From positions 1-64,000 of the forward strand of contig NZ_NUNF01000032.1 in assembly GCF_002585305.1 (NCBI RefSeq): a DNA stretch of 64,000 nucleotides, read 5' to 3'. Origin of the DNA: Bacillus sp. AFS037270 (GTDB taxonomy: Bacteria; Bacillota; Bacilli; Bacillales_B; DSM-18226). The notes beneath the pieces were generated by a model. The model saw only the letters and a list, made by a program, of their open reading frames with translations. It was not told the DNA's origin and did not search any database. Every line of letters starts with the position of its first letter. Within the stretch, counting starts at the first letter, position 1. The position numbers and the translations under genes are program-made. Below, piece by piece: positions 1 through 64,000 of this stretch.

Positions 1-182
1 TTTATTGAGGGAGGTTTGTTTAAGTGTAATTTTTCACAAATTGCATTTTTATTTTAAGTTAAGACAATTTTTCCAGGTTAATGCATCTTCCAGCAATTAT
101 CTATATCCTCTACACAGATTGACCCTACCATTAGGCAGGGGATGTATGTCTTTATCGTTTACCCCTTACGGAAATTCTACCG

Positions 183-880
183 TTAAGTGAGAATTCTCGC
201 TAGACCAAACGCAACTGCTGCTGCGAGTCCTCCAGTAATCATCGTTTGGACAGCACTCTTAATAGGTGAAGTTCCCGTGAACCTTCCTTTTACGTATCCA
301 AAAATCATCAAGGCGATAAGTGTGACCATTACAGAAACCATTAATGCTGTTGCAGGATGCTTTAAGATAAAATAAGGGAACAGAGGGATTAACCCGCCGA
401 CAATATAAGAAACTGCAATGGTTATTGCACTGTTTCTTGCCCTGTAGGCTCCGGTTTCTCCAACCCTAATTCGAATCTCATCATAAAATCCACCCATTTT
501 TCAGGGTTCTTTTTCATGGTTTCTGTAATAGATTTGATTTGTTCTTCTTCAAGTCCATATTCCCTGAAAATTTCGGATACTTCCTCTTCTTCGCGCTCCG
601 GAAGGTCTATTACTTCGCGCTTTTCACGAGCAAGTTCAGATTCGTAATGTTCCGCATCCGTTTTTCCTGCCAAGTATCCGCCGAGCCCCATTGCAATTGA
701 CCCTGCTGCAATTTCAGCACCTCCTGCCGTGAGAATCAATGATGTTGTATCAATAGCACCAGACAAACCAGCAGCTAATGCAAACGGTACGGTTAATCCG
801 TCTGACATACCAATTACAACATCCCGAACGAAGTCAGACCCAGAGAAATGTTCTTCTACGTGATGCAAGTGTTGATCCAT
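183..880 (-). pseudogene. VIT1/CCC1-family iron/manganese transporter, frameshifted
   Basis: Two reading frames together make one VIT1/CCC1 membrane transporter, a family that moves Fe2+ or Mn2+ across membranes. The N-terminal frame starts at ATG 880, with GGAGGTG seven bases upstream, rather than at the ATG at 916. It holds the first membrane region (GMSDGLTVPFALAAGL), the acidic cytoplasmic metal-binding stretch (DLPEREEEEVSEIF) and MMRFELGLEKPEP. It then runs to a premature stop at 422. The C-terminal frame (183-about 445) continues with RARNSAITIAVSYIVGG and three more membrane segments. Family members read straight through this join, so one base appears to be missing near 441-450. This is either a real pseudogene or a sequencing error. 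The family call is strong; loss of function is inferred. Confidence 0.8.
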
Positions 881-923
881 TTTTTTCACCTCCATCTTTA
901 ACTGATCTAACACCAATATGCGC

Positions 924-950
924 CTATTTTTGTAGTGCTATTGTTTTCAT
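924..950 (-). other. possible 8-codon leader ORF upstream of the VIT gene
   Basis: On the minus strand an AGGAGGAG ribosome binding site lies 3-4 bases before an ATG that opens MKTIALQK followed by TAG. This lies 43 bases upstream of the VIT transporter start. It may be a translated leader peptide, a remnant of an older start, or chance. No attenuator hairpin was recognised. Confidence 0.2.
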
Positions 951-1304
951 AACTCCTCCTAAAAAGAAAAATTTTTTTATAGTATTTACTGTCGCTTGTA
1001 AAAAATTCTACGAATAAAATGGGAACATTGATTGGTCTAATCCAATATCAAACTGGACTAGGGTAAAAGGAGAATGAAAAATGTTTGGTACGTTACTTGG
1101 AATGACTTAAAATTAACAGATTTCGTTAAATGAACCCACATTTTATTTGAAGAAGAGAAAAGCCTTGCTCCCAATCGAAGCAAGACATCCGTTAGCATAA
1201 TAACTTCTATTATTTAATAGGAAATTCTTAAATTTAATAATCGTAACAAAAAAAATCTCAATAACGGCAACAGTTCATAATTAATCTGTTATGTTCCATG
1301 TATT
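951..1304. other. gene-free stretch with a possible ABC-permease remnant
   Basis: No complete gene is visible. At 1074-1133 on the plus strand, an ATG preceded by AAAAGGAG opens 19 codons beginning MKNVWYVTWNDLK. This resembles the cytoplasmic start of ABC-2 type permeases before a stop ends it, and may be a remnant. The stretch 1164-1184 can form a weak CTTGCT/AGCAAG hairpin without a U tract. The minus-strand promoter of the VIT gene should lie around 960-1010, where a TATAAA-like box occurs. Confidence 0.25.
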
Positions 1305-1520
1305 TTAAGTATCTTCATCGGTTTTGTACTCTAAAATATCTCCAGGTTGACAATCCAAAGCCTTACATATCGCTTCTAACGTTGAAAAACGAATCGCTTT
1401 TGCTTTCCCGTTTTTCAAAATGGAAAGGTTCGCCATTGTCTTCCCAACCCTCTCCGAAAGTTCCGTTACGCTCATTTTCCTTTTAGCCAGCATCACGTCA
1501 ATATTGATGATAATTGCCAA
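1305..1520 (-). CDS. yozG: small XRE-family helix-turn-helix regulator, YozG-like
   Basis: A one-domain Cro/C1-type DNA-binding protein of about 71 residues. It contains the expected helices, MSVTELSERVGKTMANLSIL for the HTH and ALDCQPGDILEY at the C-terminal end, as in B. subtilis YozG. The likely start is TTG at 1520, because AGGTGG lies six bases upstream; a GTG at 1529 also opens the frame but would overlap that site. It follows the DUF2975 membrane gene by a few bases and shares its transcript, the same pairing as yoaS-yozG. It probably regulates this pair. The target is unknown. Confidence 0.75.
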   Translation of the reverse strand: MAIIINIDVMLAKRKMSVTELSERVGKTMANLSILKNGKAKAIRFSTLEAICKALDCQPGDILEYKTDEDT

Positions 1521-1530
1521 GTTAACCACC

Positions 1531-2010
1531 TCACACTATTAAATCATTTTCAGATATTATATCTACGACTTCATTCACAAGCCTTTGGAGGACACCAGCA
1601 AAGGTTGCGATCACACTCGAAGCAAAGGTGGAATAAAAACCCATTGCATCGACACCGGCCCTGTCACCTTCCATATATATAGCGACAAAGATGATTCCTG
1701 CTACAATAAAGGCACTTATTGTGATGGCACAGTATTTGTTAACCTTCAAAGCTTTAACAGATACTTCCGTGAAAGCCTTGTTCTGATCAATGTAAATGAA
1801 AAGTTTAAACACATTATACAATCCGCTGAAAAATGGAATAGACAATAAATAAGCAGATAGTAAAAAGGGATATTGCAAGTAAGCAGACTCTGGATGCGCT
1901 TTTGCATCTCTACTGGCTATCTCAGGCAGCCAAAATAGACTCATAGAAAGTACCACTATTCCAATAAGAAGAATAACTCCCTTTAGGAAAAACGTTGCCC
2001 CTTGGTTCAT
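1531..2010 (-). CDS. yoaS: DUF2975 membrane protein, YoaS-like
   Basis: A 159-residue integral membrane protein with four predicted helices (about residues 9-28, 46-66, 92-112 and 123-145) and the conserved C-terminal VDIISENDL segment of DUF2975. An AGGTG site precedes the ATG at 2010. The stop is almost joined to the ribosome binding site of the downstream HTH gene, so the two are probably co-translated. DUF2975 proteins are commonly paired with a small HTH protein. The biochemical function is unknown. Confidence 0.75.
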   Translation of the reverse strand: MNQGATFFLKGVILLIGIVVLSMSLFWLPEIASRDAKAHPESAYLQYPFLLSAYLLSIPFFSGLYNVFKLFIYIDQNKAFTEVSVKALKVNKYCAITISAFIVAGIIFVAIYMEGDRAGVDAMGFYSTFASSVIATFAGVLQRLVNEVVDIISENDLIV

Positions 2011-2049
2011 AGAAAAAACACCTCACTGATCAATGTTCATATGTTACTA

Positions 2050-2124
2050 AGCGTTTCATAGCAATTACCGTTATTTTTCTTTCGGTCAGCATCATATTGA
2101 TTTGATTTTGCTATGTTCTCTACC
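2050..2124 (-). pseudogene. decayed copy of the YozG-like HTH gene
   Basis: Directly after the second DUF2975 gene, the minus strand aligns base by base with the start of the intact HTH gene at 1520. The ribosome binding region (TAAGGTAGAGAACATAGCA against TGAGGTGGTTAACTTGGCA) and the codons for MLTERKITV (against MLAKRKMSV) are recognisable. A 4-5 base loss and later mutations destroy the frame, and similarity fades by about 2050. This indicates duplication of the membrane-protein/regulator pair followed by loss of one regulator. Confidence 0.65.
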
Positions 2125-2610
2125 TTAGACCGTTAGATCATTTTCTGATTTGATATCAATCGCTTCTTTTAAAAGCTTTTGGAGAACTGCAGCAAAAACG
2201 GCAATGACTAGTGAAACAAAAGGAACAACCATTCCGACAAAGATAGTACCAGGGGCGTCATCTATCTCCGCAAAAAGATAGAAGAGCGGCAAGACTAGCA
2301 CATGTAAAATACTGATTGTGATGGCACATTGTTTGATTTTCTTTAAAGCAGTTACAGATAATTCGGAGAATGCTTTATTTTTGTCAATATAGCGTAATAG
2401 TTTGAACGACTGATACAAAGCAAAGTAAAAAGGAATTGCCGATGCATAAAAAACGATGGAAACGAGATATTTTATTATAAAAGCAAACCCTGGAAGCAAT
2501 TTTGCTGCAACATTCCCTATCTCAGGCACTAAAAAGATGCACAAAGCAAGAACGGGGATTCCAATAAGAATATTAGCGATCTTTAAAAATAAAGTTGTTC
2601 CTCTTTTCAT
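2125..2610 (-). CDS. second DUF2975 membrane protein
   Basis: A 161-residue paralogue of the protein at 1531-2010, sharing the four-helix layout and the terminal segment (IDIKSENDLTV against VDIISENDLIV). GAGAGGTG lies six bases before the ATG at 2610. Its own HTH partner survives only as a remnant downstream, so regulation may depend on the other HTH protein. The function is unknown. Confidence 0.75.
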   Translation of the reverse strand: MKRGTTLFLKIANILIGIPVLALCIFLVPEIGNVAAKLLPGFAFIIKYLVSIVFYASAIPFYFALYQSFKLLRYIDKNKAFSELSVTALKKIKQCAITISILHVLVLPLFYLFAEIDDAPGTIFVGMVVPFVSLVIAVFAAVLQKLLKEAIDIKSENDLTV

Positions 2611-2775
2611 AAAAGCACCTCTCTAATTTATTGTTATTTGAATTTTAAACCAGTATTTATCGTTTTTCAATAAAATTTTATTAAATTAAATAAAGTTTTT
2701 GTTGTTATGGAAATGTTGATATTAGAAAAAAATGTGAATGGAGATAGGGGGAGGGGAGTTCTAAAAAGGGAAGAA

Positions 2776-2798
2776 GCGATGCTTCCTTTAAGCATCGC
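2776..2798. terminator. hairpin terminator, likely for the quinone reductase gene
   Basis: A perfect 9-bp stem (GCGATGCTT/AAGCATCGC) with a 5-base loop. On the minus strand it lies about 95 bases past the quinone reductase stop and is followed by a pyrimidine-rich tract ending in TTTTT. On the plus strand it is followed by CCCCTTTT. Confidence 0.6.
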
Positions 2799-2891
2799 CC
2801 CTTTTACGTTAAATACCATTTTTCACCATGTTTCAAAATAGTTGTTTTTTAATAAAATCTATTAGTGAGTACTGTTAATTACATAGAATTA

Positions 2892-3872
2892 TTAGTCAAT
2901 GATTAAAACAAGTTTACCATTTCCTAAACCTTTTTCCAGCTGTTCAAAGCCCTGCGACGCTTGCTGGAGCGGCAAAGTTGTCCCAATAATTGGACGAAGT
3001 GCACCACTTGTTAGCATGCCGATGACACCATGTATGCTTTGTTCATATTCCTCTTTTGGTGCGTTCCAAAGAGCTGTGGCTAAAATATCACATTCCTTTT
3101 GCATGGCAAGACGTGGATTTATTTCTATTGAACCACGATTACCAATAATTACGATTTTACCAAATGGTGCAATTAGCTTTAAATCTGTTACTAAATTCTT
3201 ATTTGCTAAAAACTCAATAATGACATCAGGTCCATTGCCACCGGTTAAGGCTAGCACATCTTCAATCGTTGCTTCTTTCACATGATCAATGACAAAATCT
3301 GCACCAGCTTCGTGCACCAATTTTTTACCCTCATGTCTACTTGCTGTTCCAATGACTTTAGCACTGTGGGATTTAGCCATTTGCACAGCCTGTAATCCAA
3401 CTCCGCCACTGGCTCCATGAATAAGCACGGTTTGGCCAGGCTTCAGACAGGCACGTTGAAATAATGCACGATAGGCTGTTAATGCAGGTACGCCTAATGC
3501 TGCACCTTGTTCAAAAGATACATGGTCTGGTAATGGATGAACTAAGGTTGCGTCACATACTACTTTTTGTGCAAATGTGCCTGTACTATGACCTTTCATT
3601 AAGGAAGCAATAAATACTCGATCACCAACACGAACGTTTGTGACTTCTTCTCCAATCGCCTCCACAATCCCAGCACCGTCTAACCCTGGTGTATAAGGCA
3701 ACTGAGGTATACTAAACGCATATGTACCTGTTAATGTGTAAGTATCACTCGGATTGACGCCCGCCGCATTTAAACGAACACATATCTCTCCCTTTCCAGC
3801 CACTACATCCTCTACGTCTGTATATACTAATTTCTCAGGTCCACCAAATTGTGTAACTTGAATTGCTTTCAT
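2892..3872 (-). CDS. zinc-independent NADPH:quinone reductase-like MDR oxidoreductase
   Basis: A 326-residue medium-chain dehydrogenase/reductase of the quinone oxidoreductase (QOR, zeta-crystallin) branch. The N-terminal GroES-like domain contains NAAGVNPSDTY and YTPGLDGAGIVEAIG. The Rossmann domain carries the nucleotide motif HGASGGVGLQAVQMAKS near residues 152-168. The zinc ligands of alcohol dehydrogenases are absent, as expected for QOR. The ATG at 3872 follows AAGGAGGTGG. Members reduce quinones or activated enones with NADPH in the cytoplasm, often in stress or detoxification. It is monocistronic and the substrate cannot be read from sequence. Confidence 0.8.
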   Translation of the reverse strand: MKAIQVTQFGGPEKLVYTDVEDVVAGKGEICVRLNAAGVNPSDTYTLTGTYAFSIPQLPYTPGLDGAGIVEAIGEEVTNVRVGDRVFIASLMKGHSTGTFAQKVVCDATLVHPLPDHVSFEQGAALGVPALTAYRALFQRACLKPGQTVLIHGASGGVGLQAVQMAKSHSAKVIGTASRHEGKKLVHEAGADFVIDHVKEATIEDVLALTGGNGPDVIIEFLANKNLVTDLKLIAPFGKIVIIGNRGSIEINPRLAMQKECDILATALWNAPKEEYEQSIHGVIGMLTSGALRPIIGTTLPLQQASQGFEQLEKGLGNGKLVLIID

Positions 3873-4007
3873 GTTACCACCTCCTTATAGTTATTATATA
3901 TCGAAAGAGTCCATTTACAGTAATATCTAGTTTTGGTCCTTTAGGTTAATATATATTTAAGTAAAGCCAAAAAAGTGGCAGGTAGAATTTAAGTGAGGTG
4001 TTCCTTG

Positions 4008-4601
4008 TTGTCAGAGAGTAGAATGAATCCTAAGGTTGATGAATTTTTAAGTAAAGCTAAAAAGTGGAAGGAAGAATATGAGAAGTTGAGACAAATCGTT
4101 CTTGACTGTGAGCTGACCGAAGAATATAAGTGGATGCATCCATGTTACACATTTGAGAAAAAAAACATCGTTTTAATCCATGGATTTAAAGAATATTGTG
4201 CGCTTTTATTTCACAAAGGGGCCTTATTAAAGGATGCAAAGGGGATACTAATCCAACAAACGGAGAATGTACAGGCGGCGCGCCAGATTCGGTTCACCAA
4301 TGTTCAAGAAATAATTGCAATGGAGACCATTCTGAAAGATTATATTTATGAAGCCATTGAAGTGGAAAAAGCCGGTTTGGAAGTGAATTTTAAAAAGAAT
4401 ACAGATTACACTATTCCTGAAGAATTTCAAAATAAATTAGATGAGATCCCTGCCTTGAAAACTGCATTTGAAGCACTGACGCCGGGACGGCAAAGAGCAT
4501 ATATTCTTCATTTTTCTCAACCCAAACAATCCAAAACTCGAGTGACAAGAGTTGAAAAATATATGCCGCAAATTCTCAATGGAAAGGGATTAAATGATTA
4601 A
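4008..4601 (+). CDS. ydeI: YdeI/DUF1801-family protein
   Basis: About 197 residues. The N-terminal DUF1801-like domain has the conserved EYKWMHPCYTFEKKNIVLIHGFKEY region. The C-terminal OmdA-like half has ALTPGRQRAYILHFSQPKQSKTR followed by RVEKYMPQIL, typical of YdeI proteins. GAGGTG at 3995-4000 favours the TTG at 4008; the next ATG, 4023, is too far from it. The fold is shared with iron-sulfur/frataxin-like proteins, but the cellular role is not established. The gene stands alone with a clear terminator. Confidence 0.7.
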   Translation: MSESRMNPKVDEFLSKAKKWKEEYEKLRQIVLDCELTEEYKWMHPCYTFEKKNIVLIHGFKEYCALLFHKGALLKDAKGILIQQTENVQAARQIRFTNVQEIIAMETILKDYIYEAIEVEKAGLEVNFKKNTDYTIPEEFQNKLDEIPALKTAFEALTPGRQRAYILHFSQPKQSKTRVTRVEKYMPQILNGKGLND

Positions 4602-4630
4602 TGCTTTAAGACCACTAAGCCCGCAAATTA

Positions 4631-4661
4631 ACCTTTGATCTTTTGGTCAAAGGTCTTTTTT
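4631..4661 (+). terminator. Rho-independent terminator after ydeI-like gene
   Basis: An 8-bp stem ACCTTTGA/TCAAAGGT is followed by C and seven T residues, 30 bases after the stop codon. Confidence 0.8.
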
Positions 4662-4853
4662 GCTAGGATTTTTCTTTTTTTCAATAATAATAGAAATAGA
4701 GAAGCCCACGCTGAACATGATAAATAATAATGATCTAGTGTTTTAAAATTATATTAAAATTACTTTGTAATGAAATTATCATATTGCTGTGATGAGTCTG
4801 TCATACCTTTCTAGTATAGTGAACTTATCAAATCACACTAGGAGGAAACAATC

Positions 4854-5309
4854 ATGCTAAAGAAATTTATCGTAGCCTTTACCATCTTAGCTTCTTGTGG
4901 CTCTTTGTTCGCCGCCAAGGGTGAAAAAGCGGAAGCAGCAACTTATAATTATCATACAGCAGCCATTTCAATTGCGAAATCAAATATCGGAGTTCCTTAC
5001 CGATGGGGCGGGATTTCGCCAAGCGGATTTGACTGTTCAGGTCTTGTGAAGTACTCTTACGGAAAAGCGGGAAGAACACTAAATCGCACTGCAGCACAAA
5101 TGTACTATGGAAACGGATATCGACCATCTAACTTGCAGATCGGTGATTTATTGTTCTATGGACCGAGTAAAGCAAGTGCCCCAACACATGTTGCCATCTA
5201 TATCGGATACGGGAAAATGATCATGGCATCCTCCTCTAAAGGGGTTATTATCACCTACACAAGCAACCCATATTGGCATGCTAGATATATTGGAGCAAAG
5301 CGAGTATAA
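4854..5309 (+). CDS. secreted NlpC/P60 peptidoglycan hydrolase
   Basis: A 151-residue exported protein. A signal peptide (KK, then a hydrophobic core to about residue 20, AEA cleavage region near 28) is followed directly by one NlpC/P60 domain. The catalytic cysteine lies in GFDCSGLVKYSYG (Cys61) and the histidine in APTHVAIYIG (His112). The family cuts cell-wall stem peptides, usually D-Glu to diamino acid bonds. The third polar residue, often a histidine in a MIHA-type segment after the second motif, appears here as methionine (MIMA), so activity or specificity may be altered. There is no SH3 or LysM anchoring domain. An AGGAGG site precedes the ATG. Confidence 0.85.
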   Translation: MLKKFIVAFTILASCGSLFAAKGEKAEAATYNYHTAAISIAKSNIGVPYRWGGISPSGFDCSGLVKYSYGKAGRTLNRTAAQMYYGNGYRPSNLQIGDLLFYGPSKASAPTHVAIYIGYGKMIMASSSKGVIITYTSNPYWHARYIGAKRV

Positions 5310-5310
5310 A

Positions 5311-5345
5311 GATCATTGGTGACGATGGTCTTTTGCTTTTTTTAG
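5311..5345 (+). terminator. weak terminator after NlpC/P60 gene
   Basis: A 6-bp stem GATCAT/ATGGTC, including one G-U pair, starts just after the stop codon and is followed by TTTTGCTTTTTTT. Confidence 0.5.
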
Positions 5346-5415
5346 TCTTTTTCTTCCCTTTAAAAATTATCCTAAAATAGAATTTTTGTAGTAATTGACA
5401 ATCTCGATGGTCAGA

Positions 5416-5450
5416 AAGCCCCTCTGATCAACTAACTCTGAGGGGCTTTT
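5416..5450. terminator. bidirectional hairpin at the end of the EamA gene
   Basis: A 9-bp stem AAGCCCCTC/GAGGGGCTT. It is followed by TTTTCATT on the plus strand and TTTCT on the minus strand. It overlaps the last codons of the minus-strand EamA gene and separates it from the convergent NlpC/P60 gene. Confidence 0.65.
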
Positions 5451-6372
5451 CATTATTAGATAGTTGGTTAGTCTTTGAAGAAGAATCTTTACCCAAAGCC
5501 AATATTAGAATCATTCCAATAATACAAGCTGTACCAACCCATTGGTAAAAACCAAAGGGTTCTTTTAACCAAAAGACCGTTGTTAAAACGGCAGCTAGTG
5601 GCTCTATGCTGCCTAGAAGACTGGATTCTTTAGGAGATAGACTTTGCAAACTTTCTATATAAAACCAAAATGCAAACATAGTACCAAATATGATTACGAA
5701 GACTAAATATGAATAAGCTTCTAGCGTTAAGCTTTTAAAGTCCATTTGCCAAGGCGGATGGATAAAACTTAACGCAATACCACCGATGATCATTGCCCAT
5801 CCGACTATAACAAGTGAATCGTATTGTTTCAATAATGGAACGGCATATAGAGTATAAAATGCTAAAGCTATTCCAGATAAAACACCCCAAACGATGGCAA
5901 GAGTTGGCACAGATAATTGAGAGATTGATCCGTTTGTTAATAAGAAAAAACAACCAACTAAAGCCAGCGAAACAGTCAACAAATCATTTCGTGTTAAAAC
6001 CGTTTGTTTACGGAAAAGTAAGTACACGATAATCATTACAGGTGCTAAATACTGTAAAAGTGTTGCAACAGCCGCATTTCCATGTTTAATGGAAGCCATA
6101 TAGGTGTATTGAACCGCAAGCATACCGAGTAACCCGAAAATCATCAAATGAATCGCTATCCTTCGTGTTTTCCAGACACCAAGGATCTGGGAACGGTCTT
6201 TTCCGAAACATTGAACGGTTAAGAGTAAAAAACCAGCTATGAGCAATCGGATTGTTACCAGCCAATCTACATCGATTTGATAATGTTGAAAAAGCTTTTT
6301 TGCAACTGTGCCGCCGATTCCCCAAAATATTGCTCCCGTTATAACAAGAAAGATTCCCTTTCTTCTATTCAT
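5428..6372 (-). CDS. EamA-family (DMT superfamily) transporter
   Basis: A 314-residue membrane protein with ten predicted helices in two EamA repeats. The first is about residues 6-140, starting with [20 protein letters not shown]. The second is about 155-290, containing [20 protein letters not shown], the conserved end-of-repeat signature. AAAGGTGGAG precedes the ATG at 6372. Such proteins export or import metabolites or amino acids across the cytoplasmic membrane. The substrate is not predictable and the gene is monocistronic. Confidence 0.8.
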
Positions 6373-6639
6373 GTTAAATTCTCCACCTTTAAATATAAAA
6401 ATAATATGATAATAATTTATATGATAAGTGAAAAATCCCTGAAATAATACCCGAATCGAATGAAAAAATATAAGTATATTGAGGTAACAATTTAGTTTTT
6501 TGAAAGTAGCCTGTGTTTTCTGGACACCGCAGAAAGGGTATTTTTTCCGTAATCCTTTTATGGAGGAAAGATTATTCGTGAATAAGTTACAACCTTTCTC
6601 ACCAACTTAAGAGATATACAAACTAGAAGAAGGTGTATT

Positions 6640-7746
6640 ATGGCGAAAAACGGTTACCGGTCATTCACGATCATTTCTTTAAGCATGGCATTATTACTAA
6701 TGTCATCCTGTAGTCAGATACAAAGAAAAGAGGCAAACAATAAGAAAAACACTCCTCGTGAAGTCTTAGGTTTCTACACAGAACAGGAGGGAACATATCC
6801 AGGGTCTCAACCTACAGTGAACTCGCAATCCACCAATTTAAGCATCATTGCACCCTTTTGGTATAAGCTTGATGATAAGCGTCCAGGCAGTCTTATAGAT
6901 TCCGTTACAGCAGATCATAAGAGAAAGGTTATTCAAAGTGCTCATAAAAAACATCTAAAGGTATATATGGTTGTACATAATCTCTTTTATGAAACCGTTG
7001 AGAAGGGCAAGCAGGCAGCAAGTAATGTAATCGCTAACGATAAAAACCGCAATGTTTTCATTCAGAACTTACGCAAAGAAATGAAGCAGTTTAAATATGA
7101 CGGTATTAATATTGACATGGAAAATTTATTTTTGACTGACCGGGATTCCTTTAGTCTAATGATAAAGAAATTGTCGGATGCTCTGCATCGTGACGGGAAA
7201 ATAGTTACGGTTTCAGTCCCAGCAAACACAGGTGATTCCCGTGCCAATCCCTGGTCTCCGTGGTTTGATTACGAAAAGCTTGGAATATACTCAGATCGGT
7301 TAATGATTATGACTTACGATGAACACAACCCAAGAACAGCACCCGGTTCCACAGCATCAGTCAATTGGACAGAAGCAACAATTCGTTATGCTTTGAAACA
7401 TGGAGTACCACCATCAAAAATTTTACTTGGTATCGCTGGTTATGGATGGGACTGGGATACAACAGCAAAAAAAGCCGTGTATATCTCCTATGCACTGTTA
7501 ATGGATCAGAAAACCAAATCTAAAGCTAAAGTTATTTGGGACGCCCGTTCGCAAACACCTCATTTCAATTACGTAGATGAAAAACATCATAGCCACCAGG
7601 TTTGGTTTGAGAATAGCTATAGTCTGCGGTTTAAGCTAAACCTTGTAGAAAAATATAACTTACGAGGAATCGGGATTTGGCGGCTCGGCTTAGAAGACCC
7701 CATGTACTGGACGACCATACCCGAGAAAATAAAAGTAAAAAAGTGA
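6640..7746 (+). CDS. GH18-family glycosidase lipoprotein, spore-germination type
   Basis: A 368-residue surface protein. An N-terminal hydrophobic segment ends in MSSC, a possible lipobox with Cys24. It is followed by a single GH18 barrel like those of YaaH/YdhD spore cortex hydrolases. The catalytic DxxxxDxE motif is YDGINIDMEN, with Glu161 as the expected acid. MTYDEHNP and GYGWDWD are further barrel motifs. No LysM repeats are present, unlike SleL/YaaH. AAGAAGGTG lies before the ATG. The family cleaves N-acetylglucosamine or muramic-lactam linkages, and a role in spore cortex or cell-wall turnover is inferred. It has no obvious operon partners. Confidence 0.8.
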   Translation: MAKNGYRSFTIISLSMALLLMSSCSQIQRKEANNKKNTPREVLGFYTEQEGTYPGSQPTVNSQSTNLSIIAPFWYKLDDKRPGSLIDSVTADHKRKVIQSAHKKHLKVYMVVHNLFYETVEKGKQAASNVIANDKNRNVFIQNLRKEMKQFKYDGINIDMENLFLTDRDSFSLMIKKLSDALHRDGKIVTVSVPANTGDSRANPWSPWFDYEKLGIYSDRLMIMTYDEHNPRTAPGSTASVNWTEATIRYALKHGVPPSKILLGIAGYGWDWDTTAKKAVYISYALLMDQKTKSKAKVIWDARSQTPHFNYVDEKHHSHQVWFENSYSLRFKLNLVEKYNLRGIGIWRLGLEDPMYWTTIPEKIKVKK

Positions 7747-7793
7747 TGGAATCGTCTTCCAAATCCTAAATTTAATAAAGAGGTTTTTTTAAA

Positions 7794-7813
7794 AGGGGAT
7801 TTTTCAGTCCCCT
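7794..7813 (-). terminator. terminator of the YdjM-like gene
   Basis: On the minus strand a 6-bp stem (AGGGGA/TCCCCT) is followed by TTTTAAAAAAACC, a few bases past the stop of the DUF457 gene. Confidence 0.5.
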
Positions 7814-7819
7814 CCAAAG

Positions 7820-8446
7820 TTATAATTCCATAGATGACAATGGTAAGAACAGCTTAATCCCCCGTTTATTAAATGGAAGTACTTTTAAGTCCGCAATCAG
7901 GTGACTGATGTACCCACCTATACAGGAATAGAAAACACCATGAATCTCAAGTGATGCCTCTAAATTGGAAGCAATAATCCCAAAGAAAACAACCCCTAAG
8001 ATGGAATGGGTATAGCTGCGGTGTGAAGAAAAGGACGCAATGACAATGTAGATTCCAAGCAGAATTAACCATAGTTCGTCTAGTGAGAATCCTCCCAAAA
8101 GTATGGCAATCCCTGTAATGGTTAACATATGTTTTTGTTTAATTAAGGATGCAACCACTATAATCAAAATGCCGATTCCAATACCCAGCCATCGATCACC
8201 ACTTGTTTTCTCAATGAAACTATAAAAAATCATCATCATTCCAATTATTAGGGCAGATAGCCGTATCACCTTATGAGACAAAGTAATTTTTCCACGAAGC
8301 TTACCGTCAATATCTAGATCAGGGATTAATCCTGAGACGCCTCCTAATCCAACAAACAAGAGTGTCGCTGTAGGAGAGGTTTGCAATGTATTAGCAACAA
8401 TAAATCCTGTTATTGATCCAATAACTGCATGTGAGGTACCATTCAA
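7820..8446 (-). CDS. DUF457 (YdjM-type) membrane-bound metal-dependent hydrolase
   Basis: About 208 residues with roughly six membrane segments. It opens with NGTSHAVIGSITGF, containing the conserved early histidine, followed by GLIPDLDID. It later has HRSYTHSILG and a histidine in GYISHLIADL, which are the putative metal ligands of this family (YdjM/YfhP group). AAAGGTGG lies seven bases before a TTG at 8446, which fits the family N terminus better than the ATG at 8470. The substrate is unknown. Confidence 0.75.
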   Translation of the reverse strand: MNGTSHAVIGSITGFIVANTLQTSPTATLLFVGLGGVSGLIPDLDIDGKLRGKITLSHKVIRLSALIIGMMMIFYSFIEKTSGDRWLGIGIGILIIVVASLIKQKHMLTITGIAILLGGFSLDELWLILLGIYIVIASFSSHRSYTHSILGVVFFGIIASNLEASLEIHGVFYSCIGGYISHLIADLKVLPFNKRGIKLFLPLSSMEL

Positions 8447-8470
8447 TTTAATTCCACCTTTAATAATCAT

Positions 8471-8838
8471 AAATAGTTAAAATAAAAACAGACATTAACT
8501 ATTTTACATCAAAACATCTGTTCTGTTTAGAAACTAAAATAGGTATTTAGTAGCTTTTTTCATTTGGATTAACCAAATCTTGTTTAATGTGTAAGAGTTG
8601 TCTTAATTTTCAAACTTATCAATAAAATTATTGTTTAATTCCAAGGGGGGAGTTATGTCGAATTAAAAGCTGGAGATATAAGTAGGTCCTTGCAAACGCT
8701 TTTGAAAAATGGTAATATATATAAGAATTATTTTTGTTCGGTGTAAAGGATTGTATAAGTAAAACTTTTCGTCTTGATGATCACTGAGAGCAAGGATAGT
8801 AATACACTGTGTGTTTTACACACTAGGAGGCAACAAAA
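8471..8838 (+). promoter_or_regulatory. cold-shock promoter and long 5' leader
   Basis: No gene lies here. A strong sigma-A type promoter is visible: TTGCAA at 8690-8695, a 17-base spacer and TAATAT at 8713-8718. Transcription should start near 8725, giving an untranslated leader of about 115 bases before the cold-shock gene. A long structured leader is typical of cspA/cspB-type mRNAs, where it controls stability and translation in the cold. AGGAGG at 8824-8829 is the ribosome binding site. The part upstream of 8690 shows nothing recognisable. Confidence 0.7.
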
Positions 8839-9039
8839 ATGGAAAATGGTAAAGTAAAATGGTTTAACAGCGAAAAAGGCTTCGGATTCATCGAACGTGA
8901 AGGTGGAGAAGACGTATTCGTTCATTTCTCAGCTATTCAAGGCGAAGGTTTTAAAACTTTAGAAGAAGGTCAAGCTGTGACTTTCGATGTTGAGCAAGGT
9001 CAACGTGGAGCTCAAGCAGCTAACGTTCGTAAAGCATAA
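8839..9039 (+). CDS. cspB: cold-shock protein, CspB/CspD type
   Basis: A 66-residue single cold-shock domain protein of the normal family length. It contains both RNA-binding motifs, KGFGFIE (RNP1) and VFVHFS (RNP2), after [14 protein letters not shown]. It acts as an RNA chaperone or transcript antiterminator in the cytoplasm. It has its own promoter with a long leader and its own terminator. A truncated copy of its 3' half and terminator lies at 29537-29725. Which Csp paralogue it corresponds to in B. subtilis cannot be settled by eye. Confidence 0.95.
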
Positions 9040-9056
9040 TAATACCAAACTCGGAG

Positions 9057-9089
9057 CAGGCTCTTTTTATAGAGTCTGTTTTTTATTTA
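9057..9089 (+). terminator. cspB terminator
   Basis: An 8-bp stem CAGGCTCT/AGAGTCTG with one G-U pair, a 6-base loop, and a run of T residues. The same structure is repeated near 29637-29665. Confidence 0.85.
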
Positions 9090-9105
9090 TTTATCAAAAA
9101 AAGGA

Positions 9106-9129
9106 GCCCTACTCACGAATGAGTAGGGC
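9106..9129. repeat. perfect inverted repeat downstream of cspB
   Basis: GCCCTACTC and GAGTAGGGC form a perfect 9-bp stem with a 6-base loop, with no U tract. A degenerate copy follows the truncated csp gene near 29695-29717, so it was duplicated with the csp 3' region. It may be a second hairpin protecting the 3' end. Confidence 0.6.
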
Positions 9130-9427
9130 ACATGTAAACAGTAAATCAAATGGTAATCAAAGTGTATCACATAATTACGAATTCTGCTAATTTCCATTGA
9201 TAAACATTTAAAAGTGCTTTTGTACCTGATGGGAGCCAGTATTGGCTTAGAAAATAATATATTTTTTCTAAAATTAGATTAAACAATAATATTATTATGT
9301 TAACTATTTGAATTCAAAGAAGTGCTAAGTAAATTCCAACATGAGGAGATACCTAGCACTTTTTATTATTTATTTTCTGATTAAAGAGGGGCTTTGAAAA
9401 GCATATCCTATTCTACAGCTAATCTAT
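9130..9427. other. gene-free region with a bidirectional hairpin
   Basis: No coding signal is visible. AAGTGCTA (9321-9328) and TAGCACTT (9355-9362) form a hairpin. It is followed by TTTTTATT on the plus strand and by TTCTTTG on the minus strand. It lies about 65 bases past the stop of the minus-strand hypothetical gene and may end its transcript. Confidence 0.45.
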
Positions 9428-9868
9428 TTACCTCACTAAAACCTGCGTTTTCTTAAATTTCATATGATGGACAAAGTTTTGCATTGCATCTGAGCAATCA
9501 ATGTTGTCAAAGTTTAATTTGTTTAAAGACCGTTTGTCAATTTTAACAGAGAGAATCGTCATCTTTTTCAGATGGCCAGTGGTTGTATCCATAATGGTAT
9601 CTGAGGCATGTATATAAACGGTATCCAAAGGGAGGAGGGCAAACATATCTCTTGAGATTCTAAATACACAGCTGCAAACATAATCCTGTTGGATATCGAA
9701 GTATTTACTCTTTGTCATTTGTTTTACGGATAATTTTCCCGTTTTTGTTAAAGATAACTGTTCCTTTGGAACAACTATATCACAATGTACCTCAAATTCT
9801 ATCTCCATCATTTTCGGATCTTCTGCGAAGAACTCAAAGCCGCTCCCAAATTCCGTTAAGTCATCCAA
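9428..9868 (-). CDS. hypothetical protein, start uncertain
   Basis: I do not recognise this protein of at least 146 residues. It is soluble, mixed alpha/beta and rich in lysine, with no signal peptide or membrane segment. It contains a CSC pair (DYVCSCVFRISRDMF). The only start within the strong coding region is a TTG at 9868 without a ribosome binding site. The frame stays open for about 34 more codons upstream (to about 9970) and reads like protein there (NIPRLGKKIIDTYFEVIQEF), but offers no ATG, GTG or TTG. The gene may therefore be truncated at its 5' end or frameshifted upstream. Confidence 0.45.
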   Translation of the reverse strand: MDDLTEFGSGFEFFAEDPKMMEIEFEVHCDIVVPKEQLSLTKTGKLSVKQMTKSKYFDIQQDYVCSCVFRISRDMFALLPLDTVYIHASDTIMDTTTGHLKKMTILSVKIDKRSLNKLNFDNIDCSDAMQNFVHHMKFKKTQVLVR

Positions 9869-10222
9869 AGGGTTAAATTCTTGAATGACTTCGAAGTAAG
9901 TATCAATTATCTTTTTGCCTAATCTTGGTATATTAGTTAATGCGTTTTTCGTTAGGTTATATATATTTGTTTATAACTATCCTTGAATTTACTAATTAGA
10001 CTTATATAAACACGTTGGATATAATGTAAATAACAAAATAATCACAAAATTATAAAAAAACAGAATGTTATCCAGATTAAAGTTTATTCAGAAGGAAGTG
10101 GTAAGTCCTACCTATTTTTTTCTTATCAGACTAATGGAAAAAATTATATTAAAAAATACAGAATAGTTAGTATTTCCTATTCTAGGAATAATATTTAACA
10201 AATTAGATTAAGGAGGAAAATT
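9869..10222. other. upstream region of the Rieske operon with an inverted repeat
   Basis: The first hundred bases are an open extension of the minus-strand hypothetical gene. The rest is AT-rich and non-coding. TTCCTA (10175-10180) and TAGGAA (10184-10189) form a perfect palindrome with a 3-base centre, 34 bases before the Rieske gene start. It is a candidate operator for the catabolic operon. AAGGAGG lies just before the ATG at 10223. Confidence 0.4.
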
Positions 10223-11479
10223 ATGTTAAGCCAAGAACAAAACGAAATTTTGACTCAAGTAGGACCTGATAAGCCAATGGGGCAGTTACTAAGAAGGTAT
10301 TGGCATCCAATCGCTGTTAGTAGCGAAATTGAAAAAATTGGGACAACCAAGAGAGTAAAGATTCTAGGAGAAGAGCTTGTATTATACCGTGATAAATCCA
10401 ATAAATTGGGACTCGTTGCTGACAAATGTGCACACAGAGGAGTATCTCTTGAATATGGTATTCCAACTGAATGTGGGATTCGTTGTCAATATCATGGGTG
10501 GGCTTATGATAGGACTGGCCAATGTATAGAACAACCTAATGAACCAGAATCTAGTACGTTTAAAAACAGAATTAAAATATCTGGATACATAGTAGAGGAA
10601 TTAGGTGGTCTAGTATTTGCATATATGGGCCCAACACCTGCACCTGAATTACCTAAATGGGATTTGTTTGTTCGAGATAATGTCATTCGTACAGTTGGCT
10701 TTGCTAAAATACCATGCAATTGGTTGCAAATAATGGAAAACTCTTTGGATCCTACTCATTTGGAATGGTTACATGGCCATTATTTTCAACATGTATTTGA
10801 ACAACAGGGTAGACCACAGAGTGATTGGAAAATTACAAAACACCATCTCAAAATTGGGTTTGATGAATTTGAGTGGGGAATTATTAAAAGACGAGTCCTC
10901 GAAGGACAAACAGAAGAAAATGAGGATTGGGCAATCGGTCACCCAATTGTTTTTCCAACGATGCTTCGTGTAGGAGACAGTGGGGCGCATTCGTTTCAAA
11001 TTCGTGTTCCAATTGATGACGAAAATACCTTGCATTTTTGGTACACATGTTTTGTTCCTAAAGAAGGAGTTAAGGTGCCGGAAAATTATCAGATTACTTC
11101 ATATGAATGTCCAATATATGATGACAATGGTAAATTTATTAATGATTATATTGATGGGCAAGACATGTTGGCATGGATCACGCAGGGTCCTGTTGCAGAC
11201 AGAACTTCTGAACGTTTGGGAACTTCTGATAAAGGAATCATCATGTATCGTCAAATGTTGCAAAGAGAACTAAAAAAAATGGAAAATGGTGAAGATCCTA
11301 AATGTGTCATTCGAAATTCTAAAATAAATGATAATATTGAACTGCCTCAAGAAGAAAACAAATTTAGTGAGGGTGGTTTATTATCAGGAGTGGCTAAAGA
11401 CTGGAATACCAGATATGCACCTAACCTTGATGAAATTATCGAGATATGTAAAGGTGGAAAGGTTTTCTCAGGGCTATAA
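10223..11479 (+). CDS. Rieske 2Fe-2S ring-hydroxylating oxygenase, phthalate 4,5-dioxygenase-like
   Basis: A 418-residue oxygenase component. The Rieske centre is CAH (Cys69, His71) and CQYH (Cys88, His91), coordinating the 2Fe-2S cluster. The mononuclear iron site follows as NSLDPTHLEWLH (Asp176, His179, His184). The N terminus (SQEQNEILTQVGPDKPMGQLLRRYW) closely follows the phthalate 4,5-dioxygenase/aromatic demethylase type, which lacks a beta subunit. It would insert oxygen into an aromatic acid using electrons from a reductase. It opens an operon with a class II aldolase-fold protein and a Gfo/Idh/MocA dehydrogenase, both typical phthalate-pathway folds. No reductase gene is nearby. The actual substrate is inferred only. 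Confidence 0.85.
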   Translation: MLSQEQNEILTQVGPDKPMGQLLRRYWHPIAVSSEIEKIGTTKRVKILGEELVLYRDKSNKLGLVADKCAHRGVSLEYGIPTECGIRCQYHGWAYDRTGQCIEQPNEPESSTFKNRIKISGYIVEELGGLVFAYMGPTPAPELPKWDLFVRDNVIRTVGFAKIPCNWLQIMENSLDPTHLEWLHGHYFQHVFEQQGRPQSDWKITKHHLKIGFDEFEWGIIKRRVLEGQTEENEDWAIGHPIVFPTMLRVGDSGAHSFQIRVPIDDENTLHFWYTCFVPKEGVKVPENYQITSYECPIYDDNGKFINDYIDGQDMLAWITQGPVADRTSERLGTSDKGIIMYRQMLQRELKKMENGEDPKCVIRNSKINDNIELPQEENKFSEGGLLSGVAKDWNTRYAPNLDEIIEICKGGKVFSGL

Positions 11480-11537
11480 TAGTCAAAGAAGCTCCTTTGG
11501 ATTTTAGAAGGAACTTCTTTGAAAGGAGATGTATGGT

Positions 11538-11738
11538 TTGAACAACATAAATAAATATAAAATAAGTTTAAAATACTGTCCAAATTGTGGAGAATCACTT
11601 TTGGATTCTAGAAGTCTATTAAATGAATATTGGGTATCCGATGATATTGCTTACTTTTGCTGGTGTAGCAAATGTTCATGGAGAGGTGAAATAGTAGAAA
11701 TGAAAAGAGTGATTGCGCCTGAGCTAGCTAATAACTAA
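11538..11738 (+). CDS. small zinc-ribbon protein
   Basis: About 66 residues with two cysteine pairs, CPNCG near the N terminus and CSKC about 35 residues later (FCWCSKCSW), a treble-clef or zinc-ribbon arrangement. AAGGAG at 11523-11528 is too close to the ATG at 11529; a TTG at 11538 has normal spacing. It sits between the Rieske oxygenase and the aldolase-fold gene in the same operon, so a role in the oxygenase system or in regulation is possible. I do not recognise a named family. Confidence 0.55.
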   Translation: MNNINKYKISLKYCPNCGESLLDSRSLLNEYWVSDDIAYFCWCSKCSWRGEIVEMKRVIAPELANN

Positions 11739-11752
11739 GGAAAGTAGGTAAA

Positions 11753-12490
11753 ATGGTGAGTGATTCAATAAATGAATTAAAAGAAAAGGTTGCAATCTCT
11801 TGTAGAATTTTAGCCATAGAAGGATTAGTGGATGAAACTCTGGGACATGTTAGTGTTCGGATTCCAAATACAGATGAAATGTTAATTCGATGCCGTGGAG
11901 AAGAAGAAAATGGGTTAAGGTACACTACTTATGATGCAATTAGAAGAGTGGACTTTGATGGGAACAGTGAGGATCTACATGGAAATTATCAAATTCCTAA
12001 AGAACTATCCATCCATGGTGAAATCATGAAATCTCGGCCTGAAGTTGGTTGTGTTATTCATGCCCATCCACCTGCAGCTTTAATATGTGGTATTACTAAT
12101 TTACCACTGCGCCCTATATTTGGTGCTTTTAACATTCCAGCAATGCGAATGGCCTTAGAAGGAATACCTGTTTTCCCTCGATCCTACCTTGTTACAAGAC
12201 CTGAATTGGCTGCACCGATGATAGAACAAATGGGTAATAAGAATATTTGCTTAATGAAAGGCCATGGAATTACTGTAACTGGTGCAACCATCGAAGAGGC
12301 AACCATCAATGCTATAAACTTCAACACATTAGCGAAAATAACTTTAGAAGTAGCAAAAACTGGGCAGGAAGTACTTGAGATACCTGAAGAGGATATTGCA
12401 GAACTTCCTGATTTAGGAACGAAATTTAATGCGAAGTGGGTTTGGCGGTATTATGTAAAAAAGCTAGAAGAATCAGAGATAATGAATTGA
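11753..12490 (+). CDS. class II aldolase/adducin-fold protein, possible decarboxylase
   Basis: A 245-residue class II aldolase/adducin domain. The zinc-binding region is VIHAHPPAAL (two histidines), and KGHGITVTG supplies a further histidine. The glutamate in KELSIHGEIMKSRP fits the catalytic position. Family members include L-fuculose-phosphate aldolase. Dihydroxyphthalate decarboxylases of aromatic pathways also have this fold. Its position between a Rieske oxygenase and a dihydrodiol-dehydrogenase-like gene favours decarboxylation or C-C cleavage of a hydroxylated aromatic acid. It follows the zinc-ribbon gene by 14 bases and precedes the next gene by 13, so it is in an operon. Confidence 0.75.
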   Translation: MVSDSINELKEKVAISCRILAIEGLVDETLGHVSVRIPNTDEMLIRCRGEEENGLRYTTYDAIRRVDFDGNSEDLHGNYQIPKELSIHGEIMKSRPEVGCVIHAHPPAALICGITNLPLRPIFGAFNIPAMRMALEGIPVFPRSYLVTRPELAAPMIEQMGNKNICLMKGHGITVTGATIEEATINAINFNTLAKITLEVAKTGQEVLEIPEEDIAELPDLGTKFNAKWVWRYYVKKLEESEIMN

Positions 12491-12503
12491 GAGGAGATAT
12501 TAA

Positions 12504-13715
12504 ATGCCTTTACAAGATGGAATTTTCAACATAGGAATCGTAGGGTTGGGAATTGCTGGGGCGTCGATGATTCCTGATATATTAAAGCATCCAAAGGTAA
12601 GATTGACAGCCGCTTCAACTAGAAACGAAGAAAGATTGAAGAAATTTGCTCAAGATTACGATGTCGAAACCTATTCTTCTATAGATGATTTATGTAAGAG
12701 CCCTAATGTTGATGCGGTATACATTGCTACCCCAACTGAATTTCATAAAGAACATGTTAGGATTGCGGCTGCAGCAAAAAAACATATAATTGTAGAAAAA
12801 CCGCTCGCAACCACTTTAGAAGAAGCGGATGAAATGATCCAAGCAGCTGAAGAAAATGGGGTTAAGTTAATTGTTGGACATTCCCACAGTTTTGAACCTC
12901 CCATTCAAAAAATGAAGGAAATTATCGATAGTGGTAAACTGGGAAGAGTTTTAATGATCCATAATTGGTACTTTAATGATTGGTTATACCGTCCAAGAAC
13001 ACCAGAGGAATTAAAATCGGAATTAGGCGGTGGAGTCACCTTCAGGCAAGGAGCACACCAATTTGACATCATTCGCTTGTTAGGTGGAGGGCAGGTAAGG
13101 AGTATCCGTGCAGTTACCGGTGTATGGGATTCAACTCGTCCAACCGAAGGCAATCATACAGTCTTTTTGGAGTTTGAGGATGGTACCGCTGCAACTGCTA
13201 TTTACAATGGATATGATCATTTTCATACAACTGAATTGACATTTGACATTGGTGAAGGAGGGCCTTTAAAAAAGGCGGATATTTATGCACAATCCCGCCG
13301 AACCATAAAAAAAACAAGTTCCCAATCTGCAGAAGTAGCTTTAAAAGTAGCTGCAGGGTATGGGGGGACTCGGGCGAAAAACTATGAAAATACCGAAAAA
13401 AATCACCCATTCTTTGGATTGACCGTTGTTAGTTGCGAAAAAGGGGACATCCGTCAACATCCAGATGGTCTTATTGTATATGGAGAAGAAGAAAGATCTA
13501 TTCTCCCTATTTCCAAAGAACAAACGGGTCGATTTAATGTAATTGATGAACTGTATCGATCTGTAGTGGAGAATGAATCACCGTTACATGATGGATATTG
13601 GGCTAAGGCTAATTTAGAAATTTGCATAAAAGCGATTCAATCATCAAAAGAGAGGAAAGAACTTACCCTGGACTATCAAGTTTCAGTAAATAGGGAAATA
13701 AAACATATCGTTTGA
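12504..13715 (+). CDS. Gfo/Idh/MocA-family oxidoreductase, dihydrodiol-dehydrogenase-like
   Basis: A 403-residue NAD(P)-dependent oxidoreductase. The Rossmann motif is IGIVGLGIAGASMIPDI, and VEKPLATTLEEAD carries the conserved EKP lysine. GAHQFDIIRLLGG and a long C-terminal domain follow. The cis-4,5-dihydro-4,5-dihydroxyphthalate dehydrogenases of proteobacteria belong to this family, not to the short-chain family. With the phthalate-dioxygenase-like gene upstream, oxidation of a dihydrodiol is a reasonable inference. GAGAGGAG precedes the ATG and the gene is 13 bases behind the aldolase gene. Sugar dehydrogenase activity cannot be excluded. Confidence 0.75.
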   Translation: MPLQDGIFNIGIVGLGIAGASMIPDILKHPKVRLTAASTRNEERLKKFAQDYDVETYSSIDDLCKSPNVDAVYIATPTEFHKEHVRIAAAAKKHIIVEKPLATTLEEADEMIQAAEENGVKLIVGHSHSFEPPIQKMKEIIDSGKLGRVLMIHNWYFNDWLYRPRTPEELKSELGGGVTFRQGAHQFDIIRLLGGGQVRSIRAVTGVWDSTRPTEGNHTVFLEFEDGTAATAIYNGYDHFHTTELTFDIGEGGPLKKADIYAQSRRTIKKTSSQSAEVALKVAAGYGGTRAKNYENTEKNHPFFGLTVVSCEKGDIRQHPDGLIVYGEEERSILPISKEQTGRFNVIDELYRSVVENESPLHDGYWAKANLEICIKAIQSSKERKELTLDYQVSVNREIKHIV

Positions 13716-13776
13716 TAAAGCATTAATTTTTTGAATGGTATAAAATCAAAATCTATAAATGGAAAAGAGGGATTAT

Positions 13777-15738
13777 GTGAAATTTTCATTAGGGAAAATG
13801 TTAAGTACTGGTACGATAAGAGAACCAGAAGGCTGGATAAAAAAGTTTTTATTACTTTTAATATGTGGAATTTCAATCTTTCAATTTTATGTTGTTTTAT
13901 TTTCTTCAATCGACCCATTTCTTCATAATTCTATTTTTATCACTTTTATGCTGGCTATTACATTCCTTGTATTTTCTTTCAATAGTATTAAAAAAGGAAA
14001 TAAAGTACCATTTATAGATCTTCTAATTTCTTTAACACTAATAGGAATCGGGATTTTTATGACTGTTTACTCAGAGCGCTTTCTTACCCGTTGGCCTATG
14101 GCAGATCCATTAACTTTGATGGAAATGGTCGTAGGGGTTGTTATGCTTCTAATCGTGTTTGAAGTGACAAGGAGAACATTAGGTTTTGGTTTGCTTGTGA
14201 TTGTAAGCGCTTTAGTTCTGTATGCATTCTTTGGGCATCTTATTTCTGGTCCTTTTGGACATAAACAGTTTACCCTCATGGAATTTGTAGACCAAATGGT
14301 TTATACGGTTAATGGAGTTTTTGGATCCATAGCCAGTGTGGCAGCAACTTTTGTATTCTTTTTTGTCCTTTTCGGAAATTTATTTAATGCTTCCGGTGGT
14401 GGAAACTTCTTTTATGCTCTGTCAAAAGCATTAACTGGACGAGTAGCAGGTGGTCCAGCAAAGGTAGCAGTCATTTCAAGTGGTCTGTATGGGTCAATTT
14501 CAGGTAGTCCAACCGCCGATGTTGCTACCACTGGCTCTTTCACTATACCCTCCATGAAAAGGGTGGGATACTCACCAACATATGCAGGGGCAATCGAAGC
14601 AACCGCCGCGACTGGTGGAAGCATACTTCCTCCTGTTATGGGATCAGCAGCATTTTTAATGGCTGAAATGACAGGTATTTCATACTCAGCGATTGCAATA
14701 GCGGCCCTTGTTCCTGGATTGTTATATTATTTGGCCATTTTCTGTCAGGTCCATTTCCAGGCTAAAAAATTGAAAATGGCTGGATATGAGGAAGAACACA
14801 TACCGACTGTAAAAGCTGTAATGAAATCGATGGGACAATTTGTCATTCCTATTCTTGTTCTCGTTATATTTCTTGAACAAGGTTTCACTCCTGTATTAGG
14901 GGCAATTGCTGCATCCGTAGCAACAATCCTTGTAAGTTACTTAAAAAAGGAAACTCGTCTTACTCCTAGTAAACTATTTAATACCTTGATAGAAACCACT
15001 ACTCGTATTTCACCATTAGTTGCTGTCTGTGCAGCAGCAGGGGTGGTTGCAGGGGTTATTCAAGTGACAGGCTTAGGAGGTAAATTTTCTGGTCTTATCC
15101 ATGCAGCATCTGGAGGCAGTTTATTAATGACCATGGTGGTAACGATGATGGTGTGTGTAATTTTTGGTATGGGGATGCCTACCCCTGCTGCTTATGTTCT
15201 TACAGCCGTTTTAGCAGCCCCGATTATGATTGAAGTCGGAATCGATATGCTACAAGCTCATTTGTTTATTCTATATTATGCTTGCTTATCAGCGATTACT
15301 CCACCAGTTGCAGTTGCTGCTTATGCAGCAGCAGCCATCGCAGGGGCAAATCCAATGAAGATAGGTTTCTTGGCTTGTCGTTTAGGGCTAGTTGCTTTTA
15401 TCATCCCATTTATGTTTGTTTACGATCCGTCACTGTTGCTAATTGGTTCACCAATAAAAATTAGCATTTCAGTTATAACAGCCATATTAGGTGTGATATC
15501 CCTAGCCGCTGGATTGGAAGGTTGGTTTGGCAAGACTCTAGAAAGATGGAAACAGTGGATTGTTGTAATCAGCAGTATCCTTCTTATTTACCCAAGTATT
15601 ATAACTAGTATTATTGGTTTAATAGGTATTGTATTTACTTTAGTTCCAAACATACCTGATGTAGTTAAAGATTTCAAAGGTACTGGTAGATTCCAAGTAA
15701 AAGAGATTAACATGTTAAATTCAAAGATCGAAAGTTAA
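13777..15738 (+). CDS. TRAP transporter fused permease (4TM/12TM, DctQM fusion)
   Basis: About 653 residues with a small N-terminal four-helix DctQ-like part (to about residue 200) fused to a DctM-like permease of 12 or more helices. The GGPAKVAVISSGLYGSISGS and GMGMPTPAAYVLT segments are characteristic of TRAP-TAXI permeases. GAGGG lies five bases before a GTG at 13777, preferable to the ATG at 13759, which has no binding site. It works with the TAXI receptor encoded next, importing an organic acid with a sodium or proton gradient. In this operon the cargo is probably the aromatic or oxo-acid substrate. Confidence 0.9.
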   Translation: MKFSLGKMLSTGTIREPEGWIKKFLLLLICGISIFQFYVVLFSSIDPFLHNSIFITFMLAITFLVFSFNSIKKGNKVPFIDLLISLTLIGIGIFMTVYSERFLTRWPMADPLTLMEMVVGVVMLLIVFEVTRRTLGFGLLVIVSALVLYAFFGHLISGPFGHKQFTLMEFVDQMVYTVNGVFGSIASVAATFVFFFVLFGNLFNASGGGNFFYALSKALTGRVAGGPAKVAVISSGLYGSISGSPTADVATTGSFTIPSMKRVGYSPTYAGAIEATAATGGSILPPVMGSAAFLMAEMTGISYSAIAIAALVPGLLYYLAIFCQVHFQAKKLKMAGYEEEHIPTVKAVMKSMGQFVIPILVLVIFLEQGFTPVLGAIAASVATILVSYLKKETRLTPSKLFNTLIETTTRISPLVAVCAAAGVVAGVIQVTGLGGKFSGLIHAASGGSLLMTMVVTMMVCVIFGMGMPTPAAYVLTAVLAAPIMIEVGIDMLQAHLFILYYACLSAITPPVAVAAYAAAAIAGANPMKIGFLACRLGLVAFIIPFMFVYDPSLLLIGSPIKISISVITAILGVISLAAGLEGWFGKTLERWKQWIVVISSILLIYPSIITSIIGLIGIVFTLVPNIPDVVKDFKGTGRFQVKEINMLNSKIES

Positions 15739-15783
15739 ATTAGGAAAAGTTTAAATATAACAAACAAAGGGGAAATGAAAAGA

Positions 15784-16803
15784 ATGAAAAAATTCTATCA
15801 ATTTGTCAGCATTCTACTAGTTTTAATACTAGTTTTAGCAGGATGTGGAGGAAAGCCAACAAAGGAAGTCTCTTCAAAAGCAAAGACTAGTAGTAAAGGA
15901 GATATTAAGGTAACCATCGCTGGTGGATCGGCTGGTGGCCTATGGAGCACAATTGGTGAAGGATTAGGCGAATCAATTAAACGTTCTTATCCTAATTCAA
16001 CCTTTACGTATCAACCTGGTCAGGATGGTGCGAATATCATGACAGTTATGACAGGTCAAGCAGAATTTGGAATTGTCAGTGCATCGGCAGCAAAATGGGC
16101 ATATAAAGGGGAGAAGCCTTACACATCTAAAATGGATAAAGTGCGAACAGTTGCCTATCTACATTCCATGCCATACCATTTCGCAGTTAGTGAAGATTCA
16201 GGAATATCATCAATCGAACAAATTGTAAAAGAAAAGATGCCATTGGTAGCGGCTGTAAATACAAAAAATTCCCCAATGGAAATATCCAACCGCGTTGTTT
16301 TTAAAAGCTATGGAAGCAGCTATGAACAAATTGAAAAGAACGGGGGAAAGATTCAGTATTTAGCCGTTTCAAAAGCCAATGATCAGATTAAAGATAACAA
16401 GATGGATGGATCATTATCACCACTTCCAACACCTGCAGGTAACTTAATTGAATTGAATACAAGTAAGCCAATGAAAATATTACCTCTATCTGATAAAGCA
16501 ATTAAAGCAATGGAAAAAGAACTTGCCGCCAAACCATATACCATAAAGGCTGGTACATATCCATTTGTAAAAAAGGATATACCTACAGCAGCAGTTGACA
16601 CGATTTTGGTTACCAGTGCAGATGTACCAGATGATGTAGTGTATAAAGTAACTAAGGCAATCTATGAACATCTTGATTACCTTTACACGGTGCACAAGTC
16701 TTTTGAAGCGGTAACGAAAGACACAATTGCAGACGTACAGGGAGCTCCGATGCATCCAGGTGCAGAAAAGTTCTACAAGGAAGCAGGAATATTGAAAAAG
16801 TAA
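15784..16803 (+). CDS. TAXI-family TRAP substrate-binding lipoprotein
   Basis: About 339 residues. A signal peptide ends in LVLAGC (Cys21 lipidated), placing the receptor on the outside of the membrane. The mature protein has the TAXI-TRAP features VTIAGGSAGGLWSTIGEGL and GMTG-like repeats of GQAEFGIVSASAAKWAYKG, plus a C-terminal helix with MHPGAEKFYKEAGI. AAAGGGG is 11 bases before the ATG at 15784 but only 2 before the ATG at 15775, so the inner start is preferred. It delivers substrate to the fused permease encoded just upstream. The ligand is unknown. Confidence 0.9.
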   Translation: MKKFYQFVSILLVLILVLAGCGGKPTKEVSSKAKTSSKGDIKVTIAGGSAGGLWSTIGEGLGESIKRSYPNSTFTYQPGQDGANIMTVMTGQAEFGIVSASAAKWAYKGEKPYTSKMDKVRTVAYLHSMPYHFAVSEDSGISSIEQIVKEKMPLVAAVNTKNSPMEISNRVVFKSYGSSYEQIEKNGGKIQYLAVSKANDQIKDNKMDGSLSPLPTPAGNLIELNTSKPMKILPLSDKAIKAMEKELAAKPYTIKAGTYPFVKKDIPTAAVDTILVTSADVPDDVVYKVTKAIYEHLDYLYTVHKSFEAVTKDTIADVQGAPMHPGAEKFYKEAGILKK

Positions 16804-16875
16804 GCATTGCTTGGAAAAAACTGAAAAAAAGTCCGATCTGTCGAACAATAGAGATAACACTGAGGGAGTAAAAAT

Positions 16876-18522
16876 ATGAATGGTGCTCAGGCAGTCATTG
16901 AAACACTGCAACGTGAAGGAATAAAATATGTTTTTGGTTTACCAGGCACGACAATCATGCATTTAATTGATGCTTTATATGACAAAGATGAGATCCGCTA
17001 TATATCAGTCCGTCATGAACAAATAGCTGCGTTCATGGCGGATGGATTTGCAAGATCAACAGGTACAATTGGTGTCTGTATGGCTTCAAGAGGCCCCGGT
17101 GCAGCAAACCTAACCATCGGCATTCATAATGCATACGCAGAGTCAGTTCCTATCTTAGCAATAATAGGGCAAGTTTCGGATGAAATTTACTATCGAGATG
17201 CCTTTGAAGAAATGGATCTTGTGAAATTTTTTGAACCTATCACAAAATGGTCAATTGAAATCCACCAAACGCCCAGAATTCCGGAATTACTGCAAAGAGG
17301 GATAAAAACAGCACTTTCAGGCAGACCAAGGCCTGTAGCTATTTCAATTCCGCTTGATGTTCAAATTAGTGAAATAAAAGAATTTTCGTTCAGGCCTGTT
17401 AATCGATTAAATCATCGTGTTATTGATGTAAACGGTATCAAACAAGCGGTTGAAATACTTAAAGACGCCAAGGATCCTGTGATCATTGCAGGTGGCGGGG
17501 TAGCGATTTCAAATGGGACAAATGAGTTGGTTCAGTTGGCAGAGCAGCTTGCCATCCCTGTAATAACCACTTGGAGAAAACCGAATGTCTTTCCGAATGA
17601 TCATTCCCTTTATTTTGGGAATGTGGGACCAGGATGTGCCCCTGTTAGTTGGGAATTAATGAAAGAAGCGGATGTTATATTAGCCGTTGGTATGCATTTC
17701 TCGGAATTTTCAACGAATAGGTGGACAGCAATTTCGAAGAAAACAAAATTAATTCATATTGATATGGATGAAAATGAATTAGGGAAGATATACATTCCTG
17801 AGATAGGGTTATTGGGGGATGCAAAGGAGACCATGAAAGTAATCATTGACCAGTTGGACGGCTATACAGAAAAGATAGACAACCGGGCAAACTTCAACAA
17901 GTATTTACCTAATTATCTAGAGGAAACGAAGTTATCAGAGGTGACAAGCGATTGTCCTGTTTCCTCCATTTCTGCTCTCGAATCTATCAACCGTTTAATA
18001 AATGAAAAAGATGTCATTGTAGTGGAAGATGCAGCTACCTTCGGGCCATGGCTTACTCGTTATGGAAAATTTAAACCAGGTAACTTTTATGCAGCCGCGG
18101 GTGGATCCATGGGGTGGGGATTTCCTGCATCCATGGGGATTAAACTTGCTAATCCTGAAAGAATCGTTTTGAACGTCACAGGAGATGGAGCATTCTGGAT
18201 GGTAGCTCAAGATTTAGAGACGGCAGTCAGAGAAAATATTCCTGTTGTCAATATTGTTTTAAATAATTTCTGTTTTGGTAATACAAGGGATAGGCAAAAA
18301 ACAGCTCATGATGGGCGATATATAGGGATCCATTACAATAATATTGACTTTGCTGAATTTGCCCGTTTACTTGGTGCTTACGGCGAGCGGGTAGAATCTG
18401 CAGAACAATTAGACGGAGCAATAAATCGCGCAATCGCTTCTGGTAAACCTGCAATTATTGATGTCATCCAGGATCAATGGGAAGGATTGCCTCCAGGTGC
18501 AATACCGGCCACTGCTAGGTAA
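16876..18522 (+). CDS. ThDP-dependent enzyme, acetolactate synthase/benzoylformate decarboxylase-like
   Basis: A 548-residue three-domain thiamine diphosphate enzyme. The PYR domain has GLPGTTIMHLIDAL and the activating glutamate in SVRHEQIAAFM (Glu48). The central domain has DPVIIAGGGVAIS. The PP domain has the cofactor motif GDGAFWMVAQDLE through to NNFCFGNTR. Members decarboxylate or ligate 2-oxo acids. In this operon, with a TRAP importer before it and an aldehyde dehydrogenase after, decarboxylation of an (aryl) 2-oxo acid to an aldehyde is the simplest reading. A true acetolactate synthase is less likely, since no ilvN regulatory subunit is present. Confidence 0.8.
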   Translation: MNGAQAVIETLQREGIKYVFGLPGTTIMHLIDALYDKDEIRYISVRHEQIAAFMADGFARSTGTIGVCMASRGPGAANLTIGIHNAYAESVPILAIIGQVSDEIYYRDAFEEMDLVKFFEPITKWSIEIHQTPRIPELLQRGIKTALSGRPRPVAISIPLDVQISEIKEFSFRPVNRLNHRVIDVNGIKQAVEILKDAKDPVIIAGGGVAISNGTNELVQLAEQLAIPVITTWRKPNVFPNDHSLYFGNVGPGCAPVSWELMKEADVILAVGMHFSEFSTNRWTAISKKTKLIHIDMDENELGKIYIPEIGLLGDAKETMKVIIDQLDGYTEKIDNRANFNKYLPNYLEETKLSEVTSDCPVSSISALESINRLINEKDVIVVEDAATFGPWLTRYGKFKPGNFYAAAGGSMGWGFPASMGIKLANPERIVLNVTGDGAFWMVAQDLETAVRENIPVVNIVLNNFCFGNTRDRQKTAHDGRYIGIHYNNIDFAEFARLLGAYGERVESAEQLDGAINRAIASGKPAIIDVIQDQWEGLPPGAIPATAR

Positions 18523-18564
18523 TTGGTATAAGAGGATTACAGAATTGAAGAAATTTTAGTTGAC

Positions 18565-18604
18565 TCGACGTTTAACTATATTAAGTATTAAACGTCGATT
18601 TCTT
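18565..18604 (+). terminator. terminator of the catabolic operon
   Basis: A perfect 11-bp stem, TCGACGTTTAA/TTAAACGTCGA, with a 12-base loop and a trailing TTTCTT, 42 bases after the ThDP enzyme gene. Confidence 0.6.
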
Positions 18605-18696
18605 AAAACAGTTAATATTCCTAGTGTAAGGGGGTTATAGGAAATATGGAAAAGCGTATTCAAAATTTAGAATGAATAGAGATGGGGTAAATAAGA

Positions 18697-19641
18697 ATGG
18701 GTGAAACGTTGGCATTACTTGCTTTAGTTTTATTTTCTTCTAACATTATTTTGACGAAGTTAGCAACTGCTCGACTAGATATTAATATTGGTTTTCTTAT
18801 TTCTGTATGGGTAAATGTTCTTTTTGCTGCAGTTTTATTTTCAATCCAATTGTTTTTTTTTAATGAAGGCAAATTTGAATGGCATACAAAGGGATTTTTA
18901 TTGTTTTTAACTGCAGGGTTTTTCAGTACCTATATGGGACGTTGGTTTTTCTTTGAAACTATTGATAGGTTAGGTCCCTCGCGTGCCAGTACATTTCAAG
19001 TAAGTAATCCTATGTTTACAACCATTATTGCATGGCTATTCATGGGGGAGAAATTAAGTTGGGTTGATTTGCTTTCAGTTGGTGTAATTTTATTTGGCTT
19101 GTTCTTAGTTTCCTATGTTGCGAAAAGTTCAGCAAAAAGAGAGATTGCAGCAAGTAAAGAAAGTTTAATGGTGCAGACTTCTAGGGAATCGTCGAAAATT
19201 TGGCTACTAAAATCAGGAATATTACTTGCTTTTTTGAGTTCCCTTTCCTATGCGATTGGAAACGTTCTTAGAGGAGCAGCCATTAAAAATTGGAATGAAC
19301 CAATTCTAGGAGGGATCTTTGGTGCAGTGTTGGGCTTGATTCTGTTTTCGATAACCAATAAAAGTGCCCGTTCATTCTTGGGCCAGATTAAAGAGTCTGA
19401 CCCAAAGGGCGTATTATTGTATGTCACAAGTGGTGTAATAACCATTTCAGCTCAAATCTCAGTCATTGCTTCTATGCGATATATTCCTATTTCTATTGCA
19501 AATCTTATAACAATGTCTACACCCGTTATTGTGACACCGATTAGTTTTTTCCTCTTTAAGAATCAAGAAGGTATTACCTACCGGACGCTAGCGGGGACAA
19601 TTTTAGTACTTACAGGTATATTTTTAATCATTCTGGTTTAA
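18697..19641 (+). CDS. EamA-family (DMT) permease
   Basis: A 314-residue membrane protein with about ten helices in two EamA repeats. The first ends with TTIIAWLFMGEKLSWVD and the second with TPVIVTPISFFLFKNQEGI. A charged loop around residues 145-175 separates them. GAGATGGGG lies before the ATG at 18697. It follows a terminator, so it may be transcribed separately from the catabolic genes, but it is enclosed between them and the LysR regulator. It could export a toxic intermediate or import a substrate. The cargo is unknown. Confidence 0.75.
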   Translation: MGETLALLALVLFSSNIILTKLATARLDINIGFLISVWVNVLFAAVLFSIQLFFFNEGKFEWHTKGFLLFLTAGFFSTYMGRWFFFETIDRLGPSRASTFQVSNPMFTTIIAWLFMGEKLSWVDLLSVGVILFGLFLVSYVAKSSAKREIAASKESLMVQTSRESSKIWLLKSGILLAFLSSLSYAIGNVLRGAAIKNWNEPILGGIFGAVLGLILFSITNKSARSFLGQIKESDPKGVLLYVTSGVITISAQISVIASMRYIPISIANLITMSTPVIVTPISFFLFKNQEGITYRTLAGTILVLTGIFLIILV

Positions 19642-19658
19642 ATCATTTTTTGTTAGGT

Positions 19659-20588
19659 TTACAGTTGGTGATTTATTTCTACTGTTTCTTCTAAAATATA
19701 ATTTATGAAATTCTCCATTGTAGGGGAAATATATGCTCCTTCTTTTATTATTAAATAATATTCTAGAGCGGGATGGTATTCATGAATTAATGGAACTGGT
19801 ACTAATTCTCCGTTTGATAATTCCCTATCAATCGTTATTCGCGGCAGGAAGGCAATACCTAATTGGGAGATAACAGCCATTTTAATTGATTCAATATCAT
19901 CAAGGCGCATATTGAATTTATATTCACTTGTATCTAATCCAAGCTTGCCAAGTTCGTTTTTAATAATTTCTCCATGAGAGGTCCTTGGTAAGGAGCCTAC
20001 CAAAGGGGCTTTTTGTAACACATCCTGAACTGTTCCTTGCCATGTTGCCCACTGGGATCCCCCAGCACAAACTAAAGTCCAGTAATCCTTCCGTATTAGG
20101 TGTTTTTTAAAGTCAGAAGGAATGGTTTGATCCTTTGACCAAACGCCAAAACCAACATTTACTTTCTCGTCCAACACATATCGTGAAATTTTTTCTGTAT
20201 TATCATAAGTTGTAGATAATTCGACATTAGGGTATCGCTGTATAAATTTTAGGATGAATTTAGGTAGTAAATAACGGCCAAATGGGCGATTACTACCAAT
20301 AGCAATTTGTCCTGTTTCTCCGGAGACTAGTTCTTTAACGGATGAACGCAATCTTTTGTCAAGGCTAAGTAAATTTGATGCATACTGCGCGACATGTTTG
20401 CCAACACTAGTAAGCTCAATATTATTTCCTTTCCTTACAAATAACTTTGCACCCAATTTTTCTTCCAGGGATTTTATTTGTAGACTTAGAGCTGGTTGTG
20501 TCATATGTAGACTTCTTGCCGCTTGAGAATAACTGTGATGTTCCACTACACAACAAAACAATTGTAATTGATGCAGATTTAAAGGCAT
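19659..20588 (-). CDS. LysR-family transcriptional regulator
   Basis: About 309 residues. The N-terminal winged HTH reads HQLQLFCCVVEHHSYSQAA and SLHMTQPALSLQIKSLEEKL, followed by a linker helix and a periplasmic-binding-like effector domain. An upstream ATG at 20678 would add 30 atypical residues; ATG 20588 matches the family, with GAGG 11 bases upstream (a TTG at 20594 is also possible). It is divergent from the aldehyde dehydrogenase gene across a 262-base intergenic region with a striking palindrome. It probably activates that gene and perhaps the TRAP/Rieske operon in response to a pathway compound. Confidence 0.85.
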   Translation of the reverse strand: MPLNLHQLQLFCCVVEHHSYSQAARSLHMTQPALSLQIKSLEEKLGAKLFVRKGNNIELTSVGKHVAQYASNLLSLDKRLRSSVKELVSGETGQIAIGSNRPFGRYLLPKFILKFIQRYPNVELSTTYDNTEKISRYVLDEKVNVGFGVWSKDQTIPSDFKKHLIRKDYWTLVCAGGSQWATWQGTVQDVLQKAPLVGSLPRTSHGEIIKNELGKLGLDTSEYKFNMRLDDIESIKMAVISQLGIAFLPRITIDRELSNGELVPVPLIHEYHPALEYYLIIKEGAYISPTMENFINYILEETVEINHQL

Positions 20589-20721
20589 GTCCAATGTATC
20601 CTCATCTCCCGAATTTTTTCTATTAGACTTATAGTAAAAAATTTGTAAGTTATATATAAAAATATATATGTTTATCAATAAATTGATATTTTTATTATAT
20701 CGGAAAGGTAAGTAGAAAACT

Positions 20722-20760
20722 ATTTATATTTAAAATATTTTAAATATTTTAAATATAAAT
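20722..20760. promoter_or_regulatory. 39-base near-perfect AT palindrome, candidate LysR operator
   Basis: The stretch reads the same on both strands except at its centre, with arms built from ATTTATATTTAAAATATTT. It lies midway between the divergent LysR and aldehyde dehydrogenase genes, about 90 bases from the latter. LysR proteins bind interrupted dyads (T-N11-A), so this is a good operator candidate. It contains only A and T, so chance symmetry is easier than in mixed sequence. Confidence 0.5.
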
Positions 20761-20850
20761 TCTGATTACTTTAAACACATTTTTTAGAAAAATAATAGAA
20801 TTGCTGCTTTTTGAAACAGTTGAAAGACAGCAATCTGGTAGGAGGAAAAT

Positions 20851-22359
20851 ATGAGTACACTAGGAGAAACGATAGATAAAACAGAAATAGAAGATCTTAA
20901 AAACGAGCTATTACAAAGGGATTATCGGATGCTGATAGGAGGTCAATTGGTAGCTGCACAAGGCGGGGAAACATATGAAACCTACAGTCCTTCTACAGGG
21001 GAGCTCCTTGCTTCTATCCCATTTGCCCAAAGCACAGATGTTAATGCAGCGGTCGATTCGGCCAAAAAAGCTTTTGAATATTGGAGAAATATTCCTCCAC
21101 TAAATCGGGCAAGGATGTTAAAAACATTGGTAAAAGAATTTAAGAAAAGAGCTCAACAATATGCTGTTCTTGATGCCATAAATGGAGGAAACCCGGTTAC
21201 TGCAATGCTGTCAGATGTATTTAGTGCAGCAGAAATGATGGAATATGTCATTGGTATGGTTACTGAATTAAAAGGTGAGACCATCCCATCTTCTGGAATC
21301 AACTGGCATCTTACTCGTCGAGAACCATATGGGGTCATTGGAAAAATTATCCCTTACAATCATCCGATTATGTTTACAGCCGAAAAAATAGTTGCTCCTT
21401 TAATTGCAGGAAATACGGTTGTATTAAAAGCTCCAGATCAAGCTCCACTCTCATCCCTTCTTTTTGCAGAGATTTGTCAGTCTATCCTTCCGCCAGGCGT
21501 GGTTAATATCTTAACCGGGGATGGTCCGATTACTGGTAATGCTCTTGTTTGTCATCCTGATGTTAAGCGTATAGCACTTATTGGAAGTGTTGGGACAGGG
21601 AAAGCGATTTTAAAGTCAGCTGCTGATGTTGCAATTAAGCATGTTTCTTTGGAATTGGGTGGAAAGAATGCCATGATTGTTTATCCTGATGCTGATCTAG
21701 AAAAAGCAGTAGACGGTGCTGTAAGGGGTATGAACTTTATGTGGTGTCAAGGTCAGTCATGTGGTTCTACATCAAGATTATTTTTACATGAAGACATTCA
21801 TGATGAATTTATTGAGCGATTAATTAGAAGAGTGGGTCAAATCAAGTTAGGATTGCCGATCGATCCTGAAACTGAAATGGGATGCCTTGTCTCACAGCAA
21901 CAATTTGACAGAGTAATGGGATATATTAAATCAGGGTTAGAAGAAGGTGCAATGCTGAAGGCAGGGGGAGAAAAACCAAAGGGGCACATTTTTCAGAAAG
22001 GTCATTTTGTAGAACCAACTGTTTTTACAAACGTTACTGAGGATATGAAAATTTTTAAAGAGGAGATTTTTGGCCCTGTTCTATCCGTAATATGTTGGAA
22101 TGAAAAAGAAGAAGTGATCCGACAAGCAAATGCTCTTCCTTATGGACTAACTGCGTCCATCTGGACCACCCATTTACCTACGGCATTTGATACTATTGAT
22201 AGAATCGAAGCAGGATTTATCTGGGTTAATGGAAGTTCAAGGCATTTTCTAGGGGTGCCATATCAAGGATTTAAGGATAGTGGGATCGGGTCTGAAGAAG
22301 GTTTAGATGAGATCTTGAGTTATACACAAGTGAAAACTGTAAACATCATGATGGAGTAA
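20851..22359 (+). CDS. NAD(P)-dependent aldehyde dehydrogenase
   Basis: A 502-residue aldehyde dehydrogenase of normal length. Motifs include GVIGKIIPYNHPIM, cofactor-binding GSVGTGKAI, the general-base glutamate in SLELGGKN and the catalytic cysteine in QGQSCGST (about residue 300). EEIFGPVLSV and FKDSGIGSEEGLDEI close the fold. AGGAGG precedes the ATG. It probably oxidises the aldehyde made by the ThDP enzyme of the neighbouring operon to the acid. The divergent LysR gene is the likely regulator. The similarity is broad (betaine-aldehyde to aromatic-aldehyde type), so the substrate is inferred from context only. Confidence 0.85.
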   Translation: MSTLGETIDKTEIEDLKNELLQRDYRMLIGGQLVAAQGGETYETYSPSTGELLASIPFAQSTDVNAAVDSAKKAFEYWRNIPPLNRARMLKTLVKEFKKRAQQYAVLDAINGGNPVTAMLSDVFSAAEMMEYVIGMVTELKGETIPSSGINWHLTRREPYGVIGKIIPYNHPIMFTAEKIVAPLIAGNTVVLKAPDQAPLSSLLFAEICQSILPPGVVNILTGDGPITGNALVCHPDVKRIALIGSVGTGKAILKSAADVAIKHVSLELGGKNAMIVYPDADLEKAVDGAVRGMNFMWCQGQSCGSTSRLFLHEDIHDEFIERLIRRVGQIKLGLPIDPETEMGCLVSQQQFDRVMGYIKSGLEEGAMLKAGGEKPKGHIFQKGHFVEPTVFTNVTEDMKIFKEEIFGPVLSVICWNEKEEVIRQANALPYGLTASIWTTHLPTAFDTIDRIEAGFIWVNGSSRHFLGVPYQGFKDSGIGSEEGLDEILSYTQVKTVNIMME

Positions 22360-22383
22360 AGAATTTTAGGGAGGTGGTGAAGC

Positions 22384-22476
22384 ATAGATACGGTATTTTT
22401 AAACGAGTTCGTGGAGAAGTTTGGAAACAGGCTGGAAATTCTAAATAAGATAATCGAGTCATATGTAAGAGATTAA
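22384..22476 (+). other. short ORF with ATA in the start position, possible remnant
   Basis: Downstream of the aldehyde dehydrogenase, GGGAGGTGGTG is followed at normal spacing by ATA and then 29 sense codons (DTVFLNEFVEKFGNRLEIL and more) ending in TAA. The composition is protein-like. Either a short gene has lost its ATG by one base change, an unusual start is used, or only a GTG at 22411 works. The function is unknown. Confidence 0.25.
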
Positions 22477-22568
22477 GATAGAATCATCCTTATTTGACGT
22501 TTTATTCCAATAAATTTATTGAAAGTAAAACGAGGTATAAAAAAGGTATCTGATTAATTAATAAAATC

Positions 22569-22604
22569 AAAAGGCCAATCCAGTAATTTGTAGATTGGCC
22601 TTTT
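22569..22604. terminator. bidirectional terminator
   Basis: A perfect 12-bp stem AAAAGGCCAATC/GATTGGCCTTTT with A and T tracts on both sides. It serves the aldehyde dehydrogenase transcript and the convergent MFS operon. Confidence 0.85.
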
Positions 22605-22648
22605 AAAAATTGAAATTACCCTTTATAACTCGTATACTATGCTTGTTT

Positions 22649-23893
22649 CTATTTTACTACTTCAACAGTGGAAGGCCCAGATTCTTTTACCCGTAAAAGT
22701 TTATCAGAAACAATAAACAAAATTATCGATCCAGCCGCAATGATTAAACCAATCGCATGAAATACAAGGGATGGGGTGACCATTTCACCTATATAGCCAA
22801 TAATCGCATATATAACAAACCCAAATATTGACGTTAGCGTATAAATCATACTGTTTACTCGGCCTTGGTAATGTGTTTCCACCTGTTCATGGATCAGCGT
22901 ACTATACAGGGTACGTGCCTGTAGGAGGGTCGTTCCAAACAAGAGAAAAATAGCGCCTCCAGAAAAAATTCCTTGCATGAAAGGGATCAAGCCAAAGAAA
23001 ACTCCCATCAGCAGCAGGCTGATCGACATAAAATGTTTCCTGCCAAACCAAGTAACCATAGTGGTTAAAGTTATTCCTCCAAGAATAGCTCCCCAGGCAA
23101 AAAAAGAATCTAGTAATCCCAAAATCTCTGGTCCCATTTTCATATCATTTCGAATCAAGGGGACACTAAGAATATTATAAATTTGAATCGTGAATTCTGT
23201 TACGGCAACCAAAACAGCCATTTTTAAAATCATTTTATTTTCCCTTACATACTGCATGCCATCCTTTAATTCACCGAAAAATGAGTCATATCCTTTTCCA
23301 ATTTTTGATTTAGGATTGACAATCCCTTTTCGCGTAAAGTAGATAATAAAACTAGAAGCAAATGCAAGTATGGAGTTAGCTAGAATGGTATTGGCTCCCC
23401 CAATTAAGTGAAGCAAAAACCCGGCAATAACCGACCCAATCAGCATTCCTAATTGCATAGCTACACCGGCCATGGAGTTTGCCGATAGTAATTGATCTTT
23501 GGTTAGCATTTCCCTCATGAGCCCTTTTGAGGCAGGATAATATAAGCGGTCTGCTATGGACATTAGCAACGAAATGCCATATAGGACGGAGAGATGAAAG
23601 GTCCCTGTCAGTAAAAGAATCGGAACAGTAAGCAATAGAATCCCTTTTAAGAGTTGAATGACGACTACTATCAATCTTCTATCCCAATTATCTATTAACA
23701 CCCCAATGAAGGGTGAGAGGATAATGACTGGTAAGGTTGACAAGGAGAACAACCAGCCCAAGGAAGAAGTTGATTCCGTTAGGTCCAGTACTAACCAAGA
23801 CATGGTGAATAAGTGAATACCCAAACCAATGTTAGAAAGAGTATGACTGAATAGATAGAGAAAGAAAGGCCTGAACTTTATTAACTGGAACAT
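22649..23893 (-). CDS. MFS transporter, last gene of the AlaRS-like/ATP-grasp operon
   Basis: A 414-residue major facilitator protein with 12 predicted helices. The sequences LGWLFSLSTLPVIILSPFIGVLIDNWDRR (loop 2-3 region) and SANSMAGVAMQLGMLIGSVIAG resemble the MFS-3/MacB-like antibiotic and enterobactin exporter branch. AGAGGT lies before the ATG at 23893. The gene overlaps the end of the ATP-grasp gene by 13 bases, implying translational coupling. It is the likely exporter of the product made by the two upstream enzymes. The terminator at 22569-22604 follows. Confidence 0.8.
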   Translation of the reverse strand: MFQLIKFRPFFLYLFSHTLSNIGLGIHLFTMSWLVLDLTESTSSLGWLFSLSTLPVIILSPFIGVLIDNWDRRLIVVVIQLLKGILLLTVPILLLTGTFHLSVLYGISLLMSIADRLYYPASKGLMREMLTKDQLLSANSMAGVAMQLGMLIGSVIAGFLLHLIGGANTILANSILAFASSFIIYFTRKGIVNPKSKIGKGYDSFFGELKDGMQYVRENKMILKMAVLVAVTEFTIQIYNILSVPLIRNDMKMGPEILGLLDSFFAWGAILGGITLTTMVTWFGRKHFMSISLLLMGVFFGLIPFMQGIFSGGAIFLLFGTTLLQARTLYSTLIHEQVETHYQGRVNSMIYTLTSIFGFVIYAIIGYIGEMVTPSLVFHAIGLIIAAGSIILFIVSDKLLRVKESGPSTVEVVK

Positions 23894-25122
23894 ACGATTA
23901 CCTCTTCACTTTGCTCATCTTCTATGACAAATTGGATCTTGCTAAGTGCAAGCTGGGCATTACTCATGGCGAGATCTGTGTTTTCTCCTGTGGCCAGTAC
24001 GCAAGCGGAACGGGAGAAGGAGTCTTTCATACCAGTAATCTTATTTCCTTGTTTTTGCAAGATTTCAACTCTTGCAACACCTGCTGTCGATTTAGCTTCT
24101 TCTTCACCTATTATTTCTTTCACCAGCCCAGACGTAGAAGGCGTTCCATACCAAATAGCGGCTGATTTTTTCATGTTTGGTGTTTGTGGAATTTCGTTTA
24201 TGATGCTTTCACCCATCGCTTGTTTTGCCCATAAATCTAGTAAATCTACACCACTTGCCATATTGATTAACTCTGGAATATAGTCACCACCTAAGCGGGT
24301 ATGTGTTTCTATGATTTTAGGACCATCTATCGTCAAAATGATTTCAGTGTGGCTTGGGCCATGCGTAATTCCGATAGAGGTGAGGGCGTGTTGAACAAAT
24401 TCATGAATGGAGCGTTCATAATCAGAATAGACCCCTTGATATGGAAGTCGATGACCGACTTCAACGAAATGTTGTTCCTCTTTAAATTTTTCAGTGATAC
24501 ACATGATTTTGTGAATTCCGTTTTCTGAAAAGGCTTCAACACTAAATTCTTTTCCAGCTAAGTATTCTTCTACAATCATACCGGAGCCAAAATCAGCGGT
24601 TTGATACCAGCCTAACGCATGTTCTAATTCCTCCGCATTTTCTATTTTAGCTACACCAATACTTCCCCAGCCATCTACTGGTTTAAGAATAATAGGATAA
24701 CCATGCTTTTGGGCGAAACTAGAAATCTCATCAGTTGTGTTAACAATGGCATTTTTTGTTTTATCAACACCATATTCTCTTAGGATGGACCTCATTAAGA
24801 TTTTGTTGCGGGTTCTCTCGATCACCTTTGGTTCTAAATAAAATAATTGTAGTTCTAGCGCAATATAAGCTGCCTTTTCTTGATCCATTTCATGAAAGCA
24901 AGCTATGCCATCAAAAGGGTCAATGTTATGGAAGAAGGCAGCAATCTCCAGCCACTCATTCATACTATTATCTTTTGGCACACCAATGACACGATGGTAG
25001 GTACCATTCTCATTAGATTTAATTTCAGTCGATACGTTGATCAGTGTCATTTTTGCCCCCAATTTTTTTAACCGTTTGTGCATAATACTAAATCCACCAA
25101 TTACCAAAATGTGTTTACCCAT
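23881..25122 (-). CDS. ATP-grasp domain carboxylate-amine ligase
   Basis: A 413-residue enzyme. The N-terminal pre-ATP-grasp region (HILVIGGFSIMHKRLKKLG) precedes the ATP-grasp fold, with YPIILKPVDGWGSIGVAKI near residue 140, VEEYLAGKEFSVEAFS, and the metal/ATP motif IIETHTRLGGDYIPELI around residue 270. This layout matches L-amino-acid ligases (BacD type) and related enzymes that activate a carboxylate as acyl phosphate and join it to an amine. It overlaps the AlaRS-like gene by 8 bases and the MFS gene by 13. Together they suggest synthesis and export of a small amino-acid-derived compound. Substrates are unknown. Confidence 0.8.
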   Translation of the reverse strand: MGKHILVIGGFSIMHKRLKKLGAKMTLINVSTEIKSNENGTYHRVIGVPKDNSMNEWLEIAAFFHNIDPFDGIACFHEMDQEKAAYIALELQLFYLEPKVIERTRNKILMRSILREYGVDKTKNAIVNTTDEISSFAQKHGYPIILKPVDGWGSIGVAKIENAEELEHALGWYQTADFGSGMIVEEYLAGKEFSVEAFSENGIHKIMCITEKFKEEQHFVEVGHRLPYQGVYSDYERSIHEFVQHALTSIGITHGPSHTEIILTIDGPKIIETHTRLGGDYIPELINMASGVDLLDLWAKQAMGESIINEIPQTPNMKKSAAIWYGTPSTSGLVKEIIGEEEAKSTAGVARVEILQKQGNKITGMKDSFSRSACVLATGENTDLAMSNAQLALSKIQFVIEDEQSEEVIVCSS

Positions 25123-26377
25123 GTTTAATCAATACTCCCTTCATTTTTTGGTTTTCCGATTCTTTAATAAATTGTATAGGGTCCTTAATCCGTTCCGTTT
25201 CTGAGAAAGAGTAACACTCATTTCTAAATTGATGTTTTTTTATCTTTTGCGGGCATGACAAAGAAACCCCTTCTTGCATAGCAAATTTTTTCAACCATTC
25301 AAGTTTTAGACCTCGTTCAGAATCCCACTTTTGTAATTCTTCCATAGACATATTGTTTTGATTAGAGCGTAAAGCTTTAATAAATGCTTTTTTTTCTTTT
25401 AATATTTGATTAGAAGCAGTATCAATTTTAGCAATCAATGTATCACTTAGTTTTTGGTATTCAATTTTATTTAAATAACCTAAGTGAAATAGGCATTGAT
25501 TGGCAGCTAAGATCAATTTTTCTCCTAATTCGTAAGGAAGTTTTTTACCAACAATCGTTACTGCAAGCTGACGCACCATTTTTTTCAAGGCATGACCAGC
25601 ACCTTTGGAATCAAAAGTTGCCCCATCTACCAACAACGCAACAATTGATCTTATATGATTGATCCATAAATTCTTTTCGTAAAAAGACAAATCTGCAAAA
25701 AACTCATGGTTGTTGACGATATTCGTTAAGGGAGCAAAGAATTGATCCTGATAAAAAGTAGGAAGGCCTTCTCTTACAAAGGAAAGTCGTTCCATGAAAA
25801 AAGCACTATCTACGGATAGTGTGCCGTTTGATTCTATAAAACCAATAGAACCAATTGGAATAATACCATGCCGATAGGGGTAGAACATTTTCACATAATA
25901 GCCAGTAGGTCGACCGTTTCCTAAACTGGTTTCCAAACTTTGATTCCAACTAATCACACGATTCGAAGAAATACCTAGTGAAAGAACATCATTACGTAAT
26001 CCAAGTTCATACGGTGCGAGGAAGATCAGTTTGCCTGGGTCGCCGTTAATGGCTTTGCAGACAAAATCGATAGCAAATCGTAAACCTTCTCGACCGTCAG
26101 TATCTCCGAACCGAAACATTGACAACATTACCTCAAATGATGTAGATAAGGGATACTTTCCAATCTCCTGCAGCCTTTTGCTCGAAAATATTCTTTGGGC
26201 GGCAACATAAGATGTAGGAGTATATTGTTTTTTTTCAAACAAATGCATGTGTGCCATTACCGCTGAGCCGATATAGTATGTGTCCTGGTTTTCTCTAACC
26301 AGGGACACTTCTGGCAGAACATTATAATTTCTTTCTTTTCCCAAACCAATAAACAATTCACGAATCAACTTTTCCAC
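25115..26377 (-). CDS. alanyl-tRNA-synthetase-like protein, catalytic and helical domains only
   Basis: About 420 residues, colinear by eye with the first 440 or so residues of AlaRS. Similar segments are TSFEVMLSMFRFGD (motif 2 region, AlaRS FFEMLGNFSFGD), SVDSAFFMERLSFV (motif 3, AlaRS SVDTGMGLERIAAV) and INHIRSIVALLVDGATFD (AlaRS ADHIRSCAFLIADGVMP) followed by GHALKKMVRQ (GYVLRRIIRR). The editing and C-Ala domains are absent. The motif 2 arginine seems to be leucine, and two motif 3 glycines are changed to A and F, so normal alanylation is doubtful. The start is GTG 26377 or TTG 26368; the latter has better spacing from AAGGTGG. It heads an operon with an ATP-grasp ligase and an MFS transporter. 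It may activate or bind an amino acid in a biosynthetic pathway. Confidence 0.75.
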   Translation of the reverse strand: MEKLIRELFIGLGKERNYNVLPEVSLVRENQDTYYIGSAVMAHMHLFEKKQYTPTSYVAAQRIFSSKRLQEIGKYPLSTSFEVMLSMFRFGDTDGREGLRFAIDFVCKAINGDPGKLIFLAPYELGLRNDVLSLGISSNRVISWNQSLETSLGNGRPTGYYVKMFYPYRHGIIPIGSIGFIESNGTLSVDSAFFMERLSFVREGLPTFYQDQFFAPLTNIVNNHEFFADLSFYEKNLWINHIRSIVALLVDGATFDSKGAGHALKKMVRQLAVTIVGKKLPYELGEKLILAANQCLFHLGYLNKIEYQKLSDTLIAKIDTASNQILKEKKAFIKALRSNQNNMSMEELQKWDSERGLKLEWLKKFAMQEGVSLSCPQKIKKHQFRNECYSFSETERIKDPIQFIKESENQKMKGVLIKHG

Positions 26378-26456
26378 CTTCTTTTCTAAAATCCACTATA
26401 AGTGTCATTACATTTCCTGTTTCTTTTGTTCTTTGTTGTCTTGCTTGATTATTATC

Positions 26457-26474
26457 GTAAGGTTTGAACCTTAC
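26457..26474. promoter_or_regulatory. inverted repeat in the divergent AlaRS-like/response regulator region
   Basis: GTAAGGTT and AACCTTAC form perfect 8-base arms around a TG centre, 80 bases from the AlaRS-like start. Nearby, at about 26511-26540, CTTAC, CTTTAC and CTTAAC recur at roughly 10-base steps, a pattern like the direct repeats bound by OmpR/PhoB-type regulators. The adjacent response regulator could control both directions from here. Confidence 0.4.
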
Positions 26475-26607
26475 ATGTTTATAAACGGTATCTTAAAAAT
26501 GAGAAACAATAATCTTACAAACTTTACTAAATCTTAACTTTGCTGGCAGGGATAACCGGTTGGGTATGGAATCAATAATGGATGTTTATATAGAGAGGAG
26601 TAAGTTT

Positions 26608-27315
26608 ATGGATGGAAGAGTGTTAATTATTGAGGATGATGATGCGATCGCAAGTATTATAGGGACGTATCTTAAGAAAGAGGGATTTCAAATAGAACGG
26701 GTTGATAATGGGTCTGATGCTGTAACGGTCGCGTCTACTGGTGAATGGGACTTAATATTACTTGATGTGATGCTTCCAGGATTGGATGGGTTTGAGATAT
26801 GTATGAAGCTGCGTACTATGCGTATTGATGTACCGATCATTTTTCTTACTGCTCGTGGAGAAGAAGTGGATCAAGTCTTGGGGCTTGGTCTTGGGGCAGA
26901 TGATTACATAACTAAGCCATTTTCAGGATTAGCGCTAACCGCAAGGGTGAAGGCGCATCTAAGACGTTATCGTGAATTAAAAGGAAACCAGAGCAACAAT
27001 GAAACGGATGTTTTAAGATTCTCTGATCTAGAAATCGATCTTGGGGCATGTGTGGTCCGAAGGGAAGAACAAGAAATAACGTTATCGGCTAAAGAGTATG
27101 AATTACTCCGGTTCCTCCTATCTCGCCCAGGGCAAGTATTTACGAAGGAACAAATTTTCAGCAACGTTTGGAGTGATGGCTACTATACCACCGATGATAA
27201 TACAGTAATGGTCCATATACGCCGTCTCCGTGAGAAAATAGAAATAGACCCGTCCAAACCTCGTTATATCATAACCGTACGTGGTCTCGGTTACCGCTTT
27301 GCAAAGGATGCTTAG
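26608..27315 (+). CDS. OmpR/PhoB-family response regulator
   Basis: A 235-residue two-domain regulator. The receiver has the acidic pocket IEDDDA, the phosphorylated aspartate in LLDVMLPG (Asp53), threonine in FLTARG and lysine in YITKPF (Lys103). The C-terminal winged helix carries RPGQVFTKEQIFSNVW and ITVRGLGYRF. GAGGAG is before ATG 26608; an upstream ATG at 26560 lacks one. It is divergent from the AlaRS-like operon. Its kinase partner is probably the gene at 27967, although a reverse-strand gene lies between them. Confidence 0.9.
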   Translation: MDGRVLIIEDDDAIASIIGTYLKKEGFQIERVDNGSDAVTVASTGEWDLILLDVMLPGLDGFEICMKLRTMRIDVPIIFLTARGEEVDQVLGLGLGADDYITKPFSGLALTARVKAHLRRYRELKGNQSNNETDVLRFSDLEIDLGACVVRREEQEITLSAKEYELLRFLLSRPGQVFTKEQIFSNVWSDGYYTTDDNTVMVHIRRLREKIEIDPSKPRYIITVRGLGYRFAKDA

Positions 27316-27425
27316 GGGGCACTTAAACTTGTAAGCTTCTATTTAGGTTTATGTAAGATTGTCTCCTTATTATTAATCTAAAGGAGGTGTAATGATCCTA
27401 TATGTTATGAAAGGAAAAAGTAAAA

Positions 27426-27448
27426 AAGGTATGCCCACGGCATACCTT
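27426..27448. terminator. terminator between response regulator and secreted protein genes
   Basis: A 10-bp stem AAGGTATGCC/GGCATACCTT with a 3-base loop. On the minus strand it is followed by TTTTACTTTTT, and it ends the gene at 27459-27815. It also lies downstream of the response regulator. Confidence 0.75.
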
Positions 27449-27458
27449 AAATGTTATT

Positions 27459-27815
27459 TTACCAGAAAATAGGGAGCCACGGCCAAGTCCACTGGTCGTC
27501 ATCGGGTTTACGATGCGATACTTTCCCTTCCGGTAAGTTAATTTGAAACTCAATATCGTATTCACTTTCTGATCCCTTATATGTAAGGTAAACCTGATAA
27601 CTACGGTTTCCTAAATCGATAATAACACATTTGGATCGGTCAATTTCGTAACCAGATGCGCTTAACGCTTTTTCGCCTTCCTTAAAAGTAGGTGAGGAGA
27701 ACAATAAAGCCTTGACTTGATTAATCTCACTTGGATTTTCCGCAGCAAACGCTGGACTTGCAATCATGCTTAATAGCAGGATGAGACAAATAACTAGTCG
27801 GTTTAAAGAAACCAT
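27459..27815 (-). CDS. small secreted protein of unknown function
   Basis: 118 residues. A clear signal peptide (hydrophobic stretch about residues 7-22, cleavage near AFAA) leaves a mature acidic domain of about 93 residues. It contains one cysteine (KCVIIDLG), a beta-rich stretch (YQVYLTYKGSESEYDIEFQINLPEGK) and an aromatic tail WTWPWLPIFW. I do not recognise a family. It lies opposite in direction between a response regulator and its probable kinase, so it may be a ligand, inhibitor or sensor accessory of that system. GGGGG precedes the ATG. Confidence 0.6.
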   Translation of the reverse strand: MVSLNRLVICLILLLSMIASPAFAAENPSEINQVKALLFSSPTFKEGEKALSASGYEIDRSKCVIIDLGNRSYQVYLTYKGSESEYDIEFQINLPEGKVSHRKPDDDQWTWPWLPIFW

Positions 27816-27966
27816 ATGATACCCCCATTTTGATATTTAAGAACTATTTGTTTGTTGGCCAATGTATATATTTTACAAGAAAACAAGGAAAATGTTAACA
27901 ATTATCCATTTATATTGACCTATATTTTTATTAAATCGTTAATCTTCAAAAATAGGAGTTATCAAT

Positions 27967-29403
27967 ATGCTTAAAAAACTAAAAGTTAAGATGGTTTTCG
28001 TTTATATCGCTGCGGTTACATTGGCATCCGTCTTTTTCATTTTGTTTAGTCTCCTTTATTCTTATTATCGTGGTCCATCGATGGCATATAATCTCCTTTC
28101 TGATTTAAAAAATTCAACTCTGGAAAGAGTCGAAAAGATTGAAAAGGCTATACACAATAACAATGAACCCAGTATTCAAGATATCTATATGCCAAAAAAA
28201 CTTTATCCTGGGGAACGAATTCAAGTGATTAAAATGAATGGCTCCGTTCTAGCTGATTCTGATCCGGGATTTAATAAAAACAAGGAAGATACGATCCCTT
28301 TGCAAGAAGCAGTGAATTATCTATACCTTTATTCCAAACAACTTTGGGAAGTGAAGTATGTAGATAAGTTACCTTATGTGGTTGAAATTAAAAAAGATGG
28401 ACAGATTTGGGGGTTGTATATTATTACGATTCCTTCAAGTTCAATCCCTAACGTTGATCATATAACCTCACCGCCAGGCACCCTTTTTTGGGTGATAAGT
28501 CTACTTATAACGATAATACTGATTGGTTTTATCCTTCTTTCCGTTTACGGCAGAATTTTGGTGAATCCGATATTGAAGCTATCAAGCATTGTTGAACAAT
28601 TTGCCCATGGAAATCTTAGCGCACGGGTAAATTTCTTTAAAAGAGGAGATGAAATAGGTACGCTTGGAAGGGATATAAACGTTATGGCAGATAATCTTCA
28701 AGAAGCGAATAGAAAGATTGAAGAGTTGGATAAAGCTCGTCGGTATATGGTAGCAGCTGCTTCTCATGACCTTCGTACACCACTTACAGCTGTTCTTGCC
28801 CATGCGGAAGCATTAGAAAATGGAATTACAGAAAACCCGCAACAATCGCTTTCCGTTATCCATAATAAAGGATTATTACTCAAAGGATTGATTGACGATC
28901 TATTCGAACTTGCATCTTTAGATGCACATCAAGAAGAATGGGAACGAGTTCGTTTGAATCTAACGGAATTAGTTCGACGGGAAGTAGTGGCTATTTTTCC
29001 TAAATTAGAGACGGCAGGTGTTGAGATAGATATCCATGTGCCTGAAGAGGAGTATTGGGTAAGCATCACTCCAGGGAAGATTGAGAGGGTAATCAGCAAT
29101 TTTTTAGAAAACGCTCTGAAGTATGGTGCAAGTGGAAATTGGATCATGGTTCGTGTTTGTTCTCAAAACAATTGGGTGCGTGTGGAAGTAGCGGATCGTG
29201 GATCTGGTATATCTCCTGAAGAAATAGAACGGGTATTTGATCGTTTCTATCGTTCCGATACCGCGAGAACAAGTCGAATGGGGGGGAGTGGCCTAGGATT
29301 ATCGATTGCACGTGAGATCATACTCCGTCACGATGGGAAAATCGGTGTAGATAGTCCTGAAGAAGGATATACATGCTTCTGGTTTGAATTACCTATGATA
29401 TAA
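27967..29403 (+). CDS. membrane sensor histidine kinase
   Basis: 478 residues. A first membrane helix (about 9-32) and a second (about 172-194) enclose an extracytoplasmic sensor domain of about 140 residues. HAMP (195-250), HisKA with the phosphorylated histidine in AASHDLRTPL (His267), and HATPase with NFLENALKYG, DRGSGISPEE and GGSGLGLSIA follow. AGGAG precedes the ATG. It is the likely partner of the response regulator at 26608. The whole pair is next to the AlaRS-like/ATP-grasp/MFS operon and may sense its product. Confidence 0.9.
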   Translation: MLKKLKVKMVFVYIAAVTLASVFFILFSLLYSYYRGPSMAYNLLSDLKNSTLERVEKIEKAIHNNNEPSIQDIYMPKKLYPGERIQVIKMNGSVLADSDPGFNKNKEDTIPLQEAVNYLYLYSKQLWEVKYVDKLPYVVEIKKDGQIWGLYIITIPSSSIPNVDHITSPPGTLFWVISLLITIILIGFILLSVYGRILVNPILKLSSIVEQFAHGNLSARVNFFKRGDEIGTLGRDINVMADNLQEANRKIEELDKARRYMVAAASHDLRTPLTAVLAHAEALENGITENPQQSLSVIHNKGLLLKGLIDDLFELASLDAHQEEWERVRLNLTELVRREVVAIFPKLETAGVEIDIHVPEEEYWVSITPGKIERVISNFLENALKYGASGNWIMVRVCSQNNWVRVEVADRGSGISPEEIERVFDRFYRSDTARTSRMGGSGLGLSIAREIILRHDGKIGVDSPEEGYTCFWFELPMI

Positions 29404-29536
29404 AGTGAAATAGGTTTTCCTGGACATAGAGATACATCGGTTGATTCCCATCTCGAGTTACCAATCGTATATAAAAATCTGACAGGTCTAAAAAAACTCG
29501 AATTAATCCCGTTTAAGCGTGCCATTGATAATGGGG
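29404..29536. other. short non-coding stretch after the kinase gene
   Basis: No gene, terminator or repeat was recognised. Similarity to the cspB region begins at about 29537. Confidence 0.4.
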
Positions 29537-29725
29537 CCTTTAGAAGAAGGTCAATCTATGCTTTCGATGTTGAGCAAGGTCAACGTGGAGCTTAAGCAGT
29601 AAACGTTCGTAAATATTAATAATAGCAACTCATGCAGGCTCTTTTTATTGAGTCTGTTTTTTTATTTAAAAATTTTATTTAAAAAGCATGGAACCCCACT
29701 CACGAATAATAGGGCACTTTTCTGA
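29537..29725 (+). pseudogene. truncated copy of the cspB 3' half with its terminator
   Basis: From CTTTAGAAGAAGGTCAA onward this stretch parallels 8960-9130: the last 25 or so codons of cspB, its stop region, its terminator hairpin (CAGGCTCT, TTTTTATT, GAGTCTG, then T7) and a decayed version of the following CCCTACTC inverted repeat. One base is lost in the coding part (ATGCTTTCG against GTGACTTTCG) and a stop interrupts it (GGAGCTTAA). The 5' half, leader and promoter are missing. It is a dead partial duplication about 20 kb from its source. Confidence 0.8.
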
Positions 29726-29834
29726 AATAAGAATTGCGCCCTTTATTTGGGGAAAAGCAGGAACAAAATTTGCGAAACAGAACAGTTGAAAAGGACAGGG
29801 GAGTGGAATATCGAGGTCCCTTTTTTAAGCCTTG

Positions 29835-30383
29835 TCATTTTATCGGTGCTCCTGGAGCATAGTAGTAAGGAGGCACTTTAAGCCATCCCCGTCTTTTCAC
29901 AAGTTCTTTTAGTGTTGCTCCAAACGTCATATATTCCTGTAAATATTCAAGCCATATCAAGGTAACGTCATTTCGCGCGGATTGAATGATTGCATTTGCA
30001 CAATAGGAAATTAAAATAACCATTTTAATATTAAGGCTGTTTGCAAGTTCATCATCCGTTAGCTTGACACCCAATGGAACATCGCTTGGGTTAGACTGAG
30101 GCTTGGACTCACTTAAGGGCGGAATGGGAACTCCCTCTGTTAACATAAAGGTAATAATTCGTTCTTTTTGTGATTTGAACATCTCTACGGCTTCATGGAA
30201 AGCTTTTCTTAATTCGGGGTCAGTTGTACTGTTAATCCCTGCTTCGGAATGAACTTGTTCATCTGCTAATTCGGAAAGATAGGACCAGCAGGACATGACC
30301 TCCCCCACATGTAATGGTGATTTGGGTTCATCATCAACAAATGATTGGATAACATTATTAACAGCTTTTATGACATCTGGCAT
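29835..30383 (-). CDS. DUF3231-family protein
   Basis: About 182 residues, one ferritin-like four-helix DUF3231 unit, recognisable from the closing KRRGWLKVPPYYYAPG and the central PLGVKLTDDELANSL. The ATG at 30383 has GAGGTG six bases upstream; a GTG at 30392 is less likely. DUF3231 proteins are common in spore formers and resemble coat proteins such as CotF; the precise role is unknown. It lies 10 bases behind a paralogue with about half its residues identical by eye, so the two are co-transcribed. No cysteine cluster or signal peptide is present. Confidence 0.7.
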   Translation of the reverse strand: MPDVIKAVNNVIQSFVDDEPKSPLHVGEVMSCWSYLSELADEQVHSEAGINSTTDPELRKAFHEAVEMFKSQKERIITFMLTEGVPIPPLSESKPQSNPSDVPLGVKLTDDELANSLNIKMVILISYCANAIIQSARNDVTLIWLEYLQEYMTFGATLKELVKRRGWLKVPPYYYAPGAPIK

Positions 30384-30393
30384 ACTCCTCACC

Positions 30394-30948
30394 TCACTTT
30401 TCGGTTTGTGGCAAACCTGCAGGATAATACGGTGGTGGAACCTTAAGCCATCCCCGTTTTCGCATCAATGATTTAAATGTTATTAAAAAAGTTATGTGTT
30501 CTTGTAAAAATACGGCGCACATCAGACTTACATCGCTGCGAAGGGATTGTGCCGCCGTTTCCGAACTGTTTGTAATCGCCATCGATATTTTTTTCTTAAG
30601 GCTGTTTGCAAGTTCGTTATCTGTCAGCTTAACACCCAATGGAACAGTATTCGGGTCAGAGATTGGTTTCGATTCACTCAGAGGTGGTAATGAAATCCCT
30701 TCTGACCGCATCAATGCCGAAATTCGCTCTTTCTGCGATTTTAACATGTTCACTGCTTCTTGGAGAGCTTTTCTCAATTCAGGGTCCGTTGTACTGTTAA
30801 TTCCTGCTTCAGTCTGTACTTGTGTCTCGCCAACTAAAGCTAAGAATATCCAGCATCCCATAGCCTCGCCAATGTGAAGAGGCGTTTTATTCTCATCTTT
30901 AATAAAAGACTGAACTACACTTTTCAACGCTTCCAAAAGATCAGGCAC
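30394..30948 (-). CDS. DUF3231-family protein, paralogue of the next gene
   Basis: About 184 residues with the same DUF3231 unit (RKRGWLKVPPPYYPAG end, PLGVKLTDNELANSL centre, EAGINSTTDPELRKA near the start). Alignment with its neighbour favours GTG at 30948 over the GTG at 30957; AGGTGG is correctly spaced. Longer family members contain two such units in one chain. Here they are separate genes in tandem, consistent with gene splitting or duplication. A role in the spore or in the spore coat is inferred from the family. Confidence 0.7.
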   Translation of the reverse strand: MPDLLEALKSVVQSFIKDENKTPLHIGEAMGCWIFLALVGETQVQTEAGINSTTDPELRKALQEAVNMLKSQKERISALMRSEGISLPPLSESKPISDPNTVPLGVKLTDNELANSLKKKISMAITNSSETAAQSLRSDVSLMCAVFLQEHITFLITFKSLMRKRGWLKVPPPYYPAGLPQTEK

Positions 30949-31034
30949 ATACTCCACCTTCCTCTCTTTTTTAAAATTCCCCTAAAGGGTAATTTTAATG
31001 CACAGAAGTACAGACCTTTTATTGTGTAAATCCT

Positions 31035-31616
31035 TTATTTCTTGCCTGATTGAAAAAGTAAGGACATCTGCTTGGCAAGAAATTGCGGTGTATAGGGCAA
31101 ATCCTTACGTAACCACGCTGAAATCGTGCCGATTAGAGCCGAGGAACCGTGCCAAATAGCAATATCCCTTTGAATGCCTTTAGTAGCAAGCAAATTACTA
31201 TCAATTCTCTCCGTTATCGTTTCAGTAATGATATTTAACAAACGCTCTGTAAAGATTGGAGTTCGTCTGGAACCAAGGACGACTTTATAAAATTTAGCAT
31301 TCTCAGCAATATACTCAAGCAGAGTGACAAGCTTTAACCATCCGATATCATCAGCGGAATTTTGACTAGTTGTCGTACTCTTCAAAATTGACTCAATATC
31401 CTCGGCCATTTCTTGCGCCATTTTCTCGAGCATGTCTTGAATATCATCGTAATGGAGATAAAACGTAACTCGGTTGATAGTGGCGCGCTCTGCAATCCGA
31501 TTAACCGTTATTTTATTGATTTCCATCTCCTGCAGCAAATCTATTAATGCATCCTTGATCAATTGGCGCGTACGAAGGATCCGAGGATCTACTCGTTGCT
31601 TTGCATTGTCTGACAT
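31035..31616 (-). CDS. TetR-family transcriptional regulator
   Basis: 193 residues. The N-terminal HTH reads LIDLLQEMEINKITVNRIA and ATINRVTFYLHYDD, followed by an all-helical ligand-binding domain (TetR_C_8-like). GGGTGATT precedes the ATG. It is divergent from the DHA2 efflux gene across 225 bases, where GTCTG/CAGAC (31735-31748) forms a small dyad. It is the likely local repressor of the pump, released by a drug or metabolite. Confidence 0.8.
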   Translation of the reverse strand: MSDNAKQRVDPRILRTRQLIKDALIDLLQEMEINKITVNRIAERATINRVTFYLHYDDIQDMLEKMAQEMAEDIESILKSTTTSQNSADDIGWLKLVTLLEYIAENAKFYKVVLGSRRTPIFTERLLNIITETITERIDSNLLATKGIQRDIAIWHGSSALIGTISAWLRKDLPYTPQFLAKQMSLLFQSGKK

Positions 31617-31841
31617 GTCTAATCACCCTTCCTATTATTTGGTAATTTACAAAAACTTCAGTTCTGTCTATTATTTTCGGCTTTCACAACAAAATTCAAA
31701 TAAACGATAACTAATTTACACTTCCTCAGAAATTGTCTGTTGTCAGACCAACGATCTCATTATAAAGTAATTTATACAATGTTGATTATTAAACACATTG
31801 TAAAAAAAGTCTACATTAAAAATAGAAAGGATAGAAGAGAA

Positions 31842-33347
31842 TTGACTAATAATCATAAAACTGTCACAAATTCAATAAAAAAAGGACCTATCATGTTCAT
31901 AATGATCCTTGGTGCTTTCATTGCAACCTTAAACCAAACACTCATGAGCGTCGCTACTCCTGAACTAATGGTCGAATTTAAAATCACAGCTGCAACAGCA
32001 CAGTGGTTAACGACAGGTTACATGCTCGTGAACGGTGTCTTGATCCCCATTACCGCTTACTTTATGCAGCGGTTTACCACAAGACAGCTTTTTCAAGCTT
32101 CCATGTTTATCTTTTTAGCAGGGACCATCGTTTCTGCTATTGCAACGGGATTTCCTTTATTATTGACCGGACGAATGATTCAGGCGGCTGGTGCAGGAAT
32201 TATCATGCCGCTCTTAACGAATGTCATTCTGACCATCTTTCCTCCCAACAAACGAGGAGCAGCCATGGGGATGGTCGGGCTTGCGATTATTTTCGCCCCA
32301 GCCATAGGGCCTACCATTGCCGGCTATATTATTGAAAACTACAAATGGGAAACGATGTTTTACGGTATGATTCCATTTGCTGTCATTGTCATTGTATTGG
32401 GATTCATTTATCTCCGAAATGTATCCGAACCAATCAAGACAAAACTCGATATCCAAAGTGTTGTCCTTTCTACCATTGGTTTCGGCGCATTACTCTATGG
32501 TTTCAGCCGAGCCGGAAGCCTAGGATGGTCAGATATTGAGGTACTAAGTACAATTGCTGTGGGCGTCTTGTCTCTTGCACTCTTTTCTTGGAGGGCGTTA
32601 AAGTCGCAAAATCCATTGCTCGATTTACGTGCATTCAAATACAATATGTTCTCGCTAACGACCATTATCAATATCGCGGTTACGATGGTGATGTATGCGG
32701 ATATGATGCTGCTTCCGCTTTACCTTCAAAACGTCCGTGGTTACACAGCGATTGAGTCCGGTCTTCTCCTTCTTCCAGGAGCGCTAATCATGGGCTTCCT
32801 TATGCCTGTTACCGGCAAGCTGTTCGATCGCTTTGGTGCAAAATGGCTAGCGGTGATCGGAATGATTATTACCATTGCTACAACGATGGGCTTTACCAAT
32901 TTGACGGACTCGACAAGTTACACCTACTTGGTTCTCATGTCAACAGGGCGACGTATTGGAATGGCCTTGATGATGATGCCTTTACAGACTGCTGGTTTGA
33001 ATCAACTGCCGCAGCAGTTAAATGCACACGGAACAGCCATAAGCAATACCATTCGGCAAGTGGCGGGGGCCGTCGGTACGTCGCTTCTTGTTACCGTTAT
33101 GTCGGACAGGACGAAAACACATCTGCAGGATTTGATTCCTACTGCAGCAGCTAAGGGCTTGACCCAAGCGCAGCTTATTAAGGAATCCACCATTCAGGGG
33201 ATTAATGACGCCTACTTTGTCATTGTTGGGATCGGAATCATCGGATTACTTCTTTCCTTATTTATTAAGAAGGTTAAACAAGTTTCCGAAATAGAGTCCA
33301 AAGTTCATATGGAAAAGGCACAACAAAGAAAATTGGAGACAAACTAA
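31842..33347 (+). CDS. DHA2-family (EmrB/QacA) MFS efflux pump
   Basis: About 501 residues with 14 predicted helices. Family motifs are LGAFIATLNQTLMSVATPEL (motif D1) and GRMIQAAGAGIIMPLLTNVIL (motif C region), with LLPGALIMGFLMPVTGKLFDRFG later. An upstream ATG at 31740 would add 34 basic residues without a binding site; TTG 31842 follows AGAAGAGA and gives a normal N terminus. It exports drugs or lipophilic compounds with proton antiport. Control by the divergent TetR is likely. The hairpin at 33429 ends the transcript. Confidence 0.85.
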   Translation: MTNNHKTVTNSIKKGPIMFIMILGAFIATLNQTLMSVATPELMVEFKITAATAQWLTTGYMLVNGVLIPITAYFMQRFTTRQLFQASMFIFLAGTIVSAIATGFPLLLTGRMIQAAGAGIIMPLLTNVILTIFPPNKRGAAMGMVGLAIIFAPAIGPTIAGYIIENYKWETMFYGMIPFAVIVIVLGFIYLRNVSEPIKTKLDIQSVVLSTIGFGALLYGFSRAGSLGWSDIEVLSTIAVGVLSLALFSWRALKSQNPLLDLRAFKYNMFSLTTIINIAVTMVMYADMMLLPLYLQNVRGYTAIESGLLLLPGALIMGFLMPVTGKLFDRFGAKWLAVIGMIITIATTMGFTNLTDSTSYTYLVLMSTGRRIGMALMMMPLQTAGLNQLPQQLNAHGTAISNTIRQVAGAVGTSLLVTVMSDRTKTHLQDLIPTAAAKGLTQAQLIKESTIQGINDAYFVIVGIGIIGLLLSLFIKKVKQVSEIESKVHMEKAQQRKLETN

Positions 33348-33428
33348 CGAAATCAACATTAATGTATGAAAAAGTGTGAAAGAGAATAGAAACTTGAATA
33401 TTGTAAACATTTGGAGGAACGATATAAG

Positions 33429-33458
33429 ACCGTCGAGATTTATCTTGACGGTTTTTTG
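33429..33458 (+). terminator. terminator of the DHA2 pump gene
   Basis: An 11-bp stem with one G-U pair, ACCGTCGAGAT/ATCTTGACGGT, then TTTTTTG. Confidence 0.8.
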
Positions 33459-33558
33459 ATTTTTTAAAAGTTTGTAAATGGTTCGGAGTAAAAATTTAAA
33501 GTAAATATCTGCAACAATAAATGGCAATCCTTCATTATTAATAATAATGTTATTGAGA

Positions 33559-34104
33559 TTAGATCATGTACATAGTCTCTAAGATGCGTATAACTTCTTC
33601 AGCAGGAAGTTTCATACCATCATTTATCCATTTCCGTACTATTTCAATCGTTCCTCCTGTTGTATAAGTGAAACAATATTCTAATTGAGTCTCATTAGCA
33701 TTTGGGAACCGTTTTTTTTGTTCTTCAATTGTACTTACATAAGCAGATTTCAAAATGGTATTTAGTACATGCGAGCCATTTTTTTCATTAAATATTATTT
33801 TACAGAGCTCAATATTTTCAAGTATCAATTTAAAAATATCATTAAGTATATTTTTGATGGATTCGTCTCCTGAGATATTAATGGTACTCACCATTTTCTC
33901 CATCAGTTCTTCCTCGATACTTCTCATTAAATCAAATGGATCATTATAATATGAATAAAATGTTCCACGATTAATATCCGCTTCTTTACAAATATCGGTA
34001 ACGGTAATTTTATTTAAGTTTTTTTCCTGAAGCAGCTTTAAAAAAGCATCGATAATTACTTTTTTACTATACAATGTTCTTCGGTTTCCTTTTATACCAA
34101 CCAT
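33559..34104 (-). CDS. TetR-family regulator, divergent from MMPL pump
   Basis: 181 residues. The HTH has LNKITVTDICKEADINRGTFYSYY, and a helical C-terminal domain of the TetR_C_8 type follows. AGGAGGAG precedes the ATG at 34104. It is 241 bases from, and divergent to, the MMPL transporter gene, and probably represses it. It is paralogous in style to the TetR at 31035, and the arrangement regulator plus divergent pump occurs twice in succession. Confidence 0.8.
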   Translation of the reverse strand: MVGIKGNRRTLYSKKVIIDAFLKLLQEKNLNKITVTDICKEADINRGTFYSYYNDPFDLMRSIEEELMEKMVSTINISGDESIKNILNDIFKLILENIELCKIIFNEKNGSHVLNTILKSAYVSTIEEQKKRFPNANETQLEYCFTYTTGGTIEIVRKWINDGMKLPAEEVIRILETMYMI

Positions 34105-34345
34105 GTAATGCTCCTCCTAATGATAAATCAACTCACTTCAATGTGGTTTTTATTGAACAAAATTCAAAAAAATGTCTATTTAATAACACAAGTTTTCAAA
34201 TTGATTATTGTTACTATGAATTAGATTTAATATACTTTTTTTACGCCATTAAATCAACAGAGTGTTTGAATAATAACTGGTTGTTTTATTGTAAGTATGA
34301 GTGAATATAAAAATTTTTAAATGATGATAACAGGGAGGATACAAG

Positions 34346-37300
34346 GTGAGAAAAATCATAAAAGGCCGTTGGGCTATATTCGCAATTTGGCTAATTGCGA
34401 CGATAGTGCTTACTGTCATTCAACCAGACATCAATGCCATTCTTCGACAAAAGGGGCAGCAAGGAGCAAATAGCGAAAGCCCATCAGTCATCGCGGATAA
34501 TATCTTAAAAAAGCTTGATACCGCAAAAGGAACCAACGACCTTATCGTTTTTTACGATAAAGATAAAATTTCTGAAGATGAAATGAACAAAATTGGTGAT
34601 GTGCTCAAGGTTATTAGCGATAGTAGTCAAGAGCTAGGTGTTACAGATATGATTGATCCCTTTAGCATGCCGGATGCCAAAAGCTCTTTAGTTTCTAAAG
34701 ATGGCACGACTCTATTGGTAAGCTATAAGCTTGATAAGAAATCAAGAGAAGTAGATGAGATAAAAAAAGAACTAGATAGCAAACTTAGTAAAGTACCTGT
34801 GGAATACTACTTAAGCGGTGAAGACTTCATCAATAATGATTATCTAAAAGCGTCTCAAAGTGGGGTAGAGAAGAGTGCTGCATTGACCGTTATCTTTATT
34901 TTAGTCGTACTAATCATCGCGTTTCGGTCAGTAGTTACTCCTTTGATATCCTTAGTGGCTGTTGCCTTTTCCTATCTTTGTTCCATGGGAATTGCAGCGC
35001 AATTAATTGATAAGGCTGGATTTCCGATTACAAGTCTTACGCAAATGCTCCTGGTACTGATCCTCTTTGGGATTGGTACGGATTACAACATCCTTCTTTT
35101 TAATCGCTTTAGGGAGGAATTATCCCATGGCCACTCTATAGAGGAGGCGATTGTCAACACCTATAAGACGGCGGGTAAAACGATTGCCTACAGTATTCTT
35201 ACTGTATTTATTGCTTTCCTTGCACTCGTTTTTGCTGAATCGCCTATTTATAAATCTGGTGTTGTGGTGGTAATCGGTGTAACGATCCTATTGCTGGAAA
35301 TTTTAACCCTAACACCTTTCATCATGAAAGTATTAGGTCAAAAACTTTTCTGGCCTTCCAAAAATGTTGGTGGACATAAGGAAAACAAGTTCTGGGGTAA
35401 GACATCTTCTTTTGCAACCAAGCATCCTATTTTACCAGTGATCATTATCCTTTTGATCATAGGACCAATGGTGTATTTACACGAAGAAAAGCTTAATTTT
35501 GATACCATTGGAGAACTTGGAAATAAATATCCTTCTTCTAAAGGCATTAATTTAGTTGCGGACCATTTTGGTAAAGGTCAGGCCATGCCTGCTACGGTTG
35601 TCATTGAAAATAGTAAAGCCCTTGATAATAATGAATCTCTTGCCGTAGTGGATAACATAACTGAAAGACTCAAGAGCATCAAAGGAGTTAAGCAGGTTTC
35701 TTCGGTCACACAACCTCTAGGAACGCAAATTGATGATTTTTACGTCGATAGTCAAATGGGGGCCGTTACGGATGGAATTTCAAAAACTCAAAATGGTGTG
35801 GATCAAATAAATGACGGATTAAAACTGGCTCAAGAAAAGCTTGGATCGGCAGACTTCTCGCAGGTCAGCCAAATGGTTGATGGAACGGCAAAGCTTCAAG
35901 ATGGAATGGCTGCCTTAACCAATGGATTAAAGCAAATCCAAGCTGGTATTGATGATGGGGCAAATAATTCACAAACGATAAGTAATGGTATGGCTGCAAT
36001 AGAAACGAATCTCTCAAAGATGAGCAGCGGCGTAGCCATGTTAGCTGATAATTATGGAAAAATGGAGGCTGGTTACAAAGAGATGGGAACCCATTACCAA
36101 GATGCTGCCCAAGCACTTCTTGGTGTGAAAAGTGCTCTCTCACAAATGCAATTAATGGTGGCTGCTCTAGGAAATAGTTATGCAGATTCAGAGAGTGATG
36201 CAAATTACCAAGCATTAAAGCAAACAATCAATCAGTTATCATCGTCTTTAAGTCCAATTACACCTGACGGAATAAAGGCATTAAATGAAAATTATAATGC
36301 GGTAACAGCTGGTTTTGGTACAGCAAATAAAAATCTTGCCACCATGGGCAGCGGTTTGTCCCAAATGGCAGATGGTTTGAAAAAACTTGAAAGCGGCCTT
36401 GGGAAAGCTTCCTCAGGAATAGGTACCATTGTCACGAATATGAATAATGTATCCGCTGGGCTTGGCCAAATGGAATCAGGACAGGAGCAGCTTGTTGCTG
36501 GTCTCAATGGTTTCAGTACTTTTGGACAAAAGCTATCAGATGTAAACGATGGGTTAAAGCAAATTTCTGACGGACTAGGACAGACAAATGGTTTCTTAAC
36601 GCAATTTAAAACAAATAAAACCTTCTTTATTCCGAAAGAAGCGTTGACGGACAAAAACTTCAAAAAATCATTAGATGCGTTCATGTCCAATGATAGAAAA
36701 GTCACAAAGATGACAATCGTTTTGAAAGCTGATCCTTATTCCAAAGAAGCTTTAAGTACGATCAATAAAATAAATTCTACTGTTTCTGATGGACTTAAAG
36801 GCACTAGCCTTTCAAAAGCAAAGTCTGGTGTTTCAGGACCAAGTTCGACCACAAACGATATGAATAATATTCTGAGCCGGGATCTGAATAAAACAACAGC
36901 TATCGTGATTATCGGAGTATTACTTGTGCTGTTCTTTGTGATAAGATCTTTCTGGATTCCGGTTTTTATCACTGGTTCTCTTGTAGGAGCATACTATACA
37001 GCTATGTTCATGATCAATTATATTTTCATAGATTTGTTGGGGTATGAAGGAATATCTTCCTTCGTTCCATTCTTCTCTTTCATTATCATTGTAGCCTTGG
37101 GAGTGGACTATAGTATATTCCTTATGATGCGCTTTAAGGAATATCCTCAATTGTCGCAAAAAGAGGCCATCGTTCTGGCTTCTAGGCAGACTGGCGGGGT
37201 CATCATATCTGCAGTTATCATCCTTGGCGGGACCTTTGCTACACTTATGCCTTCCGGAATACTGCTATTGTTTGAATTGGCTATTGCGGTCATTACTGGC

Positions 37301-37429
37301 CTTGTAGTGCTTTGCTTTATCCTACTACCTGTTTTTTTGCCGGCGATGATCGCACTTCCAGATGCACTTAGAAATTTATTTTCAAGAAAAAAGGCGGATG
37401 GCTTAAATTTAGAGGAAAAAGTAATCTAA
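34346..37429 (+). CDS. MMPL/RND-superfamily transporter
   Basis: 1027 residues, the YdfJ-like layout. A helix at about 8-27, a first extracellular domain, and helices 2-6 (about 178-330, with the transport motif FGIGTDYNILLFNRFREEL) form the first half. A long second extracellular domain (about 385-820) has many GLxxLxxGL-type repeats (GLSQMADGLKKLESGLGKA) predicted to form coiled coils, as in YhgE/Pip proteins. Helices 7-12 follow, with LGVDYSIFLMMRFKE. GGGAGG precedes the GTG start. Such proteins export lipids or amphipathic compounds using the proton gradient. The divergent TetR gene probably controls it. Confidence 0.9.
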   Translation: MRKIIKGRWAIFAIWLIATIVLTVIQPDINAILRQKGQQGANSESPSVIADNILKKLDTAKGTNDLIVFYDKDKISEDEMNKIGDVLKVISDSSQELGVTDMIDPFSMPDAKSSLVSKDGTTLLVSYKLDKKSREVDEIKKELDSKLSKVPVEYYLSGEDFINNDYLKASQSGVEKSAALTVIFILVVLIIAFRSVVTPLISLVAVAFSYLCSMGIAAQLIDKAGFPITSLTQMLLVLILFGIGTDYNILLFNRFREELSHGHSIEEAIVNTYKTAGKTIAYSILTVFIAFLALVFAESPIYKSGVVVVIGVTILLLEILTLTPFIMKVLGQKLFWPSKNVGGHKENKFWGKTSSFATKHPILPVIIILLIIGPMVYLHEEKLNFDTIGELGNKYPSSKGINLVADHFGKGQAMPATVVIENSKALDNNESLAVVDNITERLKSIKGVKQVSSVTQPLGTQIDDFYVDSQMGAVTDGISKTQNGVDQINDGLKLAQEKLGSADFSQVSQMVDGTAKLQDGMAALTNGLKQIQAGIDDGANNSQTISNGMAAIETNLSKMSSGVAMLADNYGKMEAGYKEMGTHYQDAAQALLGVKSALSQMQLMVAALGNSYADSESDANYQALKQTINQLSSSLSPITPDGIKALNENYNAVTAGFGTANKNLATMGSGLSQMADGLKKLESGLGKASSGIGTIVTNMNNVSAGLGQMESGQEQLVAGLNGFSTFGQKLSDVNDGLKQISDGLGQTNGFLTQFKTNKTFFIPKEALTDKNFKKSLDAFMSNDRKVTKMTIVLKADPYSKEALSTINKINSTVSDGLKGTSLSKAKSGVSGPSSTTNDMNNILSRDLNKTTAIVIIGVLLVLFFVIRSFWIPVFITGSLVGAYYTAMFMINYIFIDLLGYEGISSFVPFFSFIIIVALGVDYSIFLMMRFKEYPQLSQKEAIVLASRQTGGVIISAVIILGGTFATLMPSGILLLFELAIAVITGLVVLCFILLPVFLPAMIALPDALRNLFSRKKADGLNLEEKVI

Positions 37430-37447
37430 GTAAGAGCTAGAACACAC

Positions 37448-37493
37448 TGCACCTCAATTGTTAGACTACTAACAGTTGGTGGTGCATTTTTTT
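37448..37493 (+). terminator. terminator of the MMPL gene
   Basis: TGCACC/GGTGCA plus an inner stem AATTGTTAG/CTAACAGTT closed by ACTA, followed by seven T residues. Confidence 0.85.
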
Positions 37494-37532
37494 ATAAGTA
37501 ATAATTAATCCTTAGTTAATTTGAAAACGAAA

Positions 37533-37574
37533 AACCTCTGTCAAAAGTATATAGACACTACTTTGACAGAGGTT
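37533..37574 (-). terminator. terminator of the small gene at 37614
   Basis: A perfect 13-bp stem AACCTCTGTCAAA/TTTGACAGAGGTT. On the minus strand it is followed by TTTTCGTTTTC. Confidence 0.75.
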
Positions 37575-37613
37575 ATATTTTTGTTAGTTAATATTACATT
37601 CATTCAATTTCTA

Positions 37614-37760
37614 CTACATATAATCATAAACGGAGTCTTCAAAATAGAGCCAGTGATAATATTCAATCTGTGGATCCGTCATGACGGCAATTTCTTTCTC
37701 ATTGAATTTTTGTTTTTCTAATAAATGCTTCACTTTGAAATCTCTTTCAATTTGGCTCAT
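37614..37760 (-). CDS. small cytoplasmic protein, BH0509-like (48 aa)
   Basis: A 48-codon gene with AAGGAGGA eight bases before its ATG at 37760 and a strong terminator after its stop. The product begins MSQIERDFKVKHLLEKQKFN and continues with the acidic, tyrosine-rich MTDPQIEYYHWLYFEDSVYD. The spacing of a charged helix before an MTD motif resembles small BH0509-type proteins of Bacillaceae, but that assignment is tentative. The function is unknown. Confidence 0.6.
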   Translation of the reverse strand: MSQIERDFKVKHLLEKQKFNEKEIAVMTDPQIEYYHWLYFEDSVYDYM

Positions 37761-38092
37761 TTGAAATCCTCCTTATTTATGAGAAGTAGCGAAGAGGCTA
37801 CACTTTGAAAACGCTTTCCTTTTTCTTATTTCGATTATATATCTAAAAACAAGATTAAACCAATATTAATTTTAGATTGATTTTTAAGATTTAATACAAC
37901 CCTTTTATTTTATGCTACTTAAGTCTCGTTGCAGCAATAAAAACAGGTAAAGATTAGTACATTTGTGGTGATGTATTTCTGTGGCTTCTGGTCCTGATTA
38001 TGGTGTCCTGAATGAATTAAAGGATAATACTGTATATAATCCCATGATTTTGTTATACTTTTATGAAATAGGTGAGGGAAGAGGTACATATA
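37761..38092. other. intergenic region before the AI-2E permease gene
   Basis: The first part should hold the promoter of the small minus-strand gene and the second part that of the permease gene. A TATAAT box at 38035-38040 is visible, but I could not find a convincing -35 element at the proper distance. No gene, RNA or repeat is recognised. Confidence 0.35.
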
Positions 38093-39193
38093 GTGTCAAA
38101 ATCAAAAATACAATTCTGGTTAATTCAAATATTACTTATCTTAACGATTATTTTCGTATCCACAAAGATTTCATTTATGTTTAAGCCCATAGGAGTGTTT
38201 TTCTCGACGGTTTTCTTTCCTATTTTGATAACCGGTTTCCTATATTTCCTTTTAAGTCCTTTGGTGAATTTTTTGGAACGTAAAAAGCTTCCAAGGATAG
38301 CGGCTATCCTGATCATATATGTTGGATTTGCAGGTCTTCTTGTTTTGGCAATAGGCAGTTTGGTTCCAACTGTGTCAAAACAGGCAACCGAACTAGCTAA
38401 CAATTTACCAGTATTCGCCAACAAGACTACTGACTTTTTTAATAATGTAATCCATTCATCACAATTTAAAAACATAATGGTTCAGCAGAGTGAAATCATT
38501 GACTCGGTACAAAAACGGTTAATGGAATATGCGAATACACTGCCAAACAAACTGACGAACGGAATAAAGGGTTTCTTTGGTGTGGTCACCAATATCGCGA
38601 TCATTCTCGTCACTGTCCCATTTTTATTATTTTACATGTTAAAGGATGGACATAAATTTCCAAAAGCCGTATCCAATTTTATTCCTGCCGATTACAGAGA
38701 TGAGAGTCTAAAAATTTTAAAAGAAACAGGTGAGACGCTATCAGCTTACATCCAGGGGCAGGTGTTGGTGGCGCTCGCAGTCGGGACCTTGGCTTTTATT
38801 GGATTTTTAATCATTGGTATGCCGTACGCGTTAATCATGGCACTTATCATTTCTTTTACCAATATTATCCCTTATGTTGGACCAATCATTGGCGGTGCGC
38901 CCGCAGTGCTTATTGCTTTCTTTGATTCACCAACGAAGGCTTTATTAGTCATAGTCGTTATATTGGTTGCTCAGCAGATAGAAGGGAACTTCTTGTCACC
39001 TTTGATCTTAGGAAAAACATTGGATACGCACCCGGCAACGATTATTATTATTCTATTAGCTGCAGGTAATCTGGCAGGCGTACTTGGAATGGTTTTAGCG
39101 GTACCGACTTATGCGGTTTCAAAAGTCATTGTTTTAAATTTAGTCCGATTTTTGAGGGCGAGAAAAGCAGCGAATACAATAGAAGGAGTTTGA
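38093..39193 (+). CDS. AI-2E family permease
   Basis: About 366 residues with seven to eight membrane helices. It is a UPF0118/AI-2E transporter, recognised by GVVTNIAIILVTVPFLLFYMLKDG, the glycine-rich LVALAVGTLAFIGFLIIGMPYALIMALIISFTNIIPYVGPIIGG region, and the end segment ILAAGNLAGVLGMVLAVPTYAV. GAGG lies six bases before the GTG at 38093; a GTG at 38072 is too far upstream. Family members include autoinducer-2 exporters, sodium/proton antiporters and permeases of unknown function. The role here is unassigned. The terminator at 39351 may end its transcript. Confidence 0.8.
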   Translation: MSKSKIQFWLIQILLILTIIFVSTKISFMFKPIGVFFSTVFFPILITGFLYFLLSPLVNFLERKKLPRIAAILIIYVGFAGLLVLAIGSLVPTVSKQATELANNLPVFANKTTDFFNNVIHSSQFKNIMVQQSEIIDSVQKRLMEYANTLPNKLTNGIKGFFGVVTNIAIILVTVPFLLFYMLKDGHKFPKAVSNFIPADYRDESLKILKETGETLSAYIQGQVLVALAVGTLAFIGFLIIGMPYALIMALIISFTNIIPYVGPIIGGAPAVLIAFFDSPTKALLVIVVILVAQQIEGNFLSPLILGKTLDTHPATIIIILLAAGNLAGVLGMVLAVPTYAVSKVIVLNLVRFLRARKAANTIEGV

Positions 39194-39550
39194 GTCCTGG
39201 ACTCAGTTTTTCTTTGAAAAATTTAAATTATAAATAGCTAATGAGTCCTACCAAGAGTAATCGGTAGAAACATTTAAATACGATAATGATTTTATTACTG
39301 AAAAACAAGCAAAACAGGGAATTAAAATTAAATAGAATCAGCAAACAATTAGAAGTCTAAGTATTATGGACTTCTATTTTTTTACGCTGGGACTACTTAT
39401 TTTAATTCGCCAATTTTTATCGTTCCAAGGGCATTTGTATATTTCGTTTTTTTTTGAAACACTTCTTCAAAATATGACATATGTATATTACATTATTGCT
39501 ACTGACCTTGTTACAATTAATCATTATGAATACATAGGAGAGAAACTATT
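39194..39550 (+). other. gene-free region with a coding remnant and a terminator
   Basis: At 39261-39335, 24 open codons (SVETFKYDNDFITEKQAKQ and more) end in TAG without a start, and look like the tail of a lost gene. A hairpin AGAAGTC/GACTTCT (39351-39375) followed by ATTTTTTTA comes 16 bases later. It is a terminator for either that lost gene or the AI-2E gene. The rest should hold the hemolysin III promoter, which I could not pin down. Confidence 0.45.
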
Positions 39551-40192
39551 ATGGCTAACACACACAATTTTAGCAAAGGCGAGGAAGTCGCAAATTCAAT
39601 TACTCATGGTATAGGTGCTCTTCTTAGTATAGCAGCATTAATATTACTAATTGTATCTTCATCATTATACGGAAACGCTTGGCATATTGTCAGTTTCACT
39701 CTATTCGGTTCTACAATGTTCTTAATGTATACATCTTCTACACTGCTACATGCTTTCCCTGAAGGAAGCAGAGTTAAAGATTTATTTGAAATATTTGACC
39801 ATTCTTCTATCTATTTTTTTATCGCTGGAACGTATACACCATTCCTGTTTTTAGTTGTTAAAGGTTGGCTAGGTTGGACTATTTTTGGTATTGTATGGGG
39901 GCTTGCGATCGGTGGAACTGTTTTTAAATCCTTTTTTGTAAAGAAATTTTTATTCACATCCACTGCGTTATACGTATTAATGGGTTGGTTAATTGTATTC
40001 GCTTGGGAACCTTTAACCAAACACATGCAGCATTCTGGTTTAACCTATTTATTTATAGGTGGGTTGTTATTTACTTTTGGATCTGTTTTCTACATTTGGA
40101 GGGGATTCAAATATCACCATGCCTTATGGCACCTTTTCGTCATAGCCGGAAGTATCATGCTCTATTTCAGTGTGCTAACACTTTTATATTGA
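39551..40192 (+). CDS. hemolysin III/YqfA family membrane protein
   Basis: A 213-residue seven-helix protein of the HlyIII/PAQR superfamily. Conserved residues are visible in EEVANSITHGIGALLS, the FDHSSIYFFIAGTYTPF motif with its metal-binding histidine and aspartate, and HALWHLFVIAGS near the end. AGGAG precedes the ATG. The family contains zinc-dependent putative hydrolases. Despite the name, a hemolytic role is not established for housekeeping members such as YqfA. It is monocistronic, followed by a strong terminator. Confidence 0.85.
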   Translation: MANTHNFSKGEEVANSITHGIGALLSIAALILLIVSSSLYGNAWHIVSFTLFGSTMFLMYTSSTLLHAFPEGSRVKDLFEIFDHSSIYFFIAGTYTPFLFLVVKGWLGWTIFGIVWGLAIGGTVFKSFFVKKFLFTSTALYVLMGWLIVFAWEPLTKHMQHSGLTYLFIGGLLFTFGSVFYIWRGFKYHHALWHLFVIAGSIMLYFSVLTLLY

Positions 40193-40338
40193 AAATAGTA
40201 CAATGTAAGTAGGGTCATTATTATATAAGTGCCTGAAGAAATAAATAAGCGATTGACCATTGAATCCAATTATGAAGGATTATAAAAATATTTAATATAA
40301 TTAAATCTGGCTCAATAGGATAATAAAGGCCTATTTGA

Positions 40339-40392
40339 AAGCCTCTTTTGCTAGTCTTGGAAGTCTAAACAAAGCAAAAGAGGCTTTTTTTA
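40339..40392 (+). terminator. terminator downstream of the hemolysin III gene
   Basis: A perfect 14-bp stem AAGCCTCTTTTGCT/AGCAAAAGAGGCTT, loop of 20 bases, and seven T residues. Confidence 0.85.
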
Positions 40393-40586
40393 TGACATTG
40401 GAGCTTTGTCTAAATCATCATGGTCATTTCGGTTATCTCTTTTATATGTCAGGGGTTTACCTCCAAGTATAATTATTCTTATACCATTCGTTTACCCGGT
40501 TAACGAAATTAGAAGCATAGCCATCATTTCTAGAAAAACCATAAGCTGGTCAGCTTAATAATTATGGGGAAATGGTCTTTTTTTCA
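40393..40586 (+). ncRNA. possible small structured RNA between terminators
   Basis: No protein gene fits. A TATAAT box (40468-40473) is followed by a near-palindrome CGTTTACCCGGTTAACG (40489-40505). A three-tier hairpin comes next: ATCATTTC/GAAATGGT outside, CCATAA/TTATGG, then AAGCTG/CAGCTT, running to CTTTTTTTC at about 40587. That is the plan of a short transcript with its own terminator, about 105 bases long. The -35 region is poor, so transcription is unproven. Confidence 0.3.
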
Positions 40587-40982
40587 TGATACCTCTTCAT
40601 ATTGAAAATACGTAAACAGTTTCTTCTGTACATGCTGCTCCCACTCTTCTAAGGGTGCGTCCATTTCCTTCAGGAGATGATAGGCATTGACCCATGCCTT
40701 CATTTCGGCGTTGATACGATAAGGACGGTTCGAAATCCATGAGTCGTAATCTAGGTTCCCCTCGATGTAGTCAATTAGATGCCCTGTCTCATGCGCAAGC
40801 GCATATAGGTTCTCTAGTTCCGCAACCGGTGGGACCGTCACTGTTAAATCCGGCTTAAAGCTCACCCGATTTTCAGTTGATAAGCGTACTCTTCCTCCCA
40901 TGCTTTCCACTATGTCAATTAATGCGTTCATATACCTATTGATGTCAGGTCTGCCAATTAAAATCTGCATCTTTCTAGCCAT
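40584..40982 (-). CDS. small HExxH protein, putative zinc metallopeptidase
   Basis: 132 residues. The motif ALAHETGHLIDYIEG contains HETGH, a zinc-protease signature, and a possible third ligand glutamate is in INAEMKAWVNAY about 30 residues later. There is no signal peptide or membrane segment, so it acts in the cytoplasm. The size and motif resemble ImmA/IrrE-type peptidases, which cut repressors, but the rest of the sequence is not diagnostic. No adjacent HTH repressor gene is present. The ATG at 40982 lacks a strong binding site, and an internal ATG (MQILIGRPD) is an alternative. Confidence 0.5.
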   Translation of the reverse strand: MARKMQILIGRPDINRYMNALIDIVESMGGRVRLSTENRVSFKPDLTVTVPPVAELENLYALAHETGHLIDYIEGNLDYDSWISNRPYRINAEMKAWVNAYHLLKEMDAPLEEWEQHVQKKLFTYFQYEEVS

Positions 40983-41300
40983 CCTTTTTCTCTATTTGGA
41001 TTCATCTTACCACATTTTAACTGAAATTCTTGATCACGGTTAAAAAATTATCTGTGTGAAATTAATGAATTTTTTAAAGAGGCCACCTCTTAAAAACGAC
41101 TTTGAAGTCTTACTGTAATTTTAAGCCGAAAGGACAAATATTATGACACAGTTATTGTTAAATAGTCAAAAGTGGGAATCCGGGAACTGTCCTTTATCAT
41201 AATGAAGTTCCTAGAATTCTTGATTAGTAGAATTTAGAAGTGAATGATACAAAATGATAGGGTATATAACTTATAAGATCGTAATAAGGAAGTGATTGAT
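40983..41300. other. intergenic region with a 19-codon ORF
   Basis: The only coding-like item is at 41143-41202: AAAGGAC then ATG and 19 codons (MTQLLLNSQKWESGNCPLS). AAGGACA (41130 region) and TGTCCTT (41188 region) could pair to enclose it. No homology is recognised and it may be chance. The rest holds the presumed promoter of the lipid kinase gene. Confidence 0.25.
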
Positions 41301-42191
41301 ATGCGTTTCGAACGAGCACTATTAATTTATAACGGAAATGCCGGAAAAAAGGACATTAAACAGGCACTCGGGGTCTCGGTCCCAATTCTCTCATCGAGAA
41401 TTTCAAATTTAATAATTGTACAAACGCAAAGAATCAACCATGCAAAGGAGCTTTGTGAGTTTCATGGACCGGAAGTTGATTTGGTCATTATCCTTGGAGG
41501 AGATGGTACGGTCCATGAATGTATCAACGGATTGTCAAACCTCGATCATCGCCCAATGATCGGTATACTGCCTGCTGGTACCTGTAATGATTTTTCAAGG
41601 TCCTTAATGATTGACCAGGATATCGCTATTGCTGCCGATCAAATCATCCATGGTGAATGCAAGCCAGTCGATGTTCTCAAAGTAAATGACCATTACTGTT
41701 TAAACTTTTGGGGCACCGGTTTGATTGCAGAAACCTCCAATAATATTAAACAAACGGAAAAAGATCATCTCGGTAAGATTAGTTATATGCTCAGCGCCAT
41801 TCGGACGATAAAAAATATGGATCCATTTCACTATGTACTAGATATAGATGGGGAGAGCATGGAAGGAGAGGCACTATTAATTATTGCAGCCAATGGGAAT
41901 TACATAGGAGCAAAGAGGATGCCATTTAATGCGATCAGTTATACTGATGGACTCGCAGATGTATTTATTATCAAACATACAAATATGACGTTGTTGAAAG
42001 AACTTTTCACCACAGATATTACGATTCAGAATAATGAGTTAAGCCAGGAAATGGACCATTACTCTGGACAATCAATCACCATTCATACACAAGAAAAACA
42101 GGATGTAGATATGGATGGAGAAGTGTATACCAAGACACCTAGTCATATTACCGTTCTTAAACATCATCTTCAAATGTTAAAACCAAATTAG
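41301..42191 (+). CDS. diacylglycerol kinase-fold lipid kinase, BmrU/YegS-like
   Basis: About 296 residues. The ATP-binding signature VIILGGDGTVHECINGL is near residue 63 and ILPAGTCNDFSRSL follows; the usual glycine of GTGND is cysteine here. FWGTGLIAETSNN and a C-terminal VDMDGE complete the fold. AAGGA is 10 bases before ATG 41301; a GTG at 41292 is too close to it. Family members phosphorylate diacylglycerol or related lipids at the membrane. The closest Bacillus analogues are probably BmrU or YtlR rather than the essential DagK. It is monocistronic. Confidence 0.8.
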   Translation: MRFERALLIYNGNAGKKDIKQALGVSVPILSSRISNLIIVQTQRINHAKELCEFHGPEVDLVIILGGDGTVHECINGLSNLDHRPMIGILPAGTCNDFSRSLMIDQDIAIAADQIIHGECKPVDVLKVNDHYCLNFWGTGLIAETSNNIKQTEKDHLGKISYMLSAIRTIKNMDPFHYVLDIDGESMEGEALLIIAANGNYIGAKRMPFNAISYTDGLADVFIIKHTNMTLLKELFTTDITIQNNELSQEMDHYSGQSITIHTQEKQDVDMDGEVYTKTPSHITVLKHHLQMLKPN

Positions 42192-42387
42192 AAACGGTTA
42201 GACAAGTGTTTGATCAATGGTCAACTATTTCTACAGGGCAGTGAGCAGCAAAGTTGTCTTATGGCAGCTTTTTTTTTGGATTAACGTGGATTTTAGAGTC
42301 CCCTTGAGCACTGATAATTTTAGATGGACATTCCCGTTAAGCAAATGGTAGCATGAAAATAATAAAGTAGAGAGGACGTTTATTGAT

Positions 42388-43311
42388 TTGATTCAAACTG
42401 TGATTGTGACCCTTTTTCATGTAATGGTTCCTCTATCGATACCGGTTATTGCGGGGGCCATCCTTGGCCGATTTGCTCAGCTCGACACCAAGCCATTATT
42501 AATCCTTACATTATATTATTTAAGCCCAGCCATCATATTAGATACATTAATGACTGCCCGTGTATCTCATAGTGATATCTTTCAAACCCTTGCTTTTTCT
42601 TTGCTTAATCTTGTTATGCTTTGGGCTATTGCCACAAGTTTAAGTAAGCCTCTTCATTTTCCGGCTAATGAAAAGGCAGCCCTGGTCTTGGTGTCTTCCT
42701 TTACAAATAGTGTCAACTATGGGCTTCCACTTGTATTACTTGCTTTCGGGAAATTAGGGCTCGAAAAGGCATCTGTTTATGTTGTCATACAAATGATAAT
42801 CGTCAATACAATCGGGGTTTATTTTGCGGCGCGCTCGCAATTTTCAATAAAAAACGCGGTGCGATCGGTATTTACCCTTCCCGCTATCTATGCTGCGATT
42901 CTTGCACTTGTCCTTCGCAGCTTACATCTGTCCTTACCGGGCGGAATGGCCAAAGGGGTTTCCATGATTGCAGATGCCTACTCTCCAGTTGTCATGGCTA
43001 TATTAGGCGCCCAAATTGCAAGTGTAAAAATCGAAAAGTACGAATGGAACTCTCACCCCGCCTTTTGGACAGGGATGGCCGTTCGTTTGTTGATTTCTCC
43101 GGCGGTTGCTTTGGTTTGTTTATCTATCTTACAAATAAAAGGCTTATTGCAATCGATTCTATTTGTTTTGGCGTGTATGCCTGTAGCAGTGAATGCCGGC
43201 ATTCTCGCGGAAAAATTTAATGCTTCACCCAATATTGTATCTAGGTGTATACTCTGGACCACACTTGTCTCTTTTATTATTTTGCCGTTTCTAATTGTAG
43301 CTATAAAGTGA
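42388..43311 (+). CDS. AEC-family (auxin efflux carrier-like) transporter
   Basis: A 307-residue membrane protein with ten predicted helices. It contains PLSIPVIAGAILGR at the start, SFTNSVNYGLPLVLLAFG (a conserved AEC motif in helix 4) and DAYSPVVMAILGAQIA. A TTG at 42388 is preceded by AGAGGA at 11 bases. AEC carriers often move organic acids such as malate or malonate by secondary transport. A malonate-transporter subunit gene lies convergently next door, but a functional link is only a possibility. Confidence 0.8.
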   Translation: MIQTVIVTLFHVMVPLSIPVIAGAILGRFAQLDTKPLLILTLYYLSPAIILDTLMTARVSHSDIFQTLAFSLLNLVMLWAIATSLSKPLHFPANEKAALVLVSSFTNSVNYGLPLVLLAFGKLGLEKASVYVVIQMIIVNTIGVYFAARSQFSIKNAVRSVFTLPAIYAAILALVLRSLHLSLPGGMAKGVSMIADAYSPVVMAILGAQIASVKIEKYEWNSHPAFWTGMAVRLLISPAVALVCLSILQIKGLLQSILFVLACMPVAVNAGILAEKFNASPNIVSRCILWTTLVSFIILPFLIVAIK

Positions 43312-43380
43312 TAAAGGAAATGGTTTTTACTATTGATTTTAAAGGTTGATATTTTACTTGAATAAGGATCTTAAAAAAAT

Positions 43381-43424
43381 AAGCAATCTTAGTCCTGTTA
43401 AGAATAGAAATACCAAGATTGCTT
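43381..43424 (-). terminator. terminator of the MadM gene
   Basis: A 10-bp stem AAGCAATCTT/AAGATTGCTT. On the minus strand it is followed by ATTTTTTTAAG, 90 bases after the MadM stop. Confidence 0.7.
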
Positions 43425-43513
43425 AGGAACCATATTAAAAGTATGAAATAATTCATAGGAGAGAAAAAATGCTCTAGAAGTACAAAGTTTTATGAAGGAT
43501 ATAAGTTCTACTA

Positions 43514-44206
43514 TTATGCAAAAATGGCCTTTGTCAGTAAAAATAGAACAGATGGGGCAAGTAAGCAGCCTAAGCCAGTATAAAAAGTAGCCGTAACCGC
43601 TCCATAAGGAACAAGTCTTGGATCTGTTGCGGCCAACCCCCCTGCAACTCCACTCGTTGTTCCCATGATTCCGCCATATACCATGGCAGTACGCGGGTTA
43701 TTTAATCCAATATATTTTGCAATAAATGGTGTGCCGATCATTGTCAAGATCGACTTTACCAGTCCTGCTGCGATGCTAAGGGTAATTACTTCAGAACTTG
43801 CACCAATGGCAGATCCTGTTACTGGTCCTACGATGTATGTAGCCGTGCCTGCACCAATGGTCGTTAAGCTAATAGCATCTCTGTATCCAAAGGCAAGTGC
43901 AATAATGACACCGACGACAAAAGAGAGAACCACGCCTACAAATAAGGATAAGACCCCGTTTACACCAGCCTTCTTTATTTCACTAAAATTGGCCCCAAAG
44001 GCGGTAGCAACAATAGCAAAGTCCCTGAGCATTCCGCCGCCCATTAGCCCAATTCCAGAAAAAAGGGTAATGTCTGATAACCCTTTTTCTCCTCCGGTAA
44101 CCACTCCGCCGATGTAAGCGAGGACAAGACCAAGGGTAATGGCAATAGCAGACCCATGGATGCGCCCTCTGGTTAATTTGTTAGAGATAAAATAAGAGAG
44201 ATACAT
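43514..44206 (-). CDS. madM: malonate transporter subunit MadM, N terminus without a start codon
   Basis: At least 230 residues with about seven helices, matching MadM. RGRIHGSAIAITLGLVLAYIGG, LFSGIGLMGGGMLRDFAIVATAF, TIGAGTATYIVGPVTGSAIG and SGVAGGLAATDPRLVPYGA are family signatures. MadM works with the small subunit MadL to import malonate with sodium. Here no madL is found. The ATG at 44206 has no ribosome binding site and falls inside the family's first helix. The frame continues upstream as LHTFAIVGLT, which is also MadM-like, back to a stop near 44297 without any usual start. The gene is therefore probably 5' damaged and may be non-functional. Confidence 0.7.
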   Translation of the reverse strand: MYLSYFISNKLTRGRIHGSAIAITLGLVLAYIGGVVTGGEKGLSDITLFSGIGLMGGGMLRDFAIVATAFGANFSEIKKAGVNGVLSLFVGVVLSFVVGVIIALAFGYRDAISLTTIGAGTATYIVGPVTGSAIGASSEVITLSIAAGLVKSILTMIGTPFIAKYIGLNNPRTAMVYGGIMGTTSGVAGGLAATDPRLVPYGAVTATFYTGLGCLLAPSVLFLLTKAIFA

Positions 44207-44237
44207 AGTTAATCCAACAATGGCAAAGGTATGTAAA

Positions 44238-44429
44238 GTGAGGGAGATTGTGGAAGAATTAAAAAAATGCCCGGTAAGAGTAGATGTTCAAGTGGAAACC
44301 CCTGCCGGTGCCTTTTCATTAGTGGAGTACGCAAGGGGTTCGGGGCAGGTGTTAATAAAAACGATGTTCGGTCCAAAGTTGAGCAGCAATCCTTGGGTCG
44401 TATCTAATGCTTTTTCCTTATTAAAGTAA
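44238..44429 (+). CDS. uncertain short ORF antisense to the MadM 5' region
   Basis: A 63-codon frame from a GTG with AAAGG eight bases upstream. It reads plausibly (VREIVEELKKCPVRVDVQV), with a mixed charged and hydrophobic pattern, but matches nothing I know. It overlaps the upstream open extension of madM on the other strand, so one of the two is likely not coding. Confidence 0.25.
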   Translation: MREIVEELKKCPVRVDVQVETPAGAFSLVEYARGSGQVLIKTMFGPKLSSNPWVVSNAFSLLK

Positions 44430-44853
44430 TGGTCAGTATTCCTGTAAAATGTCCCTCGCAGTCCCGCCAATTAAAATCAGTGTTATCAACAGTTTAAGCA
44501 ATTTTTGAACTGTGATTAGACAGTTATTTGAACCACTTAACTGTGAGAAAGTAATGATCGCTTTTTTTGTTTAATAGTTAAATGTGAAGAGTTTCCACGC
44601 CTATCGCCATATTTATTAAAAGAGATAAATGGAAGTATCTAAGAACTAAAACAGCTCCAAAAATCAAAAGAAGAACAGGCTGGAGAACTAGTCTCTCAGC
44701 TAAAGTAACACAATGATAGAATCGAGCATAAAAAGTAATAATCTCACTTTCTGATGGAAGGTGGGATTTTTCGTTATCAACGGAATTGACACCAATTGCT
44801 TAACACAATTGGTGTCAATTTCAATAGACTTTTGGAGCCATCAATTGTCATAT
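44430..44853 (+). other. gene-free region with remnant, terminator and inverted repeat
   Basis: At 44643-44708, 21 open codons (ELKQLQKSKEEQAGELVSQL) without a start look like the coiled-coil tail of a lost gene. A hairpin AATCTCACTTTC/GGAAGGTGGGATT (44740-44768) followed by TTTTTCG would terminate it. At 44785-44819, ATTGACACCAATTG and CAATTGGTGTCAAT form a perfect 14-bp inverted repeat with a 7-base loop, 35 bases after the sspH stop, possibly its terminator or 3' stabiliser. Confidence 0.45.
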
Positions 44854-45048
44854 TTACGTATAATACTTTCCTGTTTCTTCCAAATCCCTAATCGGAACGA
44901 TTTGTCTTTCACTATGAATACCTCGTTCGGACACAACAGCCTTGTTTGATGGCTCATCGACACTCTCAATCCATACGGGAATTCCATGATAGTGTACGGC
45001 TACTTCTTGATCGGAAAACATGATTTCCTTCACACGATCCAAATTCAT
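44854..45048 (-). CDS. sspH: H-type small acid-soluble spore protein
   Basis: A 64-residue protein beginning MNLDRVKEIMFSDQEVAVHY and continuing GIPVWIESVDEPSNKAVV, which matches the SspH family (MNLxRAKEI, GxPVxIxxVDE). These are minor spore-core proteins made in the forespore, normally under sigma-G. The start ATG at 45048 follows GAGGTGG at eight bases. The gene stands alone, and its presence is good evidence that the host forms endospores. Confidence 0.9.
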   Translation of the reverse strand: MNLDRVKEIMFSDQEVAVHYHGIPVWIESVDEPSNKAVVSERGIHSERQIVPIRDLEETGKYYT

Positions 45049-45163
45049 ATGACCACCTCATCATTATCTTTTGCGATACCATAGGTTATATTCTTAATTT
45101 GTAAGAGTTATTTCCATAGGTAGCTTCAACCTAGTTTGATAATAGGGGTGAGTCATATAATGA

Positions 45164-46624
45164 TTAAAATGGATACTGGCGATCTTTTGTTTGAATGGAA
45201 ACCCATTTTGTAACTGTGAATTCTTCTACCACCCATGGGTTGCCAAACCGGCCTAATCCACTCGCTTTATTTCCCCCGAATGGAATATTTGGTGAGTCAT
45301 TCACCGTCTGGTCGTTGATATGAGTCATGCCGCTATCAATTTGTAATGCCAGATTTTCCCCGTGTTTTAAGTCGCTAGTAAAAATGGCAGAACTTAATCC
45401 ATACTCTGAATCGTTGGCGTAGGCAATGGCTTCTTCATCTGTCTCTGCTTTAATAATGGTAGCAATCGGAGCAAAAAGCTCGGTTTGCGCTAGCTTGCTC
45501 GAATTTTTAACATCTGTAAAAACATACGGTGTGAGGATGTTGCCAATCCTTTGTCCTTCCAAGGCGACCGTTACACCTTGTTTTTTAGCTTCTTCAATAT
45601 ACTGAAGTGCTTTTTCTAACTGTTGCTTATTCACCAATGGCCCGATGACGGTATTTGGATCACTTGGATTGCCAAATGGAAGCTGTTTGGCCCGTTCTAC
45701 AAATTTGGCGACAAACTCGTCATATTTGTTTTTGTGAACAATGAAACGGTTGATTATCATGCAAATTTGGCCCTGATGGACAAATTTTCCAAAAATAGCT
45801 GCCTTCACAGCTTGGTCAATATCCGCATCAGATAGAACTATAAATGGGCTGTTTCCGCCAAGTTCAAGTGCAACCCGCTTTAAATTTTGACCGGCAATGG
45901 CTCCAATATGGCGTCCAACTGAAGTGGAACCAGTAAAACTGATAAGTTTCGAAATCGGGTTTGTCAACATGTCATCACCAATTTCGTTAATATCCGTTAA
46001 AATCACATTTAAAAGACCTTTAGGTAAACCAGCGTATTCAAACGCTTTTGCAATAATTGTACCGCCGGAGAGGGCAACTTGGATATCAGGTTTGTGGACA
46101 ACACTATTTCCAAGTGCAATGGCCGGGGCTATTGTCCTCATTGATAAATTCATCGGAAAATTAAAAGGTGAAATGGAAGCAATCACGCCTAATGGCAGTC
46201 GGTGTATATGATTTAATTTGGCATTATCCGGACCTGGCACTTCTCGCACTTTACCGATTTCATCAGCAAATTTTATCGACTCCTCTAAAATTTCGATGGT
46301 TAGGTGGAATTCGATATTAGATTTTAACACGGTGCCGCCCGTCTCAAGGCCAATAGTTTTGACAATCTCCTCGCGGTTCCTGTTTAAATAATCCATTGCT
46401 TTGTGGAGAACTGCTCTTCTTTCTTCAACGGTTGACTTTGCCCATTGCCTCTGTGCTTCTTGGGCAATTTGAAATGCTTCATCCAACTGTTCTTTTGATG
46501 CTAGGCGAACGGAAGTAATGACTGAATCATCATATGGGTTCAAAATATCATAGGTTCTCTCACTTTGGCCTTCTGTCCATTCACCGTTGATAAAACTTTG
46601 ATTTAACAACCCAACTGCTTGCAT
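45164..46624 (-). CDS. aromatic-aldehyde-type aldehyde dehydrogenase
   Basis: A 486-residue NAD(P)-dependent aldehyde dehydrogenase. It has GVIASISPFNFPMN, cofactor-binding FTGSTSVGRHIG, the base glutamate in VALELGGNSPF and the catalytic cysteine in HQGQICMIINR (about residue 288). INDQTVNDSPNIPFGGNKASG is typical of the benzaldehyde/vanillin/salicylaldehyde dehydrogenase subgroup (YfmT-like). GGGAGG precedes the ATG. It is downstream of, and on the same strand as, a LysR gene, next to a ThDP enzyme and a Rieske dioxygenase. Oxidation of an aryl aldehyde to the acid is a good inference. Confidence 0.85.
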   Translation of the reverse strand: MQAVGLLNQSFINGEWTEGQSERTYDILNPYDDSVITSVRLASKEQLDEAFQIAQEAQRQWAKSTVEERRAVLHKAMDYLNRNREEIVKTIGLETGGTVLKSNIEFHLTIEILEESIKFADEIGKVREVPGPDNAKLNHIHRLPLGVIASISPFNFPMNLSMRTIAPAIALGNSVVHKPDIQVALSGGTIIAKAFEYAGLPKGLLNVILTDINEIGDDMLTNPISKLISFTGSTSVGRHIGAIAGQNLKRVALELGGNSPFIVLSDADIDQAVKAAIFGKFVHQGQICMIINRFIVHKNKYDEFVAKFVERAKQLPFGNPSDPNTVIGPLVNKQQLEKALQYIEEAKKQGVTVALEGQRIGNILTPYVFTDVKNSSKLAQTELFAPIATIIKAETDEEAIAYANDSEYGLSSAIFTSDLKHGENLALQIDSGMTHINDQTVNDSPNIPFGGNKASGLGRFGNPWVVEEFTVTKWVSIQTKDRQYPF

Positions 46625-46851
46625 GAAAAAACTCCTCCCATCAATAAGCTAATAATCCCTCTAATATTGCAGCGCTTACAAAAGTGTTGTACGTGGCTAT
46701 GTACAGTTAAACTATTTAAATATTCAACTGAATAGTGCGAATTCTAGCAACGATATTTTGGAAAGTAAACTCAATTGTTGCCATATATGCAACATTGTTA
46801 AAAAAATTAATACTTAGTCTAGCAAATTAGGAATCACTGACAGTTCATCGA

Positions 46852-47739
46852 TTATTTTTTGTATGTTTTAATCAATTGCTTAATAAATGCATCCATCGTG
46901 TTGTCTATGAATAAATCTTTTTTATACACGATCCCTATCATTTTTCGGAAGTCACGATCCATGATCCGTATTTGCCTAATCTTGTCGTCGTGAATGGTAG
47001 AAAGATAGGACTTTGGTAGAATGGTGGCTAAGTCATGATTCTTTTTTACGAGTTGAAGCAGTGCCTCTACTGTCGAGAACTCAATTCTTGGTTGGATGGT
47101 GAAGCCCACCTTTTGACTCTCTTCCTCAAAAAAGTGACGCATGGTAAATTGATGGGGCAGCAGTGTCAGCGGATAGGTTTGCAAATCTTTTAACTGAATG
47201 GAATCGAACTCTGCAAGTTCATGAAGATGGGAAATGACTAAATAAAATTCCTCTTCAAAAAGTGGAATCGTTTCTAGCCGATTGTCTTCCTCCATTAAAA
47301 AGGTTACTCCCAAGTCTAATTGGTTCTGCAAAAGCCTATTGAAGGTTTCTTTTGTTCTCAAATCAATGATAGAAAGCTCGATTCCAGGATATTTTTCATG
47401 AAAGGATAAGACTGGAGATGTGAGTAGATGCCCTCCTGAACATCCAATCGACAATTTTCCCCGTAAAATCCCCCTCACGTCCTTTATTTTCGTACTTGCC
47501 TGTTCCAATTCAAAAAAGATCCGTTCGCAATGTTCCAATAGAATGTTTCCGGCATAGGTTAAACGTACTTTTTTTCCGGCCCGGCTGAACAGGGGGGTAC
47601 CAAGCTGGGCTTCCAACAGCCGGATTTGTTGGCTCAATGTAGGCTGACTGATTCTTAATTTTTCTGCGGCTTTTGTAAAATGTAATTCCTGAGAAACGGT
47701 TACAAAATATTCTAATAGACGAAACTCCACTAGCTTCAC
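46852..47739 (-). CDS. LysR-family regulator of the second catabolic module
   Basis: 295 residues. The HTH is FRLLEYFVTVSQELHFTKAA and LRISQPTLSQQIRLLEAQLG, followed by an effector domain with CSGGHLLTSPVL. It is divergent from the ThDP enzyme gene (153 bases between the starts) and upstream of the aldehyde dehydrogenase on its own strand. It belongs to the CynR/CbbR/BenM-like branch by eye. A pathway intermediate is the probable inducer. No perfect dyad comparable to the one at 20722 is seen in its intergenic region. Confidence 0.85.
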   Translation of the reverse strand: MKLVEFRLLEYFVTVSQELHFTKAAEKLRISQPTLSQQIRLLEAQLGTPLFSRAGKKVRLTYAGNILLEHCERIFFELEQASTKIKDVRGILRGKLSIGCSGGHLLTSPVLSFHEKYPGIELSIIDLRTKETFNRLLQNQLDLGVTFLMEEDNRLETIPLFEEEFYLVISHLHELAEFDSIQLKDLQTYPLTLLPHQFTMRHFFEEESQKVGFTIQPRIEFSTVEALLQLVKKNHDLATILPKSYLSTIHDDKIRQIRIMDRDFRKMIGIVYKKDLFIDNTMDAFIKQLIKTYKK

Positions 47740-47892
47740 ATTCCCTTTTAATAGTTTATATCTATGATAATCATTAAAAATATTATATTGAACAATGAAA
47801 GGGTTTACAAATATAATGGCATTAAAGTTTTAAAAGTCTAAATATTCCCAATTGTTATTTTGGATTTAAATCGAAGGACAGGAGATGTGATT

Positions 47893-49677
47893 ATGTCTAG
47901 TGAAAAAACATCTATGGCATTAGCTCAAGTAGAGGCCAAAAATTTAAAGTACACAACTTCCTCCGCTTTAATGGAGGCGCTTCAAGAATCAGGTGTTTCT
48001 TACATTTTCGCGAACTTAGGAAGTGACCATCCGGCAATTATAGAGAGTTGGGCGCAGGCTCAAATGGAAAATAAAGAATTCCCGCAAGTGATCATTTGCC
48101 CACATGAAATGGTTGCTTTAAGTGCAGCACATGGATTTGCACAGGTTAGCGGAAAACCGCAGGCTGTTTTTGTTCATGTCGAATGTGGAACCCAAAATAT
48201 GGGTGGGGCCATACATAATGCGGCGAGAGGAAGAGTACCTGTATTTATACTTGCTGGGGCTTCACCATATACGCAGGAAGGAGAGCTTTTAGGTAGCCGG
48301 AATGAACATATTCACTGGCTCCAGGATGTGTTTGACCAGCGTGGGATTGTACGGGAATATGTGAAATATGACAATGAAATCCGGACAGGGAAAAATGTAA
48401 AGCAGGTGGTTCAGCGGGCGTTGCAAATAGCAGAGAGCGATCCAAAGGGACCCGTCTATTTAATGGCACCCCGTGAGGTGTTGGAAGCAGAAATTGAACC
48501 ACCTGCAGTTGCTCATCGTGGCTGGAAACCACTTTCATCGTGTGCGATTGCACCAGACGATGTAGCAAAACTTTCCAAGAATCTAATCAAAGCGGAACAT
48601 CCTTTAATTGTCACTTCCTACCTTGGCCGAAATACTGAAGCGGTTTCGGAGTTGGTCAAGCTTAGCGAGAAATTAGCGATTCCTGTATTGGAGTCCGTAC
48701 CAAACTATGTGAATTTTCCCGCTGACCATCCGATGCATGTGGGGTATCAATGGAATGCTCCTGTGCAAAATGAATTATTAAGTCAAGCTGATTTTATTCT
48801 GGTCATTGATAGCGATATTCCTTGGATTCCGTTAGTCAATAAGCCGGCTGAAGGATGCGCGATCTCTTATATTGACGTAGATCCATTAAAAGAGAAAACA
48901 CCACTTTGGTACATTCCGTCTGAAAGCTTCTTTAAAGCGGATTCATTAGTGGCTCTTCAGCAGTTGAATTCCTATATTGATAGTGTCAATGATATAAATC
49001 AAGTGAAAATTTCTGAGCGCTATCTCAAAATAGCTAATATCCATTCGAAACAAAGAAAGGAATGGAAAGTGAATGAGAATTTACAGAACCCAGACATCAT
49101 TACACCCCAGTATTTAACAGCCTGTATTCGCGAGGCGATTGATGAAAACACGATTGTGATGACGGAGTCTATTACGAATTATGATGTTGTTTCCAAACAC
49201 CTTCCACGGAATACGCCTGGAACGCTATTTGGAAGTGGGGCAAGCTCACTGGGTTGGCACGGTGGTGCCGCCATTGGTGCTAAGTTGGCAGCTCCGGAGA
49301 AAATGATTATCAATCTTACAGGAGATGGGACTTATATTTTCAGTAATCCGACACCTGTCCACTGGATCTCAAGAAAATATAACGTACCATTCTTAACGGT
49401 GATTTATAACAATCATGGCTGGGGGGCGCCTAGGATGTCAACATTGGGTGTACATCCAAATGGGATTGCCAGTCAAACCGATCAATTTTGGGTGAATTTC
49501 GACCCGGTCGCAGATTTATCGAAGGTAGCCGAAGCCGCTGGCGGAGCCTATGCTCAAATTATTGAAAAACCGGAAGAACTGATGGACGGCCTAGTCAAGG
49601 CAATCGAGATTGTCAAAAGCGGAAGATCGGCTGTATTAGATGTACGGCTGCAGAATGTGTCCCATCAGCAACTATAA
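47893..49677 (+). CDS. ThDP-dependent enzyme, acetolactate synthase-like
   Basis: About 594 residues with the three ThDP-enzyme domains. The activating glutamate is in IICPHEMVALSAAHGFA (Glu72). HVECGTQNMGGAIHNAA is the substrate-channel region and LTGDGTYIFSNPTPV to YNNHGWG is the cofactor site. GGAGATG precedes ATG 47893; a TTG at 47860 also opens the frame. It is clearly distinct from the ThDP enzyme at 16876 and belongs to a less characterised branch often found with oxygenases. In this setting, decarboxylation of an aryl 2-oxo acid or carboligation is inferred. The MFS permease gene follows on the same strand. Confidence 0.75.
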   Translation: MSSEKTSMALAQVEAKNLKYTTSSALMEALQESGVSYIFANLGSDHPAIIESWAQAQMENKEFPQVIICPHEMVALSAAHGFAQVSGKPQAVFVHVECGTQNMGGAIHNAARGRVPVFILAGASPYTQEGELLGSRNEHIHWLQDVFDQRGIVREYVKYDNEIRTGKNVKQVVQRALQIAESDPKGPVYLMAPREVLEAEIEPPAVAHRGWKPLSSCAIAPDDVAKLSKNLIKAEHPLIVTSYLGRNTEAVSELVKLSEKLAIPVLESVPNYVNFPADHPMHVGYQWNAPVQNELLSQADFILVIDSDIPWIPLVNKPAEGCAISYIDVDPLKEKTPLWYIPSESFFKADSLVALQQLNSYIDSVNDINQVKISERYLKIANIHSKQRKEWKVNENLQNPDIITPQYLTACIREAIDENTIVMTESITNYDVVSKHLPRNTPGTLFGSGASSLGWHGGAAIGAKLAAPEKMIINLTGDGTYIFSNPTPVHWISRKYNVPFLTVIYNNHGWGAPRMSTLGVHPNGIASQTDQFWVNFDPVADLSKVAEAAGGAYAQIIEKPEELMDGLVKAIEIVKSGRSAVLDVRLQNVSHQQL

Positions 49678-49812
49678 GATCTGAACTTTTGTGTTCAAGT
49701 CTCTTCTAAAAGGGGTCAACAAGCAAATAAAAATGCCTATGTTTAAGGCTATATTTCCAAATATAAAGGGATATTCAAAAAAATCTATATTTAAAAATAA
49801 GGAGGATAACGC

Positions 49813-51273
49813 ATGAAGAAAAAGGGTTGGCAGCGCTATCACACTATTTGGGCAATGCTGTTTTTAGGGTGGTTTGTTTCCTATATTGACCGGACAGCAA
49901 CCGGACCTATCATTACATGGATGATTGACAATAAGGTGTCTTTCCTTTCAAATGTACCAAATCCACATGGACTAGGGGGATTAATCGGCAGTTTATTCTT
50001 TGCCGGTTTTATGATGAACCAATATCCTGGGGGTTCCATTGGGGATAAATTTGGGCACCGGACAGTTGTGGTTTTAAGTATTGTATGGGCAGGGATTACG
50101 ACCCTATTCACAGGGTTTATCACGGGCTTAATCCTGTTTGTTCTTTTACGTGTGTTATTGGGATTGGGAGAAGGGGTCTTTTATTCGAATGACCGCTCCT
50201 ATATTGTCTATCATTCACCGAAGGAAAAAGTCGGCCTTGGAATGGGGGTGGTCATAACCGGACTTTCGGTTGGACTAACTGTAGCGACTCTTGGTGTCCC
50301 CCTCCTTCTAAACGCGATGGAACCAGTGATGGGTAAAGAGGCATGGCGCTCCCCTTTTATCGTACTCGGTGTAATAACTTTAATCGCTTCACTCTTAATT
50401 TTTAAATATATGAAACCGTTATCTACATCTGTTCAGAAAATGAACCCAGAATCTCCGGCAGTCAAAGAAGTGTATGGAAGTGCCTTTCTGCTAATGTTGA
50501 AGTATGCAGCGGTTTTCGTTGTCATGATAATGGGCATTTACTTTGCTGCATTAAAAATGGGGTTATCCGATATTTCCATTGCTTTTATTTTAGTCTGCCT
50601 TTGTCCGCTCTTTATTGTTTTCCTATACAAGACTCGGAAATCCGAAATACGCCCTGTTTTAGCCAATAAAAACTTAATTTTCCTTTACGTATCCTTTATT
50701 CCGGTTATTTGGCACTTGTGGCTGTATGGTTATTGGTCGGTATCGATTGTAAAGGATTTTGGCGGCGGGGCACTCGTTGCTGCTGCGCTGGTTGCTTCTT
50801 TTAATGGTATTGCTGGAATTGTTGGCTTCCCAATCGGAGGAAAGATTTCCGATATGGTAGCCGGAACGGAAAATGGCCGGCGTAATGTCCTGGCCGTAGT
50901 GACAGCATTATTGACCGTTTCTATCTTTATATTTGCTGCCTATGTAATGACGGGTCATAACAATCCTGTCATCATGTCGATCATCCTTTTTGTATCTGGT
51001 TTATTCTTCTTTGCCCTTCAGCCAGTGTCGCATGCTTTGAATGCTGAAATTGCCCCTGAAAATAATCGTGGTGCAGCGTTTGGAATGTTTAATTTTATCT
51101 CGGAGATTGGAGCTGTTCTCTCTCCTGTAGTTTCAGGTGTTCTCCGTGATAGTACAGGAAGTTGGGGAGCGCCGCTGTTGTTGGATGGTGTTCTCCTTGC
51201 TGCCAGCTGTATCCTTGTTTTATGCGTCAACAGAGGAGTTTCCACGCAAATGAGCTTAACTGTTGAGAAATAA
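49813..51273 (+). CDS. MFS transporter, anion:cation symporter (ACS)-like
   Basis: A 486-residue, 12-helix major facilitator protein. It has GWFVSYIDRTATGPIITWMI (the aspartate-bearing helix 1 typical of ACS and aromatic acid symporters), FMMNQYPGGSIGDKFGHR (motif A) and NRGAAFGMFNFISEIGAVLSPVVSG near the end. GGAGG precedes the ATG. It lies between the ThDP enzyme and the Rieske dioxygenase genes and probably imports their substrate, an organic or aromatic acid. It replaces the TRAP system of the first module. Confidence 0.8.
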   Translation: MKKKGWQRYHTIWAMLFLGWFVSYIDRTATGPIITWMIDNKVSFLSNVPNPHGLGGLIGSLFFAGFMMNQYPGGSIGDKFGHRTVVVLSIVWAGITTLFTGFITGLILFVLLRVLLGLGEGVFYSNDRSYIVYHSPKEKVGLGMGVVITGLSVGLTVATLGVPLLLNAMEPVMGKEAWRSPFIVLGVITLIASLLIFKYMKPLSTSVQKMNPESPAVKEVYGSAFLLMLKYAAVFVVMIMGIYFAALKMGLSDISIAFILVCLCPLFIVFLYKTRKSEIRPVLANKNLIFLYVSFIPVIWHLWLYGYWSVSIVKDFGGGALVAAALVASFNGIAGIVGFPIGGKISDMVAGTENGRRNVLAVVTALLTVSIFIFAAYVMTGHNNPVIMSIILFVSGLFFFALQPVSHALNAEIAPENNRGAAFGMFNFISEIGAVLSPVVSGVLRDSTGSWGAPLLLDGVLLAASCILVLCVNRGVSTQMSLTVEK

Positions 51274-51298
51274 ATCTTAAATTTAGCAGGATGAAAAC

Positions 51299-51347
51299 GG
51301 CCTCGTCTTTTTCCAAAGGGAAAAGACAGGGGCTGGTTCATTTTTTA
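51299..51347 (+). terminator. terminator after the MFS gene
   Basis: A stem made of GTCTTTTTCC/GGGAAAAGAC with outer GCCTC/GGGGC pairs, followed after GGTTCA by TTTTTT. Confidence 0.6.
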
Positions 51348-51472
51348 AAAGAATAGTAGGTGTGATATTACATAAACAGAAAAGCATAAATGATTTGTTA
51401 ATGAGTAGCTATCGGCTCATTACCTAACCATGATCACGTTTTTCGCTTTAAAGTGAAGGAGGAGTAAATAAA

Positions 51473-52828
51473 ATGCAATTCTTTAGAAAGACATTGGATG
51501 AAAAAGCGTTCCAGCTATTAAAAGAAAAAATGGAGCAAGGACTGTTGCCCCAGTGGGTTGTCACAGATCCGGATCTTTATGAACTGGAAATTGAAAAAAT
51601 ATATGGGCATACATGGCAATTTCTTGGACATGAATCGGAGTTAAAAGAGCCAGGCAGCTATGTGACAAGGTGGATGGTAAATGATCCTATTCTTCTCGTG
51701 AAAAATCGCAACGGTGAAATTAACGGATATCTTAATTCTTGTACACATCGTGGAACGCAGCTTTGCACGGCGGACCGGGGAAACAAAAAGTCTTTCACCT
51801 GTCCATATCATGGCTGGAGCTTTAATCTTGATGGGGATTTAATCGGCATCGTCGCCGGTAATAAAGTGTACGGTGAAGAAATGGATAAATCCGAGTGGGG
51901 ACTACGTAAAGTCCCGCAGATTGGCAGTTACCAGGGGATGATTTTTGGAAACCTTGATCCAAATGCTGAAAGTCTTGAAGATTACTTAGGTGATATGAAA
52001 TGGTATTTGGATATGATGATGGGTAGAAGTGATGGTGGAATGGAAGTTATCGGGCTGCCGCAGCGCTGGGTAGCAAAAGCGAATTGGAAGGCAACGGCGG
52101 AAAACTTTGCTGCTGACCCGTACCATGTCCAAACCACCCACCGCTCCACAGTTGAAATGGGAATTAGTCCAGAAGACCCGCTTTATGCAGGATATGGACA
52201 CCAGGTTGTCATGGACCATGCACATGGAATAAATGTGATTACATCTAAAACCGGTGAAGTTAGAGTGCCATTTCAAGGAACTCCTGAATCAATGTGGCCG
52301 ATGTTCAAGAAAAACGTAACTCCGGAACAATATGACATCCTTTCAAGAGTGACGGTTTTTGTTGGCGGCGTGTATCCAAATCTATCCTTTGTCAGTCCGA
52401 TTCATGGGACGGAAGGGCATTTGCACAATTATTTGAATTTCCGGCTATGGAGACCGATAGGACCTGAAAAAGTAGAGGTATGGTGCTGGTTCTTTATTGA
52501 TAAAGCGGCCCCAAAGGAATATAAGGAAGCAGCATATAAAGGTTATTTAGGATCGTTCGGTCCGACCGGAACTCTTGAGCAGGATGATACGGAAACATGG
52601 GCACGAATAGTCGAAGTAAGCAGTGGATTGATGATGCGGGATAAAGAATTAAGCTATAACAACGTTAGCAACTATTTAATGGGAATGAACCGGATTGAAC
52701 CGGATGAAAATTTTCCTGGCCCTGGAACCGCCTATCCAACCTGTTATCTTGATGCCATTTCTAGAAAAATGCATGAAGAATGGCTTGAGTTAATTTCTAA
52801 GGATCTCTTTGTTAAGGAGGGAGTGTAA
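51473..52828 (+). CDS. Rieske dioxygenase large (alpha) subunit
   Basis: A 451-residue alpha subunit. The Rieske motif is CTH (Cys90, His92) with CPYH (Cys110, His113) 17 residues on. The mononuclear iron site is ENFAADPYHVQTTH, with bridging Asp215 and His218/His223. The length and W-K-A-TAENF pattern fit the benzoate/biphenyl/naphthalene type, which forms alpha3-beta3 complexes and makes cis-dihydrodiols. GGAGG precedes the ATG. The beta subunit gene follows without a gap. No ferredoxin or reductase gene is seen, so electrons must come from proteins encoded elsewhere. Confidence 0.9.
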   Translation: MQFFRKTLDEKAFQLLKEKMEQGLLPQWVVTDPDLYELEIEKIYGHTWQFLGHESELKEPGSYVTRWMVNDPILLVKNRNGEINGYLNSCTHRGTQLCTADRGNKKSFTCPYHGWSFNLDGDLIGIVAGNKVYGEEMDKSEWGLRKVPQIGSYQGMIFGNLDPNAESLEDYLGDMKWYLDMMMGRSDGGMEVIGLPQRWVAKANWKATAENFAADPYHVQTTHRSTVEMGISPEDPLYAGYGHQVVMDHAHGINVITSKTGEVRVPFQGTPESMWPMFKKNVTPEQYDILSRVTVFVGGVYPNLSFVSPIHGTEGHLHNYLNFRLWRPIGPEKVEVWCWFFIDKAAPKEYKEAAYKGYLGSFGPTGTLEQDDTETWARIVEVSSGLMMRDKELSYNNVSNYLMGMNRIEPDENFPGPGTAYPTCYLDAISRKMHEEWLELISKDLFVKEGV

Positions 52829-53353
52829 ATGGATTCCAAGGTTCAAATGAGGATCTCTCCTCAGGTGGAATTAGAAATTACCCGTTTTCTTCATAAAGAG
52901 GCTTATTTTTTAGATCACCGAAAATATAAAGAATGGCTCGAATTGCTGGCTGATGAAATCGAATATCGTATGCCTCTGCGTGAAACGGTAGAAGGTGTTG
53001 GAGTTGATGACATTGCGAGTGATTCGTCCTTTTATGAAGAAACGAAGCTTTCACTTACTACACGGGTCAATCGGTTGTATACAAAATCAGCTTGGGTGGA
53101 AAATCCAGCAACACGGCAGCGTCATTTTATCTCAAACATTGTCGTTGAACCTACTGAGGATCCCAATGAATTTAAGGTCATTAGTTATTTTTTATATAAA
53201 AGGAGCAGAGGTTCTACACATGTAATAGAAGAATTGTTTGGTGAGAGAAATGATATTATCAGGATGGTTAATAATGAATATAAAATTGTTTCTCGGACCA
53301 TTTTTCCTGATCAGGCTGTTATTACGACGATGAATATGAGTATGTTCTTATAG
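52829..53353 (+). CDS. Rieske dioxygenase small (beta) subunit
   Basis: A 174-residue beta subunit of the ring-hydroxylating dioxygenase family (NTF2-like cone fold). It shows ITRFLHKEAYFLDHRKYKEW, the ADEIEYRMPL segment and RHFISNIVVEP. Its start codon directly follows the alpha subunit stop, with AAGGAGGG in the end of the alpha gene. The subunit has no cofactor and mainly shapes the hexamer. A terminator lies at 53422. Confidence 0.9.
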   Translation: MDSKVQMRISPQVELEITRFLHKEAYFLDHRKYKEWLELLADEIEYRMPLRETVEGVGVDDIASDSSFYEETKLSLTTRVNRLYTKSAWVENPATRQRHFISNIVVEPTEDPNEFKVISYFLYKRSRGSTHVIEELFGERNDIIRMVNNEYKIVSRTIFPDQAVITTMNMSMFL

Positions 53354-53421
53354 TTAGATTCCGAAAACTATTATTTTGTATTTTTTACTTAATGGTTTTT
53401 GAGAGGTCTCATAAATAGACT

Positions 53422-53463
53422 AAATCCGAAGTCTTGCTTTTTGCAAGCATTTCGGATTTTTTG
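53422..53463 (+). terminator. terminator of the dioxygenase genes
   Basis: AAATCCGAA/TTCGGATTT with an inner CTTGC/GCAAG stem, followed by six T residues in all. Confidence 0.8.
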
Positions 53464-53508
53464 TTATCAAAACAATCTGGAAGTCAATTATCATACATGA
53501 ATAATAAA

Positions 53509-53534
53509 GGGAATGCACCCTGGGGGTGATTCCC
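53509..53534 (-). terminator. terminator of purF
   Basis: GGGAAT/ATTCCC with an inner CACC/GGTG stem. On the minus strand it is followed by TTTATTATT, about 45 bases after the purF stop. Confidence 0.65.
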
Positions 53535-53576
53535 TGTGAAATGTAGCTTGATTAAATCAAAGTGTCCGTTGGTTTA

Positions 53577-54956
53577 TTACTTCAAATACAATTTAGTTGG
53601 ATAAGCCCCACTAAAACAGGCGATACAGCGGCTGCTTGTGTCTGCTAAATCTACATCTACAGCCTCTAATAACCCTTCGGTACTTAAAAAGGCTAATGAA
53701 TCTGCACCAATCACTTTTCCCATCGCACGTTCATGCTCATGTTTATTAGCAAATAGTTCCTCTTTTGTTGGCATATCCACTCCATAAAAACAAGGATTTT
53801 TGACCATAGGGGAACTTATTCGTACATGGACCTCCTTGGCACCTGCTTGACGAATCAATTGAACAATACGCTTACTTGTTGTTCCACGAACAATCGAATC
53901 ATCAACAAGCACGACTCGCTTATCCTCAAGAATTTCCCTTACGGCACTTAATTTTAGACGAACGGCCAGTTCCCGCAATTCCTGGGTCGGTTCAATAAAA
54001 GAACGACCTGCGTAAGGGTTTTTGATGATACCCATTTCATAGGGAATACCCGATTGTTGAGCAAAACCCATGGCTGCAGGAACACTTGATTCCGGAACGG
54101 CCACAACCACATCTGCTTGGGTTGGATGTTCTTTTGCAAGGATTTGACCTAATTCTTTCCGGATGGATAAGACACTTCTTCCATGAATGACACTATCTGG
54201 ACGGGCAAAATAAACAAATTCAAAGGAACATAGCGAAATATCGCCTTTTTCGGCAAATCGGCCTGTTTGAATACCCTTTTCATCAATGAGAAGCCATTCT
54301 CCCGGCTCGACATCCCTCCAAAACTTGGCATCAACCGCCTCTAAAGCACAGGTTTCGGAAGCGGCAATAATAGATTCACCAATTTTTCCGAGGCTTAGAG
54401 GTCGTAATCCATGTCGATCCAAGGCAACAAGCATTTGTTTATCTGTCATGATAAGCAAAGCGAATGAACCATCAATTCGCTTAAGCACTTCAGGTCCAGC
54501 TTTTTCAAAATATTTTTTACTGGAACGGGCAATCAGGTGAGCGATAATTTCCGTATCTGTTGTTGTCTGAAAAATGGCACCTTGTTGTTGGAGAACCTTC
54601 CGTTCGATAGCAGCATTCACCAGGTTCCCGTTATGGGCCACCGCCAAATCACCCTCACTATATTTAAAGACAAGGGGCTGTGCATTTTGCAGTAAACTAG
54701 CACCAGAAGTGGAATATCGTACATGACCTATGGCCATATTTCCACTTAATCCATCAAGAATCTCACGTGAAAATACTTGAGTAACTAACCCCATTCCTCT
54801 GTGATGCCTAAATGACTTCCCATCACTAGCCACGATTCCTGCGCTCTCCTGACCGCGGTGTTGAAGGGCATGAAGTCCGTAATAAGTTAAATCGGACGCT
54901 TTCGGATGATTAAAAACTCCAAATACCCCGCATTTCTCCTGCATTCCTGAATCCAT
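53577..54956 (-). CDS. purF: amidophosphoribosyltransferase PurF
   Basis: About 459 residues. It catalyses the first step of purine synthesis, PRPP plus glutamine to 5-phosphoribosylamine. A short propeptide precedes the N-terminal nucleophile (QEKCGVFGVF, Cys9), and the glutaminase domain has GLHALQHRGQESAG. The PRPP-binding segment is VVLVDDSIVRGTTSKRIV. Cysteines at SLCSFEF, NPCFYG and CIACFSG match the iron-sulfur cluster ligands of the Bacillus enzyme. ATG 54956 with GGGAGG at six bases is preferred to the ATG at 54971. Unusually, it is divergent from, not inside, the pur operon. Confidence 0.95.
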   Translation of the reverse strand: MDSGMQEKCGVFGVFNHPKASDLTYYGLHALQHRGQESAGIVASDGKSFRHHRGMGLVTQVFSREILDGLSGNMAIGHVRYSTSGASLLQNAQPLVFKYSEGDLAVAHNGNLVNAAIERKVLQQQGAIFQTTTDTEIIAHLIARSSKKYFEKAGPEVLKRIDGSFALLIMTDKQMLVALDRHGLRPLSLGKIGESIIAASETCALEAVDAKFWRDVEPGEWLLIDEKGIQTGRFAEKGDISLCSFEFVYFARPDSVIHGRSVLSIRKELGQILAKEHPTQADVVVAVPESSVPAAMGFAQQSGIPYEMGIIKNPYAGRSFIEPTQELRELAVRLKLSAVREILEDKRVVLVDDSIVRGTTSKRIVQLIRQAGAKEVHVRISSPMVKNPCFYGVDMPTKEELFANKHEHERAMGKVIGADSLAFLSTEGLLEAVDVDLADTSSRCIACFSGAYPTKLYLK

Positions 54957-55164
54957 TTGTCTTCCTCCCATAATTTCATTCCCTTATTTTTGGCAAAGGG
55001 GAAATTTCTATCCTTTTTTATTCATTTCCTAGTTCGCCTGTTTTGGCTGCTCAAAGCTTAAAAGTTTTTAGCTATTAATTAAAGGAGGGTGATTCAGGAT
55101 AATCTAAAATCATTAAAGATTAAAAACACACAAGAATTTTTGTTGTTTGAAAGGGGAAAATGTT
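54957..55164. promoter_or_regulatory. purF-purK divergent promoter region
   Basis: This 208-base region should hold both promoters. B. subtilis PurR binds paired PurBoxes with a CGAAC core; only one weak core is visible here (GTTCGCC at about 55032). No purine-riboswitch fold was recognised. An AAAGGAGGGTG at 55081-55091 looks like a binding site but leads only to a 30-codon frame. Confidence 0.4.
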
Positions 55165-56292
55165 GTGAAAGTAATTAAACCCGGTTCAACAATTGGCATC
55201 CTAGGCGGAGGGCAATTAGGAAGGATGATTTCGATTGCCGGGAGAAACATGGGATATCGCTTTATTACCCTGGATCCGACACCGGACTCTCCATGTGGGC
55301 AATCAGCGGATCAACAAATAATAAGTTCCTTTTCTGATCTAAAGGCTGCTAAGGAATTAGCCGATTCCTCAGATGTTATTACCTACGAATTTGAAAACGT
55401 CGATTCAAATGTGACTTCCTTGTTAGAAAATACATCCTTTGTCCCACAAGGAAGTGAATTATTGCGAATAACACAAAACAGGATCCGTGAAAAGTCAATG
55501 TTGCATTCCTATGATGTGCCCGTGGCTCCTTTCTTGGTCATAGAATCCGAAAATGATATACATAAAGCTGTTGATTGTTTTGGTTTTCCTACCATAATGA
55601 AAACAGCTACCGGGGGCTACGATGGAAAAGGGCAATGGATCATAAAAAGCACGGATGATATTCCAAATGCGATTGAGACTTGGAAAAATGCGGGGAAAGA
55701 CATGATTATTGAAAAGTTCATTCCCTTTTCGAAAGAATTATCGGTCATTGTTGCCCGAAATTTACAAGGGCAGACAAAGACTTTTCCAATTGCTGAAAAT
55801 ATACATGTAAATAATATTCTGCACCAGTCTATCGTTCCTGCAAGAATCACTGCTGAGCAACTAGAGAAAGCGGAAAAAATCTCACTAAAAGTGGCTGAGT
55901 CATTACAAGTTATCGGATTAATTGCTATAGAAATGTTTCTTACCAATGATGGTGAAATTATTGTGAATGAGTTAGCACCCAGACCACATAATTCTGGACA
56001 TTATACAATGGATGCTTGTATAACATCGCAATTCGAACAGCATATACGGGCCATATGTGGACTGCCTTTAGGAGATACTACCCTCTTAAGCCCGATTATT
56101 ATGGTGAATATTTTAGGTCAACATTTAAGTGAAGTGCTTACTAAAATCAATCAGCTTCCTCCAACAGCCAAGCTCCATTTATACGGTAAGAAGGAAAGTG
56201 TAGAAAATAGGAAAATGGGCCATATCAATTTTTTAGGTTCATCAATCGAACAAGTGGACCAGAGAATAAAGAATCTTAATATTTGGACCTAA
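55165..56292 (+). CDS. purK: N5-carboxyaminoimidazole ribonucleotide synthase PurK
   Basis: About 375 residues. An ATP-grasp enzyme that carboxylates AIR with bicarbonate and ATP. It contains GILGGGQLGRMISIAGR, the ATP-grasp MKTATGGYDGKGQW, and VNELAPRPHNSGHYTMDAC near the end. AAAGGGG lies eight bases before the GTG at 55165, which is preferred to the TTG at 55147. PurK normally follows purE, whose product rearranges its unstable product; purE is not in this window. It is the first gene of the plus-strand purine operon. Confidence 0.95.
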   Translation: MKVIKPGSTIGILGGGQLGRMISIAGRNMGYRFITLDPTPDSPCGQSADQQIISSFSDLKAAKELADSSDVITYEFENVDSNVTSLLENTSFVPQGSELLRITQNRIREKSMLHSYDVPVAPFLVIESENDIHKAVDCFGFPTIMKTATGGYDGKGQWIIKSTDDIPNAIETWKNAGKDMIIEKFIPFSKELSVIVARNLQGQTKTFPIAENIHVNNILHQSIVPARITAEQLEKAEKISLKVAESLQVIGLIAIEMFLTNDGEIIVNELAPRPHNSGHYTMDACITSQFEQHIRAICGLPLGDTTLLSPIIMVNILGQHLSEVLTKINQLPPTAKLHLYGKKESVENRKMGHINFLGSSIEQVDQRIKNLNIWT

Positions 56293-56364
56293 AGGATCCG
56301 GATAGGCCGTATTATTATTTTCTTTTTAAAATTACTAAACAGGTGAATGAAGGAGTAACCCATA

Positions 56365-57084
56365 ATGGAAAAACTAGAACAGCTTTATGAAGGAAAGGCG
56401 AAAAGAGTATTCAAAACTTCTGAACCAGAAACGTACTGGATTGAATATAAAGATGATGCGACTGCCTTTAATGGGGAGAAAAAAGCACAAATAGCCGGAA
56501 AGGGAACGCTAAATAACGAGATTAGTTCTATTTTCCTTAGTTTGCTGAAAGAAAAAGGGGTAGACAATCATTTTATTAAAAAAATTTCAGCAACAGAACA
56601 AATCGTTCAACAAGTCGAGATTATCCCCATTGAGGTGGTTGTTCGCAACATCGCGGCAGGATCACTGGCAAAAAGGCTTGGATGGGACGAAGGAAAGGAA
56701 CTCCCGAAGATGATTGTGGAATTTTACTACAAAAATGATGAGCTTGGAGACCCTATGATTAACAATGATCATATTGACATTCTTGGGCTCGCTGCAGAAC
56801 AGGAATTAGTTGAAATTCGAAAACAAGCTCTAAAAATCAATGAAATCCTAAAGGAATTCCTACAGACCAAAAATATTATCTTGGTGGATTTTAAATTAGA
56901 GTTTGGCAAAACCCCAGCAGGGACCATCATTTTAGCGGATGAAATCTCCCCGGATACGTGCCGATTTTGGGATGCCGATACAATGAAAAAGCTAGATAAA
57001 GATCGGTTTAGACGGGATTTAGGCAGCGTCGAAGAAGCATATCAAGAAATATTAAGGAGAATCGGGGGTAGTGTCAATGTTTAA
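56365..57084 (+). CDS. purC: SAICAR synthetase PurC
   Basis: 239 residues, normal length. It joins CAIR and aspartate with ATP. QLYEGKAKRVFKT at the start, VRNIAAGSLAKRLGWDEGK and LVDFKLEFGKT are the family signatures. AGGAG precedes the ATG, 72 bases after purK. It overlaps purS by eight bases. In B. subtilis purB lies between purK and purC; here purB is missing. Confidence 0.95.
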   Translation: MEKLEQLYEGKAKRVFKTSEPETYWIEYKDDATAFNGEKKAQIAGKGTLNNEISSIFLSLLKEKGVDNHFIKKISATEQIVQQVEIIPIEVVVRNIAAGSLAKRLGWDEGKELPKMIVEFYYKNDELGDPMINNDHIDILGLAAEQELVEIRKQALKINEILKEFLQTKNIILVDFKLEFGKTPAGTIILADEISPDTCRFWDADTMKKLDKDRFRRDLGSVEEAYQEILRRIGGSVNV

Positions 57085-57331
57085 AGCAACTGTATACGTA
57101 ACGCTGAGAGAAAGTGTTTTAGATCCACAAGGGAATGCCGTTCAGGAGTCACTGCATTCACTTGGATATGAAGAGGTGGGAGATGTACGCATAGGGAAAT
57201 ACATGGAGCTAGAAATAAATAGTGATGATCAAAAAGCGGCAGAAGAACGAGTGAGGGATATGTGTGAGAAGCTATTAGCCAATACCGTGATTGAAGACTT
57301 TAGGTTTGACCTCAACAACATTGGAGGATAG
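57077..57331 (+). CDS. purS: FGAM synthase subunit PurS
   Basis: An 84-residue small subunit of the PurLQS complex that converts FGAR to [16 protein letters not shown] and VRIGKYMEL are highly conserved, and [14 protein letters not shown] closes the protein. GGGGG eight bases before ATG 57077 makes it the start rather than the GTG at 57071. It overlaps the 3' end of purC. Confidence 0.95.
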
Positions 57332-57342
57332 GGGGAATTAAG

Positions 57343-58026
57343 TTGAACTTTGCTGTGCTGGTTTTTCCTGGTTCAAATTGTGATATTGATATGTATAAAG
57401 CGGTTTTAGATACGATAGAACAATCTGTCGAATATGTATGGCATCTAGAAACAGACCTATCGAAATATGATGCGATTCTTGTCCCAGGAGGATTCTCCTA
57501 CGGGGATTATTTGCGGCCAGGTGCTGTCGCGAGTCTGTCTCCCGTCATGGAGCAGGTGAAAATAGCAGCGGAAGAAGGAAAATTGGTCCTTGGTGTTTGT
57601 AATGGATTTCAAATACTAACCGAAGCAGGGTTATTGCCAGGCGCTTTAAGAAGAAATCAACGTTTGAAATTTCATTGTGACACCATTGATTTAAAAGTAG
57701 AAAACAACCAAACTCCGTTCACATTAGAATATCAGGAAGGCGAAACGATTCGTATTCCCATTGCCCATGGCGATGGAAATTATTATTGTGACCAAGAGAC
57801 ATTGGAACAATTAGAGAAGAACAAACAAATTGTTTTCAGATATAAAGGGACCAATCCAAATGGTTCTATTTCTGAGATTGCAGGGGTGATCAACGAGAAA
57901 GGAAATGTTTTAGGATTAATGCCCCATCCGGAACGTGCCGTTCACAAATGGCTCGGAACTGATGACGGAAAACGGATGTTTTCATCTATTTTAAGTTACT
58001 GGAGGCAACAAAATGGTACAGCATAA
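57343..58026 (+). CDS. purQ: FGAM synthase glutaminase subunit PurQ
   Basis: A 227-residue class I glutaminase. The N terminus [16 protein letters not shown] is typical. The nucleophile cysteine is in [11 protein letters not shown], and the histidine/glutamate pair is in MPHPERAV. It supplies ammonia to PurL. The start is TTG 57343 after GGGGG. It follows purS by 11 bases and overlaps purL by 14. Confidence 0.95.
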
Positions 58027-60301
58027 AGAACCAACTCCCGAGCAAATCGCTCATCAAAAGGTCTACCGGGAAATGGGGTTAACGGACGAAGAGTTCGATA
58101 AAGTGATCGAGATTCTCGGGCGAAAACCTAATTATACGGAAACGGGAATATTTAGTGTCATGTGGTCCGAGCATTGCAGCTATAAAAATTCGAAGGTGGT
58201 CCTAAAGCGTTTTCCCACTTCAGGCCCGCATGTCTTGCAAGGTCCTGGAGAAGGGGCTGGAATTGTTGATATTGGTGATAACCAAGCAGTCGTGTTTAAA
58301 ATTGAAAGCCACAATCATCCATCAGCCATTGAGCCTTATCAAGGTGCTGCGACGGGAGTTGGCGGGATCATTCGTGATGTTTTCTCCATGGGTGCACGTC
58401 CGATTGCCTTATTAAACTCACTTCGTTTTGGTGAACTTGATAATCCAAAAACGAAATATATTTTTGAAAATGTGGTCGCCGGTATTGCAGGATATGGTAA
58501 CTGTATGGGCATTCCTACAGTTGGCGGGGAAATCTACTTTGATGCTTCCTATGAAGGCAATCCCCTTGTTAATGCCATGTGTGTCGGGTTAATTAACCAT
58601 GATGAAATTCAAAAAGGAGTCGCTAAAGGGATTAATAACCCGGTTATTTATGTTGGAGCTGCCACCGGAAGAGATGGTATACATGGAGCAACCTTCGCAT
58701 CCGAGGAGTTGAGTGAGAATTCAGAAGCAAAACGTCCAGCTGTTCAAGTAGGCGATCCGTTTATGGAAAAATTGCTGCTAGAAGCCACTCTTGAATTGAT
58801 TTCCTCAGGTCATGTAGTAGGAATACAGGATATGGGGGCTGCAGGATTAACAAGCTCCAGTTCTGAAATGGCTAGTAAAGCGGGAAATGGCATTGAATTA
58901 AACCTAGACCTCGTTCCACAACGTGAAAAAGGCATGAGTGCCTATGAAATGATGCTGTCAGAATCCCAAGAAAGAATGCTGGTTGTCGCCAAAAGTGGAA
59001 AAGAAGAGGAAGTAAAAAAGATTTTTGACAAATGGGGACTTCACTCTGCTGTGATCGGCCGAGTGACAGATGATAATCATCTTCGATTACTCCACAAAGG
59101 AGAGGTCGTTGCGGAAATCCCGGCAGACAAACTGGCAGAAGATGCGCCGGTTTATTGTAAGCCCTCTAAAGAGGCTCCTTACTATGAACCATTTTCATCG
59201 ATAGACCCAGCTGCAACCATTGAAGAGCCAAACGATTATAATTTGGTTTTAAAGCAGCTACTTGCCTCACCTACGATTGCCAGTAAAGAGTGGGTATATC
59301 AACAGTATGATTATATGGTGAGAACAAATACCGTCGTCATACCAGGATCGGATGCTGCTGTTGTTGCGATCCGAGGTACACGGAAAGCATTGGCGATGAC
59401 GACGGATTGCAACGGAAGGTATGTGTATCTTGATCCGTTTGTTGGAGGAGCGATCGCAGTAGCAGAAGCGGCCCGTAATGTTGTTTGTTCCGGTGCAGAA
59501 CCTTTAGCGATTACAGATAACTTGAATTTTGGGAGTCCAGAAAAACCAGAAATCTTCTGGCAGTTTGAAAAGGCGGCTGATGGCATTAGTGAAGCTTGCC
59601 GACAACTTAATACCCCGGTTATTGGCGGAAACGTTAGCCTCTATAACGAGACAAAAGGAGAAGCCATTTTTCCAACCCCAACGATAGGCATGGTTGGGCT
59701 CATGAAAGATATCGCTCACATAACAACACAGGAGTTTAAAAATGAAGGCGATGTAATCTTTTTAATTGGGGAAACCAAAGCAGAAATAGGCGGCTCTGAA
59801 TACCAAAAAATAATGACAGGCAAGATCGAAGGACGTCCGCCGCAGTTAAACCTTGATTTAGAAAAGAAGATTCAAGCCTTTACCCTTAAGATCATTCAAG
59901 GAGGAATCGTAAAATCTGCTCATGATACGGCAGAAGGCGGTTTAGCAGTTGCAATAGCTGAAAGCTGTATTGGCGGAAAGTGGGGAGCAGAAATTCATTT
60001 AACGGATGAATTGCGTACGGACCTAAGTCTCTTTAGTGAAACTCAATCTCGAATCATTGTATCTGTGTCAGAGGAACACGTTGAAAAGATAAAGGAAATG
60101 GCCAATCAGCAAGAGGTATTGATAAAAGAAATCGGGAAAGTAAAGGGCAACGAATTTTCTATTTCTCATAATGGAAATAACGTCATCTCACAACCTGTTG
60201 CTTCATTGGATGCAGCCTGGCGGAATACTATTCCTGATATTATGCGTTCTGGATTACTAAAAAAGTTTAATATGCAGGAAATCTCTGCAAGTTTACCGTA
60301 A
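58013..60301 (+). CDS. purL: FGAM synthase large subunit PurL (small type)
   Basis: 762 residues, the Gram-positive small PurL that needs PurS and PurQ. It has [12 protein letters not shown], the ATP site region [34 protein letters not shown], and the second repeat beginning [13 protein letters not shown]. It converts FGAR, ATP and ammonia to FGAM. Slightly longer than the B. subtilis enzyme. The ATG lies in the end of purQ, so translation is probably coupled. In B. subtilis purF follows purL; here purM follows directly. Confidence 0.95.
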
Positions 60302-60314
60302 AGGAGTGAAACAG

Positions 60315-61349
60315 ATGAGTGACGCGTACCGTCAAGCTGGAGTCAATATTGATGCGGGAAATGAAGCCGTTGAAAGAATGAAAAAACATGTAAAAAAAAC
60401 TTTCCGTAAAGAGGTATTAACGGGACTAGGAGGGTTTGGGGCTTTATTTAAACCAGAGATTTCAGGGATAGAAGAACCTGTTTTTGTTTCAGGTACGGAT
60501 GGAGTAGGGACTAAATTGAAGATTGCCTTTGCCATGGACAAACATGATACCATTGGAATCGATGCCGTTGCTATGTGTGTGAATGATGTAATCGTCCAAG
60601 GGGCCGAGCCTCTTTTTTTTCTAGACTATCTTGCCTGCGGTCAGATCGTACCGGAAAAAATTGAAGCCATCGTAAAAGGGATTGCAGATGGATGTGTACA
60701 GGCTGGGTGTGCGCTAATTGGCGGCGAGACAGCTGAGATGCCAGGTATGTACCAAGACGAGGAATATGACATCGCCGGCTTTACAGTAGGCATGGTGGAT
60801 CAAAAACATCTTATTGATGGAAGCAAAGTAAAAGCTGGTCAGGTTCTCATTGGTTTAGCTTCGAGTGGTATACATAGCAACGGCTTTTCACTTGTCCGCA
60901 AGGTTCTATTAGAGGATGCCAAACTCTCATTAAGTGACTATGTTGATGAATTAGAATCTGAATTGGGAAGAGTGCTGCTTGCGCCAACCAAAATTTATGT
61001 GAAATCAGTCCTTTCAACTGTAAGGAAATTTCATGTCTCTGGTCTGGTGCATGTGACAGGCGGAGGCTTCTATGATAACATTCCACGAATTCTTCCCAAA
61101 GGCTTGCAGGCTGTAATTAACCATGAGTCATGGAAGGTCCCAAAAATTTTCTCCTTTATCCAAGATAGAGGCAATATATCCGATTATGATATGTTCCGAA
61201 CCTTTAATATGGGAATTGGCATGATTTTAGTGGTAGATTCTAAAGACACCAAGACCATTTTAGAGCACCTACAAACGTTAGGTGAAACTGCGTACGAAAT
61301 TGGTACCGTGCAAAGTGGTACTAATGATGTCGTTATTAAGAAGGAGTAG
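60315..61349 (+). CDS. purM: AIR synthetase PurM
   Basis: About 344 residues. It closes the imidazole ring of FGAM with ATP to form AIR. It has [21 protein letters not shown], the ATP-binding GFGALF and [15 protein letters not shown], and [17 protein letters not shown] sits eight bases before ATG 60315, while the GTG at 60306 would overlap the binding site. It is 13 bases after purL and 2 bases before purN. Confidence 0.95.
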
Positions 61350-61351
61350 TT

Positions 61352-61927
61352 ATGAAGATCGCCGTTTTTGCTTCTGGTACGGGTTCTAATTTTGCTGCGA
61401 TTCTAGAATCCATTCAATCGAAAAAAATCATGAATGTTGAAGTGGTTTTACTAGTCAGTGATCGCCCAAAAGCCCTTGCAGTACAGAAAGCCAGGGATGA
61501 ACGGATCCCTGTATTCACTTTTAATGCCAAAGACTATCCAAATAAACAAGTCTATGAAGAAGAGATACTTAACGAGTTAATAAAAAGGGAAGTTGCTTTT
61601 ATCGTATTGGCTGGCTATATGAGACTGTTGGGTCCTGTTTTACTCCAGGCTTATGATCAAAAAATCATCAATATACATCCTTCGCTATTACCAGCTTTTG
61701 CAGGAAAAGATGCCATTGGTCAAGCGCTTGATTATGGGGTAAGGGTTACTGGGGTCACGGTTCATTATGTCGACGAAGGAATGGATACAGGACCGATTAT
61801 CGACCAACGAGCAGTCACAATCGATCCGGATGAAACAAGAGAAACATTAACAAAAAAGATACAGGAGCAGGAGCATCGATTATTGCCAGAAGTAATCCAA
61901 AGACTGGCTTCTAGGCATCCATTTTAA
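61352..61927 (+). CDS. purN: GAR transformylase PurN
   Basis: 191 residues. It transfers a formyl group from 10-formyltetrahydrofolate to GAR. It has AVFASGTGSNFAAIL, the catalytic region INIHPSLLPAFAGKDAI (Asn, His), and the aspartate in HYVDEGMDTGPII. AAGGAG precedes the ATG. It is the last gene of this operon; the purH and purD that usually follow are absent and a terminator comes instead. Confidence 0.95.
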   Translation: MKIAVFASGTGSNFAAILESIQSKKIMNVEVVLLVSDRPKALAVQKARDERIPVFTFNAKDYPNKQVYEEEILNELIKREVAFIVLAGYMRLLGPVLLQAYDQKIINIHPSLLPAFAGKDAIGQALDYGVRVTGVTVHYVDEGMDTGPIIDQRAVTIDPDETRETLTKKIQEQEHRLLPEVIQRLASRHPF

Positions 61928-61942
61928 AAACACTAGAGGTTA

Positions 61943-61976
61943 GGCATCACACTTAATAAATGTGTGGTGCCTCTTT
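61943..61976 (+). terminator. terminator of the pur operon
   Basis: A 10-bp stem GGCATCACAC/GTGTGGTGCC with one G-U pair, followed by TCTTTC, 15 bases after the purN stop. Confidence 0.75.
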
Positions 61977-62093
61977 CAATCTTTCCGGATTCAAAAAATT
62001 TAGTTATTTTTCCAATGGAACTTATATTCCTTATTAAGGTTACGAATACTAATTTCGTTTGCAGGATTTTTATGAAAAGGAGGAATTTTCCAA

Positions 62094-64000
62094 TTGGTGA
62101 AACTGTTTGTATTCTTTGCAGTATTTTTACTTGTGATAGCTGGACATTTTTTTCCTTTACAAGCAATTGCTCAAAAGCTGGATAGTACGGTTCAATTACG
62201 CTTGCTTGAAACGACTGATGTACATATATTTTTGGCGAACTATGATTATTATCAGACAAAACAGGACAATAAGGTTGGTTTGGTGAAAACAGCAACTCTC
62301 ATCAAACAGGCAAGAGATGAAGTGAAAAATTCAATGCTGTTTGATAATGGAGATGAAATTCAAGGGAATCCTTTGGGAGACTATATGGCAAAAAAGGGGT
62401 TAAAACCTGGTGAGGTTCATCCTGTTTACAGGTCCTTTAATCTGTTGGGATACGATGCCGCCACGGTTGGAAATCATGAGTTTAATTACGGCTTAGATTT
62501 TTTAAACGAAACACTCAATGACGCGAGAATGCCTGTGGTCAACGCCAATGTGTTTAAGGCCGGAACCAATCAGCCATATTTTAAACCGTATGTTATTTTA
62601 AAGAAAACTGTGATCGATAACGTGGGGAAAAAGCACACACTCAAGGTAGGCGTGGTTGGCTTTGTTTCGCCGCAAATTATGGAATGGGATAAGGGGAATT
62701 TAGAAGGAAAAGTGGAAACTAGATCAATTGTAGAGTCGGCAAAGAAATACGTCCCATTAATGAAGAAAGAGGGGGCTGATGTGATTGTAGCTCTGGCCCA
62801 TACCGGAATTAGTGGTGAACCCTATCAGCCTGACATGGAGAATGCAGGTTATTATGTCACACAAATAAAGGACATTGATGCAGTATTCACAGGGCATCAG
62901 CATAATACCTTCCCGGGTCCTCTCTATAAGGATTTACCAAATACTAATCTGGAGAAAGGCACAATTAACGGGAAGCCGGTTGTAATGGCTGGGGCTTTCG
63001 GCAGCCATCTTGGTGTAATTGATCTTCAATTACAAAAACAGCGCGGCAAGTGGAAGGTGGTTGACAGTAAGGCTTCATTGCGGCCGATTGTAGATGCAAG
63101 TGGAAATTCTATTGTCCAAACCGACGAACAAATAATGGATAGCATCATGCCGGAGCATGAGGGCACGATCAAATATGTAAATCAACCTGTAGGTGAAACG
63201 ACCGCTCCCATTATTAGCTATTTTGCACTCGTTCAAGATGATCCATCTGTACAGATTATTAATAATGCCCAAACGGATTATTTGGTGAAAAAACTAAAAG
63301 ACCCTGCCTATAGTAAATATGCAGGAATACCGGTTCTTTCAGCGTCAGCGCCTTTTAAGGCAGGAGGGCGAGGGGGTCCAAGTTATTATACGGACATTCC
63401 TGCGGGAACATTGGCCATTAAAAATGTGGCTGACTTGTACTTGTACCCGAATACACTTCAGGCAAAATTGATCACTGGTGCACAGCTTAAAGAATGGCTG
63501 GAAATGAGTGCGGGGCAATTCAATCAAATTGATCCTGCTACCAGTGGGGAACACCAATTAATTAACTTAAGTTTTCCATCCTATAATTTTGATGTGATCG
63601 ATGGAGTTCAGTACCAAATAGATATAACCAAGCCAGCTAAATATGATGGAAACGGGAATATGATTCACTCTGGTTCTAGTCGGATTATTAATTTGACTTT
63701 TCAAGGTAAGACAGTGGCAGATGATCAAAAGTTCGTTGTGGCGACGAATAATTACCGTGCAACCAGTACCACTTTCCCTGGAGTTAGTCAAGGTGAGATT
63801 GTGTTAAAGGCTCCAGATGAAAATCGGCAAATTGTCATGGACTATATACAAGCAGACAAATCTCTTAATCCAACTGCGGATCAAAATTGGTCACTAGCAA
63901 AATTTAAAGGCATGTCCATCCTTGTATTTGATTCATCACCAAATGCTCAAAAATATCTTGGACAATATCCAAACATAAAATACATGGGTCCCTCTACCGG
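62094..64000 (+). CDS. secreted 2',3'-cyclic-nucleotide phosphodiesterase/5'-nucleotidase, cut by window end
   Basis: An open frame of about 635 codons runs to the edge of the window. After a signal peptide (KLFVFFAVFLLVIAGHFFPL, cleavage near AIA) comes a calcineurin-like metallophosphatase domain. It has LLETTDVHIF, LFDNGDEIQGNPLGDY, VGNHEFNYG, LAHTGISG and GHQHNTF, the two-metal site motifs. From about residue 360 the 5'-nucleotidase C-terminal domain follows, with SAPFKAGGRGGPSYY and FVVATNNYRA. It resembles CpdB/YfkN and would dephosphorylate nucleotides outside the cell for salvage, which fits a purine neighbourhood. The start is TTG 62094 or GTG 62097; AAGGAGGA favours the former. Confidence 0.85.
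   Translation, partial: MVKLFVFFAVFLLVIAGHFFPLQAIAQKLDSTVQLRLLETTDVHIFLANYDYYQTKQDNKVGLVKTATLIKQARDEVKNSMLFDNGDEIQGNPLGDYMAKKGLKPGEVHPVYRSFNLLGYDAATVGNHEFNYGLDFLNETLNDARMPVVNANVFKAGTNQPYFKPYVILKKTVIDNVGKKHTLKVGVVGFVSPQIMEWDKGNLEGKVETRSIVESAKKYVPLMKKEGADVIVALAHTGISGEPYQPDMENAGYYVTQIKDIDAVFTGHQHNTFPGPLYKDLPNTNLEKGTINGKPVVMAGAFGSHLGVIDLQLQKQRGKWKVVDSKASLRPIVDASGNSIVQTDEQIMDSIMPEHEGTIKYVNQPVGETTAPIISYFALVQDDPSVQIINNAQTDYLVKKLKDPAYSKYAGIPVLSASAPFKAGGRGGPSYYTDIPAGTLAIKNVADLYLYPNTLQAKLITGAQLKEWLEMSAGQFNQIDPATSGEHQLINLSFPSYNFDVIDGVQYQIDITKPAKYDGNGNMIHSGSSRIINLTFQGKTVADDQKFVVATNNYRATSTTFPGVSQGEIVLKAPDENRQIVMDYIQADKSLNPTADQNWSLAKFKGMSILVFDSSPNAQKYLGQYPNIKYMGPST

Follow-up and report, generated by a model that had tools for sequence, protein, structure and literature searches.

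Three overlapping genes in the window, that is, the whole 64,000-nucleotide stretch of Bacillus DNA analysed here, encode a shortened protein related to alanyl-tRNA synthetase (AlaRS), an ATP-grasp ligase and an MFS transporter. We put at close to even the chance that this operon directs the synthesis and export of a small peptide-like compound by means of a tRNA-dependent AlaRS-like transferase and an ATP-grasp ligase. This reading builds on the operon anatomy, an AlaRS fold in predicted models, the loss of the ATP site, the ATP-grasp residues and a repeated linkage with ATP-grasp and MFS genes. Synthetase folds are so far known to be reused for small-molecule amide bonds in few cases, and the one tested AlaRS example that we found is AcmF. 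The AlaRS-derived proteins described here form a family that extends across Bacillota, and gene order connects them to ATP-grasp ligases and in many cases to MFS transporters; the recurrence of such units points to an undescribed means by which small peptide-like compounds are made and probably exported.

Operon anatomy and recurrence of the gene unit

Table 1. Features of the three-gene operon in the window.
Feature	Position	Strand	Remark
Gene 1, AlaRS-like protein	25115..26377	-	420 aa counted from GTG 26377
Gene 2, ATP-grasp ligase of L-amino-acid-ligase type	23881..25122	-	413 aa
Gene 3, MFS transporter	22649..23893	-	414 aa
Overlap of genes 1 and 2	25115..25122	-	8 bases exactly
Overlap of genes 2 and 3	23881..23893	-	13 bases exactly
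Shine-Dalgarno-like AAGGTGG before gene 1 TTG	26374..26380	-	AGGTGG also before the TTG of L001
Shine-Dalgarno-like GGGAG before gene 2	25135..25139	-	
Shine-Dalgarno-like GAGG before gene 3	23901..23904	-	
Intrinsic terminator, operon end	22567..22606	-	16-pair stem and T-rich tail directly 3' of gene 3
Palindrome upstream of gene 1		26457..26474	not assigned	16-base core 26458-26473, TAAGGTTTGAACCTTA on + strand

The gene overlaps claimed by the first-pass annotation were confirmed from the ORF coordinates (Table 1). For gene 1, the TTG at 26368 (417 aa) is a more likely start than the GTG at 26377, because in the close relative L001 the AlaRS-like ORF opens at the same TTG and the GTG is out of frame, being part of the AGGTGG ribosome site. 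The palindrome upstream of gene 1 is a possible candidate operator; its core recurs at the same place in L001 with one change (TAAGGTTCGAACCTTA at 8930), and the core pattern had no match in L002, L016 or L020. No Rfam element reached the gathering threshold in 22000-27500, and a search for tandem repeats found none.

The co-occurrence of the three genes had been named beforehand as a test, and the unit is not unique to the window. Indeed, two other genomes carry it in the same order, the genes overlapping by 8 and 13 bases in L001 and by 8 and 16 in L002, and the genes there share 67-91% identity with the window operon, have open frames and keep the catalytic residues. This recurrence of order and overlaps takes the unit beyond chance. 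A set of co-transcribed remnants with no joint function would fit the CYTH and AlaRS-like genes of L021, which have no adjoining ATP-grasp gene, and the decayed copy beside a Tn3 transposase in L003; nevertheless, given the conserved units of L001 and L002 and the retention of the AlaRS-like and ATP-grasp genes in all three genomes of one genus, taken as Tumebacillus, we attach very little credence to it. A co-occurrence survey had been proposed for Bacillales; the AlaRS-like and ATP-grasp pair reaches further, for example to a Sulfobacillus plasmid filed under Clostridia.

In 10 of 11 loci an AlaRS-like gene was linked to an ATP-grasp gene, and often a second ATP-grasp gene lay with the pair. 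A first version of the control gave no such linkage in 20 canonical alaS loci, a weak comparison as these loci hold little beyond alaS, and it was replaced by 14 wider alaS loci. Distant family members adjoin MoaA-like radical SAM, CYTH and enolpyruvyl-transferase-type genes. In genome surveys, each counting the relative G001, matches at 1e-20 came to 1/193 for the family and at least 1/397 for the order, and at 1e-15 to at least 7/398 for the class and at least 1/398 for the phylum; the last three are minimum figures, as no more than four candidates per genome were scored in those scans. Surveys at 1e-12 also caught ordinary AlaRS; the short AlaRS-like kind accounted for four matches in one set (G619 twice, G900 and G774) and three in another. 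A further match was a 71-aa fragment in G1400. A plasmid search with the window AlaRS-like protein gave eight records, including the Sulfobacillus one, which is taken as a family member, and the L020 AlaRS-like protein gave no plasmid records.

Other origins or roles were set aside. The window protein matched three viral records at an AlaRS-level identity of 22-23%, and a phage search with the L020 protein found none, while 44 viral-contig stretches fitted a pattern and none was confirmed. Among defence-system models, PADLOC matched neither the AlaRS-like and ATP-grasp proteins of the window nor the AlaRS-like and CYTH proteins of L020, and the L020 radical SAM protein matched viperin models at 8.3e-17 and MoaA models better, at 9.6e-28.

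The AlaRS-like protein and its active site

The profile search proposed earlier places the gene 1 product in the AlaRS family (PF01411, E 1.2e-8, with 34.4 bits where the cut-off is 30.3), and structure comparison of a predicted model confirms the AlaRS fold, with class IIc catalytic and helical domains. The catalytic domain spans about residues 1-204, the helical, tRNA-recognition-type domain about 230-377 and a family-specific tail 378-420. As the first-pass annotation had stated, the editing and C-Ala domains are absent: the protein has 420 aa against about 870 in canonical AlaRS, and its matches stop before the editing domain. HisZ and PylRS folds were among the lower-ranked structure matches, in lists where a missing family is not thereby excluded.

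Active-site residues were compared in 23 family rows and 18 of 21 AlaRS loci, three having failed the motif filter. Near-copies (P0001, P0002, P0004, P0012-P0015), fragments (P0005, P0021, P0024) and L001-L003 were left out of the 23 rows, and the fragment P0010 was retained. The motif 2 Arg, at the position of Ser65 in the window protein, is gone in 21 members and kept in the two most distant, L049 and L050; the adenine-stacking Phe, at the position of Glu82, is gone in all 23. Conversely, Asp190 (the alpha-amino-group Asp) and Arg197 (the motif 3 Arg) are retained in 23/23, a basic residue (Arg68 or Lys) stands three places past the lost motif 2 Arg in 17/23, and the pocket-type residues Gln61, Tyr161, Asp190, Arg197 and Gly356 are invariant in 20/20. 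At the columns that we take to be those of the G3:U70-reading Asn and Asp, which are mostly gone, the window protein has Ser257 and Ser353. Thus, with the residues for the ATP alpha-phosphate and for adenine stacking lost, tRNA charging or adenylate formation in the usual way is unlikely. The earlier description as a synthetase paralogue holds for the relationship to AlaRS and not for a simple paralogue, and an ordinary second AlaRS was set aside because of the loss of catalytic residues. In AlaRS the motif 3 Arg stacks on adenine, so its retention here may point to a nucleotide that still binds.

These residues bear on two rival explanations. The protein might still form an aminoacyl adenylate in a rewired site and hand it to an amine or to the ATP-grasp substrate, standing in for an adenylation domain without any tRNA. 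Asp190 and the motif 3 Arg, the frequent basic residue after motif 2 and the motif 2 Arg of L049 and L050 would suit such chemistry, as would the related ATP-grasp genes that adjoin adenylation, AMP-binding or NRPS genes together with MFS genes in four of nine plasmid loci (Vibrio L006, Streptomyces L007 and L052, Rhodococcus L008) and the known case of a CysRS paralogue that directly ligates cysteine in mycothiol synthesis (PMC2922099). However, the motif 2 Arg and the adenine-stacking Phe are lost as described, and AcmF, a tested case, shows the consequence that such losses had there; we regard adenylate formation as unlikely, albeit the most serious competitor. It is more doubtful still that the protein is a non-enzymatic regulatory or substrate-sensing subunit of the ligase. 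HisZ, a HisRS paralogue, is the regulatory subunit of ATP phosphoribosyltransferase, and HisZ and the window protein are both synthetase paralogues that presumably lack charging activity. The lost catalytic residues, the linkage in 10 of 11 loci and the HisZ-containing entries among the weaker fold matches are consistent with such a role, but the five invariant residues exceed what is expected of a scaffold and the partners vary.

The ligase and the transporter

The gene 2 product matched PF13535 (77.9 bits) and LAL_C2 (51.9 bits), and its ATP-grasp Lys, Glu and metal-site residues, which we presume to be the ones that matter, are all in place. The first-pass annotation was right in calling it an ATP-grasp ligase; BacD is not its nearest relative, as the L-amino acid ligase BL00235 (3vot) is closer in sequence (2.9e-25 against 2.2e-7). 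It is thus an ATP-grasp protein of the L-amino acid ligase type, with dipeptide or amide synthesis as its predicted activity. Type A and type B ATP-grasps both occur as partners of AlaRS-like proteins. All type B proteins are AlaRS-linked in the tree, which is not counted as evidence because the background rows were chosen by similarity to the type A protein.

With Pfam run on the window, L020 and L049 proteins, the gene 3 product scored above cut-off for PF07690 (MFS_1, 102.5 bits) and PF05977 (MFS_3, 101.9 bits), and it matched TIGR00900 (3.9e-50) and EntS models below their own cut-offs. The MFS part of the earlier claim of an exporter therefore stands, and the outward direction, drawn from relatives, is only probable. 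The MFS HMM used to scan loci was trained on seven proteins, of which five came from the scanned loci, so that it locates such genes and does not prove MFS identity; it had no match in the Tumebacillus and Sulfobacillus loci. Moreover, in nine annotated plasmid loci with relatives of the window ATP-grasp gene and no AlaRS-like gene, an MFS gene lay nearby in seven, and an adenylation, AMP-binding or NRPS gene in only four. MFS linkage is thus partly a habit of such ATP-grasp genes, which, with the two groups of loci that gave no such match, weighs against the favoured reading.

Known systems and the proposed route

AcmF, of ascamycin biosynthesis in Streptomyces, is an AlaRS-like, aminoacyl-tRNA-dependent transferase (PMC12945691). 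AcmF, like the window protein, is an AlaRS cut to the aminoacylation and tRNA-recognition domains, has lost most ATP- and alanine-activating residues (the motif 3 Arg being the exception in the window protein), carries an acidic residue at the AlaRS Asp235 position (Glu in AcmF, Asp190 here) and is without the Asp-plus-Asn reading of G3:U70. The likeness is drawn from the published description of AcmF's domains and residues. The partners of AcmF are AcmD, a full-length AlaRS, and a nucleoside sulfamate; those of the window protein are ATP-grasp and MFS genes in Bacillota, and its family differs further in having lost the motif 2 Arg in 21 of 23 members. The acm cluster has a dedicated full-length AlaRS gene, and in the window the ORFs that overlap 17000-32000 include no recognisable counterpart; in G001, the sole other AlaRS match at E <= 0.001 lies on another contig. 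AcmD is the more resistant AlaRS copy of that cluster, and the window protein might likewise protect the cell, as a drug-insensitive AlaRS or as a decoy against an AlaRS-targeting product or toxin. Nevertheless, without tRNA-charging residues and an editing domain it is unlikely to substitute for AlaRS, and the linked genes are ligases; we consider protection highly improbable.

In the tRNA-dependent route that we favour, a truncated, rewired AlaRS would no longer activate an amino acid with ATP. It would hold the tRNA acceptor end with its helical domain, take the aminoacyl group from an aminoacyl-tRNA charged by an ordinary cellular synthetase and, as AcmF does, transfer this group to an amine on a small acceptor. 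The ATP-grasp ligase would form the second amide bond by way of an acyl phosphate, and export of the product would fall to the MFS protein. Aminoacyl-tRNA use, the identities of the amino acid and acceptor, the sequence of the steps and the direction of transport are all inferred; a dipeptide-like or amino-acid-modified compound, as suggested earlier, is a reasonable guess. No substrate gene in the operon hints at the product. Several findings speak against this route: tRNA genes were found neither in the window nor in 11 related loci, no extra alaS was recognised beside the operon, the G3:U70 readers are mostly gone (although AcmF is also without them), the motif 3 Arg is kept, as is the motif 2 Arg in L049 and L050, and mean conservation in eight main-clade rows is lower for the helical domain (0.51) than for the catalytic one (0.65), the helical domain's net charge there, from -7 to +9, not settling RNA binding.

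More broadly, and at somewhat less than an even chance, the AlaRS-derived proteins might be aminoacyl-tRNA:amine transferases of a large family that has diversified and is partly mobile. Together with an MFS exporter and one or two ATP-grasp ligases they would act in Bacillota as a compact non-NRPS assembly line, taking one residue from the charged tRNA pool and the others via acyl phosphates; the distant members next to MoaA-like radical SAM, CYTH and enolpyruvyl-transferase-type genes could be producers of aminoacyl or peptidyl nucleosides. If the tRNA-dependent reading is right, it would add a hybrid tRNA-dependent and acyl-phosphate route to peptide-like compounds, provide a genome-mining handle for proteins now named 'alanine--tRNA ligase' or 'hypothetical protein', and open a direct way to examine how the active site of a class II synthetase becomes that of a transferase.

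Other known systems share single elements with the operon. The window ATP-grasp partner is of the same kind as the L-amino acid ligases BL00235 and BacD and the dapdiamide synthase DdaF. The other activating enzyme of the dapdiamide pathway is the AMP-binding ligase DdaG, whereas the three proteins of the window operon are a PF01411, an ATP-grasp and an MFS protein, with no AMP-binding ligase beside the ATP-grasp gene. SbzA (class I, IleRS-like) and other synthetase-like natural-product enzymes also employ a synthetase fold for aminoacyl transfer from tRNA onto a small amine, with SbzA differing in synthetase class and fold. MetRS, CysRS and SerRS paralogues take part in non-ribosomal amide formation, and several operons combine the MetRS kind with an ATP-grasp or another ligase (PMC2922099, and the SerRS report discussed there); these are class I or SerRS paralogues, and the relevant parts of that review describe no AlaRS paralogue. 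In Streptomyces L052, an annotated class I tRNA ligase gene lies together with ATP-grasp and MFS genes.

Layout of the operon and its surroundings

The first-pass annotation had described genes for an alanyl-tRNA synthetase (AlaRS)-like protein, an ATP-grasp ligase and an MFS transporter that overlap by 8 and 13 bases, and both overlaps are borne out by the ORF coordinates (see table). Ribosome-site-like stretches lie upstream of all three starts, and a terminator with a 16-pair stem lies downstream of gene 3. From sequence comparison, the start of gene 1 is probably TTG 26368 rather than GTG 26377, since the TTG opens the ORF in the closely similar locus of Bacillus sp. USDA818B3_A (L001), where the GTG lies in another frame. 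The LAL_C2 match (51.9 bits) of the gene 2 product places it among ATP-grasp ligases of L-amino-acid-ligase type; its closest solved structure by sequence is 3vot, the L-amino acid ligase BL00235, and the expected ATP-grasp Lys, Glu and metal-site residues are all present. The gene 3 product matches MFS_1 and MFS_3 above cut-off, and the TIGR00900 and EntS models below theirs.

The 16-base core of a palindrome is found with one change at the equivalent place in L001; the core pattern had no match in the other close locus, L002 (Brevibacillus migulae), or in L016 and L020. Genes for an OmpR-type response regulator and a histidine kinase diverge from the operon in the window and in L001, and this pair is absent beside the operon in L002. 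The window also carries an adjacent duplicated pair of DUF3231 genes, with very similar neighbouring ORFs in L001. A set of four genes adjoins the operon; the displayed NCBIfam matches of its TPP-dependent enzyme and aldehyde dehydrogenase are below curated cut-offs, and none of the set was seen among the L001 ORFs.

Coordinates of the operon, of other window features and of related loci
Feature	Location	Coordinates	Strand	Basis
Gene 1, AlaRS-like	window	25115-26377	minus	ORF call
Gene 2, ATP-grasp ligase	window	23881-25122	minus	ORF call
Gene 3, MFS protein	window	22649-23893	minus	ORF call
Palindrome	window	26457-26474		
DUF3231 gene pair	window	29835-30392 and 30394-30957		
TPP-dependent enzyme, EamA transporter, LysR-like regulator, aldehyde dehydrogenase genes	window	16876-22359		LysR-like regulator by eye
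Decayed unit	L003 (NC_025041.1, Sulfobacillus thermotolerans plasmid pL15)	7256-9166		
MoaA-like radical SAM, CYTH, AlaRS-like, two ATP-grasp and MFS genes, single run	L020 (genome G900)	9187-15992		
CYTH-like and AlaRS-like genes, short radical-SAM-like remnant	L021 (genome G918)	10091-12168		remnant by eye
Unit with very divergent AlaRS-like protein (373 aa)	L049	3765-10764		
Unit with very divergent AlaRS-like protein (367 aa)	L050	8088-12747		
Class I tRNA ligase, AMP-binding, GNAT, hydrolase, cupin, ATP-grasp, MFS genes	L052 (NZ_CP109265.1, Streptomyces hirsutus plasmid)	1-7513		annotated

Recurrence of the gene neighbourhood

Three protein searches, each scoring about 8,000 candidates out of 5.8 billion sequences, gave at least 9, at least 11 and at least 33 matches. 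In the third set, 20 of the 33 listed are AlaRS-type proteins outside the family: 19 carry PF07973 and are 580-648 aa long, and the other, P0031, retains the motif 2 Arg. Family members carry source names such as Bacillus, Brevibacillus, Tumebacillus, Geobacillus, Staphylococcus, Enterococcus and Leptotrichia.

Co-occurrence was surveyed in 11 wide-flank loci (L001, L002, L003, L016, L017-L019, L020, L021, L049 and L050), where the AlaRS-like gene is adjoined by an ATP-grasp gene in 10 and by an MFS gene in 6; these loci are non-independent, L001, L002 and the window being kin, L017-L019 coming from one genus, and L016 and L050 from one genome. An HMM trained on 12 non-linked ATP-grasps alone recovers the same ATP-grasp genes in the family loci. 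Of 14 control loci around ordinary alaS genes, each 15-16 kb in length, none gave an ATP-grasp or MFS match. The three-gene operon is real and conserved. A second ATP-grasp gene is found in L003, L016-L020, L049 and L050.

The exception is L021, whose sole ATP-grasp match, a long frame, lies some 6 kb off; this locus, with no ATP-grasp gene adjacent, is a reduced copy of the unit. In the plasmid locus L003, the 5' part of the AlaRS-like gene is missing, and an annotated Tn3-family transposase gene immediately precedes what is left; the first ATP-grasp gene is split into two frames, followed by the second and by an unknown 412-aa gene. The extra genes of L020 encode a MoaA-like radical SAM protein and a CYTH protein (cyaB-like, match slightly below cut-off), and this gene set gives a hint of a nucleotide-derived product. 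L016 has in addition a split PPDK-like pair and what looks by eye like an ABC transporter; recombinase- or integrase-like genes were seen near the L016 and L020 units, again by eye only. In both L049 and L050, two ATP-grasp genes and an MFS gene come after the AlaRS-like gene, whose product retains the motif 2 Arg. An HTH-EPSP-synthase-like protein and a GSCFA protein are also encoded in L049, and the AlaRS-like protein of that locus had no match in a Pfam search.

Residues and possible mechanism of the AlaRS-like protein

In an alignment of 23 members of the family and 18 ordinary AlaRS, a mean of 23% of the 132 AlaRS-invariant columns (at least 95%) is kept in the family. In AlaRS the motif 2 arginine binds ATP at its alpha-phosphate (PMC12143591); this arginine is present in 2 of the 23 (the distant L049 and L050 proteins) and is Ser65 in the window protein; the adenine-stacking Phe is present in none (Glu82 in the window), and the Asn/Asp pair reading G3:U70 is missing from the window protein. 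Judged by its residues, the window protein is no working AlaRS. The relative G001 carries a separate 878-aa AlaRS, and in the tree all 18 AlaRS fall to one side of a branch with support 100/100, to which a long-branch warning applies.

Gln61, Asp190 and the motif 3 Arg197 are retained in all 23 members, Asp190 standing at the position of the AlaRS Asp that holds the alpha-amino group. Moreover, Gln61, Tyr161, Asp190, Arg197 and Gly356 are invariant among 20 divergent members, so that a pocket is constrained, and it is a different one from that of AlaRS. A rewired site carrying out tRNA-free adenylation is one reading of the protein, which we consider rather unlikely, and a role as a regulatory subunit seems quite improbable.

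The nearest experimentally tested enzyme found is AcmF of ascamycin biosynthesis in Streptomyces. PMC12945691 describes it as a shortened AlaRS-like protein with solely the aminoacylation and tRNA-recognition domains. Most of the ATP- and alanine-activating residues are missing from AcmF, which moves alanine from Ala-tRNA onto a nucleoside sulfamate; a Glu at the AlaRS Asp position is essential, and Arg93 is modelled near the sulfamate. AcmF and the window protein have architecture, residue losses and the acidic residue in common. Given these shared features, we tentatively favour aminoacyl-tRNA-dependent transfer for the window protein, and such a mechanism is plausible. The protein would take an aminoacyl group from tRNA to an acceptor, and the product may be exported; we infer tRNA use, acceptor, product and export alike.

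Within a search of mostly open-access literature, which took in work on AlaRS-like proteins and AlaRS paralogues, no account of the family was seen among the papers listed. PMC2922099 was the only paper there to contain both the terms ATP-grasp and alanyl-tRNA synthetase, in passages that mention the latter once, on lipid aminoacylation. Pur6 has no known conserved domains according to PMC11641026. At the family level, these proteins are an apparently new variant among aaRS-derived enzymes, with a probable role in small-molecule biosynthesis.

Other putative amino-acid-supplying genes beside related ATP-grasps

The ATP-grasp proteins of the window, L001 and L002 cluster in a tree with that of a Vibrio locus, L006 (support 94/86), and the other AlaRS-linked type A proteins, L016a and L020a, fall outside this group. 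The Vibrio gene is neighboured by a free-standing amino acid adenylation gene and an MFS gene, and a Rhodococcus locus (L008) combines carrier protein, AMP-binding, MFS and ATP-grasp genes. The Streptomyces plasmid locus L052 offers a parallel: there an annotated class I tRNA ligase gene accompanies an AMP-binding gene and ATP-grasp and MFS genes like those of the window. These neighbours and the tree grouping suggest that the amino-acid-supplying enzyme was swapped around a common ATP-grasp and MFS core. This reading is limited by the distance between the MFS proteins, the window one being 23% identical to that of Vibrio and without a significant match to its counterparts in L007 and L008. 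It is limited too by the gene counts: of 10 plasmid loci fetched for relatives of the window ATP-grasp, 9 are annotated, and among these 9 an adenylation, AMP-binding or NRPS gene is present in only 4 and an MFS gene in 7.
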